From an uncultured Faecalicatena sp. (GTDB lineage Bacteria; Bacillota; Clostridia; Lachnospirales; Lachnospiraceae), in the NCBI GenBank assembly GCA_948468385.1, contig CAOKHZ010000004.1, positions 110,188-174,187 of the forward strand: a stretch of DNA of 64,000 nt. Reading direction: 5' to 3'. Of the stretch, positions 1-64,000 are shown one piece after another. Below the pieces are notes generated by a model that was given only the letters and a program-made list of their open reading frames with translations, had not been told where the DNA came from and searched no databases. Both the position numbers and the translations under genes were made by a program. Each line of letters starts with the position of its first letter. Position 1 is the first letter of the stretch.

Positions 1-1625
1 ATGATCGTCGCACAATCGCTCCACACGGCGGTTCCGGTGGCCGGCCCAACGATGTTTGGCACGATATGGGGAACCCCATGTTCATCATCCGTTTCCACGG
101 CCACGTCGCGCAGCCATTTTCGATAAAACAGCGCACTCTGATAGTTAAACATCGCCGTACGGCAAAAAATTTGCGCGTCCCCCGTCCATCCCAAACGTTC
201 GTCGCGTTGCGGACAGTCTGTCGGAATGTCGACGAAATTGCTGCGCTGTCCCCAGACAATGTTCTCCTGCAATCGGTTGACCTTTTCGTTGTCACAAGTA
301 AAGCTGCCGGTTTTCTCCATGTCCGTGTGCAACACGCAGGCCGTAAAGCGGCTGATTTCTATGTCTTCGCCCACGCCCTCCAGGCAAATGTAGCGAAATC
401 CCCGGTACGTAAAATGCGGCGCGACGACTTTTCCGATTTGCTTGGAATCATAAATATAAATTTCCCGGCATTTTGCCGTGCGTAGATTGGTCGTATAAAA
501 ATTGCCTTCCTTATCCAATGTTTCCGCATGGCGAATGACGAGCTTGTCGCCAGTAATCGGCGGTAATTCCACCCTGACGAATCCCGGAAGATTTTGCCCG
601 AAGTCGATGACTACTTCTCCTTTTGGAGTGATGATTTTTTCCTTCGCCGCCACCTCCTCAATGACACGCACCGGCTCGGATTCCTGAGCAACAATCTGTG
701 TCACCTTTTCCGACGCGTCAAACAAAACCGCGCACCTTGCCATCTGCCCGGCATTCTCTGCATACTCGTCTGCCATATCTTCCCTTGTAAAATCCTGGAT
801 TTCCCCATGGTACAATTCGCTGTCCCTGACGACGCCAGTCGTTACGTTCCAACTCTCGTCCGTGCCGAACACGTCATGCGTTCCGTCCTCGTACTCAACA
901 CGAAACATCGCCAATGCGGCCACCCGGTCTCCGTAAAAGCAATTTTCACCCTCACCGTTTAAATGTCCTTTATACCAGCCGTTCGCCACCGTAAGCTCAA
1001 TCTTGTGGTTTACGGCCGTTTCCGGGCTTTCACCCGCCAGCAAGTCCGTAATGTCATACGCCTGGTACTGCAGCCGATTGTGGTAGGAAGTCCACCCCGG
1101 CGAAAGGTAAAAATCCCCCGCCTTTTTCCCATTAACGCACAATTCATAGACGCCCAGACTGGTCACGTAGGCACGCGCACGTACCACCTCTTTCTCACAC
1201 GTACGCTTTTTTGTGAAAACCGGACATGCCGTCTCCTCTTGCGGAAAATCATGGGTAATCCACTTCGCCTGCCAGTTTTTTTGTTCGAGCAGCCCCGTCT
1301 CGAAAAATCCGCACGCCTCGCCCCTTTCCCCCTGATTGTCCCATACGGTCAATTCAACCCGGTACTTGGTAAAGGGCCGCAATTCCTCGCCCTGATAGGG
1401 AACCAGCACGGACTTGTCGCCCTCCACCTTTTTGCTGTCCCATACACATGTCCCCTTGCCGACTTCCAAACCGTCTTCCGGTGACTCTTCTTTCCACACC
1501 CGCACGTGATAAGCGCGCTGCATGACATTTTCCTTGTCGCTCTCCAATTTCCACGAAAACCGGGGATTCACATCCAATCCAATCGGATTTTTTCTATATT
1601 CTATGGTCAAATCCTTTACTTGCAT
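1..1625 (-). CDS. alpha-L-rhamnosidase, GH78 (3' end outside window)
   Basis: About 541 N-terminal residues of a family 78 alpha-L-rhamnosidase, which releases terminal rhamnose from plant glycans or glycosides; the C-terminus lies beyond the left edge. ATG at 1623-1625 follows GGAG with a 6-nt spacer. The visible part carries the N-terminal beta domains (residues about 1-430) and the start of the (alpha/alpha)6 barrel. The diagnostic block CPQRDERLGWTGDAQ gives the likely general acid Glu476 and Asp483. There is no signal peptide, so the enzyme should be cytoplasmic and act on imported oligosaccharides. It lies 129 bp downstream of the importer operon, separated by an intrinsic terminator, so expression may depend on readthrough. 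The family assignment is firm; the substrate is inferred. Confidence 0.93.
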   Translation of the reverse strand, partial: MQVKDLTIEYRKNPIGLDVNPRFSWKLESDKENVMQRAYHVRVWKEESPEDGLEVGKGTCVWDSKKVEGDKSVLVPYQGEELRPFTKYRVELTVWDNQGERGEACGFFETGLLEQKNWQAKWITHDFPQEETACPVFTKKRTCEKEVVRARAYVTSLGVYELCVNGKKAGDFYLSPGWTSYHNRLQYQAYDITDLLAGESPETAVNHKIELTVANGWYKGHLNGEGENCFYGDRVAALAMFRVEYEDGTHDVFGTDESWNVTTGVVRDSELYHGEIQDFTREDMADEYAENAGQMARCAVLFDASEKVTQIVAQESEPVRVIEEVAAKEKIITPKGEVVIDFGQNLPGFVRVELPPITGDKLVIRHAETLDKEGNFYTTNLRTAKCREIYIYDSKQIGKVVAPHFTYRGFRYICLEGVGEDIEISRFTACVLHTDMEKTGSFTCDNEKVNRLQENIVWGQRSNFVDIPTDCPQRDERLGWTGDAQIFCRTAMFNYQSALFYRKWLRDVAVETDDEHGVPHIVPNIVGPATGTAVWSDCATI

Positions 1626-1665
1626 CTTATTCTCCATTCTATTTCGCATGATAATTTTGAAAAAT

Positions 1666-1691
1666 ATGGGGTCAAACCATTTTGACCCCAT
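1666..1691 (-). terminator. intrinsic terminator between importer operon and GH78
   Basis: Perfect 11-bp inverted repeat (1666-1676 with 1681-1691) with a 4-nt loop. On the minus strand it is followed by ATTTTTC. It lies after the lipoprotein stop at 1755 and only 41 nt before the GH78 start. Confidence 0.8.
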
Positions 1692-1754
1692 GCATTTCGC
1701 AGTTTTGCAATACTTGTTTTATCAGCCTATCCTTATGCCTCTCACAATTCTGCA

Positions 1755-2888
1755 TTATTTAGAGTAAGTTCCCGTCAATACAGTGTCAACACCGATATCG
1801 GCACTCTGTCCATTAAACTCAATCGTCATATCTGCCTTGTAAGCCAGATTCACGTCCACGCCGGTGTCGGTCGCCGTCTCATAATCCGGTACCGCCTCAC
1901 ATGCCCCCGCCTTTTCAAATTGGAAGCTTCCTTTCGCTACGTCCGACATCATGTAAGTACCTTTGTCAACCGAAATCTCGGCGTTTATCTGAGATACCAC
2001 CACGAACAATTCACAAGTTCCATCCTCCGCACAGTCCAGACGCAGTTCCACCGTAATCGGCACACCGATCTCGACAGAAGGATTGGAAAGGGTAAACGCG
2101 CTTCCCTCCGCTCCCATGGCTTCCACCGCAACGACCTCGTCCCCTCTTGTCAGCTCTGCCGTTTTCTTGTCGTCCGAAATTTTCAAGGTTCCCTTTGTTC
2201 CTTCGTCGTATGTCAATGCATACTCGCCCATGCCCTTCTGCTCCCAGGTTCCTTCCAGCAACTCATCTCCCGTGGCATCCATGAAGCTGCCATTGTGTCC
2301 CAACGTAATCGCACTTCCCGTGCTGCCGCCTGCAAAATATGCGGCAATTTCTATCGGCATTTCTTCATTTTCCGCCACATACTGGTAATCTGCCTTATGT
2401 CTTAAATTCCTATGATTTCCAAGGCCTCCAAGACTCATGTCCAGCAAGGCATCATCCACATACGCCACTTTCTGGGTTTCTCCCATCACATAAGACGTAA
2501 ACGCGACTACCTGGCTTGACTTTACCATTTCTCCATCCGTGTCCCCCACGTCGTCACCGCTCGTATCCGGATAATAATCCAGTTCTTCATCCAGCACCTC
2601 ATAAGTCCCCGCATCGGTGGCCGCCTTGTCAAAATAACTTGCATAATAAGTTCCGTCCTCGTTGAAGCGAATAAAGCTCTCAATACCCATGTCCGCAATG
2701 ATGTAATAGTAGTAGCCGTCCCACATCTGGACTTCGTCCGACGTCGCATCCTCCTTCTCGTCCTTTGCCCCACCCGTCTTCGCGTCATTCTCCTTCGTAC
2801 CGTCATCCGTCTTTCCGCATCCGACCGGTAAAACCGCCATCATCAATACCAATGTCAAAACCACTGCCAACAAACTTTTCTTTTTCAT
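1755..2888 (-). CDS. unknown surface lipoprotein in LplABC operon
   Basis: 377-residue predicted lipoprotein. It starts MKKK followed by a hydrophobic segment and Cys24 in VLPVGCGK, a slightly atypical lipobox. Residues about 28-50 are a charged, low-complexity linker. The mature part reads as two or three beta-rich modules with recurring pieces of the type FNEDGTYYASY, LGHNGSFMDATG and DKGTYMM, resembling small lipocalin-like repeats. I do not recognise the family. It is the last gene before a terminator, 15 bp after the second permease, so it is probably co-transcribed with the importer and may help bind glycan at the cell surface. That role is inferred from position only. Confidence 0.75.
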   Translation of the reverse strand: MKKKSLLAVVLTLVLMMAVLPVGCGKTDDGTKENDAKTGGAKDEKEDATSDEVQMWDGYYYYIIADMGIESFIRFNEDGTYYASYFDKAATDAGTYEVLDEELDYYPDTSGDDVGDTDGEMVKSSQVVAFTSYVMGETQKVAYVDDALLDMSLGGLGNHRNLRHKADYQYVAENEEMPIEIAAYFAGGSTGSAITLGHNGSFMDATGDELLEGTWEQKGMGEYALTYDEGTKGTLKISDDKKTAELTRGDEVVAVEAMGAEGSAFTLSNPSVEIGVPITVELRLDCAEDGTCELFVVVSQINAEISVDKGTYMMSDVAKGSFQFEKAGACEAVPDYETATDTGVDVNLAYKADMTIEFNGQSADIGVDTVLTGTYSK

Positions 2889-2903
2889 CTTTTTATTCTC
2901 CTT

Positions 2904-3800
2904 TCATCCCTTCACCGCGCCTATTACCATGTTTTCCTCCAATTTTTTAATGAAGAACGGCATCAACAGCAAAATCGGTATCGTGGCCAGCACAATAACG
3001 GCATACTGTACCAAGTAACGATTATAATCTGGATTTGCATAATTCAGGAAATCCTGGTTTCTGCTGATAAAGTCGCGGATTACAAGCTGCAGGGGCCACC
3101 ATTCCTTTGTCCTTGGCACGTAAATGGATGCCTCGAACCAGGCGTTCCACGCCATCAGCGCCGTGTTAATCATGGTGACGAGCACCAACCCGCGCGCCTG
3201 AGGCAGCATGACCTGGAACATCATCTGAAAATGTCCCGCCCCGTCAATCTGTGCCGCTTCCACGGTCTCAATCGGCACTTGTAAAAATCCGTTCATGACC
3301 ATGACCATGAACATGGCATTCGTACATCCCGACAGGATGATGGCTAAGGGCGTTCCCGTCAGTCCCAATCCCCGAACCACCATGTAGGTAGGAATCAAGC
3401 CGCCATTAAACATGATGGAAACCAGCACCAGCATCATAAGCGGCCCTCTTAGCTTTGACTGCCGGCTTAACACATATCCGGCAAGCACGTTAAGAACAAG
3501 ACCTACCAGCGAGGAACCTACCACGTAGAAAATCGTCACGAGGTAAGAACGCACCACGCTATTATCTTTCAACACGATTTTGTAGGCTTCCAGGTTAAAA
3601 TCCCCCACCGGCCACAACACCAGCCCGGAATGGGCAAACAATGCCTTTCCGTCCGAGAGCGAGCTCATCAGCACGTGCCACATGGGAACCACGCAGCAGA
3701 ACGCGACCACCGCCAATATCAAGCCCAGAATCACATTAACGATATGGGAGCCGATGGACGTATTCTCGACCATGCCTTCTTTCCTTTTTAATTTCTTCAT
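2904..3800 (-). CDS. carbohydrate ABC transporter permease, LplC/YtcP type
   Basis: 298-residue inner-membrane permease with about six hydrophobic segments. The EAA loop, which contacts the ATPase, reads EAAQIDGAGHFQMMFQVMLP near residues 187-206. The C-terminus MPFFIKKLEENMVIGAVKG is typical of LplC-type permeases. It follows the partner permease by 24 bp and has its own AGGAGGTG ribosome binding site. With the partner and the binding protein it forms a CUT1-like importer for oligosaccharides. No ATPase gene is present, so a shared MsmX-type ATPase encoded elsewhere is expected. Confidence 0.93.
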   Translation of the reverse strand: MKKLKRKEGMVENTSIGSHIVNVILGLILAVVAFCCVVPMWHVLMSSLSDGKALFAHSGLVLWPVGDFNLEAYKIVLKDNSVVRSYLVTIFYVVGSSLVGLVLNVLAGYVLSRQSKLRGPLMMLVLVSIMFNGGLIPTYMVVRGLGLTGTPLAIILSGCTNAMFMVMVMNGFLQVPIETVEAAQIDGAGHFQMMFQVMLPQARGLVLVTMINTALMAWNAWFEASIYVPRTKEWWPLQLVIRDFISRNQDFLNYANPDYNRYLVQYAVIVLATIPILLLMPFFIKKLEENMVIGAVKG

Positions 3801-3824
3801 GAGCTTTACACCTCCTATTTACTG

Positions 3825-4772
3825 TTAAAAAAGCGAGGCCCCGGAGGCCTTCTTCCCCAGTTTGTTGGATACGATTAGAAGAATCATCCCCAATACGGAC
3901 TGGAACAATCCCGAAGCGGTCGACAATCCATAATTCGCCGTGCTGCCAAAGGACATACGGTATGTATAGGTCGACAACACGTCCGCCACGTCGTACGTAA
4001 TCGGCATGTACAACAAGAGGACGTTCGTTCCCACCGTTTTAAAGACCATGCCGATCGCCATCGTCCACATCATGATAATCAAAGGCATGACGGCTGGCAG
4101 CGTCACATGCGTGATACGTTGGAACCGATTGGCACCGTCGAGAGCCGCCGCCTCGTGCAATTCACCGTTGACATTGTTGATGGAGGTCACATAGATGATG
4201 GACCCCCAGCCCATGCCCTGCCATACGCCAATCAGTGTGTAAATCACCCAAAATATCGGGATATTCGGGTTGGCCAGCCAGTTTTGCGCTTCCGGGCCGA
4301 AGAGGCTTATAAACTGCGTGATGGCCCCCCGTTCGCTCAAGAACTCCGTCGCCAGGGAACACATGACCACCGCCGACACGAAATTCGGCAGGTAGCTTAA
4401 CAGCTGGAACCCTCGCCTCATTCTCTTGTGCGGAAACGTCGTCAACACCAAAGAAAATAGAATCGTCGGGAAAAATCCCAGCGTCAGGCTCAAAATCGCC
4501 ATGGCCACCGTATTGCGAAAGGCCAGCGCGAACCCGGTTCCCGTAAACAAATCCACAAAATTTTGCATTCCGACCCAGGGGCTGCCAAACACGCCCTGCG
4601 TGATACTATAATCTTCAAACGCCATCAAAATACCGAACATGGGCGCATAATGGAAACAAATCAGCCAAACCAGTACCGGGACGAAGATGACATACAGTAT
4701 GCCGTTCTTCCTCATGTCCTCCTTCCAGCTTGTCTTTTTCACATAGGAGGCTACGTTTTTCTTTTTCGCCAT
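3825..4772 (-). CDS. carbohydrate ABC transporter permease, LplB/YteP type
   Basis: 315-residue permease with a positively charged N-terminus and six predicted membrane segments. The EAA loop reads EAAALDGANRFQRITHVTLP around residues 204-223. Length and order (binding protein, LplB, LplC) match the Lpl/Ytc/Yte importers of Firmicutes, several of which carry rhamnogalacturonan or other plant oligosaccharides. The gene lies 16 bp after the binding-protein gene and is preceded by AAGGAG. The nearby rhamnosidase suggests a rhamnose-containing substrate; this is inference. Confidence 0.93.
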   Translation of the reverse strand: MAKKKNVASYVKKTSWKEDMRKNGILYVIFVPVLVWLICFHYAPMFGILMAFEDYSITQGVFGSPWVGMQNFVDLFTGTGFALAFRNTVAMAILSLTLGFFPTILFSLVLTTFPHKRMRRGFQLLSYLPNFVSAVVMCSLATEFLSERGAITQFISLFGPEAQNWLANPNIPIFWVIYTLIGVWQGMGWGSIIYVTSINNVNGELHEAAALDGANRFQRITHVTLPAVMPLIIMMWTMAIGMVFKTVGTNVLLLYMPITYDVADVLSTYTYRMSFGSTANYGLSTASGLFQSVLGMILLIVSNKLGKKASGASLF

Positions 4773-4788
4773 AACCCTTTATCTCCTT

Positions 4789-6546
4789 TTACCTATTTAA
4801 CAAGTCCAGCGCTTCCTGATAATACCCGGCCATTTTATCCGAACCATATTTTCTCGTATCCTTCACGAACTGCTCCCAATCCGCGTCATCATTCATATTA
4901 TAACTGCCCGTTCCCATGATAATCGTCGGAATGGTTCTGGCCAGGTACTGATCCAGATTGGCTTTCAGCTTGTCAAGTTCTTTCTGGTTTTCAGTGGATA
5001 CTGCATTTTGTACGCTGCTGCGCAGAGCCGCACTGTTTTCATAAGCACTCCATGCTTCCACCGCCTGTAATACGAACCGGTCATATCCCTTGTCCAAATC
5101 AACATTGTCCGTCATGCCGATACACCTGCCAAGCGTCACCGCGATGGATTCCGGCTTATCGGAACTAAATACCGTGTGAACCGTTCCATCCGCATCGACG
5201 GTATAATTGCTTCCATTAATTCCCAGTTGATCATACAATTCACTGCCAAACGCGTCATACTGCTCCTGATTCAAACCATAATTTTTCAGCATGCCGCCCT
5301 CCTCTGTGTAAAGGAAGTCAACGAACTCCATAAATGCAATCGTCTCCTCCTCGGAAAGTTTGGTTGTAAGACCTACGCTGGTTCCCATTTTCGTAGTTCT
5401 CATGTATGCATTCGGCTCTTTATTTTTCTGGGCATCGCCGCCATAAACGTCATTAATCGGTATCTTTGCGCCATATACCACGATACCGCTGGTATAGTCA
5501 TCCTCTGAATCCAACTGGTTTCCTACTGCGGACGGACGTCCCTGCCACAACCCGACTTTTCCCTGATACACCTTTTCCATATCTACCGAGAAAAACATGT
5601 CCGATGTATGCTCCGAAAAGTTCGGGTCAATCCAACCCTTTTGATACCAGTTGTTCATGCATTGCAGATAGGCTCTGGTATTATCGCTGGTATAACCGTC
5701 GACCACCGTGTCCCCATCAATATAGATGCCGGTTGCCCCGCCGCCAAAGCTGCTGGTGAGGTCTCCCGTCTCCATATATCCCAAGTAATATGGAGAATAG
5801 CAATAACCATCCGTTATGTTCAAATCTGCCATCGCCTTGTCAAAGATGTCAAACATCCACTCCCAGTCACTGATATAGACCGGCTCGTCGCCGCCGCTCG
5901 GAAACACCACGTCGTCCTCCCAGCTCTCCGGGTCGGACTCATCGGCAAATCCATAGGTAAAGGCCACTCCCGTCTCCGGGTTCTTACCATACTTTGCAAC
6001 CCAGTCCCGACGGTAAATGAAGCCCTCGAACGGGTCATCCTGCTCTTTCGCAATCCCGAATAACGCCAACACCTTCTTTTCGCCGTCCACGATGGAATAA
6101 ATCTCATCGGACACGTCCGGATTTGCTTCCAAAAACGCCACATAATTCGGCATGTGTTCCTTGTACAAATCCGTCAAATCCTGAAGGACACCCTTCTGAT
6201 ACAGTTCCGCCGCCGATGTCGTGCTCATGGACAAATCCATGATGTCGCAGTACTCTTCCGTTCCCAGCAGCGTGTTAAAGTCATCTTGTTCCGAGCCAGG
6301 AGGTGCCGTAAAGAAGTCAACGTCAATCTTCTTTCCGTTGAACTCATAATTTGCCTCGATGTATTGCAGCACCGGATTATCCTCATACTCGTCATAGAAC
6401 TTCGCGTCCTCGGCCTTTGGAATCCAGTAAGACATCTTCCATGTGTCACCGCTACTTTCATCACCGCTTTCACCGCAGCCCGACAGTCCCAATGCGGATA
6501 CGGCCAATGCTCCTGCCATAAGCAGGGAAACCACTTTCTTTTTCAC
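4789..6546 (-). CDS. extracellular solute-binding lipoprotein, LplA/YtcQ type
   Basis: 585-residue binding protein and first gene of the importer operon. The start codon is GTG at 6544-6546, preceded by GGAGGAG with a 5-nt spacer. A signal peptide ends at the lipobox LSGC (Cys24). The mature protein is large for a binding protein, as usual for LplA-type proteins, with aromatic-rich motifs such as WMFDIFDKA and SFGGGATGIYIDGD. The latter recurs almost unchanged in the paralogue at 60001-61998. It should capture an oligosaccharide outside the cell and deliver it to the two permeases. The promoter lies just upstream and the AraC gene at 6816-8042 is the obvious candidate regulator. Confidence 0.93.
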   Translation of the reverse strand: MKKKVVSLLMAGALAVSALGLSGCGESGDESSGDTWKMSYWIPKAEDAKFYDEYEDNPVLQYIEANYEFNGKKIDVDFFTAPPGSEQDDFNTLLGTEEYCDIMDLSMSTTSAAELYQKGVLQDLTDLYKEHMPNYVAFLEANPDVSDEIYSIVDGEKKVLALFGIAKEQDDPFEGFIYRRDWVAKYGKNPETGVAFTYGFADESDPESWEDDVVFPSGGDEPVYISDWEWMFDIFDKAMADLNITDGYCYSPYYLGYMETGDLTSSFGGGATGIYIDGDTVVDGYTSDNTRAYLQCMNNWYQKGWIDPNFSEHTSDMFFSVDMEKVYQGKVGLWQGRPSAVGNQLDSEDDYTSGIVVYGAKIPINDVYGGDAQKNKEPNAYMRTTKMGTSVGLTTKLSEEETIAFMEFVDFLYTEEGGMLKNYGLNQEQYDAFGSELYDQLGINGSNYTVDADGTVHTVFSSDKPESIAVTLGRCIGMTDNVDLDKGYDRFVLQAVEAWSAYENSAALRSSVQNAVSTENQKELDKLKANLDQYLARTIPTIIMGTGSYNMNDDADWEQFVKDTRKYGSDKMAGYYQEALDLLNR

Positions 6547-6604
6547 AATAACTCCTCCTTTTTCTTAAATCTCTCTTGCTTTCCATTATCAATCGATACT
6601 TGCT

Positions 6605-6634
6605 TGCATCGACTCTCTCGATGCATTTATTATA
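6605..6634 (-). promoter_or_regulatory. promoter -10 and 5' leader hairpin of the LplABC operon
   Basis: Minus-strand TATAAT at 6629-6634 has only a poor -35 (ATATCA) at 17-bp spacing, which fits an activator-dependent promoter. A perfect hairpin, TGCATCGA/TCGATGCA with a 5-nt loop (6605-6625), begins almost at the predicted transcript start. Confidence 0.55.
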
Positions 6635-6681
6635 GCAATGACATTTCGGGATGATATAGGATGATATTTTTCCTTTTTAGG

Positions 6682-6763
6682 ACAAAAACACTATACAGAC
6701 AAAGGGGTTTGTATCATAGGGGACGAAGTTTCCTATGATACAAAAAAACACCGTACGGATAAA
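6682..6763. promoter_or_regulatory. candidate AraC-type operator region: direct repeats and inverted repeat
   Basis: Two imperfect direct repeats of about 22-24 bp (6682-6703 and 6740-6763, both ACAAAAA-CAC-TAC-GA-AAA-like) flank a perfect 13-bp inverted repeat (6708-6720 with 6732-6744). They lie upstream of the weak -35 of the LplABC promoter. Direct repeats are the usual binding sites of AraC-family activators. The inverted repeat has no U-tract downstream on either strand, so it is not a terminator. Confidence 0.4.
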
Positions 6764-6815
6764 ACAATCTTCATCCTCACGGCGTTTTACATTCATTTAT
6801 TCCTTTTTCATATCG

Positions 6816-8042
6816 CTACATCTTGGCTTGCATCAGGTTTCTGTATTGCTTGGGCGTCCTGCCCTGGTATTTTTTAAATAGGCGTGAAAAATAATTTTCG
6901 TCATTGATTCCCACGCACTCTGCCACCTCCGCAATCGTCAAGTCCGTCGTGGTCAAATAGCGGATTGCGGCAAACACACGCTTTTCATTGATATAGTCCA
7001 CGACCGACTTCCCCACTTCCTTTTTAAAACGAACTGCCAAATAGCTCACGCTGACATTGCTAATCTCGGCAAGTTCCTTTAGCGTCATCGGTTCTTTGAT
7101 ATTACATTCAATATAATTGATGACGTCCCGCACAATCTGCGAATAGCCAATCAGGGAATGATTGCGCACTAGCATACAATATTTCCGAACCATCTCATGC
7201 CCTAAATCATCCAATTCTTTGACAAAAACACATTCTTCAATCCGTTTTGCAAAAGAACGTGAAACGGAATCAATATAAAACGGGTGCACCGCCGCCGCTT
7301 GTACCGCCTTACGGTAAAGCGTGTTGGAAACAATCATCATATTCTTTGCTTCCCGCAAGGTACTATAACCGTCCCGCAGGTTTAAATGTCGGAAAGCCAG
7401 CTTTTTCTGTGCCTCATACGCCTGCTCCATGTTTCCCCGCGCAATGGCCGCCATCAATTCCTCCTCCTGATCGTAACGCTCCTCCAACACTTTCATGGAT
7501 AAGCGGGGTTCTTCCTTTTCCTTGGGCATGCCCGTTTGAATCTTCTGACCATAATATTCCTCGATTCGATTAATCTGGATGTCCCCCTTATTTCCATAAA
7601 TATAATCAATCTGCAGGAAAATGAGACTTTCAAACGCTTCTTTCTCCCTTATTAGCGGGATACTATAGAAAAACTCTTCCAATTCCCCTGCTTGTCCGGG
7701 TGTCAGCCGGTTATCCTCCACGACTTGCGGAAGTAACTGTTTCGGGGATTCCGTTAAGAAAGGCCCGATTGTTATCATCTCCTTCTCCCCCTCCGCCACG
7801 CATGCGGATGGTATCAAGAAGGAATAATTATGCAATTCAAATTGATCCGTCAACACATAAACCGTTTTTTCTTCACAATAGGTCAAGGCATTTTGAAGCC
7901 CCTCCATGTGATTAAAGTTTTGAAAAAAATATTGCTGCAGTCCGCCGTCAAATGTACGAAACGCTTCCTCCGTCAGGGGAAATCTCCGGGTGGAAACTCC
8001 AAATACCCGCATCTGCTCTTCCAATTGCCTGATTAAATCCAT
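6816..8042 (-). CDS. AraC-family transcriptional regulator
   Basis: 408-residue regulator. I place the start at the ATG at 8040-8042 because GGAGAAG precedes it; an upstream in-frame ATG at 8066 lacks a good ribosome binding site. Residues about 1-290 form a sensor region I cannot assign, containing LIPSACVAEGEKEM and TIGPFLTESPKQ. The last 100 residues hold the double helix-turn-helix: LKELAEISNVSVSYLAVRFK and then IAEVAECVGINDENYFSRLF, ending in the hallmark GRTPKQYRN. It is encoded directly upstream of the LplABC operon in the same direction and probably activates it in response to an imported sugar. Confidence 0.93.
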   Translation of the reverse strand: MDLIRQLEEQMRVFGVSTRRFPLTEEAFRTFDGGLQQYFFQNFNHMEGLQNALTYCEEKTVYVLTDQFELHNYSFLIPSACVAEGEKEMITIGPFLTESPKQLLPQVVEDNRLTPGQAGELEEFFYSIPLIREKEAFESLIFLQIDYIYGNKGDIQINRIEEYYGQKIQTGMPKEKEEPRLSMKVLEERYDQEEELMAAIARGNMEQAYEAQKKLAFRHLNLRDGYSTLREAKNMMIVSNTLYRKAVQAAAVHPFYIDSVSRSFAKRIEECVFVKELDDLGHEMVRKYCMLVRNHSLIGYSQIVRDVINYIECNIKEPMTLKELAEISNVSVSYLAVRFKKEVGKSVVDYINEKRVFAAIRYLTTTDLTIAEVAECVGINDENYFSRLFKKYQGRTPKQYRNLMQAKM

Positions 8043-8190
8043 CTTTTCTTCTCCATTGAAAAACAACTTGTCTCTTTTCTCATTTTACAAGCTTTCATAA
8101 AAATTATCAATCACAAGTTTTCAATGGAATCTTCGTGTAACAGTTCAGACGTTACTTTTCACGGGGCGTATGTCCACACAGCTGCGAAAC

Positions 8191-8210
8191 CGTGCGCGCA
8201 AACGCGCACG
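8191..8210. repeat. GC-rich 8-bp hairpin with CAAA loop
   Basis: Perfect CGTGCGCG/CGCGCACG stem with a CAAA loop, 36 bp after the SDR stop codon. No U-tract follows on either strand. A smaller stem with the same CAAA loop occurs at 59758-59773. The 8067-8245 gap shows no gene. Confidence 0.4.
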
Positions 8211-8245
8211 TCCGATAAAGTGACAAGGTCGGTAGATATCCATCA

Positions 8246-9184
8246 TTATGCCAGCAATTCTTTCGGAATCCGCCTTTGCAATTCCTCCACGCTCCAAGTA
8301 CCGCTCTCTTCCTTGATTTCCTTTACAACCTCTGATTCCGACCAAAGCCCGATTACGCCGTCCGCCGCCAGTTTGAACAGCTTGCCGGTTATCTGTGATG
8401 CCTCCTCCGACGCAAGATACGCCAAAAACGGCACCATTCCCTCCGCCGTATGCTTCATCGCCTCCGGCGCAAAGGCCTCCACCACCTCCGGGGAAACTCC
8501 GTTTAAACGGTAAGTCGTCTTGGCGTTGTACCAGGAACGGGTTCTGGCTAACGGCGTGTAGACATTGACCGTAATCCCGCTATCTTTCAAATCCGAGGCC
8601 GCAGCCTTCGTCAAGGCGACAACGCCGGCATTTCCCGCCCCATAGGCGGCATAATTGGAAATCCCCACGAACGCGTCCGACGCGGAATTCAAAATGCGCC
8701 CATACCCTTGTTTTTTCATGTATGGCAAGGCATAATGCATCAAATAGTAGGTTCCCGAGAGCTTGGAGCGGATACTGATATCCCAAATTTTCAAATCCAT
8801 GTCCATGATACCTCCCGTCCAGTTTGAAGAAGCGTTATTGACGATGATGTCAATCCTTCCCCAATTCTCTACCGCCGTCTCCACCATCTTCTTTGCCATT
8901 TCCGGGTCGCTTACGTCCCCGAATACCGGAACGGCCTCGCCGCCTCTCTTGATAATTTCATCCGCCGTCGTCTTTGCATCCCCATTAAACTTTTCCAGTT
9001 CTTCCCGTTCTCCAGGGGTAAAATCCAATTTGGTTTCCTCAAACGCGTTGATGGAAGACCCCGGTTTCCGATTATTCGTGATCACCTTGCAGCCATGCTC
9101 CGCCAAACAAAGGGCGATGCACCTTCCCACCCCCTGACCCGAACCTATGACAATCGCTGTTTTTCCTGATAGAATCTGATTCAT
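8246..9184 (-). CDS. short-chain dehydrogenase/reductase-like protein lacking the catalytic lysine
   Basis: 312-residue Rossmann-fold protein of the SDR superfamily. The nucleotide-binding glycine motif is GSGQGVGRCIA (residues 14-24), and the NNAS motif is present in IDIIVNNASSNW. The active-site segment reads NYAAYGAGNAGV, so the usual YxxxK is Y-G-A-G-N and the catalytic lysine is replaced by asparagine (codon AAT, clear in the DNA). An insertion of about 30 residues after the second beta strand (TPGEREELEKFNGD) is also unusual. Start ATG follows AAGGAGGG. The gene stands alone behind a structured leader. It may be a non-catalytic or altered SDR; the substrate is unknown. Confidence 0.88.
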   Translation of the reverse strand: MNQILSGKTAIVIGSGQGVGRCIALCLAEHGCKVITNNRKPGSSINAFEETKLDFTPGEREELEKFNGDAKTTADEIIKRGGEAVPVFGDVSDPEMAKKMVETAVENWGRIDIIVNNASSNWTGGIMDMDLKIWDISIRSKLSGTYYLMHYALPYMKKQGYGRILNSASDAFVGISNYAAYGAGNAGVVALTKAAASDLKDSGITVNVYTPLARTRSWYNAKTTYRLNGVSPEVVEAFAPEAMKHTAEGMVPFLAYLASEEASQITGKLFKLAADGVIGLWSESEVVKEIKEESGTWSVEELQRRIPKELLA

Positions 9185-9207
9185 GATACCCTCCTTGAAG
9201 TTTCCTT

Positions 9208-9302
9208 ATGCGGCTGTTCGCATCTTGTTATACGGAGCGGCAAATTTATTTGATGCTCCGTATATAGACAAAGGACAGCACGTTTCCCCGCACTGTCCTT
9301 TG
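9208..9302 (-). promoter_or_regulatory. three consecutive hairpins upstream of the SDR gene
   Basis: On the minus strand: CAAAGGACAG/CTGTCCTTTG (9269-9278 with 9293-9302, perfect 10 bp), TATACGGAGC/GCTCCGTATA (9229-9238 with 9255-9264, perfect 10 bp, with an inner CAAA/TTTG pair) and ATGCG/CGCAT (9208-9223). They lie between the Sel1 terminator and the SDR ribosome binding site, so they may form a structured 5' leader or operators. Confidence 0.5.
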
Positions 9303-9340
9303 ACATACTAACGCTATATAGATTGTAAATGAAATTCTAT

Positions 9341-9398
9341 AAAAAAGAGTAGGATGATTTTTTTGTATTCTAGGAGAAAAACATTATAAAATCCTACT
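9341..9398 (-). terminator. intrinsic terminator of the Sel1-repeat gene
   Basis: AGTAGGAT/ATCCTACT stem (9348-9355 with 9391-9398) with a long AT-rich loop, followed on the minus strand by CTTTTTTATAG. It begins 3 bp after the stop codon. Confidence 0.65.
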
Positions 9399-9400
9399 TT

Positions 9401-10651
9401 TTACCTCCTCACCCATTTCCCAAACAGCGTCTTTTTATAACGCAGCCGCTCCTGCATCGCCTCGTTATAGTCCCCGGCCTTCTGCAGGTATTCCATGCCT
9501 TTTTTGATGTCCTCCGGCACGCCCAGGCCCCTGGCATGGATGAATCCGAGCATGAAGAACACTTCCTCGTTCTTTTTGCCCACCATCTCCAAAAACTGCC
9601 TCGCCTTCACGTAATCCTGCTGCGTGCCCAGGCCATAGAAGTAACATTTGGCCAGATAGAGTACGCCCCAGTTACTTTTGTGGGCATAGGCATAGTTAAA
9701 TAATTGGAACGCCTTCACATAGTCCCGCGCCACGCCCCTGCCATTAAAGCACATCTCGCCGAGGGTATTGGCACAGCCTATCTTGCTGCCGCTGTCGCGC
9801 GGTTCTGCCATTCCTCTTTCAAAACAGTGAACGGCATAATCCAAATTTTGCGGCACCAGCTTCCCCTGATCATAAGCATGACCAACGTCATACCACGCGA
9901 GCGGCTCACCTCCCTCGAGAGCCTGCTGATACCAGTAAAAGGCTCCCGCCTTGTCCCCGGCTTTTTCCAGTTGTTCCCCATAAAAATACTGAAGATACGG
10001 ATTTCCCGTCTCCGCCCCTATCTTGTACAAGTCCCTTGCCTTCTCCGGCTGGGGAAGGATGATGTCCTCGTCCCCCTGACGATAATACCGATCCAGATTA
10101 TTTGCCGCAAAATAAATGCCGCCTCGAAGCGCCTTCCAAAACCACTCCTCACACTGGGAAATATTTTCCTTTAAATATGCCTTGTACTCCGCACGGTTGG
10201 AAAACGAATTCTCCCCCTTTTTCTGAATCCGCAGAAAGTCCCACCAGAAATAACTGTTGGCAATCGTATACTGGCAAAAAGCATCTCCGGCTTTCGCGCA
10301 TGCCAGCACCTTGTCGAACGCTTCCTGAAGGTCTGCAAATGGCATGCTCGCCTCCACGGAAGGAGTCAGTTCCCCGCTGCGCAGACAAATCAGCACGCCA
10401 AGGGCGCTCCCCTGCTTCACGGACTCATGGTATAACTTCGTGGCCCGCCTGTCATCTACCGGAAAATGATGGCCGTCCCACACATACCCCGGACCGCATA
10501 GGCACCGCGCCAAAAAACAACTCGCGTCACCGTCCCCGGCGGCAGAAGCCCTCTCCAACAATTGAAGCCCTTCCATTCCCTTTCCAGACCGCATGTCATA
10601 ATAAATGTACTGTAATGCCTGCTCCACTGAATCACTAAAACATCTTCCCAT
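9401..10651 (-). CDS. Sel1-like repeat (TPR-type) protein
   Basis: 416-residue protein built mainly from Sel1-like repeats of about 36 residues, seen as A..YY..G.....DY.KA..... units, for example ARDYVKAFQLFNYAYAHKS and QQDYVKARQFLEMV. Such solenoids bind partner proteins. There is no signal peptide or membrane segment, so it is probably cytoplasmic. It lies 28 bp downstream of the membrane-protein gene at 10680-12002 in the same direction and ends at a clear terminator, so the two form a likely operon. The partner and role are unknown. Confidence 0.88.
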   Translation of the reverse strand: MGRCFSDSVEQALQYIYYDMRSGKGMEGLQLLERASAAGDGDASCFLARCLCGPGYVWDGHHFPVDDRRATKLYHESVKQGSALGVLICLRSGELTPSVEASMPFADLQEAFDKVLACAKAGDAFCQYTIANSYFWWDFLRIQKKGENSFSNRAEYKAYLKENISQCEEWFWKALRGGIYFAANNLDRYYRQGDEDIILPQPEKARDLYKIGAETGNPYLQYFYGEQLEKAGDKAGAFYWYQQALEGGEPLAWYDVGHAYDQGKLVPQNLDYAVHCFERGMAEPRDSGSKIGCANTLGEMCFNGRGVARDYVKAFQLFNYAYAHKSNWGVLYLAKCYFYGLGTQQDYVKARQFLEMVGKKNEEVFFMLGFIHARGLGVPEDIKKGMEYLQKAGDYNEAMQERLRYKKTLFGKWVRR

Positions 10652-10679
10652 CTCTGATTACTTCCTTTCATTTTTTATT

Positions 10680-12002
10680 TTATTGTCTTGGCGTAAACTC
10701 TTTCCACTCCGACCAGTTCGGCGTAAAACGTCGGTCATAGTACTCCACCAGCCATTTCGCGGCCTGCCTATCACTGCAGCGCGTCTTGTAGTAACGCAAT
10801 TTTCCATCTACCGGCCATGTCATCTGGACGTAGCATCGTCCGTCGTTTTTGTCCCCGGCGGCAACGTCCATGCATAAGTAGCCGCCCGGCAAAAGCAAAT
10901 TGACAGATTGATATGTACGGTTGACAAGCCCGTCCGCCACCACGCAGACATCCGTTCTTTCGAACGTGTCATGGCTTTGAAACACCCGCTGCGGCGTCAT
11001 CAATGCCAATCGCCCCTCCAAGTTCTTCCCTGCCGGATTGCCCGATGCCCCGGAAGATCCAAATGCAACGGACTGCGGCAATACGACTGAATGCAAGCCG
11101 CCCCACGCGCTTTGTACGCCCTCCGCCCGCTCGCTTTCCGCCTCTTCCCGCTGGCTTTTACGCCGTCTGTATTCCCGCAACAACTTCTCCCACTCCTCGT
11201 CGGATTTTCTGGTATATTGCGTATGCTCGGAATACGGTGCAAACAACGCGTCCGGCGCATGAAGTTTCACACAATCCAACAGCATGGGCAGCTCTTTCGG
11301 GTTCTTTAACTCGAACGTCCACTCCTGCCTCCGGTCGTCCAAAATAATCATCTGTATGACGTGAGTAACCCGGGTTCTGCCTCCTTGTTGGTGATAGGTC
11401 TTCTCGTTTCGCCAAAACACCACCCGGATACGGGAAATGTCCGTGACCACGTCGCCAAATACCCACTTCTTCCCGACTGCCACCTTGTCAAACCACTGGC
11501 CGTTTTCCGCAATGTCTGCGTCCACCATGGCAAACAGCTCCCGCGCGTTTGGTGCCTCGTCGGGATAAGGCATCTGAGAACGAATCGACTTGGCCAGGCC
11601 GCTCTTCGCCGGACAAATCGCGTCCCGCAAGGCAATGTAGCCTTCATATATCCCGGCCACGAAAAATCCCACCACAAATACGGCCGCCGCTATCATCTTT
11701 ATGTATTCTTCCGTCTCCTGGTAATACTGGACTTCCTCCATGCTCGCCACGATATACACGGCAACGCAGGCTCCCAACGCGAAGAACAATGCCGTCCACC
11801 CCAGCTTGGTCAAATGGTTCCGGCAACGCTGCAGGCAATACCCTTCCTCCGGCCCTCTGGGTTCGTGCTTTTTCTTTAACGCCATCAAGCCCAGAATCAC
11901 CGGAATCGCCCAAAGGCGCAAAAGCAAGGCCAGTGAGATATAAATCAGCACGTTCCAAGGCCACGCAAGCCACAATATCGGTTTTACTTCCTTCTCCTCC
12001 AT
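10680..12002 (-). CDS. membrane protein of unknown function
   Basis: 440-residue protein with about four hydrophobic segments in the first 130 residues (two near residues 10-40 and two near 70-125). A long, mostly soluble C-terminal part follows, including a charged coiled-coil-like stretch (REYRRRKSQREEAESERAE). The segment FGDVVTDISRIRVVFWRNEK to ELPMLLDCVKLHAPDA suggests a PH-like or bacterial-PH fold. I do not recognise the family. ATG follows AGGGAGGG. It is the first gene of a two-gene unit with the Sel1-repeat protein, which may be its cytoplasmic partner. Confidence 0.75.
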   Translation of the reverse strand: MEEKEVKPILWLAWPWNVLIYISLALLLRLWAIPVILGLMALKKKHEPRGPEEGYCLQRCRNHLTKLGWTALFFALGACVAVYIVASMEEVQYYQETEEYIKMIAAAVFVVGFFVAGIYEGYIALRDAICPAKSGLAKSIRSQMPYPDEAPNARELFAMVDADIAENGQWFDKVAVGKKWVFGDVVTDISRIRVVFWRNEKTYHQQGGRTRVTHVIQMIILDDRRQEWTFELKNPKELPMLLDCVKLHAPDALFAPYSEHTQYTRKSDEEWEKLLREYRRRKSQREEAESERAEGVQSAWGGLHSVVLPQSVAFGSSGASGNPAGKNLEGRLALMTPQRVFQSHDTFERTDVCVVADGLVNRTYQSVNLLLPGGYLCMDVAAGDKNDGRCYVQMTWPVDGKLRYYKTRCSDRQAAKWLVEYYDRRFTPNWSEWKEFTPRQ

Positions 12003-12109
12003 CTTTGCATTCCCTCCCTATGATTTTTATCATTATGAACCACTCATTGTCTAAAACCAATGAGTTTCTTTCTTCAAATGTATTTCTGTCGTCTATATTC
12101 TCTTAAGTC

Positions 12110-12643
12110 TCACTGCACCGTTATCGAAAATTCCTCATAAATCCCCACCGGCACGGCTTCCCCGAACAAATACTCTTCCATATTGTCCGCTTCGAAATTA
12201 TAAACCGTGACCAGGTTTCTATCCTGGTCAACCACCCAATACTCCCTGACTCCTGCCGTGCGATACTTTAGCAACTTTTTATAGTAATCCATTCGCCGAC
12301 TGCTCGGTGAAACAATTTCTATAATCCAATCCGGCGCACCCTGACAGCCATTTTCCGTGATTTTATTCTTATCACATATAACGGAGATATCGGGCTCCAC
12401 ATAATTTTTACTACTTTCACTTAAAAACACGGCAAATGGAGCTGGAAACACCTCACATTCTCCCTTTTTGGCCCGAACGTAATTTCCAATCTCCCGGTCA
12501 AAAAAATGAACCAACCGTTGATGAGCCGTACTGGGCGGTGCCATGTAATAAATTTGTCCGTCAATCAGCTCCGCACGTTCACCATCCGGCAAGGCATAGA
12601 TATCCTCTATTGTATATTCGACTTCTTTTCTCAGTGCCTGCAC
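12110..12643 (-). CDS. Uma2-family (DUF820) PD-(D/E)XK nuclease-like protein
   Basis: 177-residue protein if translation starts at the GTG at 12641-12643; the open frame extends to 12808 but the extra N-terminus looks unrelated to the family. It opens with the conserved run YTIEDIYALPDGERAELIDG. The likely metal-binding core is VEPDISVICD, then WIIEIVSPSS, then a downstream lysine in YYKKLLKYRTAGVREYWVVD, matching the PD...ExK restriction-endonuclease fold. Uma2 proteins are widespread and mostly uncharacterised. It stands alone, with no mobile element visible next to it. Confidence 0.85.
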   Translation of the reverse strand: MQALRKEVEYTIEDIYALPDGERAELIDGQIYYMAPPSTAHQRLVHFFDREIGNYVRAKKGECEVFPAPFAVFLSESSKNYVEPDISVICDKNKITENGCQGAPDWIIEIVSPSSRRMDYYKKLLKYRTAGVREYWVVDQDRNLVTVYNFEADNMEEYLFGEAVPVGIYEEFSITVQ

Positions 12644-12787
12644 CTTATCACGACCTCTCCAATTACAGATAATGATGGAACCCCTTTTCACATTACTGAT
12701 TTTAACACACCTATCCAGGATTCTCAACACCCATATTTTTTTATAAGAGGATTTTTTCAACCCACTGGAAGGAGTTACAGATTTACG

Positions 12788-12834
12788 AAAAAATATCCCG
12801 GCTGCCAAATTGAAATTGACAACCGGGATATTTT
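12788..12834 (-). terminator. intrinsic terminator of the MCP operon
   Basis: Perfect 12-bp inverted repeat AAAATATCCCGG/CCGGGATATTTT (12790-12801 with 12823-12834). On the minus strand a run of six T follows. It lies 52 bp after the chemoreceptor stop codon. The rest of 12644-12885 shows no gene. Confidence 0.8.
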
Positions 12835-12885
12835 CATCCTTGAATGAACATCCAGAACACCATGGTCTGCAGCACCGCCTTCGTT

Positions 12886-14472
12886 CTACAAATTTGAAAA
12901 CGCCTCCGTTTCCCTATTAAGTTCCTCCACTATTTCTTTATTGGTATCCATGCGGGCCGTTATGTCCTCCATATTCCTTACCATGTCCTGGGCGCTGTCG
13001 GCGACCCCCGAAATGCCAACGACGCTTTCATCAATCGCCTTGGTAATTGACGCGATGGACGACACGATTTCGGTTATGGAATTTCTAAAATGCGTTACTT
13101 TATCATTAAATTCATCCATCACGCCCTCTATATAAACGGCATCATTCTTATACTGGCTTCCGGTACGCGCGAATTCCTGAAACTGGGTAAGTATGGACTC
13201 ATTCAAATAATCCACGAGGCATTGGGCATTTTGAGAAAGATTATGCACCGACCTGGTCACGGTTTCATTGATTTCCTGGATTCGGTTCGCCGTCGTCTGG
13301 CTGGACTCGGCCAGTTCCAGGATTTCCTTTGCCACCACCGCAAACCCACGACCCGCGTCCCCCGCCCTTGCCGCCTCAACGGAAGCGTTTAACGCAATCA
13401 AGTTAATGTTGGAGGCAATGTTCTTGATTTCCTTTGTAAGACTGTTAATCTGATCCACACTGCGGCTGTTCTCTATCGCTTCATTTAATACTTCCAAAAT
13501 CTCCGCCACCTTGGCATCGGTCATCTCCAACGTAGCCTGCGCCGAACGCTCCATCGCGTCCGCCCGTGTCTTCATTTTCACGGAATAGTCGGTAATGTCG
13601 CCACATTCCCCCGCCATGTCATTCGCGCCAAACTCAATTTTTTCCGCACTACGGTTAATATTTGACGCATTGGATGCCACTTCCTGGACGGATGCCGATA
13701 ATTCTTCCGCCACGGCAGACAAATCCATGGAACGTTGATTGGAATGCCTGGTACTTTCTAAAACCCCTCCCACCACGGTACTGATTCGCCCCGCACTTTC
13801 ATTCAATGTGGACAAAATATTCTTAATTGGTTTGACAACATAATTCAGTACGATGGAAATCGCAGTAAATACCAGTATCAGACACAACGCGATTGTCAGG
13901 ACGCTAGTGATCATGGAAATCACGAATGCCGAGGATAACCGCCCTCTCGCCTGCGCCGTCTGTGCATTGACGGAAGCTTCCAGCTCCTTGATATCGTTTT
14001 CCATTGCATCGCTAAAAGAAGCCACGTCTCCATTTGCATAGGCGTACGCATCCTGCGTCTTGCTACTTGCACTTGCACAGACAAGATGCACCAGTGCATG
14101 TTTAAATGAATCATAGTTGGTCAAAAGATTTTGATAAGTACCTGCATCCTTTTCCGAAATATAGCTTTCATATTCCGCCAGCATGCCATCTAGCACGCTT
14201 TCCTCTTCCTTAATCATGGTCACAAGGTCAAGCATGGTATTATAATTTGTCGCCACGATATGGGACAATGCCATTTTATGTATGTCCATGGTAGAGCGGC
14301 GAATTTCAGCCAGTTGGTCTTTTCCAGACATATAATCGTCCACGATGACCGTTGCATTGGCATTCACGTTCCAGATGTTGGCAGCCGCCAAAACATTTGA
14401 AACAAACGCAACGATTCCTAATAGGGCGATAAGTATAATTAAACGGTTTTTAATACTGATATTGCTTTTCAT
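12886..14472 (-). CDS. methyl-accepting chemotaxis protein
   Basis: 528-residue chemoreceptor. A membrane segment lies at about residues 10-30, a four-helix-bundle-type sensor region at about 31-185, and a second membrane segment at about 187-215. The cytoplasmic signalling coiled coil follows, with the hairpin tip LNASVEAARAGDAGRGFAVV. The canonical EVR after the tip is EIL here. It probably signals to CheA/CheW. The gene is 28 bp downstream of a sugar-binding lipoprotein gene and shares its transcript, so the binding protein probably presents its ligand to this receptor; that coupling is inferred. ATG follows GGAGGA. Confidence 0.95.
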   Translation of the reverse strand: MKSNISIKNRLIILIALLGIVAFVSNVLAAANIWNVNANATVIVDDYMSGKDQLAEIRRSTMDIHKMALSHIVATNYNTMLDLVTMIKEEESVLDGMLAEYESYISEKDAGTYQNLLTNYDSFKHALVHLVCASASSKTQDAYAYANGDVASFSDAMENDIKELEASVNAQTAQARGRLSSAFVISMITSVLTIALCLILVFTAISIVLNYVVKPIKNILSTLNESAGRISTVVGGVLESTRHSNQRSMDLSAVAEELSASVQEVASNASNINRSAEKIEFGANDMAGECGDITDYSVKMKTRADAMERSAQATLEMTDAKVAEILEVLNEAIENSRSVDQINSLTKEIKNIASNINLIALNASVEAARAGDAGRGFAVVAKEILELAESSQTTANRIQEINETVTRSVHNLSQNAQCLVDYLNESILTQFQEFARTGSQYKNDAVYIEGVMDEFNDKVTHFRNSITEIVSSIASITKAIDESVVGISGVADSAQDMVRNMEDITARMDTNKEIVEELNRETEAFSNL

Positions 14473-14500
14473 CGACTACATCCTCCGAGCACTTCTTTGA

Positions 14501-15748
14501 CTACTTTGTAATTTCTTCCACCATCTTGTCCAGTTGGTTTTGAAGAGGTTGTCCCGACGGGTTTCCTTCCGCCATATTTCCCGCAAACTCCGAAACCGGA
14601 TCCCAATAGTTGCCGCCAATGCGCTGCAGTACGGAATAATCGGATTGTTCCATCAAGGCCGAAATCGCCGGTGACTCCTGCACTTTTGCCGACTCGGACG
14701 CATTGATATTGGCCGGCCCTTGTCCTCTTACTTCAAAACGCATCTGCTGGTTCTGCTCGTTGGTAATCCATTCTGCCAGTTTGCAGGCCCAATCATAGTG
14801 CTCGGAATATGCATTTACGCCAATCAGCTTGTAACCTGAAAAAGACGCCATCTGGACCTGCTTTCCACCGCAGGTATAAGTGGGCAGTTTGACCGCCCCA
14901 TAGTCGTTCCCCCACGCTTCTTCCACCTCGACGGCATTCCAAACGCCGCTGATACCCGCAATCACGGATCCGTCCCATACGCCGGATAAGAAGCTGGTCT
15001 CGTCCCCATTCAAAAAACCGGGACTTTCCGCGACGGCCAGCATGGCTCGTGCCACGTCTACTCCCTTAATGTCGCCGTCCGTTCCATTCCACGTACAGTA
15101 ATTCGTAATCCCGTCTTCACTCAATCCCACCTCAAGTCCAGTATTACCAAAAAAAGAATACACGTACCAGCCGGAAGACCAGTCCATTGTAACCTTTTTC
15201 CCGTTGTTCGCCGCCACCTCAAGTATCCCCTCCAGCGTTTCTACGTCCTGACTTGTCAGATACCGTTTATTATAATAAAGAAAATACCCGTTGTCCGCCG
15301 TCAGCGGATAGGCATACAAGATTCCCCCTATGGAAGCCGCTTCCACCGCCCCCTCCAGATTTTCCATTTTAATGGCGTCTGCATTTTCAACCGGTTCCAA
15401 GGCTCCCGCCGCGGCCAGTGTATTGAGCTGGTCGTCCGCAAAGGCAAAAACATCGGCGCCGCCCTCTAAGTCTTCCATTAAAGCATCCTTACAAGTTGAT
15501 TCTCCCTGTACCTCAAATGTGATATTAAAGTCAGCCTGCCCCTGATACTCTGCCTGAAAGCTTTCGATTATCCGGTTCAAAAGCGCCTCGTCTTCTTCCG
15601 CGCCCCATACAACCAAATCCACGGTCTCTGAAGCCGCGCTTCCACCCGCTTCGCCGTCCTTTGCTTCGTTCTGAACGCCTTTTTTGCATCCTGACAGCAA
15701 GATAGAAAATGTCATCGCCATAATGAATGCATACATCCCTTTTTTCAT
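14501..15748 (-). CDS. extracellular sugar-binding lipoprotein (family 1) linked to a chemoreceptor
   Basis: 415-residue MalE-like binding protein with the lipobox LLSGC (Cys21) and a charged linker. The mature part has the family features VVWGAEEDEALLNRIIESF at the start, YPLTADNGYFLYYNKRYL in the hinge region and SGYKLIGVNAYSEH. No permease or ATPase gene is adjacent; the next gene in the operon is a chemoreceptor. It could serve only as a chemosensory ligand receptor or share permeases encoded elsewhere. A good promoter lies upstream (TTGCGA, 17 bp, TATAAT). ATG follows AGGAGG. Confidence 0.92.
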   Translation of the reverse strand: MKKGMYAFIMAMTFSILLSGCKKGVQNEAKDGEAGGSAASETVDLVVWGAEEDEALLNRIIESFQAEYQGQADFNITFEVQGESTCKDALMEDLEGGADVFAFADDQLNTLAAAGALEPVENADAIKMENLEGAVEAASIGGILYAYPLTADNGYFLYYNKRYLTSQDVETLEGILEVAANNGKKVTMDWSSGWYVYSFFGNTGLEVGLSEDGITNYCTWNGTDGDIKGVDVARAMLAVAESPGFLNGDETSFLSGVWDGSVIAGISGVWNAVEVEEAWGNDYGAVKLPTYTCGGKQVQMASFSGYKLIGVNAYSEHYDWACKLAEWITNEQNQQMRFEVRGQGPANINASESAKVQESPAISALMEQSDYSVLQRIGGNYWDPVSEFAGNMAEGNPSGQPLQNQLDKMVEEITK

Positions 15749-15785
15749 ATCTGCCTCCTAATATTTCACATCTTTTTCGTCCGAT

Positions 15786-15833
15786 ATTATATCATTTCAG
15801 ATACATTTTCGCAAGATTCTGTCATGCTGACAG
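15786..15833 (-). promoter_or_regulatory. promoter and palindromic operator of the binding protein-MCP operon
   Basis: Minus-strand -35 TTGCGA (15809-15814) and -10 TATAAT (15786-15791) with 17-bp spacing. A perfect palindrome, CTGTCA-TGC-TGACAG (15819-15833), lies directly upstream of the -35. The divergent XRE gene at 15971 is a candidate for binding it. Confidence 0.6.
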
Positions 15834-15970
15834 TAAAATTTTCCCAGATTCTACCGCCAGTCGGTTGTCATTTCTTCGCCCAGGCATTACAATAAAAGTC
15901 AGGAACAAGCAGTCTCCCGTCCGGCTCACCGCCCGCGGGATGAAGAAAAATAAAGAAAGCTGGTGGACTT

Positions 15971-16744
15971 ATGTTTGAAATTGATAAAACCGTCTTCGGT
16001 GAATTTCTCGCACGACAGAGAAGGGAAAAGGGATACACGCAAAAAGAACTTGCCGCAAAATTATTCGTCTCCGACAAAGCCGTCAGCAAATGGGAACGGG
16101 GACTTAGCATGCCGGACATTTCCCTCTTGATTCCCTTATCGGAAATCCTTGGCGTGACCGTCACGGAATTGTTGGAGGGGCGCAAGTTCGAACAAACGGA
16201 GGAAATGGACGTAAACCAAGTGGAAATGCTCGTGCAGAAAACATTGAAATTCTCGGAAGATACCCCCGAGCGGCGAAAGGAACGGCACGCGAAACATTTC
16301 ATCCTTTTTGGCGGCTGCACGCTGCTTTCGATACTGGAACTCCTCGCCGGAATCTGGTATCTGGCCGTGACCGACATATCCCACCTTTCCACAAATTTGC
16401 TCGTGATGGAACTGCTCAGTTTCATATTCGGAGTTTATTTCTGGTTCTTCGTAAAAGAACGGCTGCCGTCCTATTATGATGAAAATAAAATCAACGTGTA
16501 TTCGGACGGCATTTTCCGCATGGACATGGTCGGGGTGAATTTCAATAACAGCAACTGGCCCTACATTGTGAAATGCGGACGGACGTGGACGGCCGCGACC
16601 TTGGTCCTCGTCCCGATTGCCGTCTTTTTCTCCTCGCTAACGACAAACTTCCTATGGAACAATGTATTTTGGATGGGCACCCTGATCGTCTACTTGCTGA
16701 CGCTTTTTCTGCCCATTTATATCATAGGGCGGAAATACGCATAA
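15971..16744 (+). CDS. XRE-type HTH regulator with C-terminal membrane domain
   Basis: 257-residue protein. Residues about 8-65 are a Cro/C1-type helix-turn-helix (REKGYTQKELAAKLFVSDKA then VSKWERGLSMPD). Residues about 115-255 contain four to five hydrophobic segments and a polar segment with NVYSDGIFRMDMVG. Such one-component, membrane-anchored XRE proteins are common in Clostridia and may sense envelope state. It is transcribed away from the binding protein-MCP operon and converges on the membrane gene at 16769. Ribosome binding site is weak (GGTGG). Confidence 0.85.
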   Translation: MFEIDKTVFGEFLARQRREKGYTQKELAAKLFVSDKAVSKWERGLSMPDISLLIPLSEILGVTVTELLEGRKFEQTEEMDVNQVEMLVQKTLKFSEDTPERRKERHAKHFILFGGCTLLSILELLAGIWYLAVTDISHLSTNLLVMELLSFIFGVYFWFFVKERLPSYYDENKINVYSDGIFRMDMVGVNFNNSNWPYIVKCGRTWTAATLVLVPIAVFFSSLTTNFLWNNVFWMGTLIVYLLTLFLPIYIIGRKYA

Positions 16745-16768
16745 CGATGCCAAAAGCGGTGCACGAAA

Positions 16769-17986
16769 TCACCCAAAAAACCACACGGAAAGCTTGTGCA
16801 CCGCCCCGGATATGATCACGTCAAAAAACGGGGTCAGAAACATCGGGTAAAACAATACCACCAACGGGACGGGTATCTTTCTCTTGATACCCTCCTTTGT
16901 TTCTTCGAGTTGGTCGGCCACCGTCGTATCTCCCATCGCGATAAACACCATGACCATACTGATATAATAGTAAAAAATACGAAACATGTAGCGGCCATAA
17001 TCCACTTTCAAAAGCATTTCCGGCAGCACCGTCGCCACGCCGGCAAAAAGAACCAGGTAGACAAAACGATGCAGCCTATCTTTGTTGCTGATTAATTTCT
17101 TGAAAAAGGACAATCCGATGACGAGATATGGAAAAAACAACAAAAGTGCCGTCGGGAATTCCTTATAATTAAAGACATGGTACTGCCACTCCTCCTCAAA
17201 CACGTCCCTGCCCAAAATTTCATGGTCAAGAAGCGTCGTCGCATATCCTTGGCCATCCTCCGACAAAGCCTTGGCCGCCGCCACTACCTCGTCAAAAATC
17301 TCCGCTCCCTTGGAATGGCTGAATAGTTCAAAATACAAAAACAACACGGAAACGCTAAGAAACATCAACGCAAAAATCACAATATATTTGCGTCGCTTCT
17401 TTCCTTTGTATATCAAAATCTTGTAAAACAACGGCACCAGCATCAGGTTTGCGCTAACAAACACGAATCCCTGGTGAATCATCACACAGATGATGGAAAA
17501 GGGTATCACCAGCCATTCGCATTTTTCCTCGACAATCAAAATTACCCCCAACGTCGTCAATATCATCAGGTAAATGTCCAGCCTCCCGAACAACTCGTCC
17601 GACCAGAACATTTGAAAGGCGAAAATCCCCAAGAAACAAATCAGGTAGCGCATGTTGTGCTGATTCTCTTCCCGACAATGCCTCAAGCAGGAGGAGAATA
17701 ACACGAACAAGAGCACCAGATACAAGACGGTCGCCCAAAAACTGAACGTATAAAGCGACTGGTAATTCATCAAGTCCCCCGGCAGCACGCCGTCCAAAAA
17801 CGCCCAGAGCGTCCCCATGAACCCGCGGGAAATAAAGCCGTACTTGTAAGTCAATGCGAACGGCGTCGTGTTATACATGCTCAGTTCCCGCGAGAAAAAA
17901 CGAATGGAGGCAGCGACGGCGAAGACCGCCAGCGCCGCCAGAAATGTCACGTTTTTGTCCTCCCGCCATGGTTTCTTTTCCTTCAT
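16769..17986 (-). CDS. multipass membrane protein, paralogue 3 of 3
   Basis: 405 residues with roughly ten membrane segments. It shares with its two upstream neighbours the ordered motifs YKYGFISRGFMG, FGRLDIYLM, HQGFVFVSANL, FELFSHSKGAEI, HEILGRDVFEEEW and LKVDYGRYMF. The conserved acidic and arginine residues near membrane boundaries (GRLD, VDYGR) resemble GT-C-type glycosyltransferases or polysaccharide polymerases, but I cannot assign a family. It is last of three tandem copies, 34 bp after paralogue 2, which suggests one transcript with the surface-glycan genes upstream. ATG is preceded by AAAGGAA. Confidence 0.8.
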   Translation of the reverse strand: MKEKKPWREDKNVTFLAALAVFAVAASIRFFSRELSMYNTTPFALTYKYGFISRGFMGTLWAFLDGVLPGDLMNYQSLYTFSFWATVLYLVLLFVLFSSCLRHCREENQHNMRYLICFLGIFAFQMFWSDELFGRLDIYLMILTTLGVILIVEEKCEWLVIPFSIICVMIHQGFVFVSANLMLVPLFYKILIYKGKKRRKYIVIFALMFLSVSVLFLYFELFSHSKGAEIFDEVVAAAKALSEDGQGYATTLLDHEILGRDVFEEEWQYHVFNYKEFPTALLLFFPYLVIGLSFFKKLISNKDRLHRFVYLVLFAGVATVLPEMLLKVDYGRYMFRIFYYYISMVMVFIAMGDTTVADQLEETKEGIKRKIPVPLVVLFYPMFLTPFFDVIISGAVHKLSVWFFG

Positions 17987-18020
17987 TTTATAAGTTCCTT
18001 TCCTTTTTCATATCTCCAAT

Positions 18021-19313
18021 TTACCATATGTGAAAATACGCCTCGTTGAGCGGGTTGCTGATATTTTTCAAGAGCACGCAAATATGCACGTCCCAGAACG
18101 GCATGAAATACACCGGATAAAATAATAACAACATCGACCAGCTATATTTCTCCTTCACACGTACCATCAGGCCAAACAACTGCGTTTCCACGATTTTATC
18201 ACCCATTGCCGTAAGTACAAGCAAAATTACCGCGTAATACATGATGACCGCGAAAAACCACCGTCCATAGTCCACCTTGAGCACAAACATTGGCAGCATC
18301 GTAACTGCCCCCAGCGCCACAATGCGGTACTTCCATTTTTCTACTCTTGTCCCCGCCTGGGCGATGATGCCACGCATCAATTTAACCCCCAGCACGATAT
18401 AAGGGGAAATCAAGAACAAGAAAATCGGAGTCTCAATAAAGTTTTCCAGATGCATCGGCCATTCTTGCACGGTCAAATCCTCCCCTAAAATCTCATGGGC
18501 AATCAGCGTGTCATGATACTGCCCTTTATAGGAAAGCTTTCCCGCCATCGTCACAATCTCGTCATAAATCACCGCCCCGTTTCCATGGCTGAACAATTCA
18601 AACCACAAAAACAACGCCGATGCCACGACAAAACTCGCCCCGGCAAGCAACAAATAATAGCGTTTACGTTTTCCCTCCGCTGAAAGTGCCTTATATATCA
18701 ACAACACCAAAATTACATTCAGATACATAAAAACATAGCCCTGGTGCACCATCACGCCCAGCGCAGAAATGGGAATGACCAGCCATGTAATCCACCCCGG
18801 TCTCTCTTTCATCAAAATCAAAGCGGCAACCAGACTCAGCGCCAACATGTAAATATCCAGCCGCCCGAAATTCCTCCGAGAGAAAAACATGGATACCGTC
18901 AGCAACGCGCAGAACAAAATGACATATTCCAAATTTTGCAGATATTGCTCCTTGCACCGTCTCAGGCACACCCAGAAAAAATAAAACAGCAGCAAATGAA
19001 ACAAAAGTGTAATTACCAACGTAAACCGCATGACCATCTGGTAGCTTATCATGTTAAAGGGGGTAATCTTATTGACAAACTGGTAAACCGTGCCTACAAG
19101 TCCCCGCGAAACAAAGCCATATTGATAAGAAAAGGCCAGTATGGTTGAATTGTAAGGATCCACCCTCTGGTCATAAAAACGCAAAAACATGGCAAACGAC
19201 ACCACGGATAGCACCAGCATGTAGCGGCGCAACGGCTGACCGGTCTTGGCCGTGCTCCCGCGACGCCCTATATGGAATCTATCTTTTAATCGTTTCTTTT
19301 CCTTTCGAACCAT
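18021..19313 (-). CDS. multipass membrane protein, paralogue 2 of 3
   Basis: 430 residues from the ATG at 19311-19313, chosen because AAAGGATTT precedes it and the resulting length matches the paralogues; the open frame runs up to 19421. It carries the same motif series: YQYGFVSRGLVG, FGRLDIYML, HQGYVFMYLNVI, FELFSHGNGAVI, HEILGEDLTVQEW and LKVDYGRWFF. Clear divergence from its neighbours implies old duplications with distinct roles, for example different acceptor or linkage specificities. Family unknown. Confidence 0.8.
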   Translation of the reverse strand: MVRKEKKRLKDRFHIGRRGSTAKTGQPLRRYMLVLSVVSFAMFLRFYDQRVDPYNSTILAFSYQYGFVSRGLVGTVYQFVNKITPFNMISYQMVMRFTLVITLLFHLLLFYFFWVCLRRCKEQYLQNLEYVILFCALLTVSMFFSRRNFGRLDIYMLALSLVAALILMKERPGWITWLVIPISALGVMVHQGYVFMYLNVILVLLIYKALSAEGKRKRYYLLLAGASFVVASALFLWFELFSHGNGAVIYDEIVTMAGKLSYKGQYHDTLIAHEILGEDLTVQEWPMHLENFIETPIFLFLISPYIVLGVKLMRGIIAQAGTRVEKWKYRIVALGAVTMLPMFVLKVDYGRWFFAVIMYYAVILLVLTAMGDKIVETQLFGLMVRVKEKYSWSMLLLFYPVYFMPFWDVHICVLLKNISNPLNEAYFHIW

Positions 19314-19399
19314 TTTCCCAAATCCTTTCTTTATGCACGCACCCCTGATTTCACTGACAAACATGAATACGGATTGTACCGTTACAACCTCCCCAAGCA

Positions 19400-20650
19400 T
19401 TACCAGAAATGGAAAAACCATTCATTCGGATAACTGGCAAGCACTGCCGCAATACGATTGATTGCCACGTCCCGAAACGGTGTCAAAAGCAGGGGATACG
19501 CCAAAAGCAACGCCGAATACGAATATTTCCCCTTTATCTCATGTACCATCTTCTGCATTTGCGTCTGCATGATTTCATCTCCTAGTGCCAGCAGCACCAG
19601 TACGACCACCACGTAATAACAAATAAATGCAAGAACCCAGCGGCCATAATCCACCTTCAAAATAAAATCCGGCAAAAGCGTGGCCGCGCCGACGGCCACC
19701 GCCAAATATTTGAACTTGTCCTTCACCGTCTCTGCCTGACGGACGACATTTCGGAAATAGCGCGTTCCCAACACCAGATACGGCGAAAACAAAATCAGGA
19801 AAAACGGCAGTTGCAAGAAGTTTTGCAGATGATACGTCCATTCACGCTTTGACAAATCCACGCCCAAAATCTCATGGTCAATCACGTCCGAGTGGTATTT
19901 TCCCTCTTCGCAAAGAGACTCGGCCGCCGCCACGATATCCTCGTATATGGCCTCTCCATTGACATGGCTGAAAAATTCAAACCATAGGAACAAGACCGAT
20001 ACCACGGCAAACGTGGACAAAAACAACCGCCAGTACTTTTTGCTTTTTTTGCCCTCGTTTGACAATGCCTTGTAAAAGAAAAGTACCAGCACGATATTGG
20101 CATACATGAAAACATACCCTTGGTGAATCATCACGCAGACCGCCGCCAACAAGACCACCAGCCATTCCGCCCGCTCCTTCAATATCAGTACCGCGCTTAT
20201 CATGCTCAGCATCACGAGGTACACGTCGAGACGGCCAAAATTCCACTGGGCGCAAAATGTCGGCACGGCAAAAATGACAAGGAAAATCATCAAATTCTGT
20301 ACCAGCGACTTGTCCTGCCTCTGATATGCACGGTAACATTGGTAAAAGAAGAAAAACATAAGCGCATAAAACATCCATGTGATCACCATCGTATACTGCA
20401 TGACCGCCGCGTATTTCATCTGGTTTCCCGGCAGAATTTTGTCAAGAAGCTGATACACGGAACCAATAAACCCTCGCGAAATAAATCCATACTTGTAAGA
20501 AAACGCCAGCATCGTCGCATTGATTTTATTGACCCGTTCCCCATAATACATAAAAAACAGCACCACGGAAAACGCGGCAAACACGCAAAAAAAACGTGTG
20601 CACTCCCTTTTTTCTCTTTTTGCATGCTCCATCTTCCCCTGCTCCTTCAT
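19400..20650 (-). CDS. multipass membrane protein, paralogue 1 of 3
   Basis: 416 residues, first of the three tandem copies. Motifs: YKYGFISRGFIG, FGRLDVYLVML, HQGYVFMYANIV, FEFFSHVNGEAI, HEILGVDLSKREW and LKVDYGRWVL. ATG at 20650 follows AAAGGATTT as in paralogue 2; an internal ATG at 20632 with AAGGAG is a credible alternative start. A perfect 12-bp inverted repeat lies just upstream of the ribosome binding site. It follows two acyltransferase genes in the same direction, supporting a role in making or modifying a surface polysaccharide. Confidence 0.8.
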   Translation of the reverse strand: MKEQGKMEHAKREKRECTRFFCVFAAFSVVLFFMYYGERVNKINATMLAFSYKYGFISRGFIGSVYQLLDKILPGNQMKYAAVMQYTMVITWMFYALMFFFFYQCYRAYQRQDKSLVQNLMIFLVIFAVPTFCAQWNFGRLDVYLVMLSMISAVLILKERAEWLVVLLAAVCVMIHQGYVFMYANIVLVLFFYKALSNEGKKSKKYWRLFLSTFAVVSVLFLWFEFFSHVNGEAIYEDIVAAAESLCEEGKYHSDVIDHEILGVDLSKREWTYHLQNFLQLPFFLILFSPYLVLGTRYFRNVVRQAETVKDKFKYLAVAVGAATLLPDFILKVDYGRWVLAFICYYVVVVLVLLALGDEIMQTQMQKMVHEIKGKYSYSALLLAYPLLLTPFRDVAINRIAAVLASYPNEWFFHFW

Positions 20651-20676
20651 CCCGATTCGAAATCCTTTCCTATTTT

Positions 20677-20713
20677 TTATAGGAAACGCATAAATTTAAT
20701 ACGTTTCCTATAA
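20677..20713 (-). promoter_or_regulatory. 12-bp palindrome next to the ribosome binding site of paralogue 1
   Basis: Perfect TTATAGGAAACG/CGTTTCCTATAA inverted repeat with a 13-nt AT-rich loop, ending 27 nt before the start codon at 20650. No U-tract follows on the minus strand, so it is not a standard terminator. It could be an operator or an mRNA hairpin that affects translation. Confidence 0.45.
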
Positions 20714-20794
20714 GAATCATTCTAGTCCAACTTCTCATTCTTCTTTTTCAATTTTTTGTTTTTCTTTTCATTTTTTTGTCTTTCTTTTCAATTT

Positions 20795-21904
20795 TTAGTG
20801 CTTCGCTTCCAGCTTCCGGTATTTCTTTTCCAATTCTCCCACGATTTTCCATGCGCAAATCCGCCGTATCACCTTGTCATAGCATGGTTCCAGACATATC
20901 GCATACATTTTTTGCACGATGAGCCCCACCAAAAAGCAGGCAAGCAAATACACCGCCGTCCAGACAATAAACTGCAAATGCGGAAAAAACCGAAGCAATC
21001 CGTTTATCTTATCAAAATGCCAGAACACGCCCAGTACGGTCTCATGCAGCAAAAACACAAACACCGTCGATTTTGCCAATGCATTGACGGCTCGCGAGCT
21101 TTTCATCTTTATCTGCCTGAAAATCATAAAAAGCGCGATTCCCATAAAAAACTGTATGATACAATATTTCCCAAGCAGCCGCCTGATGATTTCACAAGCA
21201 AGGGCATCTTCCATCACCCCCGGCAATTTCATGTACCAGGAAACCGCCACCGTACCAATATAGCAGATTCCCACAAAAAGTGCCAGCCATTTTTTATCCC
21301 CGCGCATCCATAACAACCTTTGAAAACCGGTTCGCTTTTGGTATCCGAGATAGAAATAGGTAAAAACAAATGCCAGAAAATCATTTCCCAACCACACATT
21401 GCCGAAAATACCGTTTACCGTGAACAAAATTCCCAGGCCAATGCAAATGCCGCGCAATTTCTTGACGCTCACGGAAAAAATCACTCGATTCAAGACGGGA
21501 TAAACAAGCAGCAACGCCAAGTATCCATAGACGAACCACCATGAGCCCTTGACGAGAAAGTCCTCCAGAAAATAATTGCCCTCCTGATAACCATACAGTC
21601 CTCGCAATACCGCCATCTTTATCGCATAAAGCGTCAAAACAATTGCCCCGAAGGAGAGAAACTTATAAATGACCGGGCGCCCCTTTGTATCCAGCAAAAA
21701 GTAAGCACTCAGCGCAATATAGGCATAATCGCCGGCAATCGTCAAGGCGGAAAAGAAAAGCCCCAGTCCCACGTTTTCATTGTACGGGGAAAAATAGACC
21801 CCGTTATAAACCATCAAATGATAAACCGGAATCGTGCACATCATCAGGATTCGCAACAATTCAAAATTCGATTGTCTCTGTCCCACCACGGTCTGCTCAC
21901 TCAT
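20795..21904 (-). CDS. membrane acyltransferase (acyltransferase-3/OafA-like)
   Basis: 369 residues with about ten membrane segments. The N-terminus QSNFELLRILMMCTIPVYHL carries the family hallmark of an arginine and a histidine in the first helix. Members O-acetylate or otherwise acylate sugars of surface polysaccharides. The start codon overlaps the stop of the preceding acyltransferase gene (ATGA), indicating translational coupling. The C-terminus is basic and coiled-coil-like. The substrate is unknown; the surface-glycan role follows from the neighbours. Confidence 0.9.
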   Translation of the reverse strand: MSEQTVVGQRQSNFELLRILMMCTIPVYHLMVYNGVYFSPYNENVGLGLFFSALTIAGDYAYIALSAYFLLDTKGRPVIYKFLSFGAIVLTLYAIKMAVLRGLYGYQEGNYFLEDFLVKGSWWFVYGYLALLLVYPVLNRVIFSVSVKKLRGICIGLGILFTVNGIFGNVWLGNDFLAFVFTYFYLGYQKRTGFQRLLWMRGDKKWLALFVGICYIGTVAVSWYMKLPGVMEDALACEIIRRLLGKYCIIQFFMGIALFMIFRQIKMKSSRAVNALAKSTVFVFLLHETVLGVFWHFDKINGLLRFFPHLQFIVWTAVYLLACFLVGLIVQKMYAICLEPCYDKVIRRICAWKIVGELEKKYRKLEAKH

Positions 21905-23223
21905 TTTACCGCCTTCCCCTTCTCAAAAACCAGATGAAAAATCCACGCCACAAAAAGCGATAACACGATATGCCCCGCCCAAATCCAAGGCCTTGAATAA
22001 TCGAGGTTCAGCCCGAAACCAAGATCCGTCATCCGTATCAAAAGCTTCGTCGGAATGTCACATAAAAAAATCGGCATGGCAATGGTTCCCAGCCAGACAA
22101 CCGGCTTTTGTGCACAAAACCTACAAAGCACACGGCCATTAATGAGCAGGTAAAGCACCGGCACCCAGAGCACGCCGTCCACCCAGACTTCTAAATTGAC
22201 GGGAAGGCGAAAATACAATGCCAACACCCCCGCCACAAAGACAAGAATGGCCACAAGGCATCCCCGATTCAACACACTTTGCGGGAACGGACGCTTCGCA
22301 TCTGACATTGTATCCCCAGCCGGGCCTCCCATATTTGACGCACTACGTGCAAGCGGACTCTTTAAGTCCTGCAAGGCATACCCATCTGGGCATACCACAT
22401 CAAACGCGCTTCGCGCCAGCGGACTCTTCGAGTCCGTCAAGGTATACCCATCCGGGCATACCACATCAAACGCGCTTCGCGCCAGCGAACCCTCCGGGTT
22501 CGTCAATGTATATTTTAAGGTATATTTTGCGGTCAATACGCCAAAGAAAAATCCAAAATAGCCCCTTCCGTTGCAAAAATACAAGAACGGTACATTTAAC
22601 GGGTGAAGCAAAATCGCCACGCCCAAAAGAAGCATCCCCGCATAAATCGCCGTGCGCGCGCGTTCTTTTTTGACATGGGCGGCAACGAAATAATAGATCA
22701 CATAGCAAACAAGCAGGATGCTTATAAACCAGCTCGGCCCATTGACCACCATGGCATCTCCGTCTGACATGAAGCCGCTTTGTAATCCCAAGAGACTCAT
22801 AAGCAATGACAACGGGGAATACCTTAATTCTCCGCCATCAGCATGCAATGGAAAATAGCCAAAAGCAAGTTTCCCCGCCCATTCCAGCCCGAACACGAGC
22901 AAAGCCGTCACGATCATGATGGGATACAGTTTCTTTATCTTGGGCAACATGTATCGTTTAAACGTCAGTTCTCCCGCCGCAAGCCGTCTCTCATACACAT
23001 AAAACATCAGAAAGCCGGAAAGCCAGAAAAATGGATACGATGCATAAAACCAGTATTTCGCAATCGTGCCCAATACCGGGCTTATCACGGCTCCCATGTC
23101 TGGGCCGGTTCCAAACAAGAGGTTATAATGCAAAAGATACGCCGTCAATGCCGCCACAATCCCCCGCATCCCGGTAATCTGTGTGAATTTTTTTCGTTCC
23201 GTCTGCTTTTTCGCAATCTCCAT
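21901..23223 (-). CDS. membrane acyltransferase with an internal in-frame tandem repeat
   Basis: 440-residue acyltransferase-3 type membrane protein starting MEIAKKQTERKKFTQITGMRG, with His43 in AYLLHYN and about ten hydrophobic segments. Between the segments GYFGFFFGVLTAKYTLKYTL and CLVAILVFVAGVLALYF it carries about 80 polar residues made of a 22-residue repeat (consensus FDVVCPDGYTLTDSKSPLAR plus SA), encoded by a 66-bp tandem repeat. The repeat would sit in a loop between membrane helices, so the enzyme may tolerate it. Ribosome binding site AAGGA. It is the first gene of the acyltransferase and membrane-paralogue block. Confidence 0.88.
   Translation of the reverse strand: MEIAKKQTERKKFTQITGMRGIVAALTAYLLHYNLLFGTGPDMGAVISPVLGTIAKYWFYASYPFFWLSGFLMFYVYERRLAAGELTFKRYMLPKIKKLYPIMIVTALLVFGLEWAGKLAFGYFPLHADGGELRYSPLSLLMSLLGLQSGFMSDGDAMVVNGPSWFISILLVCYVIYYFVAAHVKKERARTAIYAGMLLLGVAILLHPLNVPFLYFCNGRGYFGFFFGVLTAKYTLKYTLTNPEGSLARSAFDVVCPDGYTLTDSKSPLARSAFDVVCPDGYALQDLKSPLARSASNMGGPAGDTMSDAKRPFPQSVLNRGCLVAILVFVAGVLALYFRLPVNLEVWVDGVLWVPVLYLLINGRVLCRFCAQKPVVWLGTIAMPIFLCDIPTKLLIRMTDLGFGLNLDYSRPWIWAGHIVLSLFVAWIFHLVFEKGKAVK
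22272..22515 (-). repeat. 66-bp in-frame tandem repeat, about 3.7 copies
   Basis: Copies at 22272-22337, 22338-22403, 22404-22469 and a partial copy at 22470-22515. The second and third copies are nearly identical; the outer ones have diverged. Each unit contains two palindromic cores, GGACTC-TTC-GAGTCC and CGCG-CTT-CGCG. Because 66 is a multiple of three, the reading frame of the acyltransferase is preserved. Confidence 0.9.
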
Positions 23224-23260
23224 AAACCAAAGTTCCTTCCTATTGACAAGTTACCATTCA

Positions 23261-23376
23261 CGGCCTACGGCCGCGACAGTAACGGCATCCAGCCATTTAG
23301 AATTGCCTGCGGCAATGGGCTGGATGCCCACCAGCACCATCGCTTTATCGGACGGAGGCCGTGCGGCAGAGCGCAC
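23261..23376. promoter_or_regulatory. GC-rich structured region between divergent genes
   Basis: Contains CGGCC/GGCCG (23261-23273), an 11-bp perfect stem GGCATCCAGCC/GGCTGGATGCC (23284-23294 with 23318-23328) enclosing TTGCC/GGCAA (23303-23315), and GTGCG/CGCAC (23361-23376). It occupies most of the gap 23224-23475. Downstream of it, TTGACA (23424-23429), a 17-bp spacer and TTAAAT may serve the plus-strand gene at 23476. Confidence 0.5.
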
Positions 23377-23475
23377 GCCCCCATGAATAATAACATTGAC
23401 AATTCTTCTTTTTTCGTATACCCTTGACATGAAGTAAAATACTCGTTTAAATTACACCAGAGGGGGAAATGTCCA

Positions 23476-25350
23476 ATGTCCGCATGGCAAAGATTCAAAC
23501 AATATTACCACGCCCACGCATCCACCGCGTTTTTCGCCGGTTGCCTCATCGGCAGCCTGGTTTTTGTCTGCATTTATGGCATCCGCATCCTCGATGTCAC
23601 CTATGACGCATGGCTATCAGACTCCAGCCAGTGCGAAAAGCTATGGGATTTGACCCAGCATTACCTAGGCTGGGTCTATTACCGCAAATCTCCTTGGCAT
23701 TTTCCTATCGGGCTGTTAGACGGCCTCTACAGTGAAAGCGTCTCCATTTTATATACGGATTCCATCCCGCTTTTTGCCATATTTTTCAAGCTGTTATCGC
23801 CGATCCTGCCGGAAACCTTTCAGTATTTTGGTATTTTCGGCCTGCTTTGTTACACCTTCATGGGCGGGTTTGGCACTTTATTTCTGCGCAAAATGACCCC
23901 ATATGCATTGCCGCAATGTATCGGCAGTGTCTTTTTCATACTCTCGCCTTGCCTTTTAAAGCGTATGTTTTATCATACCGCCTTGTCCGCACATTTTTTA
24001 ATCATCGCGGCATTCTGCCTATGGGCATACCGTCAGGATATCTGCAAGCTCCCACGCCATGGCCGCACGCGCTATACACTGCTGTGGTGCTTGCTTGGCA
24101 TGGCCTCTTTTCTAATCAATCCTTACCTGACCCCGATGGTGTTCGGCGTACTCGCCTGCTCGCTTTTGCAAGAATGCATTCTGCGGCGCAATTGGCGCGA
24201 CTGCCTCGTCGGCCTTTTCACTCCCGCCTTTGCCACACTGGCCGCCGGTTATATGATCGGGGCGTTCTATGGGAATGTATCGGCCGCTTCCCCAGGACTC
24301 GAGCGTCTCTCCTTTAATTTACTACAACTTGTCAATCCTGCCAACTACCTTTTAGAAATTCAAGATTTTCATTATTTATGGGAAACGCAAAATTACTCCG
24401 CATTTCTTCCCATCCTGCCCAATTTTAGCGAATGGCAGGAGGAAGGGTTTTCCTATCTCGGCCTCGGCGTAATCTTGATGCTTGTCCTTTGCGGCATTTT
24501 TTCCATCCACCGAGCCGGCCGCTCTCGCCACAAATCCGCCGCCACCTGGGCGGATTATGCAAATGCCTCTGCGCAAGCTTCAAAAGAAACACGAATCGCT
24601 CCCGAAGAGCGAAAAGGATTTTACTGTTCTATATGGATTTATTATATCACGTTTACACTGCTAGCTTTAAGCCCACGTATTACCATCGGAAATGTAAAAT
24701 TATTAGAAATTACCTATCCTGTTTTCGTATATCATATATTAAGCATTTTCCGCTCCACCGGGCGTTTTGCCTGGATGCTGCATTATGGCATTCTTGCGTT
24801 TGCATTGCTTGTGACTTGCCGTTTCCTCGGTACGGCCAAACGGGGAAAGACACTCCTCTCCCTTACACTTGCCACGCTCCTTCTCGTGCAAATTACAGAT
24901 CTTTCCCCCGCCCTCGCCGACAAGCACGAGGCCTATACGAAAGAATTTGCGGACTATGCGTCTTTGTTTCAGTCCGCCGGTTGGAAAATCCTGGGTGAAA
25001 ACGCCACGCAAATCATGGTATGTCCGCCGACGGGAACGTTTGGACTCTATAACGCACCGGATGTCTCATGCCATTTGGAGCACTACGCCCTGCAATATGG
25101 TCTGTCCTTAAACGTTACTTATATGAGCCGTGACTTTTCAAAAGCCGCCGACGAGGCTACCGCAAAACATTTACAGACAAGAAAAAACGGGGAAAGACAC
25201 CCCGAAATCATCTACATTTTTCTTCAAGAATCCACCGTGCCGCCCGCAAAGGAAAGCGGCCTCAACTATTATGAGATGGACGGCTATATCATCGGGACAG
25301 ACCTCAACTTAGATTCCTGCCCCGATGTCAGACCCTACACGCGGCCATAG
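23476..25350 (+). CDS. large integral membrane protein, DUF6311-like
   Basis: 624 residues with about eleven membrane segments and a soluble C-terminal domain of about 120 residues. The N-terminal block WHFPIGLLDGLYSESVSILY followed by TDSIPLFAIFFKLLSPILPE matches my recollection of the DUF6311 family, thought to resemble GT-C membrane glycosyltransferases; the motif SIVYTDS-like with acidic Asp after helix 1 fits. Transcribed divergently from the acyltransferase genes. A purine-rich GAGGGGG lies 9 nt before the ATG. Function unknown; a part in surface polysaccharide assembly is likely from context. Confidence 0.82.
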   Translation: MSAWQRFKQYYHAHASTAFFAGCLIGSLVFVCIYGIRILDVTYDAWLSDSSQCEKLWDLTQHYLGWVYYRKSPWHFPIGLLDGLYSESVSILYTDSIPLFAIFFKLLSPILPETFQYFGIFGLLCYTFMGGFGTLFLRKMTPYALPQCIGSVFFILSPCLLKRMFYHTALSAHFLIIAAFCLWAYRQDICKLPRHGRTRYTLLWCLLGMASFLINPYLTPMVFGVLACSLLQECILRRNWRDCLVGLFTPAFATLAAGYMIGAFYGNVSAASPGLERLSFNLLQLVNPANYLLEIQDFHYLWETQNYSAFLPILPNFSEWQEEGFSYLGLGVILMLVLCGIFSIHRAGRSRHKSAATWADYANASAQASKETRIAPEERKGFYCSIWIYYITFTLLALSPRITIGNVKLLEITYPVFVYHILSIFRSTGRFAWMLHYGILAFALLVTCRFLGTAKRGKTLLSLTLATLLLVQITDLSPALADKHEAYTKEFADYASLFQSAGWKILGENATQIMVCPPTGTFGLYNAPDVSCHLEHYALQYGLSLNVTYMSRDFSKAADEATAKHLQTRKNGERHPEIIYIFLQESTVPPAKESGLNYYEMDGYIIGTDLNLDSCPDVRPYTRP

Positions 25351-25358
25351 GCCGCGTG
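25338..25358 (+). terminator. GC-rich hairpin spanning the stop codon of the DUF6311-like gene
   Basis: Perfect CACGCGGCC-ATA-GGCCGCGTG stem; the TAG stop sits at the loop. The sequence after it is CAAAAAT, without a U-tract, so termination by this hairpin alone is uncertain. Confidence 0.4.
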
Positions 25359-25410
25359 CAAAAATCATGCCCGTTCAATCCGCCATCTCGGCTCGCAAAC
25401 AAGTCATCTT

Positions 25411-25507
25411 AATCATCATTTCAGCTTAGCCATTATTTCGACTTAGCCATCATTTCATTTTAATCATCATTTCAACTTAGTCATCATTTCATTTTAATCA
25501 TCAATAC
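25411..25507. repeat. 17-bp intergenic tandem repeat, about 5.7 copies
   Basis: Units start at 25411, 25428, 25445, 25462, 25479 and 25496, with consensus ARYCATCATTTCANNTT. It lies in the 197-bp gap between the convergent genes ending at 25350 and 25548. A 17-bp period does not keep a reading frame, so it is non-coding. Confidence 0.85.
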
Positions 25508-25547
25508 CGCTGCTTCTTTCTAATCATAACTTACATTTCGGCACACG

Positions 25548-26900
25548 TCAATCATTTTTATCCCCTTGTGCCTTTTTCTTTTGTATAAAATATAAACCCA
25601 ACGCAACCGCCGTCGCCAATACCGTCGAAACCACGTAAGCCCACATGATGCCGTAAATCTCGAACAAGAATTTCATAATATAAAGCGACGGTATTAATAG
25701 TGCGCCCTGCCGAAGCACGGAGAGCACGATGGCTTGCGTCGGCTTGTTGATTGCCTGAAGATAACTGGTGACCAGATACCCGATACCAATCAGCGGACTC
25801 GTCAACATCAAAATCGTCAGCATTTGCACGCCCAGCTCCGCCACCACGGCCTCCTTCAAGAACATGCCAATCAGTCCCTGACGGAACAAGATGCACAAAA
25901 CCATGACTCCGGCTCCCATACCAAACACTAAAATCAAAAGTTTCTTTATAATTTCCTTCAAACGTTCAAAATCCTTCGCCCCGTAACTATAAGACAGCAG
26001 CGGCTGGCATCCCATGCAGACTGCCATTACCAGATAGTCATTGATCATCGTTCCCTTACCCGCGGCCGCCATCGCCGCGATGGCATTGGTTCCATAAGAT
26101 GCCAATAATTGGTTGCTAAATGTTGAGGCAAATCCGGAAAGAACGCTTCCGATTCCATTTGGCAGGCCAATTGCCAGGACTCGTAAAATTGCCGCCGGTT
26201 TCTTCATCGCATAGCGAATGTCCAAAGAAACAATATTCGCCTTGCGCAAAATATATACTGCCAAATATATGGTGGCCGCCACATTTCCCAGCACGGTGGC
26301 CAAAGCGGCTCCTGCCGCGCCCATACGAAATACCAGAATGAACAATGGGTCAAGCACAAGATTAATCACGGTTCCCATCAAATTGCTGACCAGACTTTCC
26401 TTCATCGCGCCCTCCGCACGAACCAGCATTGCCAGCGTATTTCCCAGCAAAATGAACGTGGAACCGGCAATCAACACGTTATAATATTCCCTGGCCGGAA
26501 TCCATGCATCCTCCGGCGTTCCTAAAAATTTCAGCATCGGATTTGCCGCGATAAGAAGAATTACCGACACCAGCACGCCGCAGGTCACGGTAAACCAGAT
26601 ACTGGTGCTGGAATAAATCTTTCCCTCTTCCAGATCCTTTGCCCCGAACGCGTTGGCAATGGTCGTACATCCGCCGTTTCCTACCATCATGGACACTGCC
26701 GCCAGAATGGAAAACACCGGACCAACCAGCGAGATTGCCGCCACCTGCGCGGTATCGTTTAGCATTGCAATGAAAAACATATCCGCCAGATTGTAAAAAA
26801 TCATGACCAGAATGATGACGACCGACGGCACCGCCATCACAAAAATCGACTTCCACACCGAACCCTCTTTGAAATACTTTTCATTTTCCATCTGTTCCAT
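25548..26900 (-). CDS. MATE-family efflux transporter
   Basis: 450 residues with twelve membrane segments in two homologous halves. Family features include the N-terminal FYNLADMFFIAML with its Asp and Asn, EGAMKESLVSNLMGTVINLV in the first half and GYLVTSYLQAINKPTQAIVL in the second. These proteins export cationic drugs or metabolites with Na+ or H+ antiport. Transcribed divergently from the TetR gene at 27117, which is the likely repressor. ATG follows GAGAGG. Confidence 0.95.
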   Translation of the reverse strand: MEQMENEKYFKEGSVWKSIFVMAVPSVVIILVMIFYNLADMFFIAMLNDTAQVAAISLVGPVFSILAAVSMMVGNGGCTTIANAFGAKDLEEGKIYSSTSIWFTVTCGVLVSVILLIAANPMLKFLGTPEDAWIPAREYYNVLIAGSTFILLGNTLAMLVRAEGAMKESLVSNLMGTVINLVLDPLFILVFRMGAAGAALATVLGNVAATIYLAVYILRKANIVSLDIRYAMKKPAAILRVLAIGLPNGIGSVLSGFASTFSNQLLASYGTNAIAAMAAAGKGTMINDYLVMAVCMGCQPLLSYSYGAKDFERLKEIIKKLLILVFGMGAGVMVLCILFRQGLIGMFLKEAVVAELGVQMLTILMLTSPLIGIGYLVTSYLQAINKPTQAIVLSVLRQGALLIPSLYIMKFLFEIYGIMWAYVVSTVLATAVALGLYFIQKKKAQGDKND

Positions 26901-26934
26901 TTTGCATTCCTCTCTTTCTTTTAATCAAAAATGG

Positions 26935-27058
26935 TTGTTTTTCCATCTGCTTGTCGTTATAATACAAAAAGAAATGCAAAAACACAATCCGCACATATTA
27001 AAAAAGAGTGGGTTATCCAACACTTTTCACCCAACATGTCGGATACCCCACCTTTTTT
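26935..27058 (+). promoter_or_regulatory. TetR gene promoter and terminator-like leader hairpin
   Basis: TTGTTT (26935-26940), 17 bp, TATAAT (26958-26963). About 30 nt after the predicted transcript start there is a long imperfect stem (27000-27018 with 27041-27058), A-rich on the 5' arm and ending in TTTTTT, 58 nt before the TetR ATG. It resembles an intrinsic terminator inside the leader and could also act as the operator shared with the MATE gene. Confidence 0.5.
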
Positions 27059-27116
27059 CAAAAACTGCACATGTGCCGCAAACTCACAATACTATGATAA
27101 CAAGGAGGATGCTCTT

Positions 27117-27686
27117 ATGGATTTACGAGTAAAGAAAACAGAAAAGGCAATTCGCAGTGCCTTCTACCAACTAATTCAGACCAAGCCATTAGAAAAAATC
27201 ACCGTGAAAGAACTCGCACAACTAGCGGAAATCAACAAGACGACGTTTTACGCCCACTACGAGACGATTTACGATTTGGTTGACACGTTAGAGCGGGAAA
27301 TCACGGACACCGTCATCGAAAATCTGGATGAATTTCACATCTTATTTGACAATCCCAAGGCTTTTGTTTATGACCTTTACCACCTTTTTTCGTCATTTCG
27401 CACGGACAGTTTTTCCCCATTCAACCCGTCCAGCCAGAACTTTTCGCGAAAACTGAGTGACGCCATTTTGGAAGAAACCCGCCGCAGAGCCATTCTTCCA
27501 GAGTCATCCGATACGGGCAAAGACGTTTCCTTGCCGGAGCGATATGCCAGTTTCGGTACGCTTCTCACCTTCTTAATCAACGGCCTTTTCGGCCTCAGCA
27601 AATGCTTTCCGGATGGAATTCCTGACAAGGAGCTGGAATTTTTGGCGACATTTGTGGAAAATGGCATACGCGCCATGTCAATCTGA
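27117..27686 (+). CDS. TetR/AcrR-family regulator beside MATE gene
   Basis: 189 residues from the ATG at 27117, which is preceded by AAGGAGG; the frame is open back to 26931 but without a ribosome binding site. The N-terminal DNA-binding domain shows KITVKELAQLAEINKTTFYA followed by HYETIYDLVDTLE, the standard TetR helix-turn-helix. The C-terminal 130 residues form the ligand-binding helical domain. Divergent arrangement with a MATE exporter suggests repression of that exporter and a ligand that is an exported compound. Confidence 0.92.
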   Translation: MDLRVKKTEKAIRSAFYQLIQTKPLEKITVKELAQLAEINKTTFYAHYETIYDLVDTLEREITDTVIENLDEFHILFDNPKAFVYDLYHLFSSFRTDSFSPFNPSSQNFSRKLSDAILEETRRRAILPESSDTGKDVSLPERYASFGTLLTFLINGLFGLSKCFPDGIPDKELEFLATFVENGIRAMSI

Positions 27687-27733
27687 TTATATTATACCCA
27701 CTTCGGAGTCGGTTGAAATGTCACGGGTATGCA

Positions 27734-28339
27734 CTACTCCTCCAAAAACGGGTCAAGCGCCCTTTTCACATCCTCAACCGGCTCCAGATGCGCCAAATAC
27801 AAGCAGACATTAACCAGCACCCGTTGAAGCGGCTTTCCCAGATTGTCGCTGCTCATGTTGGATTCGGCCGCGAAATATTCCATCAGGGCCAACTGGGCGC
27901 TGGCATAAATGTCCGCTTCCAGTTCCATGTTGGAACCCACCGCGCGTTCCAGATAATCCTCACGGAACACTTCCTTATATCTTTTGTTCAAGTTTACCGT
28001 TTCCGTATGAATACCTGACAATGCCATAGAAATCGCATGATGTTTTTTGGAAAACTGACACCATGCCTCATTTTGCTGTTGCTGGCTTAAAACACCGCCG
28101 GACATCTTTTCCTGCATCTGCGACCTCATTTCCACAAAGTCCGCCATCATCTCATCTTGTAGCCGTTCGGCGATTTCATATTTATCCTTAAAATGTTTAT
28201 AAAATGTATAACGACTTACTAATGCTTCCTCCATGATGTCCTGCACCGTCAGACTCTCGAACGGCTTTTGTGCGGCCAGCGTCACGAACGCGTTTATGAT
28301 GTCCCTGTCCGTGCGCCGATATTGTAAATTTTTCTGCAT
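27734..28339 (-). CDS. TetR/AcrR-family regulator divergent from GH2
   Basis: 201 residues from the ATG at 28337-28339 (GGAGGG upstream); an ATG 12 bp earlier is less well placed. The helix-turn-helix reads SLTVQDIMEEALVSRYTFYK followed by HFKDKYEIAERLQ. It resembles the TetR gene at 57902-58501, so the two are paralogues, each beside a glycosidase. Divergently transcribed from the GH2 gene at 28516, it probably represses that gene and responds to its sugar substrate or product. Minus-strand TATAAT at 28384-28389 probably belongs to its promoter. Confidence 0.9.
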   Translation of the reverse strand: MQKNLQYRRTDRDIINAFVTLAAQKPFESLTVQDIMEEALVSRYTFYKHFKDKYEIAERLQDEMMADFVEMRSQMQEKMSGGVLSQQQQNEAWCQFSKKHHAISMALSGIHTETVNLNKRYKEVFREDYLERAVGSNMELEADIYASAQLALMEYFAAESNMSSDNLGKPLQRVLVNVCLYLAHLEPVEDVKRALDPFLEE

Positions 28340-28515
28340 AACGCCCTCCATACAATTGCAAACAGAGTATTTGCTTTTTTACCATTATACATTATATTTT
28401 AAAAAATACAAATAGAATTTAAAATCTGTCAGTTGATAGCTGGAAGAAAGTTTGTTAAGCTTGATAATAGAATAAAAGATAGGCACTAAGTGCTCATAGC
28501 AAAGGAGGATTTCCC

Positions 28516-30942
28516 ATGAAAACAATCAATTTGAACCATGGCTGGCAGTTTGAGGACTTGACCAACAAAACGACCGCCGTCGTGGATCTTCCCCACGATG
28601 CCACGATTGGCACGAAACGTACCACAAACGATTACACCTATTTTCTAAATGTAGGCTTTCACGGCAGCCACTGCATTTACCAGAAGACGCTTTCCATTCC
28701 CGAGGAATACCGCGGCATGGCCTTATATCTGGAATTCGAAGGGATTTACCGTGATTTCACTGTGACCTTAAATGGACACGAATTGTTGAACGAATCCTTT
28801 GGCTATATCCCTTATACCGTGCGAATCGAAGATTTCGTTCTTTATGGAGAAGACAATGTACTCAAAGTCGAAATTGACACCCCGTTTGACAACCACAATC
28901 GCTGGTATGCCGGCACCGGCATTTATCAGGACGTGTATCTGCATGTCGCTCCTAAAGAACACATCCAACTGCACGGCGTGCGCGTCACCACGCTCTCGCA
29001 CGAGCAACCACGCGTCCTCGTGGAAACCGCCGTTGCCGCGGAAACGAATGCACAAATTCACATCGAAATTCTGGACGGAGACGAGGTGGTCGCAACCGCG
29101 GACGGAACAAAGGCCGAACTGGAAATCCCGGACGCGAAGCTGTGGGATGCAACACACCCATACCTTTACACCGCCTGCGTCACATTGACAAAGGACGGGC
29201 AAACCTTGGATACCGCCATGCAGACCTTCGGGATCCGCACCCTGGCGTGGAACGCCGAGCAAGGCTTTCTTGTCAACGGGGTGCGCACGCTGTTAAAGGG
29301 CGGATGCATTCACAATGACAACGGCGTGATTGGCATGGTGACAAACCGGGTCACGGAAAAGCGGCGCGTGAAGAATCTAAAGGCAAGCGGGTTTAACGCC
29401 CTTAGAAGCGCCCACCATCCGATGAGTCCCGCCCTTCTGGAAATGTGCGACAAATACGGCATGTACGTGATGGACGAGTCTTTTGACACCTGGTACCGCA
29501 TGAAACAAACCAACGGCTTTCACCTACGGTTCATGGAATTTTACGAGGACGTCACCGCCCGCATGGTACGCAAGGATTACAACCACCCTTGCGTCATCAT
29601 GTATTCCATCGGCAACGAAATTAACGAAATCGGTTCCCTCAAAGGTGTTCGCATCGCCAGACGGATGATGGAAATCATACATTCACTGGATGCCACGCGC
29701 CCACTCACGCTTTGCCCGAGCATGAAAATGTCCCGCAACTTTCTGGCCGACACTCCTTATGCGGAAATGGACGAGGACGAATACATGGCCCAAGGGCCGG
29801 AATATGAAAAAAAGGATGCCGAACATTATGTCTGGCTTTATACGAAGGCCATTTCCAATATTCCCGGCAGCGCGGCCGACCCCTATCCGAAATGGGTACA
29901 AGAAGCCGACGAGGCGGCCACGCTTCCTCTGTACAAGGACTTGGAGATTGCCGGATATAACTACTATTCAGACAAATTCGACGACCTGCATGCCCTGCAT
30001 CCAGAGCGGGTGTTGTTGGGAACCGAGACACGCGGACATTTGATTTATGACAACTGGAAATATATCAAAGAGCATCCCTATGCCATCGGTGACTTCATCT
30101 GGACCTTGCAGGATCATATCGGCGAAGCCAATGTCAGCGGCAGGCATTATGAAAACGAGGAAGCCTCGGATGATGCCGCCTCGTTCTGCAAGGGGCGCAG
30201 CTATCCCTGGCTTCTAAATGACGGCGGCGTGGTGGACTTACTCGGCCACACGCTTCCCGCCGTTCACAAATTCCGCCTCTGCTGGGAGGAGGAACACGGA
30301 ATTTATCTCGCCAGCCAGCCACCCGTCCATGACGGTGTCACCGCGACTTACGGCTGCTACAAATGGACAGACACGATCGACAGTTGGAGTTATGACGGCT
30401 GTGAGGGACGGCCAACCTTCGTGGACGTTTATTCCGATGCGGCAGAGGTGGAAGTACTCATTAACGGGAAGTCTTTGGGCAGAAAGGTGCCGGTGGAATT
30501 TTTCGCCAAGTTCCCTTGTACTTACGAACCGGGCGAACTGACGGGCATCGGCTTCAATGAAGCGGGGGAAGAAATCTACCGCGCGACACTTCATAGTGCC
30601 GGAAATGAAACCTGCATCCGCGTCACGCCGGACAAAACCGTTCTGAAAGCGGACACGCAGGATTTCTGCTTCCTCAACATTGACATCACGGATGAAAACG
30701 GCACGATTAAGGCCTGGCCGGAGCGCGAATTGACTATCACGGTAGAGGGTGCCGCCACCCTGCAGGGCTTTGGAAGTGCCGAGTGCGTGACCGCCGAAAG
30801 CTATTGCGACAACGTGCACACCACCTGCAACGGCCGTGCGCTGGCCGTGCTGCGAAGCGCGGACACTCCCGGGGACATCACCGTGACCGTTCATTGTGAC
30901 GGATTGGCCGAAGCAGTTATACACTTGGCGGCCGAAGCATAA
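28516..30942 (+). CDS. glycoside hydrolase family 2 (beta-galactosidase-like)
   Basis: 808 residues without a signal peptide, so cytoplasmic. Residues about 1-150 form the GH2 sugar-binding domain, 160-250 the immunoglobulin-like domain and 255-570 the TIM barrel. The acid/base is Glu368 in YSIGNEINEIG and the nucleophile is Glu504 in LGTETRG. The C-terminal part (about 600-808) has a DUF4982-like domain and a final Ig-like domain with TITVEGAATLQGFGS. It lacks the NKG motif of beta-glucuronidases, which argues against that activity; beta-galactosidase or a related exo-activity is likelier. Strong AAAGGAGG ribosome binding site. Confidence 0.93.
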   Translation: MKTINLNHGWQFEDLTNKTTAVVDLPHDATIGTKRTTNDYTYFLNVGFHGSHCIYQKTLSIPEEYRGMALYLEFEGIYRDFTVTLNGHELLNESFGYIPYTVRIEDFVLYGEDNVLKVEIDTPFDNHNRWYAGTGIYQDVYLHVAPKEHIQLHGVRVTTLSHEQPRVLVETAVAAETNAQIHIEILDGDEVVATADGTKAELEIPDAKLWDATHPYLYTACVTLTKDGQTLDTAMQTFGIRTLAWNAEQGFLVNGVRTLLKGGCIHNDNGVIGMVTNRVTEKRRVKNLKASGFNALRSAHHPMSPALLEMCDKYGMYVMDESFDTWYRMKQTNGFHLRFMEFYEDVTARMVRKDYNHPCVIMYSIGNEINEIGSLKGVRIARRMMEIIHSLDATRPLTLCPSMKMSRNFLADTPYAEMDEDEYMAQGPEYEKKDAEHYVWLYTKAISNIPGSAADPYPKWVQEADEAATLPLYKDLEIAGYNYYSDKFDDLHALHPERVLLGTETRGHLIYDNWKYIKEHPYAIGDFIWTLQDHIGEANVSGRHYENEEASDDAASFCKGRSYPWLLNDGGVVDLLGHTLPAVHKFRLCWEEEHGIYLASQPPVHDGVTATYGCYKWTDTIDSWSYDGCEGRPTFVDVYSDAAEVEVLINGKSLGRKVPVEFFAKFPCTYEPGELTGIGFNEAGEEIYRATLHSAGNETCIRVTPDKTVLKADTQDFCFLNIDITDENGTIKAWPERELTITVEGAATLQGFGSAECVTAESYCDNVHTTCNGRALAVLRSADTPGDITVTVHCDGLAEAVIHLAAEA

Positions 30943-30956
30943 AAAACCTTTATAAC

Positions 30957-31020
30957 CGTGCGGTTGCACGAACTTTGCGGATGTATAAATGGGTTGGATG
31001 CTCCTTTAGAGCATCCAACC
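30957..31020. terminator. paired hairpins between convergent GH2 and GH78
   Basis: CGTGC-GGTT-GCACG (30957-30970) and a perfect 12-bp stem GGTTGGATGCTC/GAGCATCCAACC (30992-31003 with 31009-31020). They lie in the 151-bp gap between two converging genes and may end both transcripts, although no clear U-tract follows. Confidence 0.45.
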
Positions 31021-31093
31021 ACACAACCGGAAATATTTTCACGCTACAAAAATGTTTCTCGGATTGAAAATGCCGTCCTTCATATTCATAGTA

Positions 31094-33814
31094 TCAGAAC
31101 GTATATTGCCATTTTCCAGCTCCCATCTGCACTTTCTCGCCCCTCACCCAAAGTTCCCCCGTACTTCCCACGGGAACCTCCAACGAAACGTGCATCTTGC
31201 CATCTTCCATTTTCCAATGGCAGGCCGCCCTTCCGAAGGGCGTTTCCAGAGCGCACTGGCAACTAGTGACGCCGCATTCCGGATCCGGCTCAAATATAAT
31301 CTCTTTATATCCCGGCCCTTCCGCCCGGATTCCGCCAATCGTCCTATAAATCCAATCTCCCACGCATCCGTAGGCGTAATGGTTGAGCGAACACTCCATC
31401 ACGCTTCCGTCCGGCCTTACGGCCTCCCAATTTTCCCAGATGGTCGTGGCTCCATTCTCCACCATGTACAGCCAAGACGGGTTTTTGGTCTGATAAAGTA
31501 ATTTATAGGCCAATTGTTTCTCCCCGTTTTGCGCCAGCACGTCGAGCAAAAATCCTACGGAGGAAAATCCCGTGTTCAAGCAATCTCCATCCGCATGGAT
31601 GATGGAAACCAGCTTGGAAACCACCTTTTTTCGCAGCCCCCCGCGCACTGCCCCGGCCCGTAAAACCATGACGTAGACACCTTGCAGGTCGCTTGAGTCC
31701 ACCGTCCCGTCTTCTTCCACGTACTCTTCCCGAATGGCATCGCGAATCCGCTCCAAGAGGCGCGTCGCATCCTCTATTTCTTGTTCCAGATCACAGATTC
31801 CATCCCGATTTAACGCTTGACAAACATGCAGGTACGTCTCCACGATAACGGCGTACCAACAGCTTCCCACGACGGCCCGTGTCTTTTCGCGTCCTTGGTT
31901 GATTCCGTCCGGAAGCCTTTGGAGGCTGGGTATCAGCCAGTCCCCATAATGGTATCCCGCATTCCAGAGGTACGAATTTCGCGATTGCCACACTTCCCTC
32001 GGTTCCACCTGCTTTTCAAACATTTCCCGCGTTTCCGAATCCTTGGCCGCCTCGCTCCTTACATACTCCAAATAGCATTGCATGCAATGTAAATTTTCCC
32101 TTAAAACCTCTATATCTCCATAACACTGATACAAGTACCACGGCACAAGTACGCAGGCATCGCTCCATCCGGACGAGTTAATGCTCCCCTCCCCGATTTG
32201 CCGTTGCATCCACTCCTGCTTCGGAAAATTGGGAATCACCACGGGAACCGCACCGTCTACCTTCTGTTCCATCCGCAAATTGGCAAGCCATGCATTCAAA
32301 AAGCTACGTAAATCAAAGTTGAAAGCTCCCGTCTTCGTAAAAATCTGGATGTCACCGGTCCACCCCATCTTTTCTCGCTGCGGGCAATCCGTCGGAATGG
32401 AAATCATGTTCGTTTGCTGACTCCAAAGGATGCAGCTTTGCAAACGGTTCAGCCTTTCGTCCGAACATGCGAAATCCCCCGTCCGCTCCAGCTTTGAACC
32501 ATAGCAGATTGCTTCCAGCCCTTCGACATGTTCTTTATCAATTCCCGTGATTTTCACATACCGAAAACCATGATAGGTAAACCTCGGCTGCCAATCATTT
32601 TTCCCCTCCTTGCAAATGAGGACGTCTTTCTGATCTTTGTTTCTTCCAATGATATTACGAAAAAAATTACCGTTTTCATCTAACGTTTCTGAATACTCGA
32701 ACACGATTTCCTGCTTTTTGCGCGCATTTACCGCGATGTGAATCACGCCCGCAAGCACCTGCCCGAAATCCACGACCAACTCCCCGGTCGGAGTGACAAG
32801 CCACCTTTCCGGCGCAAGCCTTTCATACTCCACGATTCCGTCTGTCGGCTGCGCGACTAAATTTTCTTTGGAATAATTCACCGGCAAACACGGCCTCCAA
32901 ATCTGCGTTTCCATGGTCTTGTCACATTTTTCCCCGATATACAAGTCCGAATAACGAATCTCCGATTCACGGCACTCGAAACTTCCATCGCTACAGATGA
33001 TGTCCTTGCCGCCATCCTCATAAGTGATCTCCAACTGCAAGATGATTCCCAGCCGATTTCCATATTGACAGCTCGCGCCCAAAAGCCCGATTCGGCCAAT
33101 CCACCAGCCGTCGGCCACCGTGACGGCCAACACGTTTTCCTCGAATTTAAGGTATTTTGTCACGTCGTAGGTCTGGTAATATAGCATTTTCTGGTACGCG
33201 CTGATTTCCGGCGCCAGAAAGCAATCCGAAACCTTCTTGCCGTTTAGGAAGAGCTCGTACACGCCGTGTGCGGACATGTATACCCTCGCCCTTTCCACCT
33301 TTTTTGACAACGTGAAAATCTTGCGCAAATTTTGTGCGGGACGGCACCTGACATCCCCTCCGAAATGTCCCGGCAAGCTTTTAAACGCAAAAAAATAAGG
33401 GATATCCGCCTCTTCGATTGCATCCTCCTGCACCGGCTCTATCCAATCGGCCGCGAATCCTTCCTCCATCAGCCCCGTCTCAAACATGACTTCCGCACAA
33501 AACTCACCAGGAACGTCCTGCTCATCCCACAAGCGCATGGAAACCCAATACTCCGTTTTCGGCAGGAGCCATTCCCCCTCATACGCGATATAAGGAAATT
33601 CCAAAACCGGCCGTTTCCCCGAATCCCAAAAAACTTTCCGGCCGCTTTTTACGACCACTTGACAAGCCGACACCGATTTCCCGTTTTGACCGCCCACGGC
33701 GGTATAATGAAACATCGGCCTTACACAGTCAACCCCCAACGGCCAACTCCGCCCTTCCACGTCCAAACGCCCAACTGCAAGGGTGCTTTTCCCATCTATT
33801 CTTTCACTTGCCAT
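31094..33814 (-). CDS. alpha-L-rhamnosidase, GH78, full length
   Basis: 906 residues, the usual size for GH78, with no signal peptide. N-terminal beta domains span about 1-430. The catalytic (alpha/alpha)6 barrel starts with the block TDCPQREKMGWTGDIQIF, which places Asp476, the general acid Glu481 and Asp488. ATTIWENWEAVRPDG holds the further conserved acidic residues, and a C-terminal beta domain follows. It hydrolyses terminal alpha-L-rhamnose from imported glycosides. It is divergent from the AraC gene at 33992 and converges with GH2, suggesting combined removal of rhamnose and galactose-type residues. Confidence 0.95.
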   Translation of the reverse strand: MASERIDGKSTLAVGRLDVEGRSWPLGVDCVRPMFHYTAVGGQNGKSVSACQVVVKSGRKVFWDSGKRPVLEFPYIAYEGEWLLPKTEYWVSMRLWDEQDVPGEFCAEVMFETGLMEEGFAADWIEPVQEDAIEEADIPYFFAFKSLPGHFGGDVRCRPAQNLRKIFTLSKKVERARVYMSAHGVYELFLNGKKVSDCFLAPEISAYQKMLYYQTYDVTKYLKFEENVLAVTVADGWWIGRIGLLGASCQYGNRLGIILQLEITYEDGGKDIICSDGSFECRESEIRYSDLYIGEKCDKTMETQIWRPCLPVNYSKENLVAQPTDGIVEYERLAPERWLVTPTGELVVDFGQVLAGVIHIAVNARKKQEIVFEYSETLDENGNFFRNIIGRNKDQKDVLICKEGKNDWQPRFTYHGFRYVKITGIDKEHVEGLEAICYGSKLERTGDFACSDERLNRLQSCILWSQQTNMISIPTDCPQREKMGWTGDIQIFTKTGAFNFDLRSFLNAWLANLRMEQKVDGAVPVVIPNFPKQEWMQRQIGEGSINSSGWSDACVLVPWYLYQCYGDIEVLRENLHCMQCYLEYVRSEAAKDSETREMFEKQVEPREVWQSRNSYLWNAGYHYGDWLIPSLQRLPDGINQGREKTRAVVGSCWYAVIVETYLHVCQALNRDGICDLEQEIEDATRLLERIRDAIREEYVEEDGTVDSSDLQGVYVMVLRAGAVRGGLRKKVVSKLVSIIHADGDCLNTGFSSVGFLLDVLAQNGEKQLAYKLLYQTKNPSWLYMVENGATTIWENWEAVRPDGSVMECSLNHYAYGCVGDWIYRTIGGIRAEGPGYKEIIFEPDPECGVTSCQCALETPFGRAACHWKMEDGKMHVSLEVPVGSTGELWVRGEKVQMGAGKWQYTF

Positions 33815-33850
33815 TTTTTCACTTTCCCTTCTTTCACTTCATTTCTCTAC

Positions 33851-33960
33851 TTGACAAATCCCTTCCTCTTGTGTTTCAATTAATATCGTAGGACATTGGC
33901 TACGGATGGCAACACGCCTCAACCAAGGCGCTTGAAGCTTATATTCCGGCCATCCTACGA
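33851..33960 (+). promoter_or_regulatory. AraC gene promoter and structured 5' leader
   Basis: TTGACA at 33851-33856 and a possible -10 TTCAAT 18 bp on. The predicted transcript begins at an 8-bp closing stem TCGTAGGA/TCCTACGA (33886-33893 with 33953-33960) that encloses CGCCT/AGGCG (33915-33930). The structure ends 31 nt before the ATG at 33992. It matches no riboswitch class I can name. Confidence 0.45.
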
Positions 33961-33991
33961 CGTCATCAACGCAAGAGGAGGGATTATCACG

Positions 33992-35050
33992 ATGAGACAC
34001 ATTCCGCTTCATTTTATCAATACCGCACATTTATCAATCCTCGAAGAATTTCTCTACGAGAAATATCGTCTAGGCATCAGGCGTATCGAAGGACCAGAAG
34101 ACTTCTCCCCCTACATGAAGGAGCTTGCCGAAAAACATCCTGAGATTGCTTCGAATTTCTGCGACATTTGCAAAAACGGAACAAACGCTTCTCTTTCCGA
34201 GGAAGATTTTTACCTGAAAAACGGACAAGACGTGACGGTAAAGAGTAATCTCCGTTATTTTCAGAAACCCTTGCATTCCCATCAATTTTTTGAAATTATT
34301 ATCGTGCTGGAAGGTTCCTGCGTCAATCATGTAGCACAAAAAATGATTACGCTCCACAAGGGGGACATTTGCTTCATCGCGCCGAACACGCCGCATGAAT
34401 TTTTCGTGAACAGCCACGATGCCATCGCCTACAACGTGCTTGTCCGCACCTCCACCTTCCAGAACACGTTCGCGAACATTTATGGAAAACACGACCTCAT
34501 TTCCGACTTTTTTACGGGAAACTTGTATCACAAAAATCACTGCCCGTACATTCTCTGCAAGACGGATTGTGAGGACGACCTCGTGGAAATCCTTTACAAA
34601 ATGATTCATGAGGAATTATCGCCCCAAAAATTCAACGAAAGGTACATGAACACGTTGTTCGAGTTGTTCATGTTACTTTTGCTTCGCAATCACGAATACC
34701 ACATCTCCATCGGCGACACGACCGATGGAAAGAAGTTCGAAAGCATCACGGCGATTTTAACGTATATCCAGGCCAACTATCGCACCCTGACGCTTCTGGA
34801 AGCGGCAACATTTTTCAACTACAGCGAAGGACACCTATCGAGGCTTATAAAACAAGCAACCGGGCAAAATTTCTCGGAAATCATTCAAACGATCAAACTC
34901 AAGCAAGCCACCCGGTTGCTTCTCGAAAGCGAACTTTCCATTTCGGAAATCGTGGATGAAATCGGATACACCGACAACAGCCATTTTTACAAAATTTTCA
35001 AAAAGAATTACGGCTGCACGCCCGTCCAATACCGTGAAAGACAAGGATAA
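33992..35050 (+). CDS. AraC-family regulator with cupin sensor
   Basis: 352 residues from the ATG at 33992, chosen for the upstream AGGAGGG; the frame is open from 33896. A cupin sensor (about residues 85-160) contains PLHSHQFFEIIIVLEG and CFIAPNTPHEFF, the classic sugar-binding beta barrel of AraC proteins. The C-terminal 100 residues carry two helix-turn-helix motifs (LLEAATFFNYSEGHLSRLIK and ISEIVDEIGYTDNSHFYKIF) and GCTPVQYRERQ. It probably activates the divergent GH78 gene. It ends 4 bp from the converging permease gene. The AraC protein at 62211-63413 has the same layout. Confidence 0.93.
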   Translation: MRHIPLHFINTAHLSILEEFLYEKYRLGIRRIEGPEDFSPYMKELAEKHPEIASNFCDICKNGTNASLSEEDFYLKNGQDVTVKSNLRYFQKPLHSHQFFEIIIVLEGSCVNHVAQKMITLHKGDICFIAPNTPHEFFVNSHDAIAYNVLVRTSTFQNTFANIYGKHDLISDFFTGNLYHKNHCPYILCKTDCEDDLVEILYKMIHEELSPQKFNERYMNTLFELFMLLLLRNHEYHISIGDTTDGKKFESITAILTYIQANYRTLTLLEAATFFNYSEGHLSRLIKQATGQNFSEIIQTIKLKQATRLLLESELSISEIVDEIGYTDNSHFYKIFKKNYGCTPVQYRERQG

Positions 35051-35054
35051 CGCC

Positions 35055-36089
35055 TCATGCGGCCTGCCGCGTTTTCTTTGCCGCGTCTTTCCACGCCTTT
35101 TTCTCCTCCATCCATTTGACGATTTTCGGTCCTTTCCGGGAGGCCAGGTAGAAAAACACCATGAACAAGGCCATGACCACATTCTTGAACGCCCCCGCGT
35201 ACCCGGTCGGGGCAATGACCTTGATGCCATAATCCAGAATGCCTACTGTCAGCGAGGAAAACAAAATCCCCACCGCCCCCGTCGAAAAGCTTCCGATATA
35301 AAATCCCATGAACACCGGCAGCATCGCGCCAAACGCCGTCGAGACGGTTCCCAACACGCTCGTCACCACGTCAATTTGAAACGACTGGGAGGCGAACACC
35401 ACGGACGCGATACCATAAAGCGCCCCTGACACGAGAAACGAACCAATCACGTTCCGTTTTTCATGAATCCCAATGTTGACCGCGGCCAACTGGTTGTTCG
35501 CCAACAAATCTGACTGCTTGCCCGCCCTGGTCAAATTGTGATACACGAAATATATTACCGCGCTGATGCACACGAGCACGAGGGACGGCCCCATTTTCTT
35601 GCCCAGAAAATTCAGTGCGGCATCATTGGAAATCGTCGCACCCTGGCCGCCGTTGAAAATGAGGGTCAAGGATTCGAAAAAAATCGCCGCTCCCACGGTG
35701 CATATGATGATGGGAATCTTGCCATAGGTATAAAAAACCGCCACCAGAAGGCTTAAGACCATGCATACGATGACGTTAATCACCAAAAACGCGACTCCGT
35801 CATGCGCATGGTTCGATGCAAAATAGATGGAAACCAGCGCTCCAAGCGTCATAATCGCACCGCCGCTGAAATCAAATCGCCCGTTCTTGATTTGCGTCGC
35901 CAACGCGTAGGCAATCGTGGCGGTCGCGGCCGTATCGAGCACGATGTTTCGCAGCGTGTTACCGTCTCCGAAATACGTGATTCCATTGGCTTTCGCAATG
36001 ATGGTAATCAAAATGTACATTAACGCGGGAATGTAGATAGTTCCTAAAACTCGCTTCCCGATGTCCAAAAACTTACTTTCCTTTTTCAT
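35055..36089 (-). CDS. sugar ABC transporter permease, RbsC type (second permease)
   Basis: 344 residues from the ATG at 36087-36089, preceded by AAGGAG; the open frame extends to 36164. About nine to ten membrane segments of the BPD_transp_2 family, with ALATQIKNGRFDFSGGAIMT in the conserved region that follows helix 2. It is last in the minus-strand operon and differs from the other permease at 37733-38758, so the importer probably uses a heterodimeric membrane part, as in the galactofuranose importer YtfQRT-YjfF. The C-terminus is lysine-rich. Confidence 0.9.
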   Translation of the reverse strand: MKKESKFLDIGKRVLGTIYIPALMYILITIIAKANGITYFGDGNTLRNIVLDTAATATIAYALATQIKNGRFDFSGGAIMTLGALVSIYFASNHAHDGVAFLVINVIVCMVLSLLVAVFYTYGKIPIIICTVGAAIFFESLTLIFNGGQGATISNDAALNFLGKKMGPSLVLVCISAVIYFVYHNLTRAGKQSDLLANNQLAAVNIGIHEKRNVIGSFLVSGALYGIASVVFASQSFQIDVVTSVLGTVSTAFGAMLPVFMGFYIGSFSTGAVGILFSSLTVGILDYGIKVIAPTGYAGAFKNVVMALFMVFFYLASRKGPKIVKWMEEKKAWKDAAKKTRQAA

Positions 36090-36227
36090 CCTGATATTCT
36101 CCTTGTGCCTTTTCAAACCGCCGACGTCCGACAAACCGCCTTCCGGCAGTCGCCAGGCGGCCATGCAAGCACGGACACCCGGCTCGTTGCTTATAAATAT
36201 TCCCCGCGACAGTCAGACTTTTTCGCC

Positions 36228-37619
36228 TTACTTGCCCATCTCCAACACCTTGTCCATGGAAATGACCGTGCTTTCATTCGAGAACTGTTTTACAAGCTCT
36301 TCAAACGTGGCGTTTTCATTATAAGTAACCATAAGTTGCTTTACCGTCTCCACGTCCAGCATGGAGTCCGCCGCATTACCCGTGCCATATACGTTTCCGC
36401 CTAGATACGCGTCCATCTGTTCGTCATTTATGATGACGACGGTCGGAGAAGACTTCAGCATGAGATCTTTCAGACCATATTTATTTTGATCTGTGATTTC
36501 CGCGTATTTGGCCAGTTCCTCTTCCTTGTCCGCATAAGAATGCCCGTTCAATTTATCAATAATCTGGATGACCGGCATCACGACGGACTCAACCGGAGCC
36601 GTACGCACTCCCTGGTAAGTCTGATTACCCTTCGAGCCAAAGTTTTCCACCAAGGCCGCCTCGTTGTCAAATCCCGTACACCACACATGAATGGAATCCA
36701 GTTTGTTCGCGGAATCCAGTCCCGCGTTCAAAAACGTGTATGCCAGCATGGAAATAAGCAAGGACATGTTCGGGTTGTTATCAAAATATTTCGATTCCAA
36801 CGTCTTGCTCGTCACGTCAAGGGAGGGCCAGACATACGTGCCCGCGGCAATCGTCTTTCCACCAACCATTTCTTCTTCCGTCCGCTTCTCAACGCCCTCC
36901 GTCGCGAACGCCGACTCCGGAATGCCATAGTCGTTCAGCAAGGACTGGTAAATCTCTTCCACTGCCGAAACCTGCGCCGGCTGCCATGCAGGAGGCATCG
37001 TTACAAACCCAATGGAACCTTCCTTTTTATCTTCCGGCAGGCTTTCATATGCCTCTGCCACGGCCTTGGCAAATGCCGCGCCTTCCGTCGCCATGTCCTC
37101 CTCACAGTCAACAAGGCCGCCCACGAAATATGGGTTGTTCAAAAACGCATAACCGCCGCTGCTGGCATTTAAAGACGACCCCTGGTTATTCCAGATGTTT
37201 CCCACGTAAACCCCGTTTTCCGCGCAGAGGGAAACGATTTCATTCGTATTTCCCTCGTCCTTCGTCAAGATAATCCCGTTAAACCCTTCCGCGATCGCGG
37301 TCTGCACCTTTGAGAGCATCTCGCTTCCGTCATCGCCCTTATAGCGAACTTCGTACTCAAATCCCAACTCTGCTGCCAACGCGTCCAGCGCGCCACCAAA
37401 CCCATCATTGAGAGAGCCGCTTTGTTTCAGGCTCAAAACGAGAATCTTCCACGTCTTTCCTCCGTTGGCCTCCTTCGCCTCGTCACTTACTTCCGCCTTG
37501 CCGCTTCCCTGATCGTCAGATTTTGCGGAATTGTCGCCGCCACCGCAACCTCCCAAAATTCCTGCCAGCATCGCGACGGAGAGAGCCACCGCCACTAATT
37601 TCTTGATTTTCCTTTTCAT
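36228..37619 (-). CDS. periplasmic-binding-fold sugar-binding lipoprotein (RbsB/YtfQ superfamily)
   Basis: 463 residues with the lipobox ILGGC (Cys25) and a low-complexity linker, then a type-I periplasmic-binding fold starting TWKILVLSLKQSGSLNDGFG. It is longer than typical ribose-binding proteins (about 300 residues) because of insertions in the second lobe. It is the substrate receptor of the RbsABC-type importer whose ATPase and two permeases flank it in the same operon. ATG follows AAGGAGG. A five- or six-carbon sugar in furanose or pyranose form is likely; identity unknown. Confidence 0.9.
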   Translation of the reverse strand: MKRKIKKLVAVALSVAMLAGILGGCGGGDNSAKSDDQGSGKAEVSDEAKEANGGKTWKILVLSLKQSGSLNDGFGGALDALAAELGFEYEVRYKGDDGSEMLSKVQTAIAEGFNGIILTKDEGNTNEIVSLCAENGVYVGNIWNNQGSSLNASSGGYAFLNNPYFVGGLVDCEEDMATEGAAFAKAVAEAYESLPEDKKEGSIGFVTMPPAWQPAQVSAVEEIYQSLLNDYGIPESAFATEGVEKRTEEEMVGGKTIAAGTYVWPSLDVTSKTLESKYFDNNPNMSLLISMLAYTFLNAGLDSANKLDSIHVWCTGFDNEAALVENFGSKGNQTYQGVRTAPVESVVMPVIQIIDKLNGHSYADKEEELAKYAEITDQNKYGLKDLMLKSSPTVVIINDEQMDAYLGGNVYGTGNAADSMLDVETVKQLMVTYNENATFEELVKQFSNESTVISMDKVLEMGK

Positions 37620-37732
37620 TTTCTTTCCTCCTTGTACTTGTTTTTTTATTTTAATCCGAGATTTCTCCCGAAATTAAAACTCATAAAAATATCTTTGGTT
37701 CCCAAAAGCCATACGGCCTCTTTTCGTCGTCC

Positions 37733-38758
37733 TTAGCGTGGAAGCACCTTGTCCTTGCTCCGACAAGTGAGCAACACTACCACGATGTAAATCAACGCCA
37801 CGAACACCGTCGTATATTTGTCCGGCACGCCGATGTAAATAAAACTCCTCGTAATCAACGCGTAGGTAAAACCGCCAATCACGGCACTGCTAATCTTCGA
37901 TTTCATTCCCCCGGAAAGCGGCATGCCCCCGATAATCAGGGAAATCATGATTTTCATCTCGTATCCCTTCCCGCCGTTCGAGGTGGTCGTCCCCGTGTTC
38001 GCCACGAACAAGAGGGATGCGACGACGATCGCCACGCCGAAAATCATGTAAGCCAGCATCCGGTATTTCACGAGGGAAATGCCCATCTGCCGCGCGCAAT
38101 CCTGGTTCGCGCCAATCGCCTTCACGTAATGCCCGATTTTCGTGTAATTGAACAGTACCGTAAAAAGCAACAGACATCCGACCATGATTCCCACCTGCAC
38201 CCACACGTTGCCAAGCGGAGCGAAATGCGTCATGGCCACGGTGCCGATGTCGAACGTGATGGCAATGCTCGCCGGGTTCCATATGTTAATGACCACCGAC
38301 GCGATGCCGTAAATTAAAAACTGTAAAATCAACGACGTGATAATCGGCTTCATTTCCAACACATTGGCAATGACGGAATTCGTAATGCCGCACACCATCG
38401 CAATCACGAATATCAATGCCACGCAACCGACCAATGCCCCAATGGAAGAGCCACCGACATTGTAAGTATGTATCAGTAATATGGCGTACATGGAAATCTG
38501 TGCACCTACGGAAATGTCCATCGCGCCAAGCGAATACACGAACACGGCTCCTGCCGCCAAAATCGAATACATCACCCCGTCCTTCACGATACTTTTAAAG
38601 GCCAGCCCCGCAGGGTCGAGTATGTTGATTCCCCGCAGGATCGGCGGCAAAATGGAGAATACCAAAATGCACAGCACCAGCCCGCTGTAGGCAAACACGT
38701 CGTTTCCGTGAACCTCCAGCCACTCCTTTGTAAAAATTCCTCTTACCCGCTCTTTCAT
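37733..38758 (-). CDS. sugar ABC transporter permease, RbsC type (first permease)
   Basis: 341 residues from the ATG at 38756-38758. An alternative start at 38797 overlaps the ATPase stop codon (ATGA), giving an N-terminal extension of 13 residues; the downstream start has the better purine-rich site. The family signature SLGAMDISVGAQISMYAILL lies after helix 2 and LIIGGMPLSGG near the C-terminal half. It follows the ATPase gene directly and precedes the binding protein. Together with the permease at 35055 it forms the membrane channel of a CUT2-type importer. Confidence 0.92.
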   Translation of the reverse strand: MKERVRGIFTKEWLEVHGNDVFAYSGLVLCILVFSILPPILRGINILDPAGLAFKSIVKDGVMYSILAAGAVFVYSLGAMDISVGAQISMYAILLIHTYNVGGSSIGALVGCVALIFVIAMVCGITNSVIANVLEMKPIITSLILQFLIYGIASVVINIWNPASIAITFDIGTVAMTHFAPLGNVWVQVGIMVGCLLLFTVLFNYTKIGHYVKAIGANQDCARQMGISLVKYRMLAYMIFGVAIVVASLLFVANTGTTTSNGGKGYEMKIMISLIIGGMPLSGGMKSKISSAVIGGFTYALITRSFIYIGVPDKYTTVFVALIYIVVVLLTCRSKDKVLPR

Positions 38759-38793
38759 CAACGTTCCCTTCCTTTCATTTTTTAACTTCGGTA

Positions 38794-40326
38794 TCATAGC
38801 ATGTACTCAATTACGTCGACCTGCTTCAGCTTCTGGGAACGTTTTAGTTCTCCCGTGACTTCAAAGTCCTTCATGACGATCAGTCGATCCACCATTCCAA
38901 TCAGTTCACTTAGTTCCTCGCTAATCATCAAAATCGCCTTTCCCTCTTTTTTCATTTCTTCCATCAACGCGTACATCGACTGCTTCACGCCGACATCCAC
39001 GCCCCGGGTCGGGCAATCCATAATAAAGACCTCGCTTCCCTTCGCCGTCCACTTGGCGAAAGAAACCTTCTGCTTGTTACCGCCGGAAAGCGTGTTCACC
39101 CACTGTTTCCCATTACGGCATTTAATCGAAAACAAATCAATCTGCCCATTTATCAACTTATTTTTATCCTTTGTAAAAATAAGGCCGTTCTTGGCAATTC
39201 CGTCCAGACAAGGCAAGGCAATATTATCCCCTATCGACCCCTGCAAAATCAAGGCCTCCGTATCCCGGTTCTTGCTGATGTAACCAATTCCGTTTCGAAT
39301 CGCCGTCATCGGGTTTTTCACTTCCACTCCGTTTCGAAGGATTCGTCCCTGCCGTATCTTTTCCAGTCCGAACGCCGCCCGCCCCACGTCGTGCATGCCG
39401 CAGCCGGAAAGTCCCCCGAGACCCACGATTTCCCCCTCGTGCAGTTTTAAGGAAAAACCCCGGACGTTTCCAAAGGACACATCGTCAAATTCTAACGCCA
39501 CCGCGTCCGCATGGGATGTGTCATAATCCTCGCGGTAATATTTCTCACCGATTTCGCGCCCCACCATCATGTATCTGGCCCGCTTCATCACTTCTTGCCG
39601 CTTCGTCCCTTCCGTCTTGGCCGCAAGCATGTCCTCTTTTGAAATCTCTCCGATGATGTCCCCGTCCCGAAGGACAGTCAGCACGTTGCACTGGTCGAGA
39701 ATTTCGTCCATGTCGTGGGAAATGAACACGACCGCCTTGTCCTCTTCCTCCGCCATCCGATGCACGATTTTGTACAAAATCTCGCGTCCGTCCAACGAAA
39801 GTGCCGTCGTCGTCTCATCGACCACGAGGATTTCCGTCTCGTCCGTGACGCAGCGTACGATTTCGATCAGCTTGCGATTTTCAAAATTGTACTTGTCAAT
39901 CGAATCCCTCGCCTTGATATGGCTGATTCCAAACTTTTCCAATAATTTCTGCGCTTCGGCAAACATCTTCTTCATGTTCACCATCCCGAACTTCGTAAAG
40001 CGCTCCTCGTGCCCGGCAAAAATGTTTTGTGCCACCGTCACGCCCGGAATGGTGTTCGCCTCCTGCAAAATCATGGAAATCCCCTGCCCTTGCGCCGTCA
40101 CCATGGTATCCGGCTTCCACGGTTTCCCCTTGTAAAACATCTCACCGCTCGTCTCCGGCTGCATGCCGGACGCGATGGACATGATGGTGGACTTGCCGGA
40201 ACCATTTTCCCCGACAAGGCCGCGTATCTCCCCTCTCTTCAAGGTAAAATCCACGTCCTTCAGGGCAATGGTCTGTCCAAACACCTTGTGCATGTGTCTC
40301 GCTTCAAAAATAATCTCATTTTCCAT
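38794..40326 (-). CDS. sugar ABC transporter ATP-binding protein, RbsA type
   Basis: 510 residues with two fused ATPase modules, as in all CUT2 importers. The first has the Walker A GENGSGKST (residues about 38-46) and a Walker-B region ILVVDETTTAL. The second begins with the degenerate GLGGLSGCGMHDVGRAAFG, where Walker A lacks GKS/T, and keeps the signature LSGGNKQKVSFAKW and the D-loop region FIMDCPTRGVDVG. It energises uptake through the two RbsC-type permeases. Lies 14 bp after the FUSC-GH43 gene. Confidence 0.96.
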   Translation of the reverse strand: MENEIIFEARHMHKVFGQTIALKDVDFTLKRGEIRGLVGENGSGKSTIMSIASGMQPETSGEMFYKGKPWKPDTMVTAQGQGISMILQEANTIPGVTVAQNIFAGHEERFTKFGMVNMKKMFAEAQKLLEKFGISHIKARDSIDKYNFENRKLIEIVRCVTDETEILVVDETTTALSLDGREILYKIVHRMAEEEDKAVVFISHDMDEILDQCNVLTVLRDGDIIGEISKEDMLAAKTEGTKRQEVMKRARYMMVGREIGEKYYREDYDTSHADAVALEFDDVSFGNVRGFSLKLHEGEIVGLGGLSGCGMHDVGRAAFGLEKIRQGRILRNGVEVKNPMTAIRNGIGYISKNRDTEALILQGSIGDNIALPCLDGIAKNGLIFTKDKNKLINGQIDLFSIKCRNGKQWVNTLSGGNKQKVSFAKWTAKGSEVFIMDCPTRGVDVGVKQSMYALMEEMKKEGKAILMISEELSELIGMVDRLIVMKDFEVTGELKRSQKLKQVDVIEYML

Positions 40327-40340
40327 TACTTTTTTCCTTT

Positions 40341-42392
40341 CTAAGCGTACTTACCATTCATATCCAACTGTAACGTTTTGACATCCACGCTTCCGCTTCC
40401 TTCATACCTGAAAAACAAGGCTGAGGTTCCTTTAACGAAAATCTTCGTCTCCGTGCCCGTCCATGTGGCGCTTTCTGCGATTTCCATTTCTCCCAGAACG
40501 TTTTCCATCTTTTCATCGCTCCCCAACACGAACTTTCCCGTCCCACTGCCACGATAAAAAACCTTCACCCTCGTTTCTCCCTGGAAGTCAAAATATTTAT
40601 ATCCCATCACGCTTCCCGCATCCACGCCCTTTATGTATTGCTCGTGATTTTCACTGTCCACGATGGGCACGTCTTCCAGCTTTCTCCCAAACACCGGAGG
40701 TTTACATCCGCTCGCCCCGATTAAATTACAACAGATGCTGGCCGGATACGCCCGATCCGTTGGCAACGGATTTCCATATAGCCCCATGCTGCTCATCTCC
40801 ACCTGCGCTATTTGTCCGTCCGCCCCAATCCGTATTCTCTCGGCGCAACCCTGACGGCAGTACATCGTGCCATGCGTATGCCGATGGTAGAAAATGTAAT
40901 ATTCTGACCCTAGCCGCGCGATTCCCCCATGGTTGTTCGACGGCGACCAAACGCCATCCTCACGTCCAAGATATCCAATGTCCGCGTTCGAGATTATCAC
41001 ACCCCGGTACGCATATGGCCCCTGCGGCTTGTCCGCCGTGGCGTAGCAAAGCTCATGTCCCCATTCCGAACAATATACGAGATAATATGTGCCTTCTATT
41101 TTTCGGATGGACGCGGCCTCAAAAAAGGCATGTCCCTCATACTCGGTTCCTTTTGCATGCTTTTTCGCCGGGAGGATGATTTCTGGTTCCCCTTTTATCG
41201 TCAGCATGTCGTCACATAACTCCACGAAGCTGCATCCCGGACATTCTTTACTTTCCCCATGCGTTGCAAAATGTGGCGCAAATCCATAATAGAGGTAAAT
41301 GTGACCCTCATCGTTGATGACCGCCGGGTCGTACGGCATGTTGCTTGTCAGGATTTCACCGTCTGGATGCATTACGTTTCCCAAATAGTCAAACGGGCCG
41401 GCCGGGTTTTCCGACACCGCCACCGAAATCTGCGGAATCAAGTCCAAGCCATAGTACAAATAATATTTCCCGTCATTTCCCCTGACCACGTCCGGAGCAT
41501 ATAAATAATGCGTCCCGTCCGCGTTGGCCGGATCCTGACTCCGCCGATAGGCGACGCCCTCACATTTCCAATCTGACAAATCCTTAAGCGGGGCCGACCA
41601 CACCTCGTAATCCAAAGGACAAAACCTGCTCCCGTCCTCCTCATCATGCGAACCATATAAGTAAACCCTGTCGCCAAACACATGCGGCTCGCCATCCGGA
41701 ATGTAGGTATGAAGCGGAAGATACGGATTCCAGCTTATTTTGTCCGCTTTTTCGGCCTTGTCCGCTTTTTCCGCCTTGTCCGCTTTTTCAACCTTGCCCA
41801 TTTTTTCGTTTCGTCCTTTTCCTTCTTCCGCCGTAAAGGTCATCCGCGCCGTCGTGCCTTGCCTGATTCTTTCATACATCCATGTGACCACAAGCACCAC
41901 CAACACCCCGTAAAGCGTTGACATGAGCCTAAACAGCGCGTACCAAACACGGGCATGTCCGGACAGCGTAAGCGCCACCAGGATAAACGTGACACCGCCA
42001 ATCCTTGTCGTAAAGGCGGGAACCTTTGCCAATTTACAAAGGTACAACGTGGCCAAGACGCCCAACATCACCATGACGACCATCGCCCACTGATTTTGTA
42101 ACGCCGTGTCCGCAAGCACCACGAGCACCGCCAGGCCGCCTCCAATCGCCGTGATAATCATCCGCGTGACACCGGACTTGTAACTAATCTTCGTTGTGTC
42201 CTGCACGACCAAAAGGCAAGTGATGCAGGCCGTCATCTTTTGAAGCACTTCCAACTGCATTTCCCCATAGGAAAATTTTAAGCCGAAATAATTTAAAAAC
42301 GTCGCGGTCAGGCAACAAATCCCGACCGAAATCACCATCCGAAAATCCAGTCCCGTGACCGAGGCTTTCTCTTCTATTCTTTCTAGCTTCAT
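40341..42392 (-). CDS. fusion of FUSC/ArAE-like membrane domain and GH43 glycosidase
   Basis: 683 residues in one uninterrupted frame, first gene of the importer operon. Residues about 15-190 hold six hydrophobic segments resembling the N-terminal domain of FUSC/aromatic-acid-exporter-like proteins (LEVLQKMTACITCLLVVQDT, IITAIGGGLAVLVVL). Residues about 195-219 are a charged linker with KADKAE repeats. From Trp221 the protein is a complete GH43 five-blade enzyme: NPYLPLHTYIPDGEPHVF with the likely base Asp233, YAPDVVRGNDGKYYLYY, and the likely acid Glu in GHAFFEAASIRK, followed by a C-terminal beta-sandwich. An even number of helices puts the enzyme in the cytoplasm, tethered to the membrane next to the importer. 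Arabinofuranosidase or xylosidase activity is plausible. Confidence 0.88.
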   Translation of the reverse strand: MKLERIEEKASVTGLDFRMVISVGICCLTATFLNYFGLKFSYGEMQLEVLQKMTACITCLLVVQDTTKISYKSGVTRMIITAIGGGLAVLVVLADTALQNQWAMVVMVMLGVLATLYLCKLAKVPAFTTRIGGVTFILVALTLSGHARVWYALFRLMSTLYGVLVVLVVTWMYERIRQGTTARMTFTAEEGKGRNEKMGKVEKADKAEKADKAEKADKISWNPYLPLHTYIPDGEPHVFGDRVYLYGSHDEEDGSRFCPLDYEVWSAPLKDLSDWKCEGVAYRRSQDPANADGTHYLYAPDVVRGNDGKYYLYYGLDLIPQISVAVSENPAGPFDYLGNVMHPDGEILTSNMPYDPAVINDEGHIYLYYGFAPHFATHGESKECPGCSFVELCDDMLTIKGEPEIILPAKKHAKGTEYEGHAFFEAASIRKIEGTYYLVYCSEWGHELCYATADKPQGPYAYRGVIISNADIGYLGREDGVWSPSNNHGGIARLGSEYYIFYHRHTHGTMYCRQGCAERIRIGADGQIAQVEMSSMGLYGNPLPTDRAYPASICCNLIGASGCKPPVFGRKLEDVPIVDSENHEQYIKGVDAGSVMGYKYFDFQGETRVKVFYRGSGTGKFVLGSDEKMENVLGEMEIAESATWTGTETKIFVKGTSALFFRYEGSGSVDVKTLQLDMNGKYA
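41743..41796 (-). repeat. 18-bp tandem repeat encoding the fusion linker
   Basis: Three units of TCCGCTTTTTCGGCCTTG (plus strand) at 41743-41760, 41761-41778 and 41779-41796, encoding repeated KADKAE at the junction of the membrane and GH43 domains. Confidence 0.85.
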
Positions 42393-42506
42393 CTGTCGCT
42401 CTCCATTTCTGTTTGATGGATAAATTATAAGACCAAACGCCGCAAGATAAAATGTATAGCAAGAACATCCTGAAGTGGTTTTTTTTGATATTTTTCATTA
42501 CAAATA

Positions 42507-42563
42507 TCAAAAACTTCGGGCGGGAATCGCAATGATTCTCCATCACGACACCCGCCCAAAGTT
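42507..42563 (-). terminator. intrinsic terminator between AAA ATPase remnant and FUSC-GH43
   Basis: Stem of 12 matches in 13 bp (42512-42524 with 42551-42563, GGGCGGG/CCCGCCC core), with an inner GAATC/GATTC pair. On the minus strand TTTTT follows. An AT-rich second stem (42482-42510) adjoins it. It separates the operon at 35.0-42.4 kb from the genes above; the remainder of 42393-42622 shows no gene apart from a minus-strand TATAAT at 42424-42429. Confidence 0.75.
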
Positions 42564-42622
42564 CATCTTGCTATATTTATACTACTCCATCCTTCCCATC
42601 TCGTATTAGTATACTTTTCTCT

Positions 42623-42790
42623 TTATACGACAGCTTCGATCAGAAGTTTTTCTCCCATCACAATACGCCGTATTCCGGTCTGTTTTTTCTGGTTAAAATT
42701 AAAACTGAGCATATATCCTTTTTTCAGATGATAATATTCCAAATATTCCATCAGTTGCTTTTCGCCGCGGCTATTATATAATTCTGCCAT
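42623..42790 (-). pseudogene. detached C-terminal fragment of an AAA ATPase/nuclease
   Basis: 55 codons from an ATG at 42788-42790, in a different frame from the ATPase and overlapping its end by 17 bp. The peptide contains SRGEKQLMEYLEYYHLKKGY and then MLSFNFNQKKQTG. I recognise this as the usual extreme C-terminus of Clostridial AAA-ATPase proteins that end in a PD-(D/E)XK-type nuclease domain. Most of the nuclease domain that should lie between the two pieces is absent, which points to an internal deletion combined with a frameshift. Confidence 0.65.
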
Positions 42791-43883
42791 CCGTTTCCAC
42801 TTCCGACAACAAAAGATTATAAAGTTTCATCTCAAAAATTCGATTCGAAATACTCACCGTTCCTTGACTTTCTTTTAAAAAGCCAAACATTTCCCCGATA
42901 CGAATGCGATGATTCTCCGATTCATAGGCATACTTTTTTCCTTGAAACAAAATACCATAAACCATTTCCTTTAGCTCGGGATACTCCGCAAGCTTCTTTC
43001 CCATATCGTCAAACAGCGAATTCGAAACCCGCAAAAGCTCCCTGACGGCATTTTGGAACGTTTGTCGATTCCAACACGTTCCTCGTTCTTGCGCCATAAT
43101 CTGACACAATCTGGACACCAGAAACGGATACCCTGAAGTATATTCATACAATACTTCACTCATCCCTGCAATGTCCATCCCCGTATGCCAGTCACTCTCA
43201 TAATCTTGAAGCATGGACGCGATTTCCTCCACCGAAAGGCTCATGTCCACTTCAAAATCAACGGCAACGTTCCACGGACTATTATATTTTGACTCCGCTT
43301 CTGGATGTAATTTCAACTTTAAGTTTTTCACGTCGTAAACTCCGGCCAGAATGACGGAATGAAACGTCTTCCCTTGACCCTTGAGTTGATTCAAATATTT
43401 CTCCCGAAGCAATCCAAGAAAAGAAAGAAAAATTTGATTGTCCGAACTTTTATCCACCTCGTCAATCATCAAGACAACCCCTTTGTCGCAACTTGAGCAC
43501 AATTCCGTAATCCGCTGCCCCAAGTCATCCAGCGGAAATTCTCTCGAAATAGGCTGCTGCCAATCCGCACATATATTTTCCGGAATGCCCTGCGCCTTCA
43601 AAATGCGTCCAATTTTTCGAATCAGTCCCGCCGCCAACGTATAAAGCGAGGCAAACAACTCATCCGCAGATTCAAAGCTCAAGCTCAAAACGATATAATC
43701 CTTTTTCAGACGTTCTTCAAGAAGATACAACGTCGTTGTCTTTCCATATTGCCGCGCCCGATTTATCGTAAAATATTTTCCAGAAGATATATATTGATCA
43801 ACAATCTGACCGACTTTGTCCGAAACGTCTGCCATATAATTATTTTCCGGGATACAGATTCCCGCCGTATTAAAACATTTCAC
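42774..43883 (-). CDS. AAA-like ATPase lacking its C-terminal nuclease domain
   Basis: 369 residues from the GTG at 43881-43883, with GGAGG 8 nt upstream; GTGA overlaps the stop of the preceding GNAT gene, implying translational coupling. P-loop NRARQYGKTTTLYLLEERLK and Walker-B VVLMIDEVDKSSD mark the AAA-like domain. The arm SGYPFLVSRLCQIMAQE is typical of the family. Full-length relatives continue for roughly 150 more residues into a nuclease domain. Here the frame stops at EVETDGRII and only the last 50 residues survive as a separate fragment. It is probably decayed, although the ATPase core is intact. Confidence 0.82.
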   Translation of the reverse strand: MKCFNTAGICIPENNYMADVSDKVGQIVDQYISSGKYFTINRARQYGKTTTLYLLEERLKKDYIVLSLSFESADELFASLYTLAAGLIRKIGRILKAQGIPENICADWQQPISREFPLDDLGQRITELCSSCDKGVVLMIDEVDKSSDNQIFLSFLGLLREKYLNQLKGQGKTFHSVILAGVYDVKNLKLKLHPEAESKYNSPWNVAVDFEVDMSLSVEEIASMLQDYESDWHTGMDIAGMSEVLYEYTSGYPFLVSRLCQIMAQERGTCWNRQTFQNAVRELLRVSNSLFDDMGKKLAEYPELKEMVYGILFQGKKYAYESENHRIRIGEMFGFLKESQGTVSISNRIFEMKLYNLLLSEVETDGRII

Positions 43884-44218
43884 GCCAGATTCCTCCCCAT
43901 CATCATAATATGTTCCGTCGTACCCTCCTCCAGACACCGCTCACCCGTGGGTTCAAACCCATGGCTTCGATAAAAGCGGATGGCCTTTTCATTTTTCTCC
44001 AGAACCCACAAGGTATCCGCTCCCCGTTCAGAAACGGCAAATTCCAACAATGTTTTGCCGACTCCCTGCCCCTGAAAAAACGGCTCCACATACAGTTCTT
44101 TTACTTCCTTCCCTGACAAGCAAAGGATACCTTTTACAAATGCGTCGTCATAAACCCAGTAACCATCCAGCTTGTCCGGCGTGGACAGCAATTCTTCTGC
44201 CAACGGCAACACCTGCAT
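43880..44218 (-). CDS. short GNAT-family N-acetyltransferase
   Basis: 112 residues. The acetyl-CoA-binding motif is VEPFFQGQGVGKTLLEFAV (motif A, Q-x-x-G-x-G), followed by LWVLEKNEKAIRFYRSHGFE (motif B). The first two strands and helices normal for GNAT enzymes (about 40 residues) are missing, so this is either an N-terminally truncated gene or a minimal version. Its start has a purine-rich GGAGGGG, so it may still be translated. The stop overlaps the GTG start of the ATPase gene. The substrate is unknown. Confidence 0.75.
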   Translation of the reverse strand: MQVLPLAEELLSTPDKLDGYWVYDDAFVKGILCLSGKEVKELYVEPFFQGQGVGKTLLEFAVSERGADTLWVLEKNEKAIRFYRSHGFEPTGERCLEEGTTEHIMMMGRNLA

Positions 44219-44288
44219 TTCCCCTCCGCATACAAGGTACCGTTTCTACCCACGATATTTCTAATAAGTATACCAAATAAATAATGCC

Positions 44289-45035
44289 TTAACAATCAAA
44301 ATTTTCAAAAGTCAATTTCCGCCCATCCGCCAAATAATCGCCCTCCTCCGACCACACGGTTCCCATAACGTACCATGCCCCCTTCATTTTTACAAACTGG
44401 TTTGCATACTGTACATTCTGGTGCGAATCCGGACAGTCATTTGGAAGCAGGTTAAAATCCGGTACAAAATGATACGGCCCCCATATTGAGTCGGAAACCA
44501 TATAATAGCTTGTCTGACGCAGTTTGTCACCGTACTTTTCTATCATCCAATCCGCAAACAAATCATGAAAGCATGAAAACAGCAAGACATATTTTCCCCC
44601 CATATAATAAATCTGCGGACACTCCAGCTCCTGACAAACCGGCTCGACCTGCACTTCCCCGATTACCCTCCACACTTTCATGTTCATGCTCTGGCAAATG
44701 GCAACGGTTCCGCAGGCATCGGCCAAAGCCGTTTTGCTCGTCGCGCAGACCAGTGCATATAGTTTGCCGTCATGTTGTATCAGCTTGGCATCCCGCCAGT
44801 GGCAAAATTTTCGAAGTCCTCTGCCCAATGGGGCGACCACTCGCACATCCGGCAATATCACTGGATTTTGCGAAAGTTTTTCCCAATGGTACAAGTCATC
44901 CGAGACCGCGATTCCGATTTTTCCGGCATCCGAATTCCATTGCCCGGTATAACTCATCCAAAAACGACCTTCCCATTCTAGCACCGAACCCGTAGACAGA
45001 CAGGTTTCGTCCCATTCACCCGCTTCTCTACTCAA
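44289..45035 (-). CDS. GH32-like beta-propeller glycosidase, N-terminally truncated
   Basis: 248 residues from a TTG at 45033-45035, the first possible start after an in-frame stop. The protein begins inside the fold at EAGEWDETCLSTGSVLEWEG, equivalent to the second blade of GH32-type propellers. It keeps the RDP-like motif CHWRDAKLIQHDGKLY and the EC motif LECPQIYYMGGKY with the probable acid/base Glu. The first blade with the Asp nucleophile (about 80-100 residues) is missing, so hydrolysis is doubtful. It overlaps the dehydrogenase gene by 8 bp. GH43-type relatives are an alternative family. Confidence 0.72.
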   Translation of the reverse strand: MSREAGEWDETCLSTGSVLEWEGRFWMSYTGQWNSDAGKIGIAVSDDLYHWEKLSQNPVILPDVRVVAPLGRGLRKFCHWRDAKLIQHDGKLYALVCATSKTALADACGTVAICQSMNMKVWRVIGEVQVEPVCQELECPQIYYMGGKYVLLFSCFHDLFADWMIEKYGDKLRQTSYYMVSDSIWGPYHFVPDFNLLPNDCPDSHQNVQYANQFVKMKGAWYVMGTVWSEEGDYLADGRKLTFENFDC

Positions 45036-46047
45036 ACAATAACGCCACTTTCAACGCCCGTTTTTCCCGAATCACCGCAAATCCCTCCTCGTATTCTTCC
45101 AGCAAAAACTGATGGGTCACAAGTTCGTCCGTCTTGATTTTTCCTGACAGAATCCCTTCCGAAACCAAATCATGTGTCAGCATTTCACATTCCTCAATCG
45201 GCCACTGCACGAACTGTAACGAAAAATTACGCATATCCGTCAAATCCAGTTGCAGGTTCGAACCCGTTCCCAAACCATACACCACGATTTTACCGTCCGC
45301 CGCGACAAAATCCATTCCCTGTCCAATGGTATCGGTACTTCCAACGTTGTCCAGATAAATCGTAACACGTCCGCCGTAGGTCTCTTTCAACCTTGCCTTT
45401 TCCATTGCATCCTTATTCCAAAACACGTCAACGGCTCCCAACCTTTTCGCCACTTCCAGACTGCTCTTCCGATTCCCCAGCATCATGACGTTTTCTATTC
45501 CCAACAGTTTCAAATTGCTCAAAAAGCATAAGCCCACGGGGCCGTCCCCCACGATTAACACCCCGTCTTTTTCTTGTATCCCTGCCCGTTTGATTGCGCT
45601 GCAAGTCTCTTTTAGCGTAATCATAAGCGAGGCCTGAACGGACGTAATCTCTTTTTTCACCACTTGCTGTGTCAGGCCGCTTCTATTTTCCAATCCGTCC
45701 CGCCGCATGGCCGCACTGTCAACGACAACGCCATACTCCGCAAACCCGCCCCACGCGCTGTAATATTTTTCATTGTCGGGAAGGCTTGCACGAATCACAC
45801 GGTCCCCGATTTGATAAGTCGTCACTTTATCGCCCACGGCCACGACGCGCCCCGCGCTCTCATGCCCCAGCATCAAGGGGAAATTCGGTGTCTCCGGCAA
45901 TCCCCCCCTTATGATTTCCATATCAGTTCCATTACAAATCATACAGCATTCCGTCTTTACCAACGCCTCATATGCGCCTATCACCGGCATCGGAATATCC
46001 GGGACAAGCTCTATTTTTTTATCTGACGTGACAACAAGGCCTTTCAT
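45028..46047 (-). CDS. zinc-type medium-chain dehydrogenase
   Basis: 339 residues from the ATG at 46045-46047, after GGAGGTGG; the frame is open to 46107. The catalytic domain starts MKGLVVTSDKKIELVPDIPM and contains the zinc-ligand region CCMICNGTDMEI and LMLGHESAGRVVAVGDKV. The structural-zinc loop with four cysteines is absent. The Rossmann motif is VLIVGDGPVGLCFLSNLKLL. It probably oxidises a sugar or sugar alcohol with NAD(P)+. Position in the LacI operon, after the glycosidase and glycyl radical enzyme, suggests a step in catabolism of the imported sugar. Confidence 0.9.
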   Translation of the reverse strand: MKGLVVTSDKKIELVPDIPMPVIGAYEALVKTECCMICNGTDMEIIRGGLPETPNFPLMLGHESAGRVVAVGDKVTTYQIGDRVIRASLPDNEKYYSAWGGFAEYGVVVDSAAMRRDGLENRSGLTQQVVKKEITSVQASLMITLKETCSAIKRAGIQEKDGVLIVGDGPVGLCFLSNLKLLGIENVMMLGNRKSSLEVAKRLGAVDVFWNKDAMEKARLKETYGGRVTIYLDNVGSTDTIGQGMDFVAADGKIVVYGLGTGSNLQLDLTDMRNFSLQFVQWPIEECEMLTHDLVSEGILSGKIKTDELVTHQFLLEEYEEGFAVIREKRALKVALLFE

Positions 46048-46123
46048 CTTTCCATCCACCTCCATCTTCTTATGGTGCCATTTTTCACGGACATATGCCG
46101 CCCGCACCGTTTTTTCCCGCCCT

Positions 46124-48334
46124 CTATAGTTGGTAGTTTAGCACTACGGCATGTTCTCCTTCCAGTTCCCAGGGAATCCATTCACAAGGGGCATCATCCA
46201 AAAGCATCTCGGAATGTCCGCTTGTTTCCCGCGTATATACGGCAAGCGTCATCTGACAATATCGCAGGTTCTCGACGCGTATTCCTCTCAGCTCTTTCGG
46301 AATACATGGCTTGAATGAAATTCCCCGTTCCTCCAGCTTCAGCCCAAGCACTCCGTATAACAGCATGGAAATATATCCCATCGCGTGCCACGTCTGCCCC
46401 GGCCACCGCCAATTTCTTCCCGTGTCCGTATCCAGCACCTCATAAAATGTTTTCTGAAACACCGAGGAGCGAATCTGCTGCGCGATAAGCTTCATCAAAA
46501 GCGGACGATTTCCATTTTCCCCGGCGCATTGTGCATATCCCGTATAATATACCGGCCACGCCGCGTGGGTGACATGGCTTTTCTCCCGGTGTCCGGGCAT
46601 CAAGGGAATTCCGTACTCCGTGAGAATTTTCTTCTCCAGTACCTTCAAAATCTGTTTTTTCTGCGTCTTTGCAGCCACCCCGAATCGTTCCAGAATCGCC
46701 GCCTCCTGACCGCAACTTTCCCATGTTCCTTCTAAAAATCCCCGACTTCCGACAGGCCCCGAAGTATAATATTGATACTCCGGGTTCCAATATTGTTCTC
46801 GAATCGTCCTAAGCAGCGTCCGATATCTTTTTTCATATGGAATTGCATCAAATGAAACCGCATGGGAATGCCTCCCCTTTGATTGCATTTCCCCGGATTG
46901 CACCGCCTCACTTTGCGTTTTCTCTTTCGTGGCTGCAAACAGCTCTGCAAATTTTGCCGCCGCCCGATACGCCTCCATAAAATAAATTTCCGTGCTAAGC
47001 GCGTACCCGTCCGCCTCCGTATCCGCAAACGCGTCGTTGGCCGAATTATACGCCGCACGCATCAGCCCGCGCTCCATATCAAAATAAGATTCCGCTTCCC
47101 GCATTTGCTCTTGTATGTGCGGCCACATGCCGCGAACGGTTTCGACATCGTGTGTCGCAAGATAATATTCCCAACAGCTTATGACGGGCGCCGCAATTCC
47201 GTCTACTGCATTGTCCTTTCCGCTCTTCATAATATACTGCAACGTTTTTCTGGAAACCTCCGGCTCCCAAAGCACGCCGCCCCGCAAAAAAATCTGCATG
47301 GTGTCCCGCCGCCATACACCAAACCCCATGCCCTTCCCCTGAAAGGCTCCGGCCGACCACATGCCCTCCTCACCCGGTAAGGCGAATTTAGAAGAGCAGG
47401 CATCCGTCAATACATCCAGCGCCACATGGTAAGCCGCATCTATAGATGGGATTCCCGTCGTGATTTCCGGGAACCTCGTCTGTGGTTTTCCCCTCCAGAC
47501 ACTTTCGTGATTTAAAATCCTCGTCATGTCCCCCATCGGGGTATGCCGCCATTCAAATTCCTCCGTCACACGCGGCGGCGAACAAATCGTATAGGCATCA
47601 AAAACATACGCGTCCGGCTTTCCATAAGCACGGTCCGACAACCGATTTTCGCGGATACAGTAATTAGCACTCTGATAGACCATTTCGCCTCCCCTGTCCA
47701 TCCCTTTGCCCACAGGAAGTCGCCGTTCTATTTCCGCTTCCACCTCTTTGGAATATGTAGACGCACGCAAGCCATACACCGTGAGACAAATCAAACAACC
47801 ATTCCCGCACCCTTCAAAGGAACCCGCCAGCCCGCTTCGCGCGGCCACAAAAATGCGCTCCTCTGACTCCTGCGTTTCCTTCCACTCCCGCGTTCGTTTT
47901 CCGCAAAAACTTTCCTTTCCCAGCCGTACCTTGAATTCTTTCTCATCCAAATACATGTGAATCAAAATCACACCATCGTGATGTTCCAAAAAAACCGGCT
48001 CTTCCTCCCCCACCGTCAGCATGTTTGAAACAGCGTCCCAAATCACATGTTCTCCCAAAATAGAGCACTCTATCTGTTGCGCACATCCCGCGTCCACCAC
48101 GAGTTCTACCTCGTATCGGTTCGTCTCCCGCCGAAATTGCCCCTTTGGCACACAAACGATTTCGATGTCCGGCCAGGTTGCCGGCTTGATTTCAAACGGC
48201 AAGAAAATTTCAAATGGGCGTTCTAACGACTGGTATCTCCACTGTCGTTTCCAAATCCGACATTTTTCTGTCTCTTTCCAATCAAAATCGCCTCCCGCCC
48301 TCCACCCCGGGTCATTTATCTCTTTCTTTTCCAT
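46124..48334 (-). CDS. (alpha/alpha)6-barrel glycosidase, family unassigned
   Basis: 736 residues from the ATG at 48332-48334 with AGGGG upstream. No signal peptide. An N-terminal beta-sandwich (about 1-290) precedes a helical barrel containing GIPSIDAAYHVALDVLTDAC, GFGVWRRDTMQIFLRGGVLW, EAYRAAAKFAEL and GNRPLLMKLIAQQIRSSVFQ. The end ISFKPCIPKELRGIRVENLR resembles the C-terminal domain of GH65/GH94/GH78-type proteins. A polar insertion of about 30 residues (EKTQSEAVQSGEMQSKGRH) interrupts the barrel. I cannot name the GH family. It likely cleaves an imported oligosaccharide in the cytoplasm. Confidence 0.8.
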   Translation of the reverse strand: MEKKEINDPGWRAGGDFDWKETEKCRIWKRQWRYQSLERPFEIFLPFEIKPATWPDIEIVCVPKGQFRRETNRYEVELVVDAGCAQQIECSILGEHVIWDAVSNMLTVGEEEPVFLEHHDGVILIHMYLDEKEFKVRLGKESFCGKRTREWKETQESEERIFVAARSGLAGSFEGCGNGCLICLTVYGLRASTYSKEVEAEIERRLPVGKGMDRGGEMVYQSANYCIRENRLSDRAYGKPDAYVFDAYTICSPPRVTEEFEWRHTPMGDMTRILNHESVWRGKPQTRFPEITTGIPSIDAAYHVALDVLTDACSSKFALPGEEGMWSAGAFQGKGMGFGVWRRDTMQIFLRGGVLWEPEVSRKTLQYIMKSGKDNAVDGIAAPVISCWEYYLATHDVETVRGMWPHIQEQMREAESYFDMERGLMRAAYNSANDAFADTEADGYALSTEIYFMEAYRAAAKFAELFAATKEKTQSEAVQSGEMQSKGRHSHAVSFDAIPYEKRYRTLLRTIREQYWNPEYQYYTSGPVGSRGFLEGTWESCGQEAAILERFGVAAKTQKKQILKVLEKKILTEYGIPLMPGHREKSHVTHAAWPVYYTGYAQCAGENGNRPLLMKLIAQQIRSSVFQKTFYEVLDTDTGRNWRWPGQTWHAMGYISMLLYGVLGLKLEERGISFKPCIPKELRGIRVENLRYCQMTLAVYTRETSGHSEMLLDDAPCEWIPWELEGEHAVVLNYQL

Positions 48335-48384
48335 CAAAATTTCCCCTCGCCTTCCATTTCCAAGCATTCCTTCATTTCATTCCG

Positions 48385-49371
48385 TTAATTCCACTCCACG
48401 CACACGCCCGTCCTTCTAAATTCTTCCAGCATCCACTCCTGCCGTTTCTCATCCGGTGCCTCAAACCGGGGCATGTCCGTCCCCAAGGCACGGTATTTCG
48501 GTTCTCCCAGCGTATGGTACGTCAACAGTTGGATTTTCTTCAGACGTTCTCCCATTCCGCCAAGTGTATTTAACATTGCCTCGACTTCCTCTTCCGTATC
48601 ATTTACTCCGTGAACGACCGGGATTCGAACCCAGCAATCGGCAAGCTGCGTAAGCCGTTTTAAATTCTCACAAATCCGCTCATTTGACACGCCCACATAT
48701 TTTTTATGCGTGTCGGAAAGTCCCGCCTTCATGTCGACCAAAAACAAATCCGTGACCGAAAGCACGCCCTCCACCGTGTCCCATGGAAGATGCAATGCCG
48801 TATCAACACATACGGAAATCCCTTCCGCCTTCATTTTAGATGCCAGATAAAATACCTGCCGCGCTTGTAGAAGACATTCCCCGCCGGAAAATGTCACTCC
48901 GCCAAAACCAGGGAAATTTTTCTTGCCCCGCATGCATTCTTTTTCAATCTCGGAAAGCGAAACATGTTTTCCATACAATTCCAATGCATTGGCCGGGCAA
49001 GCCTCCACGCACCGTCCGCAGGCAAGACACTCCTTTCGTAACCATTCATGCCTCACATCCTCCCCTTCGTTTGGTGACTCTTTTTTGACGCAACCGATTA
49101 CGTCTGTTTCATGTAACCTTGTTTTCATCTTGTGAAGCCGACACGGACAAACCTCGCCGCACGTCCCACAGCCGATACACCGCCGTACGTCAAACCCGAC
49201 TTGTCCTTTCGAGGAAATCGTCTCTGGATTGTGACACCACGCACAATGGAGATTGCACCCTTTAAAAAATACCGTCGTCCGCACCCCCGGCCCGTCATGC
49301 AGGGAGAAGTGCTGAATATTTGTTATAAATGCGGTCTCAGCCGTTGCGCATGGTTCGCTCGATAACCTCAT
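48385..49371 (-). CDS. glycyl radical enzyme activase (radical SAM)
   Basis: 328 residues. The radical-SAM cluster motif CNLHCAWC (CxxxCxxC) follows IQHFSLHDGPGVRTTVFFKG, the usual N-terminal signature. A ferredoxin-like insert holds two more 4Fe-4S sites: CIGCGTCGEVCP and CLACGRCVEACP. This is the layout of activases for dehydratase-type glycyl radical enzymes rather than the short pyruvate formate-lyase activase. VTFSGGECLLQ is the conserved SAM-binding GGE region. It overlaps the end of the glycyl radical enzyme gene by 35 bp, so the pair is translationally coupled. It installs the radical on the Gly of RVCGYS. Confidence 0.95.
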   Translation of the reverse strand: MRLSSEPCATAETAFITNIQHFSLHDGPGVRTTVFFKGCNLHCAWCHNPETISSKGQVGFDVRRCIGCGTCGEVCPCRLHKMKTRLHETDVIGCVKKESPNEGEDVRHEWLRKECLACGRCVEACPANALELYGKHVSLSEIEKECMRGKKNFPGFGGVTFSGGECLLQARQVFYLASKMKAEGISVCVDTALHLPWDTVEGVLSVTDLFLVDMKAGLSDTHKKYVGVSNERICENLKRLTQLADCWVRIPVVHGVNDTEEEVEAMLNTLGGMGERLKKIQLLTYHTLGEPKYRALGTDMPRFEAPDEKRQEWMLEEFRRTGVCVEWN

Positions 49372-50434
49372 CCTGCAATTCCTCGCTCAGTGAAATAAAT
49401 GGCGCGCTATACCCGCACACACGTACAATAAGGTTCCTATGATTGTCCGGATCTTTTTTCGCCTGCAGCAACGTTTCCTTATCCACCACGTTGAAATCCA
49501 ACGCATTTCCGCCGCAATGTACGAACGCCTCCAAAATCCTCACAAACACATCCGTCCCGGCGGCATTTTTGCTGATCGGCATCTCCAGGTAGGACACGGC
49601 ACAGCCCGGATAATCCTTAAAGTCAATCGAACGCAGGGACTGCATCAGGGTCGCCGCGTCAATTTCCTTCGTGCTTTCCACCGGATTGCATCCACGGGAA
49701 ATCCTCTGCCCCGCATGTCTTCCGTCCGCCGTCGCCCAGGTATGTTCCTTCAAAACATCGTAGAAAAAGAATGCAAACAACGATGCTTCAAAATAACCGC
49801 CCCGGGCATTTGGCATGCCAGAACTATGTACCGCCAAATCGCGGAACACACGCCCGGCAAAGCTTGCCATCTCCTCGTCATCCTGCCCGTACTTCGGCAC
49901 TTTGTTTTGCAAATACAGCCGCCACGCCTCCTGCCCGGCAAAATCCGTTCGAAGCAGTTCCTTCATCTGCTCCATCGTCAGCTTCCGCTCTTCATATACC
50001 ACTTTCCGAATCGCGTACAGCGAATCGATAAACGTGCCGATTCCGATGAGCGAAAAGCTGCTCGAGTTATAACGCGCCCCGCCCCTTGTCACGTCCATTT
50101 TCTTATCGATACAAGTCTGCATGGTCGCCGAAAACAAAGGCATCGGATTTATTTCGGCCCAAATCTGCTCAAACCTGTTATAATGCCCTGCGCACGCAAA
50201 CAAGAATTGAGACAGATTGTAAATTACGGCTTCATAAAATCCTTCGAACGTATCCGCCTCGTCCGGTCTTTTAAGCACGATATGCTCCCGGCTCCAAAAA
50301 TCGAACTCCTCCGAAAACAGCATGCCGCTTACCATTTGCGGAAGATTCAGATACAAAAACGCCCTTGAATTACATTCATTGGACAAGACGGGTTCCTGGC
50401 AACCGCCAGCCAGATAAAGCCTGCAATCCTGCAA
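49337..50434 (-). CDS. glycyl radical enzyme, C-terminal part (after -1 frameshift)
   Basis: 365 codons open from 50434 (TTG; no real ribosome binding site), in the -1 frame relative to the upstream part. It contains the active-site cysteine in LAGGCQEPVL (codon 50399-50401) with Glu two residues later, as in dehydratase-type glycyl radical enzymes. DVTRGGARYNSS is present, and the glycyl radical loop RVCGYSAPF (Gly codon 49412-49414) lies near the C-terminus. It is probably not made on its own. Joined with the N-terminal part by a single -1 slip it gives a normal enzyme of about 748 residues. All hallmark residues are intact. Confidence 0.88.
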   Translation of the reverse strand: MQDCRLYLAGGCQEPVLSNECNSRAFLYLNLPQMVSGMLFSEEFDFWSREHIVLKRPDEADTFEGFYEAVIYNLSQFLFACAGHYNRFEQIWAEINPMPLFSATMQTCIDKKMDVTRGGARYNSSSFSLIGIGTFIDSLYAIRKVVYEERKLTMEQMKELLRTDFAGQEAWRLYLQNKVPKYGQDDEEMASFAGRVFRDLAVHSSGMPNARGGYFEASLFAFFFYDVLKEHTWATADGRHAGQRISRGCNPVESTKEIDAATLMQSLRSIDFKDYPGCAVSYLEMPISKNAAGTDVFVRILEAFVHCGGNALDFNVVDKETLLQAKKDPDNHRNLIVRVCGYSAPFISLSEELQDEVIERTMRNG

Positions 50435-51585
50435 TTTTTTCCCATTCTATGATGTGCCTCAATCAGTACGTCATCATTTAAAATAGATAACGCGTTCCTG
50501 CCCAGCGCGGCAACTTGCGCCACTATCTTTTTGTATTCTTCCGGATGGGCGGCAGAAATACGCACTTCCAGCTTTGGACTGGAGGTCTCATATTTGAGAA
50601 ATGAATTTAAAATCAGGCGTGTCACTTCATTGAAAATAACATTCCCGGCCGCGTCACACCCGCCAATCACGAGGGACGCATTCGTCCCGCTCGTCTCCGC
50701 CGTATGGCTCCACCTCACATCCGTAATCAAAACGAGGCAGTCTATCAAGTTTTGTGCCTCCTCTTTCGTAAGCGCGCCTTCCCTGACATCCTTTTCATAA
50801 AACGGGTACAAAATCCGGTCGTAATGCCCCATCACCGCAAAGCCGCTTCCTTCCATCGAAGTACACAATTCCCGTGTAAACCAGACGGAACACAACGCCT
50901 CATAAAATGTCCCTGCCGGATAACGTGGAATACGTTTTGCCGTGTCCCGGACTCTCTCAAGCTGCTCCCTTACCGACCAATCCGTCTCTTCTTCTAACAG
51001 TTCCGCCGCTTTGTCAGAAAATCGCTCTCCCAACAAAATTGCCGCGTCACATGCCGCCAGTGCCGCCTCTAAAAATTCCCGCTCCTCGGAATTTTTCACC
51101 TTGTCCGCCGTCCGCACATGTTCTTCCAGCTTGTTTGCAAGTTCATCGCGGATACTTTGAAACCCCCGGTGCATGACCGCCTCGACATCCGCATAATGAT
51201 GAGAATAGTCCACCATCATCTCGGCAAAAATCAAGTCCTTTTCCACATAAGGCGCGCGCCAGTCGTCAAATTCCTTCACCGGATAATGGGTTTTCGAAGT
51301 CCAGCATCCCAACCCCGGTATCGGAGGAAATGCCCCGGCCACCGAATTGCGCTCCCGTCCCGTAATGATTTCCGAGTAGAACGGACAGTACCGAAACACT
51401 TTGACTTCGCATTCTTGTGAAATGACTTCATATGTCCATCTCTTCTGCACCAGGGCGGATACGCCGTCCTCCTTGCGGTAACGTTCATTTAATTTTTCCT
51501 CCAACGCAGACACGTCCGCCGGATAGGTTCGATAAAACTCCTCGCTCTCCGTCCGGAATTTCTGTTCGTCAAATACGAATGCCAT
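50347..51585 (-). CDS. glycyl radical enzyme, N-terminal part (frameshifted)
   Basis: 412 codons from the ATG at 51583-51585 (AGAGGTG upstream; the frame is open to 51627, where the ribosome binding site is too close). Residues up to NDDVLIEAHHRMGK are the N-terminal half of a pyruvate formate-lyase-like glycyl radical enzyme, including RYPAGTFYEALCSVWFTREL and TSGTNASLVIGGCD. After MGK the frame leaves the family and ends 29 codons later. The break is at a GGGAAAAAATT run; a -1 shift restores MGKKLQDCRLYLAGGCQEPV. Alone, this fragment lacks both the active-site Cys and the radical Gly. It follows the permease genes of the LacI operon. Confidence 0.88.
   Translation of the reverse strand: MAFVFDEQKFRTESEEFYRTYPADVSALEEKLNERYRKEDGVSALVQKRWTYEVISQECEVKVFRYCPFYSEIITGRERNSVAGAFPPIPGLGCWTSKTHYPVKEFDDWRAPYVEKDLIFAEMMVDYSHHYADVEAVMHRGFQSIRDELANKLEEHVRTADKVKNSEEREFLEAALAACDAAILLGERFSDKAAELLEEETDWSVREQLERVRDTAKRIPRYPAGTFYEALCSVWFTRELCTSMEGSGFAVMGHYDRILYPFYEKDVREGALTKEEAQNLIDCLVLITDVRWSHTAETSGTNASLVIGGCDAAGNVIFNEVTRLILNSFLKYETSSPKLEVRISAAHPEEYKKIVAQVAALGRNALSILNDDVLIEAHHRMGKNCRIAGFIWLAVARNPSCPMNVIQGRFCI
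50435..50443 (-). other. slippery run at the glycyl radical enzyme frame break
   Basis: Minus strand GGGAAAAAA. In the zero frame it reads G GGA AAA AAT, which contains two overlapping X XXY YYZ heptamers (GGGAAAA and AAAAAAT). A -1 slip here restores the conserved frame. The alternatives are a single-base deletion (7 A to 6 A) or a sequencing error. Confidence 0.6.
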
Positions 51586-51648
51586 CAAAGGCACCTCTCT
51601 TTCTTTATTATCTTCTTTTTTCTTCATTTCCTTTCGCTTTTCCCGATT

Positions 51649-52470
51649 TTAGCGTCCACCCATTCCCGTCAGGGCAATTCCTTGTACCAGCCCTTTCTGG
51701 AATACGACGTAAAAGACAATGCCCGGCAGGATGCTGATCGTCGTCGCCGCCATCAGTGCCGACCAGTCCGTCCCATATTGTCCGCTAAACATATAAAGTC
51801 CCAGGGGAAGCGTCTTATATGCATCCGTCGAAGTCACGATTAACGGCCAGAAAAAGGATTTCCAGGAATTCACAAACGTAAAGATAGCAAGCGAAGCCAG
51901 CCCCGGCTTGGACATTGGCAAGATAATCCTCGTAAAGATGCCAAACCGGCTGCATCCGTCAATCTTGGCCGCCTCCTCGATTTCCACCGGAATGGAAAGG
52001 AAGAACTGTCTTAACATAAAGACACCGAACGCCGTAAACGAAGGCGGGATAATCAGTGCGGCGTACGAATTGTGCCATCCGAGCATTCGCAAAATCATGT
52101 ACAGCGGAATAATCGTCACCTGCAATGGCACCATCAGCGTCGCAAGATAGGCAAAAAACAATTTGTCCCTGCCCCTGAACTTCAACCTGGCAAAGGCATA
52201 GGCGGCCATCGCCGACGTCACCACCGTCACCGCGGTCGTTGCCACTCCCACAAAAATGGAATTGAACAAATACCGCCCAAACGGAAACGCGTTCCATGCC
52301 CTCACATAGTTTTCCACGGCAAAGTAGCTGCCAAACAACGCCGTCGTATTTTGAAGCACCTCCGCCTTGGGCTTCAAGGAGGTAGAAATCATATAGGCCA
52401 GCGGAATCAGGAAAAGGATTGTGACCAGAGTAATCAGCACGATTGACACTATTTGTTTTTTTCGTCTCAT
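51649..52470 (-). CDS. sugar ABC transporter permease, MalG/AraQ type
   Basis: 273 residues from the ATG at 52468-52470 (GGGAGG with a 6-nt spacer); an ATG 6 bp earlier is too near the ribosome binding site. Six membrane segments with the EAA loop EEAAKIDGCSRFGIFTRIIL. The N-terminal helix VSIVLITLVTILFLIPLAYM is typical of MalG-type permeases. It follows the MalF-type gene by 13 bp. It is part of the LacI-regulated importer and needs an external MsmX-type ATPase. Confidence 0.93.
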   Translation of the reverse strand: MRRKKQIVSIVLITLVTILFLIPLAYMISTSLKPKAEVLQNTTALFGSYFAVENYVRAWNAFPFGRYLFNSIFVGVATTAVTVVTSAMAAYAFARLKFRGRDKLFFAYLATLMVPLQVTIIPLYMILRMLGWHNSYAALIIPPSFTAFGVFMLRQFFLSIPVEIEEAAKIDGCSRFGIFTRIILPMSKPGLASLAIFTFVNSWKSFFWPLIVTSTDAYKTLPLGLYMFSGQYGTDWSALMAATTISILPGIVFYVVFQKGLVQGIALTGMGGR

Positions 52471-52483
52471 GTTCATCCTCCCC

Positions 52484-53392
52484 CTAACTTTCGTAATTCA
52501 CAAAACGCTTCTGCTGCTTCATCAAAAATGCTGTCACGATCAAAATGCAGAAAAACAACACCCACGCAATCGCCGAGGCATACCCCAGCCGCTGGTATTT
52601 GAACGCATTGTTATAAAGATACAAAACCAATGTATTCGTCTCATTATTCGGACCGCCCATCGTGGAGACAAAGGTCTGGTCAAAAACCTGGAACGAACTA
52701 ATCACAGTCATCACGACGGCAAAAAATATGGAAGGGGACATGCATGGCAGCGTCACTCGAAAGAATGTCTGCACGGCGTTCGCCCCGTCAATTTTAGCCG
52801 CCTCCTGCACGGACTGGGAGACTCCCAAAAGTCCTGATATGAATATGACCATGTTATACCCGAATCCTTGCCACACGCTGACAATCACGACCGCAACCAT
52901 GGCAGTCGAAGTGCTGCCAAACCAGTTTGGCGCCTCCCCGCCGAAAAAACGGATCAGAGAATTCACAAGGCCGGCATCGCTTAAAATCCATTTAAAAATC
53001 ATGGTCGAAGACACGATGCCAATCATCATCGGCAGGAAAAACGCCGAGCGGAAAAATTCATTTGCTTTTTTCAAGCTGGTAATCCACACCGCCATCCCCA
53101 TGGCAATAAGCACGTTGAACGCGACATAGGCAACGACGTAGACCAGCGTGTTCTTCATAATTTTCCAGAACAACACGTCCTCGGTAAACAATTTTACAAA
53201 GTTGCCTAACCCGATAAACGTATGCTCCCCCGTCAACGGCCAGTCATACAAGCTCATTACCAGTGAAAATGCCATCGGAATCATGGTAAACATCAGAAAT
53301 CCAATCAGATTCGGGGCTAAAAATACAAGCGCCACTCCAAAATCACTTTTACGTTTTCTCTTAAAACCGGCTTTCTTTTCCGGCACGCTCAT
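52484..53392 (-). CDS. sugar ABC transporter permease, MalF/UgpA type
   Basis: 302 residues from the ATG at 53390-53392, preceded by GGGAGGTG. Six membrane segments, FLAPNLIGFLMFTMIPMAFS at the N-terminus and EAA loop QEAAKIDGANAVQTFFRVTL near residues 205-225. The segment VFDQTFVSTMGGPNNETNTL is characteristic of UgpA/MalF-type permeases in Firmicutes. It sits between the binding protein and the MalG-type permease in the LacI operon. Confidence 0.94.
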   Translation of the reverse strand: MSVPEKKAGFKRKRKSDFGVALVFLAPNLIGFLMFTMIPMAFSLVMSLYDWPLTGEHTFIGLGNFVKLFTEDVLFWKIMKNTLVYVVAYVAFNVLIAMGMAVWITSLKKANEFFRSAFFLPMMIGIVSSTMIFKWILSDAGLVNSLIRFFGGEAPNWFGSTSTAMVAVVIVSVWQGFGYNMVIFISGLLGVSQSVQEAAKIDGANAVQTFFRVTLPCMSPSIFFAVVMTVISSFQVFDQTFVSTMGGPNNETNTLVLYLYNNAFKYQRLGYASAIAWVLFFCILIVTAFLMKQQKRFVNYES

Positions 53393-53459
53393 GCACAAGC
53401 ACCTCCCTTAACCAAACGGGCAGGGGATGTATCAGTCCCCCACCCTCATCATAAACCTA

Positions 53460-54752
53460 TCACTTCAACAGCGCGTCCACCTGCGCTTGTATGTCCTTCG
53501 CCGCTTCTTCCGCGGTAGCCTCCCCGGAGAACACCACGTCCATGCCGGAATTCAAAATCGTACTCACTTCGGAAAAGTTTTCCGTTACATGATAAGGAAT
53601 TCCGATGTCAAGAGAGGCCTTGATGGCCTCTTCCAAGCCGTCCTGCTCCGACATCGCCTCATAATAATAATCACGGACGGATTCTCTGGATGGCAATGCA
53701 CGGCCATTTTCCGCCAGAATCTGCTGCGCCGCCGGCCCCGTCAAGCTCTGCAATGCCAGATACGCCTCCTTTGGATGCTTAGTCGTATTGCTTACCGCTA
53801 GTCCAGAACCATTAATCGTCGTCACATGCTGCCGTGCCGCCGGAACAATCGTATAACCGACATTGAAATCACAATAGTTGATTACATTGGAAACACACCA
53901 CGGCCCGTCAATCAACATTCCGATGTTTCCTGCCTCAAACTGCTCCCAGTTCCAAACCGTGTTGGCCGTATCCGCAATCTTCGGCGCATATCCCTGCACG
54001 TTAATCAGGTCCGCCAGTGTCTGCAACGCATCCGTCGTTTCTTTATCGGTAATTTCAAATGTTCCATTCTCATCAATAATCTCCCCGCCCAATGATAAAA
54101 CCTGCGGAATATAATAATCACAGCTGGAACAGAACACGGTTCCATAATTTCCGTCAACAGATAATTTTTGGCAGATTTCCAGGAATTCCTCCCAGTCCGT
54201 CTCTTCATCCGGATATTCTACCTTATACTTGTCAAAAAGGTCTTTGTTGTAATACATGACATACGGACCAAAGTCGTAAGGGAATGCATACACCTCGTCG
54301 TCAAAGGTAAAGCAGTCCAGGATTCCCGAATAGAAATCCTCCATGTTCACATTTTCATCATCCTTGATGTATTCTCCTAGCGGAAGCATGGAATTTTTGT
54401 AATCCGATGCCCTTGAAAAATGCATATACATCAAATCCGGCGCACTGCCGCTTGCCAACTCAACCGGAAGCTTCGTCCAATAGCTCGTCCAATCCGTGTT
54501 CTCTATCGTAATCTTAATATTCGGATATTCCTTCGTCACATTGTCGGCAAGCTGCTGCCAGATTGCCGCTTCCGCCTCGCTCTCGCACTTGTTTAACCAA
54601 CGCAGCTCCACGATTTCTTCTCCACCGTCCGTCTGCGTCCCGTCCATACCATTCCCGTCCGTCTTTGCGTCATCACCCGAACCGCCGCATGCCGCCAATG
54701 ACAGTGTCATCAGCATCGCCATTAAAAAGGCTGCCACTTTTCTTTTTTTCAT
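53460..54752 (-). CDS. extracellular sugar-binding lipoprotein (family 1)
   Basis: 430 residues from the ATG at 54750-54752 (GGAGGAAG upstream; the frame is open to 54788). Signal peptide with lipobox SLAAC (Cys22), then a short linker and a MalE-type binding fold: ELRWLNKCESEAEAAIWQQL, VYAFPYDFGPYVMYYNKDLF and AFPYDFG hinge, and GNIGMLIDGPWCVSNV. It is the first gene of the LacI-controlled operon. Two operator-like palindromes lie at its promoter. The substrate should be a mono- or oligosaccharide degraded by the downstream enzymes. Confidence 0.94.
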   Translation of the reverse strand: MKKRKVAAFLMAMLMTLSLAACGGSGDDAKTDGNGMDGTQTDGGEEIVELRWLNKCESEAEAAIWQQLADNVTKEYPNIKITIENTDWTSYWTKLPVELASGSAPDLMYMHFSRASDYKNSMLPLGEYIKDDENVNMEDFYSGILDCFTFDDEVYAFPYDFGPYVMYYNKDLFDKYKVEYPDEETDWEEFLEICQKLSVDGNYGTVFCSSCDYYIPQVLSLGGEIIDENGTFEITDKETTDALQTLADLINVQGYAPKIADTANTVWNWEQFEAGNIGMLIDGPWCVSNVINYCDFNVGYTIVPAARQHVTTINGSGLAVSNTTKHPKEAYLALQSLTGPAAQQILAENGRALPSRESVRDYYYEAMSEQDGLEEAIKASLDIGIPYHVTENFSEVSTILNSGMDVVFSGEATAEEAAKDIQAQVDALLK

Positions 54753-54871
54753 CTTTCTTCCTCCATACTTTCTGCCGCTTTCTTCCATTCTTTTTCCTGC
54801 TATCGGAGAAGTCGGCCTTTCTTTAGAAGCATAATCCTATGCTCCTGTCTCCTACGTTCCATCCACCTCTG

Positions 54872-54891
54872 TATGTCAACCGGTTGTCATA
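54872..54891. promoter_or_regulatory. LacI-type operator O1
   Basis: TATGTCAACCGGTTGTCATA, a near-perfect palindrome centred on CCGG. It lies about 120 bp upstream of the binding-protein start, just downstream of the predicted transcript start. Confidence 0.8.
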
Positions 54892-54904
54892 TCGTGGTAC
54901 ATCT

Positions 54905-54945
54905 ATCATATCAATCTTTTTATTTTATGTCAACCGGTTTTCATA
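54905..54945 (-). promoter_or_regulatory. promoter of the LacI-controlled operon with operator O2
   Basis: Minus-strand TTGACA (54929-54934), 18 bp, TATGAT (54905-54910). The -35 lies inside the operator TATGTCAACCGGTTTTCATA (54926-54945), so a bound repressor would block RNA polymerase. Confidence 0.75.
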
Positions 54946-55056
54946 TTGCATTTTGAACAAATATATTTTTCATTTTTTGTCTCATTTTAACATATTTTCT
55001 GTCTTTTTCTAATTTCATCTTGACAAACAATATTTTTTCTGTCATCATTTACTTTG

Positions 55057-55098
55057 TATGTGAAAACGGTTGACATCCTATTTCATGTCCATTATAAT
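55057..55098 (+). promoter_or_regulatory. consensus promoter of the LacI gene with operator O3
   Basis: TTGACA (55070-55075), 17 bp, TATAAT (55093-55098). The -35 overlaps an operator-like site TATGTGAAAACGGTTGACAT (55057-55076), which fits autoregulation. The AT-rich 54946-55056 stretch shows no gene. Confidence 0.8.
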
Positions 55099-55180
55099 GA
55101 TAAATAGAAATACGCCCTATCCGGCAGTGATCCGTTTTCCTCATTGCCCATGGGACAAAAAACAACGCGAGGTTTTCATC

Positions 55181-56164
55181 ATGCCAAATATTAAAGATGT
55201 TGCTGCTCTTGCCAATGTTTCCGTCACGACCGTTTCCCGCGTCTTAAACAAGCGCGGATATATTTCCCAGGAAACATACAAAAAAGTATATGACGCCATG
55301 AAGCAGCTTGATTATCAGCCAAACCAACTTGCACGTAATTTGTATAGCCAGCGAACTTATTTTATCGGCCTTCTCGTCCCGGACATCTCACATCCCTTTT
55401 TCGCGGAGATGGCCCATCGGATTGAGACGCTCCTCTTTGACCATGGCTACAAGGTTATTCTTTGTAATACGCAAAAAAATGATACCCGCGAGCAAAATTA
55501 TCTAAACATGCTCCGTCAAAACAAAGTGGACGGTGCCATTGTCGGCACCCATATGCTCGAGGTTTCCGATTATGAAAAACTCACCCTGCCCGTTGTCGGC
55601 ATGGACGTGTTTCTCGGCGACTCGATTCCCACGGTTTGCGCCAACCATATCCGCGGCGGCAAGCTAGCCGCAAAGCCGTTTATAGAGGGCGGCGCGCACA
55701 CCGTTTTGCAAATAAAAGGGAATCATGATATCAAATGCCCGGCCTGGACAAGGCATTCCGTATTTGTTTCGGAATTACATGAACATAACATTCGTTGCAT
55801 TGATTACGAACTCAAAGAAGAAGAATTTATTCGCTCCGAATACTATGGCATCATCCAGAAACTGGTTGAACAGCATCCAGAAGTTGACGGATTTTTTTCA
55901 ACCGACACAGTCGCCATGAATGCCTTGAAATATTTTTTGGAACAAGGAAAACGAATCCCACAGGATGTGATGATTGTCGGTTATGACGGCATTGATGCCG
56001 CCAAGACCTCCTATCCGTCCCTTTCCTACGTGGAACAGCCATTTGACAAGCTGGCAGAAGTAATCGTGGATACCCTGCTTAGAAAAATAAATGGCGAAAG
56101 CCTCACGGAAAATATTACTGTGGAGGACATACGCTTTGTCAAGGGAAATTCCACCCACAATTAA
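55181..56164 (+). CDS. LacI-family transcriptional repressor
   Basis: 327 residues from the ATG at 55181 (GAGG upstream; the frame is open from 55070, inside the promoter). The N-terminus NIKDVAALANVSVTTVSRVL is the LacI helix-turn-helix, followed by the hinge helix YQPNQLARNL. The ligand-binding periplasmic-binding-type domain contains FIGLLVPDISHPFFAEMAHR and VDGFFSTDTVAMNALKYFLE. It is divergent from the sugar importer and glycyl radical enzyme operon, and three matching operators lie in the shared 428-bp gap. It should repress both itself and the operon until a sugar inducer is present. Confidence 0.95.
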   Translation: MPNIKDVAALANVSVTTVSRVLNKRGYISQETYKKVYDAMKQLDYQPNQLARNLYSQRTYFIGLLVPDISHPFFAEMAHRIETLLFDHGYKVILCNTQKNDTREQNYLNMLRQNKVDGAIVGTHMLEVSDYEKLTLPVVGMDVFLGDSIPTVCANHIRGGKLAAKPFIEGGAHTVLQIKGNHDIKCPAWTRHSVFVSELHEHNIRCIDYELKEEEFIRSEYYGIIQKLVEQHPEVDGFFSTDTVAMNALKYFLEQGKRIPQDVMIVGYDGIDAAKTSYPSLSYVEQPFDKLAEVIVDTLLRKINGESLTENITVEDIRFVKGNSTHN

Positions 56165-56190
56165 TCTTTTGTTCCAATTCACGCCGCCTT

Positions 56191-56436
56191 ACGGCAGGGT
56201 GGATTGGAACTGCCCTTGATAAGAAGCAAGCTCTATTCTATGCATTGGGGCAGGCTCCGCTGGGCATCGGCATCCTACTGTGCTCGCCCATCTGCAAGAA
56301 ATTCGGCAAGCGCAATGCTCTTTTGGGTGGCATGATCGTGGCCACGCTCGGCGTAATCTTGTGTCTGGCAAATCCCAGAAACATGGTCATCGTGCTGACC
56401 GGCCAGGTCATCCGCACCGTAGGATTTATAGAAAGC
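56191..56436 (+). pseudogene. fragment of a GPH-family sugar:cation symporter
   Basis: About 80 codons in frame, TALDKKQALFYALGQAPLGI followed by GILLCSPICKKFGKRNALLG and LTGQVIRTVGFI. This resembles an internal piece of glycoside-pentoside-hexuronide symporters (MelB/XynB-like), which normally have about 450 residues. There is no start codon with a ribosome binding site and nothing recognisable on either side; after RTVGFI the match ends. It starts 26 bp after the LacI stop. I read it as a deletion remnant. Confidence 0.65.
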
Positions 56437-56463
56437 TTTTCATCCATGCCATGGAAAATCAAA

Positions 56464-56513
56464 ATATCCTGCAGACCACAAGAAGCCATCGTCGTCTGCA
56501 GGATATAATTTTT
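56464..56513. terminator. bidirectional terminator
   Basis: Perfect 13-bp inverted repeat ATATCCTGCAGAC/GTCTGCAGGATAT (56464-56476 with 56494-56506), followed by AATTTTT on the plus strand and TTTTGATTTT on the minus strand. It ends the GH78 fragment, whose stop is at 56518. Confidence 0.8.
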
Positions 56514-56517
56514 ATCC

Positions 56518-57807
56518 TTAAAACCGATATGTCCCGGCCTCCGCCTCCGTGGCGGTGCCGTCAATGATAATCGTCGCCGTCGTATTTTCCGGCACCACGA
56601 TTTCATAATGGAAACTGCCGTCTTCCTTCGTCCAACTCACCCTCACTTCCCCGTAAATGCTGTTATAGCCGCCTTTTGCATAGGTCAAGGTTCCTCCCGG
56701 AATCGGCGCGATCGTAAAGTGACGTTCTGCGTCCACCTTGATTCCCAATATCGTGTCATACATCCACTCACACACCGCGCCCGGCGAATAGTGGTTACGG
56801 CTGGCATTTCCTTCCCAGTCCTCCCAGACCGTGGTCGCCCCCGCGTTTACCTCGGAAAGCCAGCTCGGAGCCGTCTCGTTTTCCAGCATTTTGTACGCCA
56901 GGTCCACACGTCCGTTTTCTGTCAGCATTTTCAGCACGAACGGCGTGGACAAAAATCCGGTTCCGATACAAAATCCCCGGTTTTCAACCGCCGCGAACAA
57001 CCTCTTAGCCACCGCCTGCCTTTGTTCCTCCGGTACGCAGCCAAGTGCCAACGGCCGAACCAGTTTGGCCTGACGGTCGGTGTCCGGAACCTGCTTCAAG
57101 AAATTATTTGCATAGGCTTTCTTAGACCCTTTTGCATATTCCGCAAATAGTCTTTCGTCCTCTTCTTTACCCAGGACTCTGGCAATCTCGGCCATCGTCT
57201 CCATGGTCAGGTGGAAATATGCCGTCGCCTCCTCGACGCGCGTAAACTTCCCTGCGGACGAAGCATCAATCTTTTCCTTAAATTCTTCTGGTTCCAGCCA
57301 TTCCCCAAGATGAAAGCCCTTTTCATAAACATACTTATTATACGGGTCGGCCTTTGCCGCCTTTTTATCCTTGTGACCCGTCAGGGTAATGACATGTTTC
57401 GCGTACTTTTCCATCATCGGGTAGTAATCCCTTAAAATCTGTTCGTCCCCGTATTTCAGATAATACCGATACGGAACCAGGTAAATGACGTCGGCCCAAC
57501 CCACGGACGCACCCGTCGTGTTGTACATCGTCGCGCCTCTGCTAAACGGCATGACGGCTGGTATCATTCCCTTCTTATCCTGCGCGTCCTCCACGTCATG
57601 AAGCCATTTTCGAAAGAAAGAAGCCGTGTTCATCATATAGGATCCCGCGTTGAAGAACACCTGCGCGTCTCCCGTCCATCCAAGGCGCTCCCTGGTCGGG
57701 CAATCCGTCGGCACGTCCAGATAATTTCCCTTCATGCTCCATACCGTGTTCTTATAAAACTGGTTTACCTTTTCATTGGAACAAGAAAACGTCCCGATTT
57801 TTTTCAA
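56518..57807 (-). pseudogene. alpha-L-rhamnosidase GH78, N-terminally truncated
   Basis: 429 codons from a TTG at 57805-57807, without a convincing ribosome binding site. The catalytic barrel is complete: VPTDCPTRERLGWTGDAQVF with Asp35, Glu40 and Asp47 (numbering of this fragment), ATTVWEDWEGNASRNHYSPG and the C-terminal beta domain. The roughly 400-450 N-terminal residues of other GH78 proteins (compare 31094-33814) are missing. The truncation point abuts the promoter of the divergent TetR gene. Probably a deletion product, although a shortened product cannot be excluded. Confidence 0.78.
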
Positions 57808-57825
57808 GCTTCAAATTATTCGTAC

Positions 57826-57854
57826 TTGTTTTTTAAGTGTACATTTTGTATACT
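57826..57854 (+). promoter_or_regulatory. TetR gene promoter with overlapping operator
   Basis: TTGTTT (57826-57831), 17 bp, TATACT (57849-57854). A palindrome AGTGTACA-TTT-TGTATACT (57836-57854, 7 of 8 pairs) covers the -10, as expected for an autorepressor. Confidence 0.65.
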
Positions 57855-57901
57855 AAAAACACAAATATGAGCAAATCATATTCCAGAAGGGAGTCAAAAC
57901 A

Positions 57902-58501
57902 ATGAATAAAAGCTTAAGTCCGCAATATATCCGCACCCACAAGGCCATCTGCCAGGCTCTGGTTCAATTACTCAAAGACAAGGCATTTGAGCGGATTACG
58001 GTACAAGACATCTTAGATGCCACCCCGGTCACGAGAACCACCTTTTACAAACATTTTCATGACAAGTACGAGGTGGCGGAGTACATGCAGGAACAGTATA
58101 TCAAACAAGTTTATGAATTGACGGACACGCTCGGAGCCTCCGACATCACCGAATACTCCCGCTTGTCCACGGAACGATTCAAGCACTACGTGGAACAAGT
58201 GCGCGCACTGTGCCAAATCCGCACCGAACGCGTTGATTTGCACAAGGCCATTTCCTCATTTTATAAAAAGGCCTATTATGAGAAAACGGCCACGCATCCC
58301 GACGAGATGGTGGCCGACATCTATGCAAACGCCATGGCGACGTTCCAACTGCAATCCGTCATGCAGGATTTGGAAAAAGTGGACACCCGCACACTTTACA
58401 ATACCGTCATGATTGACGTTTGCTTGTTATTGCTGTCCTTGGAAAATGACAAGGATGTAAAAAAACTGCTGTTTGACAAGGTAAATCACTTATGCCCGTA
58501 A
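57902..58501 (+). CDS. TetR/AcrR-family regulator
   Basis: 199 residues; ATG follows AGAAGGGAG. The helix-turn-helix reads RITVQDILDATPVTRTTFYK followed by HFHDKYEVAEYMQEQ. It is a paralogue of the TetR at 27734-28339, sharing the TFYKHF.DKYE.AE core. It is divergent from the truncated GH78 gene, whose regulator it probably was. It converges with the GH43 gene at 58602. A palindrome overlapping its own -10 suggests autoregulation. Confidence 0.92.
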   Translation: MNKSLSPQYIRTHKAICQALVQLLKDKAFERITVQDILDATPVTRTTFYKHFHDKYEVAEYMQEQYIKQVYELTDTLGASDITEYSRLSTERFKHYVEQVRALCQIRTERVDLHKAISSFYKKAYYEKTATHPDEMVADIYANAMATFQLQSVMQDLEKVDTRTLYNTVMIDVCLLLLSLENDKDVKKLLFDKVNHLCP

Positions 58502-58601
58502 AAATGTACATTTTTCCTTCCCGCTGATAGTTAACGACTTCAATCCAACGCAAACTTCATGAAATCCAATTTGCCACGTCTTTCAAACTGAACAGTAACC
58601 A

Positions 58602-59684
58602 TCATTTCAACTTCTCAATGCTCCATTCACTCCGCCAACGAATGACGGGCTTATCCCCCTCCCATTCGATTGGCAGCCATACATAACGAGATTTGAACGT
58701 ATTTTCCCCGTGCTTCTGCTCCACACCGGGCAACGGATGCGCCTTTTTCGGGCTCATGTCCGGCTTGTAATCCTTAAAATGCCGTTCCATGCCAGAAAGA
58801 ATCTGCTTTGACATTTTCGGCACCCACCATCCGGGCATCCAGCGATCCGCGCAGGCGATGTACTTGTCCGTTCCGGGAAGCCGAAGCACGCTGGTAATCT
58901 GTGAGCTAAACGTGGTGTTTGTCTCGTCATCGATACACGGGTCACCCAAATCCACATACTCCCCATGATAATCCTCAAACATGCACACCTTGCTCGCGTT
59001 CGGATAATACCCGCTCGTTCCCGAGGTAAACAAATATTTCTTGCCATTCCGTTCGAAAAACGTGGGAGCCTCACGGGTATATGGCGGCAGCAATCCATCA
59101 TAATGAACCGAATATTCCCCTGTCGTTTCCGTGTAGTCCTCTGTCAACGTGGCGCAAACCAATTGAAAATGCGGCCGTTCAAAGAAAATATACGCCTGCT
59201 TCGTTTTTTCATCCACATGCAAAGCAAAATCACCGGAGTCCATTTCCAACGGTTTATATATTTTATGCACGAAGGTATATGGTCCTTCAAATTTGTCCGC
59301 CGTCATGACGGACATGAACTGACTGACCTCGCCCGCCATGATTTTTAGCCAGGCCACATATTTTTTTGTCTTTTCACAATAAATGATGTGTGGACGATCC
59401 ATGCAATAAGTCGGGTGCAACGGATTTTGCAAATCCTCCGGCGCGGGCGGAATGATAAGTCCCTTATCCTCCCAATTATACAAATCCGACGACGTGTATA
59501 AGCGCACGCCCCAGTGCCAAATGGTTGCGCCCTTTTTGGTACGCTCCTTGTTTTCCCCATACCAATAATATTGTTTTTCCGCCTCATTATAAAACACCGA
59601 AAACCCATGCGCCTGAATCGGTTCTCTCTTGGTATCCAGCCAGACCTTGCCCGGTCGGATACTGTTGTATCGTTCTTCCATCAT
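58602..59684 (-). CDS. GH43-type glycosidase, subfamily 24-like
   Basis: 360 residues, no signal peptide. The start RPGKVWLDTKREPIQAHGFS followed by YYWYGENKE matches the exo-galactanase-like branch of GH43, which attacks beta-1,3-galactan side chains. Other blades show CMDRPHIIYCEKTKKYVAW, KPLEMDSGDFALHVDEKTK and REAPTFFERNGKKYLFTSGT, where Asp and Glu occupy the usual catalytic positions. ATG follows AAAGGAGGAGG. A structured leader of about 180 nt precedes it. With the binding protein at 60001 it suggests use of galactan or arabinogalactan pieces; inferred. Confidence 0.88.
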   Translation of the reverse strand: MMEERYNSIRPGKVWLDTKREPIQAHGFSVFYNEAEKQYYWYGENKERTKKGATIWHWGVRLYTSSDLYNWEDKGLIIPPAPEDLQNPLHPTYCMDRPHIIYCEKTKKYVAWLKIMAGEVSQFMSVMTADKFEGPYTFVHKIYKPLEMDSGDFALHVDEKTKQAYIFFERPHFQLVCATLTEDYTETTGEYSVHYDGLLPPYTREAPTFFERNGKKYLFTSGTSGYYPNASKVCMFEDYHGEYVDLGDPCIDDETNTTFSSQITSVLRLPGTDKYIACADRWMPGWWVPKMSKQILSGMERHFKDYKPDMSPKKAHPLPGVEQKHGENTFKSRYVWLPIEWEGDKPVIRWRSEWSIEKLK

Positions 59685-59712
59685 TGCCTCCTCCTTTAAG
59701 GTTCGCTTTTAT

Positions 59713-59884
59713 TCCCGCGAGCAACGAGCCAAAGTCATGCCCCAGGGCACCTTCTCTTGCCGCAAACGGCAATTCACCTTGTACTTGCATGACCTTGGCG
59801 TTGCTAAGCACCTATGACGCTTGTTTAGCAAGTGTAGACCTGCCGCAAGGGTGCAACGCCCATAGCTTGCTGTGGGGTATTGCA
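59713..59884. other. structured intergenic element upstream of GH43
   Basis: About 170 bp rich in paired segments: TTGCCG-CAAA-CGGCAA (59758-59773), GGCGTTGC/GCAACGCC (59797-59804 with 59853-59860) enclosing GCTAA/TTAGC, and GTGCAA/TTGCAC near the right end. No convincing gene. It could be the GH43 5' leader, a small RNA or a dispersed repeat. Together with the terminator to its right it fills the 316-bp gap 59685-60000. Confidence 0.45.
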
Positions 59885-59889
59885 CTTTT

Positions 59890-59940
59890 GAAAAGGCGGC
59901 GAGTCTGATACGAATCCTCGACGCCTTTTCATTCTTTTTA
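59890..59940. terminator. intrinsic terminator after the binding-protein gene
   Basis: 14-bp stem with one mismatch, GAAAAGGCGGCGAG with CTCGACGCCTTTTC (59890-59903 with 59917-59930), T-rich sequence following on the plus strand. On the minus strand it lies 71 bp after the stop of the gene at 60001. Confidence 0.65.
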
Positions 59941-60000
59941 TTTCAGCCGTCTCAAGGATATGTTTTTCACTTATCGCTTTCTCACCGGCCGAATGCCACC

Positions 60001-61998
60001 CTACTCTTCTGTTTTTCTATTCGTACTTGCCAAATCCACATATTTCTGCAACATCTCAACCGCCGTATCCGTATCAATGTTATCCAGACCTTTTACATAA
60101 TCCTCCCAACTCATCGTGCCTTTAATGACATTTGGTACGTTCTGTGCCTGATAATCGATGCCTGCCGTATTAATCTTACTGTATTGTTCCGTTTCTTCTG
60201 TATTTAATAAGCTCGTATAGTCCAACACGTTTCCGGTATTCAAAAATTTTGTCCACTGTTCCATCGCATTTTCATACACCTTCGTGTTACCCTTGTCGAA
60301 TCTATACCCTTCGGCATGCCCGCTCAAATTAATGCCCGTATCCATTCTATGTCCTCGCAATGCTCCCGTAACGGTGTCCGAGTCACTAAAGGCTGTTACG
60401 ATTACCAGCTTGCCATCTTCATCAGTGGATTCCGTATATGCCGCCTTAATATCATGCGCTGCATACAAATCCGGATTCAATTCTACCGCCCCATACTGCT
60501 CCTCATTCAATCCGATACGAATCGTTCTTGCGCCCAAATCCGTGTAGGTCCAATCCAAATAGGTAAACAATGCCGCCAAATCCTTGTCTTCCGCCTTTTT
60601 TGTGATACCCGTTGCCGTACCCTTTCTAGCACCTTGATACAAAGCATCCGGTTCTCTGTACATCTGGTCTTTTGTTCCATACATGTCATTGATTGGAAGC
60701 GCGCATCCCACCACGAACGCGTCCTCCTGGTCAGACGCATCCTGGCAGGAAACCCGAATCGCCGTTCCCAGCGTGCTGACCAGTCCGCACCACATGCCTA
60801 CCTTGCCCTGGTTCACGCCCGTCGCGTCAATGGAGAAGAATATGTCACTGGCACGGGTATTGAAGTTTGGATCCAGCCAACCGTTCTCATACCACACCTG
60901 CATACACTCCAAATAGGTTTTGAAATTTTCAGAACCGCCGTCATAGGATACCTCTCCGTCCTTGACGTAATAGCTGCCGGTACCGCCGCCAAACGAAGAC
61001 GTGATATCTCCCATCTGGCCAAATCCATAATATGGAAGCGACATACCGTATGCGCTGCTGTCATTTGCCCAGCCCCTCTCGTCAATCGCCTTGTCAAATG
61101 CTTCGAGCATCCACTCCCAGTCACTGATGGTAATCGGATCCGTCGTTCCACTCGGGAAAATGACATTGTCCATATAATCCGTTTCCGGATTCGTGCCATA
61201 CTCCGCATGAAAGGAAGTCACCTCGTTCTTCTTCCATCCCTCTAAGTCGTCCTCATCAAGCGCCATGGCAAGCGGGGTGACCGCCGGATGTCCGTTCTCT
61301 TTCACATAGTCGCTGTCCCAGTCCCACACATACTCGGTAGGTTCTGCATATTTCACAATCCAGTCACGCCGGTAGCACATCCCCTCCCACGGATCCTGCA
61401 CGCCGTCCATAAAGGAGTAAATTGCATAGTAATGCGGATTTCCATCCTCGCCCGCCACCTGCACCAATGGCTTCAATTCTGGATTTGCATCCAGGAACGC
61501 CACGTAGTTCGGCATGTATTTTTCCACATATTCCGTGATGTCCATCAAAATGCCATTCTCATACATTGCTTGTGGACTTTCAGAGGAATATGCCATGTCG
61601 ATAATTTCCGGATACTCGCCGGTTCCAATCATCGTGTTAAAATTTTCCCCTTCCGAACCGGTAATCGGCACCAAATACGAAAATGTAAGCTTTCTTCCAT
61701 TTTCAACCGTGCCAATCCCCCCGTCCTTTACGTTCCAATACTGTTGGTTGATATACTGTACGACTGGGTTTTCCTCATAATTCTCATAATATTCCCCGTT
61801 GCTGTCCGTCTGTGTAATCCACCAGGTAAACTCCGCGTTTTTTCCGGCAAACTCATCATCGCCAACTGCTCCCGCGTCCCCCAAGCCACCATCATCGCCG
61901 TCAGCATTTCCCTTGCCGCCGCACCCGGCAACCAATGTCATGGCCATCGCCGCCATCAACCCCACGGATAAAATCCGCTTTACTAATTTGTTTTTCAT
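60001..61998 (-). CDS. LplA-type solute-binding lipoprotein without adjacent permeases
   Basis: 665 residues with the lipobox LVAGC (Cys26) and an acidic glycine-rich linker. It is a paralogue of the binding protein at 4789-6546, sharing WMLEAFDKA-like, SFGGGTGSYYVKDG and EYPEIIDMAYSSESPQAMYE segments. It is larger than the paralogue by 80 residues through insertions. No permease genes follow; instead a terminator and then GH43. It may feed permeases encoded elsewhere or those at 2904-4772. Divergent from an AraC gene that probably controls it. ATG follows AGGAGGAAG. Confidence 0.92.
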   Translation of the reverse strand: MKNKLVKRILSVGLMAAMAMTLVAGCGGKGNADGDDGGLGDAGAVGDDEFAGKNAEFTWWITQTDSNGEYYENYEENPVVQYINQQYWNVKDGGIGTVENGRKLTFSYLVPITGSEGENFNTMIGTGEYPEIIDMAYSSESPQAMYENGILMDITEYVEKYMPNYVAFLDANPELKPLVQVAGEDGNPHYYAIYSFMDGVQDPWEGMCYRRDWIVKYAEPTEYVWDWDSDYVKENGHPAVTPLAMALDEDDLEGWKKNEVTSFHAEYGTNPETDYMDNVIFPSGTTDPITISDWEWMLEAFDKAIDERGWANDSSAYGMSLPYYGFGQMGDITSSFGGGTGSYYVKDGEVSYDGGSENFKTYLECMQVWYENGWLDPNFNTRASDIFFSIDATGVNQGKVGMWCGLVSTLGTAIRVSCQDASDQEDAFVVGCALPINDMYGTKDQMYREPDALYQGARKGTATGITKKAEDKDLAALFTYLDWTYTDLGARTIRIGLNEEQYGAVELNPDLYAAHDIKAAYTESTDEDGKLVIVTAFSDSDTVTGALRGHRMDTGINLSGHAEGYRFDKGNTKVYENAMEQWTKFLNTGNVLDYTSLLNTEETEQYSKINTAGIDYQAQNVPNVIKGTMSWEDYVKGLDNIDTDTAVEMLQKYVDLASTNRKTEE

Positions 61999-62060
61999 AA
62001 ATAATCTTCCTCCTTACCATGAGCACTTAACGAGGTTTCACACGAGTTTCGTGCGAATGT

Positions 62061-62107
62061 ACTCCGCGCACCTTGACAAGATGCATCGAGTCTTAGTCGC
62101 GCGGAGT
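62061..62107 (-). promoter_or_regulatory. inverted repeat in the leader of the LplA-type gene
   Basis: ACTCCGCGC/GCGCGGAGT (62061-62069 with 62099-62107) enclosing the palindrome GATGCATC. A second small stem CACGA/TCGTG (62041-62053) lies closer to the start codon. Either an operator or a structured leader. Confidence 0.45.
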
Positions 62108-62141
62108 TTCCTCTGTCTTTGCAACTTTATCTTGATTTTAC

Positions 62142-62170
62142 TTGATTTTGCCTGGAATGTCATTTACAAT
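62142..62170 (+). promoter_or_regulatory. promoter of the AraC gene
   Basis: TTGATT (62142-62147), 17 bp, TACAAT (62165-62170), about 40 nt before the ATG at 62211. Confidence 0.6.
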
Positions 62171-62210
62171 AGAAGTCATGAAATTCGCATTTTCGGACAC
62201 GGAGGAAGCT

Positions 62211-63413
62211 ATGAAACTTCAGAATACAAAAATAGAAAGAGACACTTTGTTTTCCATGACATTCATGGAAACACAGCTCAAAAAAATTTTTTTATCACAA
62301 CCGGAACTGGCCGACAAGTTGCTGACTCCGAAGGAGCTTACGAAATACATCTCCAAATTAATTTATCTTGGGGGAACATTGCCGAAAAACATGCAAAAAA
62401 AGATGTCCGAATTTACAGATGACATTTTCACCACCACCGAGCTATCCTACAACTCCAGCCTTTCCGTGCTGGCCGAACGTCTTGCTTTAAACGCCAACGA
62501 CCCTCAGGCACTTAGCACGATGGCCGCAGAATATGAGAACCAAAAGGCGGAGCATTACCTATTGACCAATCATGACATTTCCATTGGCCGCATGCTCCGC
62601 TATATGCCCGCCCACTGGCACACGAACGATTATTTTGAAATTTACTATTGCTTTTCCGGGGATTGCCCGATTCATTTTGTGGAGGAAACCATTTCCATGA
62701 AGCCCGGCACCGTGCTCATCATCGCGCCCCACGTTTTGCATGCCAGCCCCTGCTATGCGGATGACCGCGTATTGTTTTATTATATGGTGCGTGCCGACAC
62801 GTTTGACAAGGTGTTCTGGAACCAGCTGCCATCCGAAAACTTGATGGCCTCCTTTTTCCATCAAGCTCTGGGGCACGAAAAGCACGCCTCCTACCTGCAG
62901 TTCGAAACCGGCGTGGACGACGATATCGAGCTTTTACTTTTCCGTCTGTGCGATGAATTCTATCATCCAAAAACATACAGTATCCAAATGTTAAACGCCC
63001 TCATGAGCGAATTTTTCATTTTGCTCCTGCGCCGCTATGAAGACACGGCCAAACTCCCCCGGACGGACGATTTTTATTGGAAGCAGGAATTTTCTGCCAT
63101 TTTCAGCTATATCCAGTCCCACTACCACGACAAGACATTGTCCGAGATTGCCGCATACTTTCACTATAGCGAACGGCAGATTACACGGATTGTTTATAAC
63201 TGTACCGGAAACAATTACTCACAGCTGGTGCTGAAGCTAAGAATGGAAAAGGCGGCCGGCCTGCTCAAACAAAATGTGTGCATCGATACGGTTTCCTATG
63301 CCGTGGGTTACTCCACCACGAGCAGCTTTTACCGCGCGTTCACGCGGTACTTCCACTGCACGCCGGTGGAATATCGTGAAGGTCGCCATTCAGACCCCGG
63401 CCAACCAACATAA
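62211..63413 (+). CDS. AraC-family regulator with cupin sensor
   Basis: 400 residues from the ATG at 62211, preceded by GGAGGAAG; the frame is open from 62142. A unique N-terminal region of about 130 residues is followed by a cupin: PAHWHTNDYFEIYYCFSGDC and IAPHVLHASP. The C-terminal DNA-binding domain contains LSEIAAYFHYSERQITRIVY and VSYAVGYSTTSSFYRAFTRY, then HCTPVEYRE. Layout matches the AraC protein at 33992-35050. Divergent from the LplA-type binding protein, which it probably activates together with the GH43 gene. Confidence 0.92.
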   Translation: MKLQNTKIERDTLFSMTFMETQLKKIFLSQPELADKLLTPKELTKYISKLIYLGGTLPKNMQKKMSEFTDDIFTTTELSYNSSLSVLAERLALNANDPQALSTMAAEYENQKAEHYLLTNHDISIGRMLRYMPAHWHTNDYFEIYYCFSGDCPIHFVEETISMKPGTVLIIAPHVLHASPCYADDRVLFYYMVRADTFDKVFWNQLPSENLMASFFHQALGHEKHASYLQFETGVDDDIELLLFRLCDEFYHPKTYSIQMLNALMSEFFILLLRRYEDTAKLPRTDDFYWKQEFSAIFSYIQSHYHDKTLSEIAAYFHYSERQITRIVYNCTGNNYSQLVLKLRMEKAAGLLKQNVCIDTVSYAVGYSTTSSFYRAFTRYFHCTPVEYREGRHSDPGQPT

Positions 63414-63478
63414 GCATAAACCGAAGTCTAAAAAAGACATCTCACGGCACTTATGGATTCATCCTCCCGATGAGAGAT

Positions 63479-64000
63479 TCATGGATTTGAAGACGCTTTT
63501 TCCAAAAGTGCTTCTAGCCGCTTAATTTCCTCATCCCTTTGAATTAGCTCTTTATTCTTCTGGATTAATAACCGATCTTGTTGCTTTAACGCCTCGTCCT
63601 TCTGAATTAGCACCTCGTCCTTTTGCCCAAGTAACGCTTTCATCCCGTCTATTTTGTCTTGCATTTCGTCAATCATCAATTGGGCGGTGTTCCGATCCAA
63701 TATTTTTAGTTCTTCCGAATAAATTCCCATAACCCTCTCCACATTCTTGCAAATCACATAGATGTCCTCGTACAAGGGGATAAATTCGGGGAATTGTTGA
63801 ATCAGTCTTTCAATCCACACCGGGTCATCCACACTTAAAAAGGCCAGCCATGCGTCCAACGGGGTTTCAATGCCCTTATTGTACAGTTTTTTGCGAAAGA
63901 TGTCCAGAGGGATGAGGACATATTCTTGCAATAGATCAATTTTCAAGTTACTTTTCACGGGGTGGGGAAATAAGACACGATAATAAGGGACTCTTGTGGG
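63479..64000 (-). CDS. Rpn/PD-(D/E)XK transposase-type protein, C-terminal part (5' end outside window)
   Basis: At least 173 codons; the frame is open through the right edge, so the start lies outside. A GTG at 63956-63958 is in frame but gives an incomplete protein. The region ETPLDAWLAFLSVDDPVWIE and LKILDRNTAQLMIDEMQDKI resembles the C-terminal half of recombination-promoting nuclease/transposase-like proteins common in Lachnospiraceae. It ends in a coiled coil with repeated QKDEVLIQKDEALKQQ-type heptads. The nuclease core is not visible, so the call is tentative. Confidence 0.6.
   Translation of the reverse strand, partial: PTRVPYYRVLFPHPVKSNLKIDLLQEYVLIPLDIFRKKLYNKGIETPLDAWLAFLSVDDPVWIERLIQQFPEFIPLYEDIYVICKNVERVMGIYSEELKILDRNTAQLMIDEMQDKIDGMKALLGQKDEVLIQKDEALKQQDRLLIQKNKELIQRDEEIKRLEALLEKASSNP

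Follow-up and report, generated by a model that had tools for sequence, protein, structure and literature searches.

Much of the chemistry that sets gut anaerobes apart is done by glycyl radical enzymes (GREs), which are sensitive to oxygen. Whenever a member has been newly assigned (for choline, hydroxyproline, sulfonates or anhydroglucitol), a metabolic route previously unseen has come to light. The glycerol and propanediol dehydratases among them work with an alcohol dehydrogenase, and in known eliminase-reductase pairs the two enzymes are encoded by neighbouring genes. For sugars, the precedent for radical C-O elimination is the YbiW/PflD anhydroglycolysis of E. coli, as presented in PMC12441222. 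In that bacterium fsaA adjoins ybiW. We take it that an aldolase acts downstream in this route.

Here we analysed a stretch of 64,000 nt (the window) from an uncultured Faecalicatena sp. (Lachnospiraceae; GCA_948468385.1, contig CAOKHZ010000004.1, positions 110,188-174,187 of the forward strand), in which a sugar importer, a GRE and its activase share a gene row with carbohydrate enzymes. No description of this gene set was found in the open-access literature (PMC) among the best matches listed, and the set appears to mark a way of breaking down sugar, in a gut bacterium, that has yet to be described.

The cassette and its conservation

The cassette lies on the minus strand, with a LacI-family gene divergent from it. 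Its features are as follows:

44289..45035, minus: GH32-like beta-propeller gene, 5'-truncated in the assembly (Glyco_hydro_32N)
45028..46107, minus: zinc dehydrogenase of the sorbitol dehydrogenase/ketose reductase type (ADH_N, ADH_zinc_N; profile matches)
46124..48367, minus: (alpha/alpha)6-type glycosidase (DUF608/GH116 match below cut-off only)
48385..49371, minus: GRE activase, a radical SAM enzyme that also has ferredoxin-type domains (TIGR02494)
49337..50434, minus: GRE, C-terminal piece with GGCQEP and RVCGYSA (PF02901 positions 420-640, PF01228)
50347..51627, minus: GRE, N-terminal piece, encoded in the first frame of the split gene (PF02901 positions 156-417)
51649..52476, minus: sugar ABC importer, permease 2 (BPD_transp_1; GlcU/UgpE-like below cut-off)
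52484..53398, minus: sugar ABC importer, permease 1 (BPD_transp_1; GlcT/UgpA-like below cut-off)
53460..54788, minus: sugar ABC importer, extracellular binding lipoprotein (SBP_bac_1)
54874..54889, no strand: operator-like palindrome TGTCAACCGGTTGTCA, downstream of the operon promoter -10
54905..54933, minus: sigma-70-like promoter TTGACA-17-TATGAT (11/12, consensus scan only)
54928..54943, no strand: second operator-like palindrome, overlapping the operon promoter -35 box
55070..56164, plus: LacI-family regulator, divergent (PF00356 and Peripla_BP)

A sequence-only reading of this DNA had named an importer, a GRE with the GGCQEP motif, an activase with ferredoxin clusters, a glycosidase, a dehydrogenase and a LacI gene, and we recovered all of them where, and on the strand on which, it had placed them. 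The activase indeed combines radical SAM and ferredoxin-type domains, scoring 288.1 bits with TIGR02494 (curated cut-off 174.35). The GH32-like gene was absent from that list and extends the row. Matches of the binding protein to MalE/GanS-like families were far below cut-off, and neither the Rfam nor the tRNA scan of this DNA gave a match.

In the window the GRE is encoded by two open reading frames overlapping around 50347-50434, and the homology passes from one frame to the other at about 50425-50445, where six A follow each other close by. The 748-residue enzyme proposed earlier is a join of these two frames. The intact relatives, each a single open frame in the 10 related loci, are 739-755 aa long (n=10, with starts as chosen here). 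Longer copies of the GH32-like gene are found in loci L013, L014, L018 and L019; relative to L013, that of the window lacks 261 bp. With the GRE frame broken and the GH32-like gene truncated, the pathway may have been lost here or the assembly may be faulty.

Importer, GRE and activase occur together at 11/11 loci (this and the following counts include the window), and the dehydrogenase belongs to the cassette at all nine judgeable loci, directly beside the GRE in six. LacI is present at 7/9 judgeable loci, the glycosidase at 6/9 and the GH32-like gene at 5/9; among the neighbours scanned, cassettes L020 and L021 have neither glycosidase type. At 3/9 loci, all of them relatives and not the window, the cassette also holds genes for a PfkB kinase and class II aldolase. 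Five loci have binding proteins with only 20-29% identity to the one in the window. Across the more distant loci the GREs share only 40-46% identity, a level at which, according to PMC11528403, function among GREs often differs. Recurrence of the gene set at 10 other loci makes a chance association very unlikely, and with 11 loci in all we rejected chance neighbours. The gene order on which the sequence-only reading had staked its proposal is kept in other Lachnospiraceae.

Class and family of the glycyl radical enzyme

The protein belongs to the GRE superfamily, with PF02901 and PF01228 above cut-off and the radical Gly invariant in the alignment. All 10 members have the Cys-x-Glu loop (CQE) that places them in the eliminase class, and all 10 have the glycyl loop RV[CW]G[YF]SA; we take the Cys of GGCQEP to be the thiyl Cys. 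The signature set of the clade is GHxDR, PKxxxR, TDA[RK]W and GGCQE. An orphan GRE from another family of the order (genome G536, locus L087) carries part of this signature, with no sign of cassette genes next to it.

The NCBIfam scan covered 4/10 members as whole proteins, and none of these four reached the cut-off of any curated GRE family. The GRE P0001 scored 326.4 bits against HypD (NF043068, cut-off 1100), 245.9 against CutC (TIGR04394, cut-off 1050), and 310.3 against HpsG (NF048011) and 241.3 against HpfG (NF048009), both with cut-offs of 1000. Against the PflD-type family NF007437 the score was 222.1 bits (cut-off 1109), and the position in the tree is also apart. Pyruvate formate-lyase, already set aside in the sequence-only reading, was rejected: GCQE replaces the adjacent Cys-Cys, and TIGR01255 gave 81.3 bits against a cut-off of 994.2. 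The L013 enzyme is 22.5-28.6% identical to seven characterised GREs, and the best solved-structure matches are HypD, glycerol dehydratase (GD) and propanediol dehydratase (PD).

In a quick tree, the ten rows of the clade (SH-aLRT 95) share a long stem with one orphan and fall outside the HypD, GD/PD, CutC, IslA, YbiW and PflD groups. Their sister is a large clade that contains HypD (support 95, with long branches flagged). Clustering with a known enzyme would, by the earlier reading, have refuted its claim, and the protein falls in no such clade. A separate GRE of the same genome (L001) groups with the solved propanediol dehydratase.

Comparison of pocket positions, made by alignment only, gave the same picture in 10/10 members. 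The position of HypD Asp278 and GD His281 is Gly or Ala, that of HypD Phe340 and GD Tyr339 is Asn, that of GD Asp447 is Ala and that of GD Ser282 is Phe, Val or Ile. We take His281, Ser282 and Asp447 to be substrate contacts of GD; judged by these, the clade does not belong with the glycerol and propanediol dehydratases. For HypD, PMC7077986 gives the roles of Asp278 and Phe340 and states that Asp278 is required for activity. Simple membership of the HypD, GD, CutC, HpsG and HpfG families was rejected on cut-offs and pocket positions. The likeness to glycerol, diol and choline lyases proposed earlier extends to general features only, the substrate-contact positions being different. By its sequence, the GRE is a distinct, uncharacterised subfamily of Cys-x-Glu eliminases.

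Partner enzymes, regulator and candidate operators

The dehydrogenase gave its best profile matches with 3qe3, 1pl6 and 1e3j, and its closest alignments are to the NADP(H) ketose reductase and to sorbitol dehydrogenases. C58, H82 and E83 are invariant in 9/9 copies and aligned with the Cys, His and Glu of 3qe3 and 1pl6, presumably as the catalytic Zn ligands, which makes it a medium-chain enzyme (MDR) of the sorbitol dehydrogenase/ketose reductase type. The Asp of NAD enzymes is missing in 9/9 copies. The position of the ketose reductase Arg is Arg in only 4/9 (His in 5/9), which weakens the argument for NADP(H) as coenzyme. The likeness to ketose reductase and the missing NAD-type Asp make reduction of the GRE product at least as likely as prior oxidation of the sugar.

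Among the six glycosidase copies compared, those of L014, L016 and L017 pass the Bac_rhamnosid6H cut-off, over about one third of the profile only, and that of L014 also passes the DUF608 cut-off; those of the window, L013 and L018 pass neither. A profile of the family retrieves GH94, GH65 and GH78 chains weakly, and the glycosidase has no clear family. In the GH32-like protein, D40, R168-D169 and E225 are invariant in 4/4 aligned relatives and NDPNG is replaced by GDx; the D40 region is absent from the window copy. We take a catalytic Asp and the RD(P) and EC(P) motifs as the marks of the GH32 clan.

The sequence-only reading had not foreseen the kinase and aldolase, which the window lacks. 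A PfkB kinase was found in 5/6 GRE carriers and in 1/34 non-carriers examined (Fisher p = 5.3e-5, relatedness ignored). The cassette aldolase is of class II (PF01116), with an invariant His and HGGSG, to both of which we ascribe functional roles. At 6/9 loci the pair lies outside the cassette. In the window's own genome, in G1025, in G250 and in the non-carrier G021 it adjoins a xylose-isomerase-like gene (203.8 bits, below the curated cut-off of 447), and in G1032 a fragment of such a gene. G015 has both genes on the other strand (tblastn), and G013 has the kinase without the aldolase in the stretch read. This siting weakens the case for a role solely in the GRE pathway, and the pair may serve the pathway of the xylose-isomerase-like gene.

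The likely true start of LacI is the ATG at about 55181 (MPNIKDVAALAN...), and its relatives are 46-98% identical. The two palindromes are spaced 54 bp apart, with identical spacing in L012 and L013, and TGWCAACCGGTTGWCA is a candidate site for the LacI protein. In L016, L017, L020 and L021 the DNA preceding the operon gave no palindrome match; L014 is cut. L016 and L021 have a LacI orthologue, yet without an upstream match, and stray matches occur elsewhere in L019, L021 and L029. A LacI-type repressor acting at twin operators probably controls the cassette.

Possible pathways and known systems

From the gene set and its conservation, the GRE clade, the Cys-x-Glu and glycyl loops, the pocket changes, the palindromes and the co-occurrence of the kinase, we infer the reactions, their order and the class of substrate. 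The pathway that we prefer, giving it just short of an even chance, would begin with a radical C-O elimination, its substrate being a sugar or polyol without phosphate, and continue by reduction, phosphorylation and aldol cleavage, much as in YbiW/PflD anhydroglycolysis but with other components. A LacI-type repressor, probably at twin operators, would control import of a glycoside or oligosaccharide, from which cytosolic glycosidases that differ between species would release the unphosphorylated sugar or polyol. The activase would install the radical on the GRE, whose thiyl radical would abstract hydrogen from a carbinol carbon, and elimination of the adjoining C-O bond (of a hydroxyl, or of the ring oxygen in a cyclic or anhydro sugar) would yield a deoxy carbonyl compound; reduction of this carbonyl, or its shuttling to a ketose, would fall to the ketose-reductase-like dehydrogenase. 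Lastly, the resulting ketose phosphate would be split through the action of a PfkB kinase and an aldolase of class II (DHAP-type), whose genes lie in the cassette of some species and, here, elsewhere in the genome.

We regard as doubtful a second kind of radical glycolysis, free of phosphate, in which the GRE would act on a free anhydro or cyclic sugar by opening its ring, or on a free sugar polyol by elimination; one single ketose-reductase-like enzyme would shift the carbonyl, and a ketose-1-kinase and class II aldolase would give DHAP and a short (deoxy)aldehyde. If true, this would extend GREs to a new class of substrate and give gut Lachnospiraceae a new way into central metabolism.

The sequence-only reading had the dehydrogenase act first. 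The sugar would then be oxidised to a keto sugar, in which the GRE would eliminate a hydroxyl beside the carbonyl, an order that we consider rather unlikely. It fits with a zinc dehydrogenase in 9/9 cassettes whose best solved relatives are sorbitol dehydrogenases, enzymes that oxidise polyols, and its chances are slightly raised by the scarcity of the ketose reductase Arg (4/9). On the other hand, the Asp typical of NAD enzymes is missing from the coenzyme site, and known Cys-x-Glu eliminases start from a carbinol with no prior oxidation needed, according to PMC7077986. What stands of the earlier proposal is a dedicated gene set for sugars, conserved and LacI-linked, with a Cys-x-Glu eliminase that is neither pyruvate formate-lyase nor in a curated family; the order of oxidation before radical dehydration is not borne out by a dehydrogenase of the sorbitol dehydrogenase/ketose reductase type.

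We also think it improbable that the cassette is an electron sink, in which a glycosyl-polyol such as a glycosylglycerol would be the substrate of the glycosidase, the GRE would dehydrate the polyol half released from it, and the dehydrogenase would reduce the aldehyde to an excreted product. The sugar half would enter glycolysis, and the parallel would be glycerol dehydratase with 1,3-propanediol dehydrogenase. Although GRE and dehydrogenase share the cassette at every judgeable locus, often side by side, and kinase and aldolase are missing from 6/9 cassettes, the glycerol-binding positions His281, Ser282 and Asp447 are replaced in all members, and neither type of glycosidase occurs among the neighbours scanned in L020 and L021. 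A diverged glycerol, propanediol, hydroxyproline or choline-type enzyme is very improbable. It would account for HypD, GD and PD as best structure matches, for the HypD-containing sister clade and for the conserved Cys-x-Glu; it is opposed by the low identity to the seven enzymes compared, by scores far below the HypD, HpsG and CutC cut-offs, by Gly or Ala at the position of HypD Asp278, and by L001, a relative of propanediol dehydratase already present in the same genome.

The GRE's own signature residues, its steady partner dehydrogenase and the swappable importers and glycosidases mean that the substrate can be sought with the intact relatives.

Among known systems, the aminoacyl radical enzymes are functionally unassigned GRE-like proteins nearest to the eliminases in which the radical Gly is replaced (PMC11528403), whereas the cassette GRE keeps this Gly in 10/10 members. 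The HpfG-HpfD and CutC-type pathways likewise join an eliminase to a reductase or dehydrogenase; the cassette GRE differs in staying below the cut-offs of both families (241 bits of 1000 and 246 of 1050). The B12-independent glycerol and propanediol dehydratases (1r8w, 5i2a) have the eliminase family and the Cys-x-Glu in common with it, at 26.4% and 28.5% identity and with changed substrate-contact positions. HypD resembles it as best solved-structure match, through the sister clade, the Cys-x-Glu loop and the position of the catalytic His, and differs from it in sequence (28.2% identity) and at Asp278 and Phe340, which are Gly/Ala and Asn in the cassette GRE. YbiW and PflD, at 22.5% and 23.3% identity, are also Cys-x-Glu eliminases that cleave C-O bonds by radical chemistry in a sugar pathway. 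Their sugar enters through a PTS and is cleaved as the 6-phosphate, according to PMC12441222, whereas the cassette has an ABC importer and glycosidases, which suggests an unphosphorylated substrate. A further difference is that the aldolase of the cassettes belongs to class II. If it acts on free sugars, the GRE described here would widen radical sugar breakdown beyond phosphorylated anhydrohexitols.

The gene row in the window and its possible lesions

The minus strand of the window, from 54788 to 44289, encodes in order a sugar-binding lipoprotein with two ABC permeases, a glycyl radical enzyme (GRE) together with its activase, an (alpha/alpha)6-type glycosidase, a zinc dehydrogenase and finally a GH32-like protein; a LacI-type gene at 55070 diverges from the row. 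The sequence-only reading had described this row as a LacI-controlled operon: genes, order and strand were found as described, but the GRE is not one frame in the window and occupies two, and the row extends to a GH32-like gene that had not been listed. The frame switch lies near 50425-50445, next to a run of six A.

Interrupted, shortened or joined genes of the window
50347-51627, minus strand: N-terminal piece of the GRE, one of the two frames of the split gene
49337-50434, minus strand: C-terminal piece of the GRE, the other frame
44289-45035, minus strand: GH32-like gene, 261 bp missing at its 5' end relative to the same-genus locus L013
56518-57807: alpha-L-rhamnosidase of 429 aa, against 882 aa in L013; its N-terminal half is absent and it looks cut
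40341-42392: FUSC-like membrane piece and GH43 domain joined in one ORF

The missing 261 bp take in the start of the GH32-like gene and what we take to be its nucleophile position. Both this shortening and the GRE split may be either real lesions or faults of the 62-contig assembly; the genome search draws on this assembly too and hence returned an identical split. Relative to L013, another 123 bp are absent between the GH32-like gene and the next gene. A deletion that fused two genes, or else misassembly, may have produced the FUSC/GH43 frame.

Conservation of the cassette and its operator-like sites

Scanning genome contigs with the C-terminal GRE piece yielded five related loci (L012-L016). 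A search of 299 family genomes gave five matches at E <= 1e-60, own genome among them, and led to five more loci from four genomes, extended as L017-L021, which makes 11 loci with the window. In each of the ten other loci one uninterrupted frame encodes the GRE, 739-755 aa long with the starts used (the L017 frame has 763 aa counted from its first start). The gene order read from the window is kept elsewhere: all 11 loci combine the binding protein and the two permeases with GRE and activase (contig ends cut L012, L014 and L015), and the dehydrogenase is present in all nine loci that extend far enough, L012 and L015 stopping inside the activase. In six loci (L016-L021) it immediately precedes the GRE; in the other three, the window, L013 and L014, it follows the glycosidase. 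Other genes vary more: glycosidase in 6/9 loci, GH32-like gene in 5/9, a kinase and class II aldolase inside the cassette in 3/9 (L014, L016, L018), and a LacI orthologue in 7/9 (not in L017 and L020; L014 and L015 are outside this count). The cassette therefore consists of a constant core with interchangeable import and hydrolysis parts. Between activase and glycosidase, L014 holds a small predicted lipoprotein (5798-6331) with no NCBIfam match.

The GRE subfamily is rare among the genomes sampled. With A1, the profile of the clade, six member loci scored 1181-1274 bits and an orphan GRE of genome G536 followed at 572 bits, whereas, the two pieces of the own gene apart, background scores did not exceed 402.5 bits among 392 genomes of the order or 424.4 bits among 398 of the phylum; only two or three candidates were scored per genome in these searches, and some members may have escaped. 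Two of 11 other genomes of the genus searched with the profile carry the GRE, and these are apparently the L012 and L013 loci again. Genome G015 carries two cassettes (L019, L020) with different importers and the GH32-like gene in one only, which look as if they served two related substrates; a HypD-profile search listed nine further GRE places there, two with stops.

Operator-like palindromes upstream of the binding protein
54874-54889: TGWCAACCGGTTGWCA, 0 mismatches
54928-54943: TGWCAACCGGTTGWCA, 1 mismatch

The window holds three matches to this palindrome with up to three mismatches, against 0.77 expected, and three matches are reached in 2 of 100 shuffles. The count alone is weak, and it is place and spacing that carry the case. 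Upstream of the binding protein, the pair is spaced by 54 bp in the window, L012 and L013; in L019 and L018 the copies have three mismatches each and stand 55 and 44 bp apart. The strongest promoter match on the minus strand of the window (54933-54905) has its -35 box covered by one copy. L015 has one copy near its contig end. No match was found upstream of the binding protein in L016, L017, L020 and L021, and stray matches occur at other places in L019, L021 and L029, a further locus of the own genome.

Class and pocket of the glycyl radical enzyme

All ten GREs of the clade retain a Cys-x-Glu Cys loop, with the sequence CQE, as well as the glycyl loop. This agrees with the earlier assignment to the Cys-x-Glu eliminases rather than to pyruvate formate-lyase, for which P0001, the GRE of L013, reached 81 bits against a cut-off of 994. 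The same protein scored 326 bits as HypD (cut-off 1100), 310 and 241 as sulfopropanediol dehydratase (1000), 246 as CutC (1050) and 222 as PflD type (1109). None of the curated NCBIfam GRE cut-offs was reached by the four members, of ten, that were scanned whole, P0002 (L016) and the L018 and L020 enzymes scoring like P0001. Identity of the L013 GRE to YbiW, PflD, the glycerol (GD) and propanediol (PD) dehydratases, HypD, CutC and IslA is 22.5-28.6%.

In a quick tree of 70 rows, the ten intact members fall on one side of a branch with an SH-aLRT of 95, outside the clades of known enzymes. They share a long stem with the G536 orphan (support 100, length 2.61), and their sister is a 39-row clade with HypD (support 95), the exact neighbour being unsure and long branches flagged; GD/PD, YbiW, PflD, CutC and IslA lie elsewhere. 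The orphan (L087 5843-8230), from another family of the order, has GHVDR, GGCQE and PKxxxR, that is, three of the four motifs (GHxDR, PKxxxR, TDA[RK]W, GGCQE) present in all ten members; no cassette importer or dehydrogenase was seen beside it. A second Cys-x-Glu-type GRE of the own genome (L001, C4:35784-37856) clusters in the tree with 5i2a, a propanediol dehydratase of solved structure, so that 1,2-propanediol may be a further substrate for the organism.

We compared the members with 52 background GREs, which comprise best profile hits plus three enzymes from the own genome and were not drawn at random. Lys342, Trp296, Gln401, Asp129 and Arg412 are found in 10/10 members and 0/52 background enzymes; Arg261, Asn306 and His258, also invariant in the clade, occur in one, two and seven of the 52. 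In the alignment, all ten members have Gly or Ala at HypD Asp278, Asn at HypD Phe340 and Ala at GD Asp447, the first two corresponding to GD His281 and Tyr339. The Glu of Cys-x-Glu is retained, as is the His in the region of HypD His160. HypD residue roles at substrate-contact positions follow an excerpt of PMC7077986. From the alignment we infer an eliminase with a pocket that would have been remodelled to take a substrate both larger and more hydrophilic. Positions 252-253 differ within the clade (AV in L019 and L021, GI in L020, GF in the other members), which makes more than one substrate possible.

Partner enzymes and a proposed pathway

The activase scores above its curated family cut-off. 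Profile searches with the dehydrogenase gave sorbitol dehydrogenases best and NADP(H)-dependent ketose reductase next, and Cys, His and Glu are retained at the zinc positions. The Asp of NAD enzymes at the end of the second strand is absent in nine of nine dehydrogenases, and the ketose-reductase Arg position holds Arg in four (window, L013, L014, L019) and His in five; together these features lean weakly towards NADP(H) and a reductase role. Three of six glycosidase copies pass the rhamnosidase (alpha/alpha)6 cut-off, over about a third of the model, and one of these also passes DUF608/GH116; the other three reach neither. Against solved chains, the glycosidase profile matched GH94, GH65 and GH78, all weakly. 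The closest solved relatives of the GH32-like protein are GH32 chains, and what we take to be its three catalytic positions are retained in 4/4 aligned relatives, but GDx replaces NDPNG.

The in-cassette kinases are of PfkB type (nearest models IolC and ribokinase, below cut-off), and the aldolases are class II (PF01116), retaining the invariant His residues and HGGSG, whose roles we presume. In the own genome, the kinase (56%) and the aldolase (80%) most similar to them lie side by side on contig C28, and the xylose-isomerase-like gene before them scores 203.8 bits with TIGR02631 (cut-off 447).

L029 7309-10491, contig C28 of the own genome: xylose-isomerase-like gene, PfkB kinase and class II aldolase in a row

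Among 40 chosen genomes, the kinase was found at E <= 1e-60 in five of six GRE carriers versus one of 34 others (Fisher p = 5.3e-5, which ignores relatedness, two carriers sharing a genus); in the sixth, G104, the cassette stretch encodes a more distant kinase (28% identity). By tblastn, kinase, aldolase and the isomerase-like gene are neighbours in the non-carrier G021 as well as in the own genome, G1025 and G250, so the kinase-aldolase pair perhaps does not belong to the GRE pathway alone and may be a shared ketose-splitting module. The carrier G1032 has the pair with an 82-residue fragment of the isomerase-like gene (L113 8753-8998), G015 has kinase and aldolase (86%) with no such gene beside them, and G013 has the kinase alone within the 16 kb examined. 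The three-gene row is possibly a ketose-1-phosphate route for a pentose in Lachnospiraceae.

Judged from gene content, the most likely course is that a sugar compound would be imported and hydrolysed, and that the activated GRE would then eliminate a C-O bond of a sugar or polyol without phosphate, by a radical mechanism. The dehydrogenase would reduce the new carbonyl, and phosphorylation and aldol cleavage would follow, steps with direct hints in three cassettes only.

No paper on this gene set was recognised in the open PMC literature. The nearest precedent for the radical C-O cleavage is E. coli YbiW/PflD, which, according to PMC12441222, converts 1,5-anhydroglucitol- and 1,5-anhydromannitol-6-phosphate to 1-deoxyfructose-6-phosphate; those enzymes act on 6-phosphates, whereas the substrate proposed here is unphosphorylated. 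One consideration speaks against a simple transfer of the YbiW/PflD scheme. By our reasoning, the ketose for a DHAP-type aldolase must offer a free C1 hydroxyl for phosphorylation, which a 1-deoxyketose lacks, and therefore the carbonyl would have to move if GRE, kinase and aldolase act in series. The dehydrogenase could be its mover. GRE eliminases themselves are already known; what is new here is a clade of them in a new gene setting.
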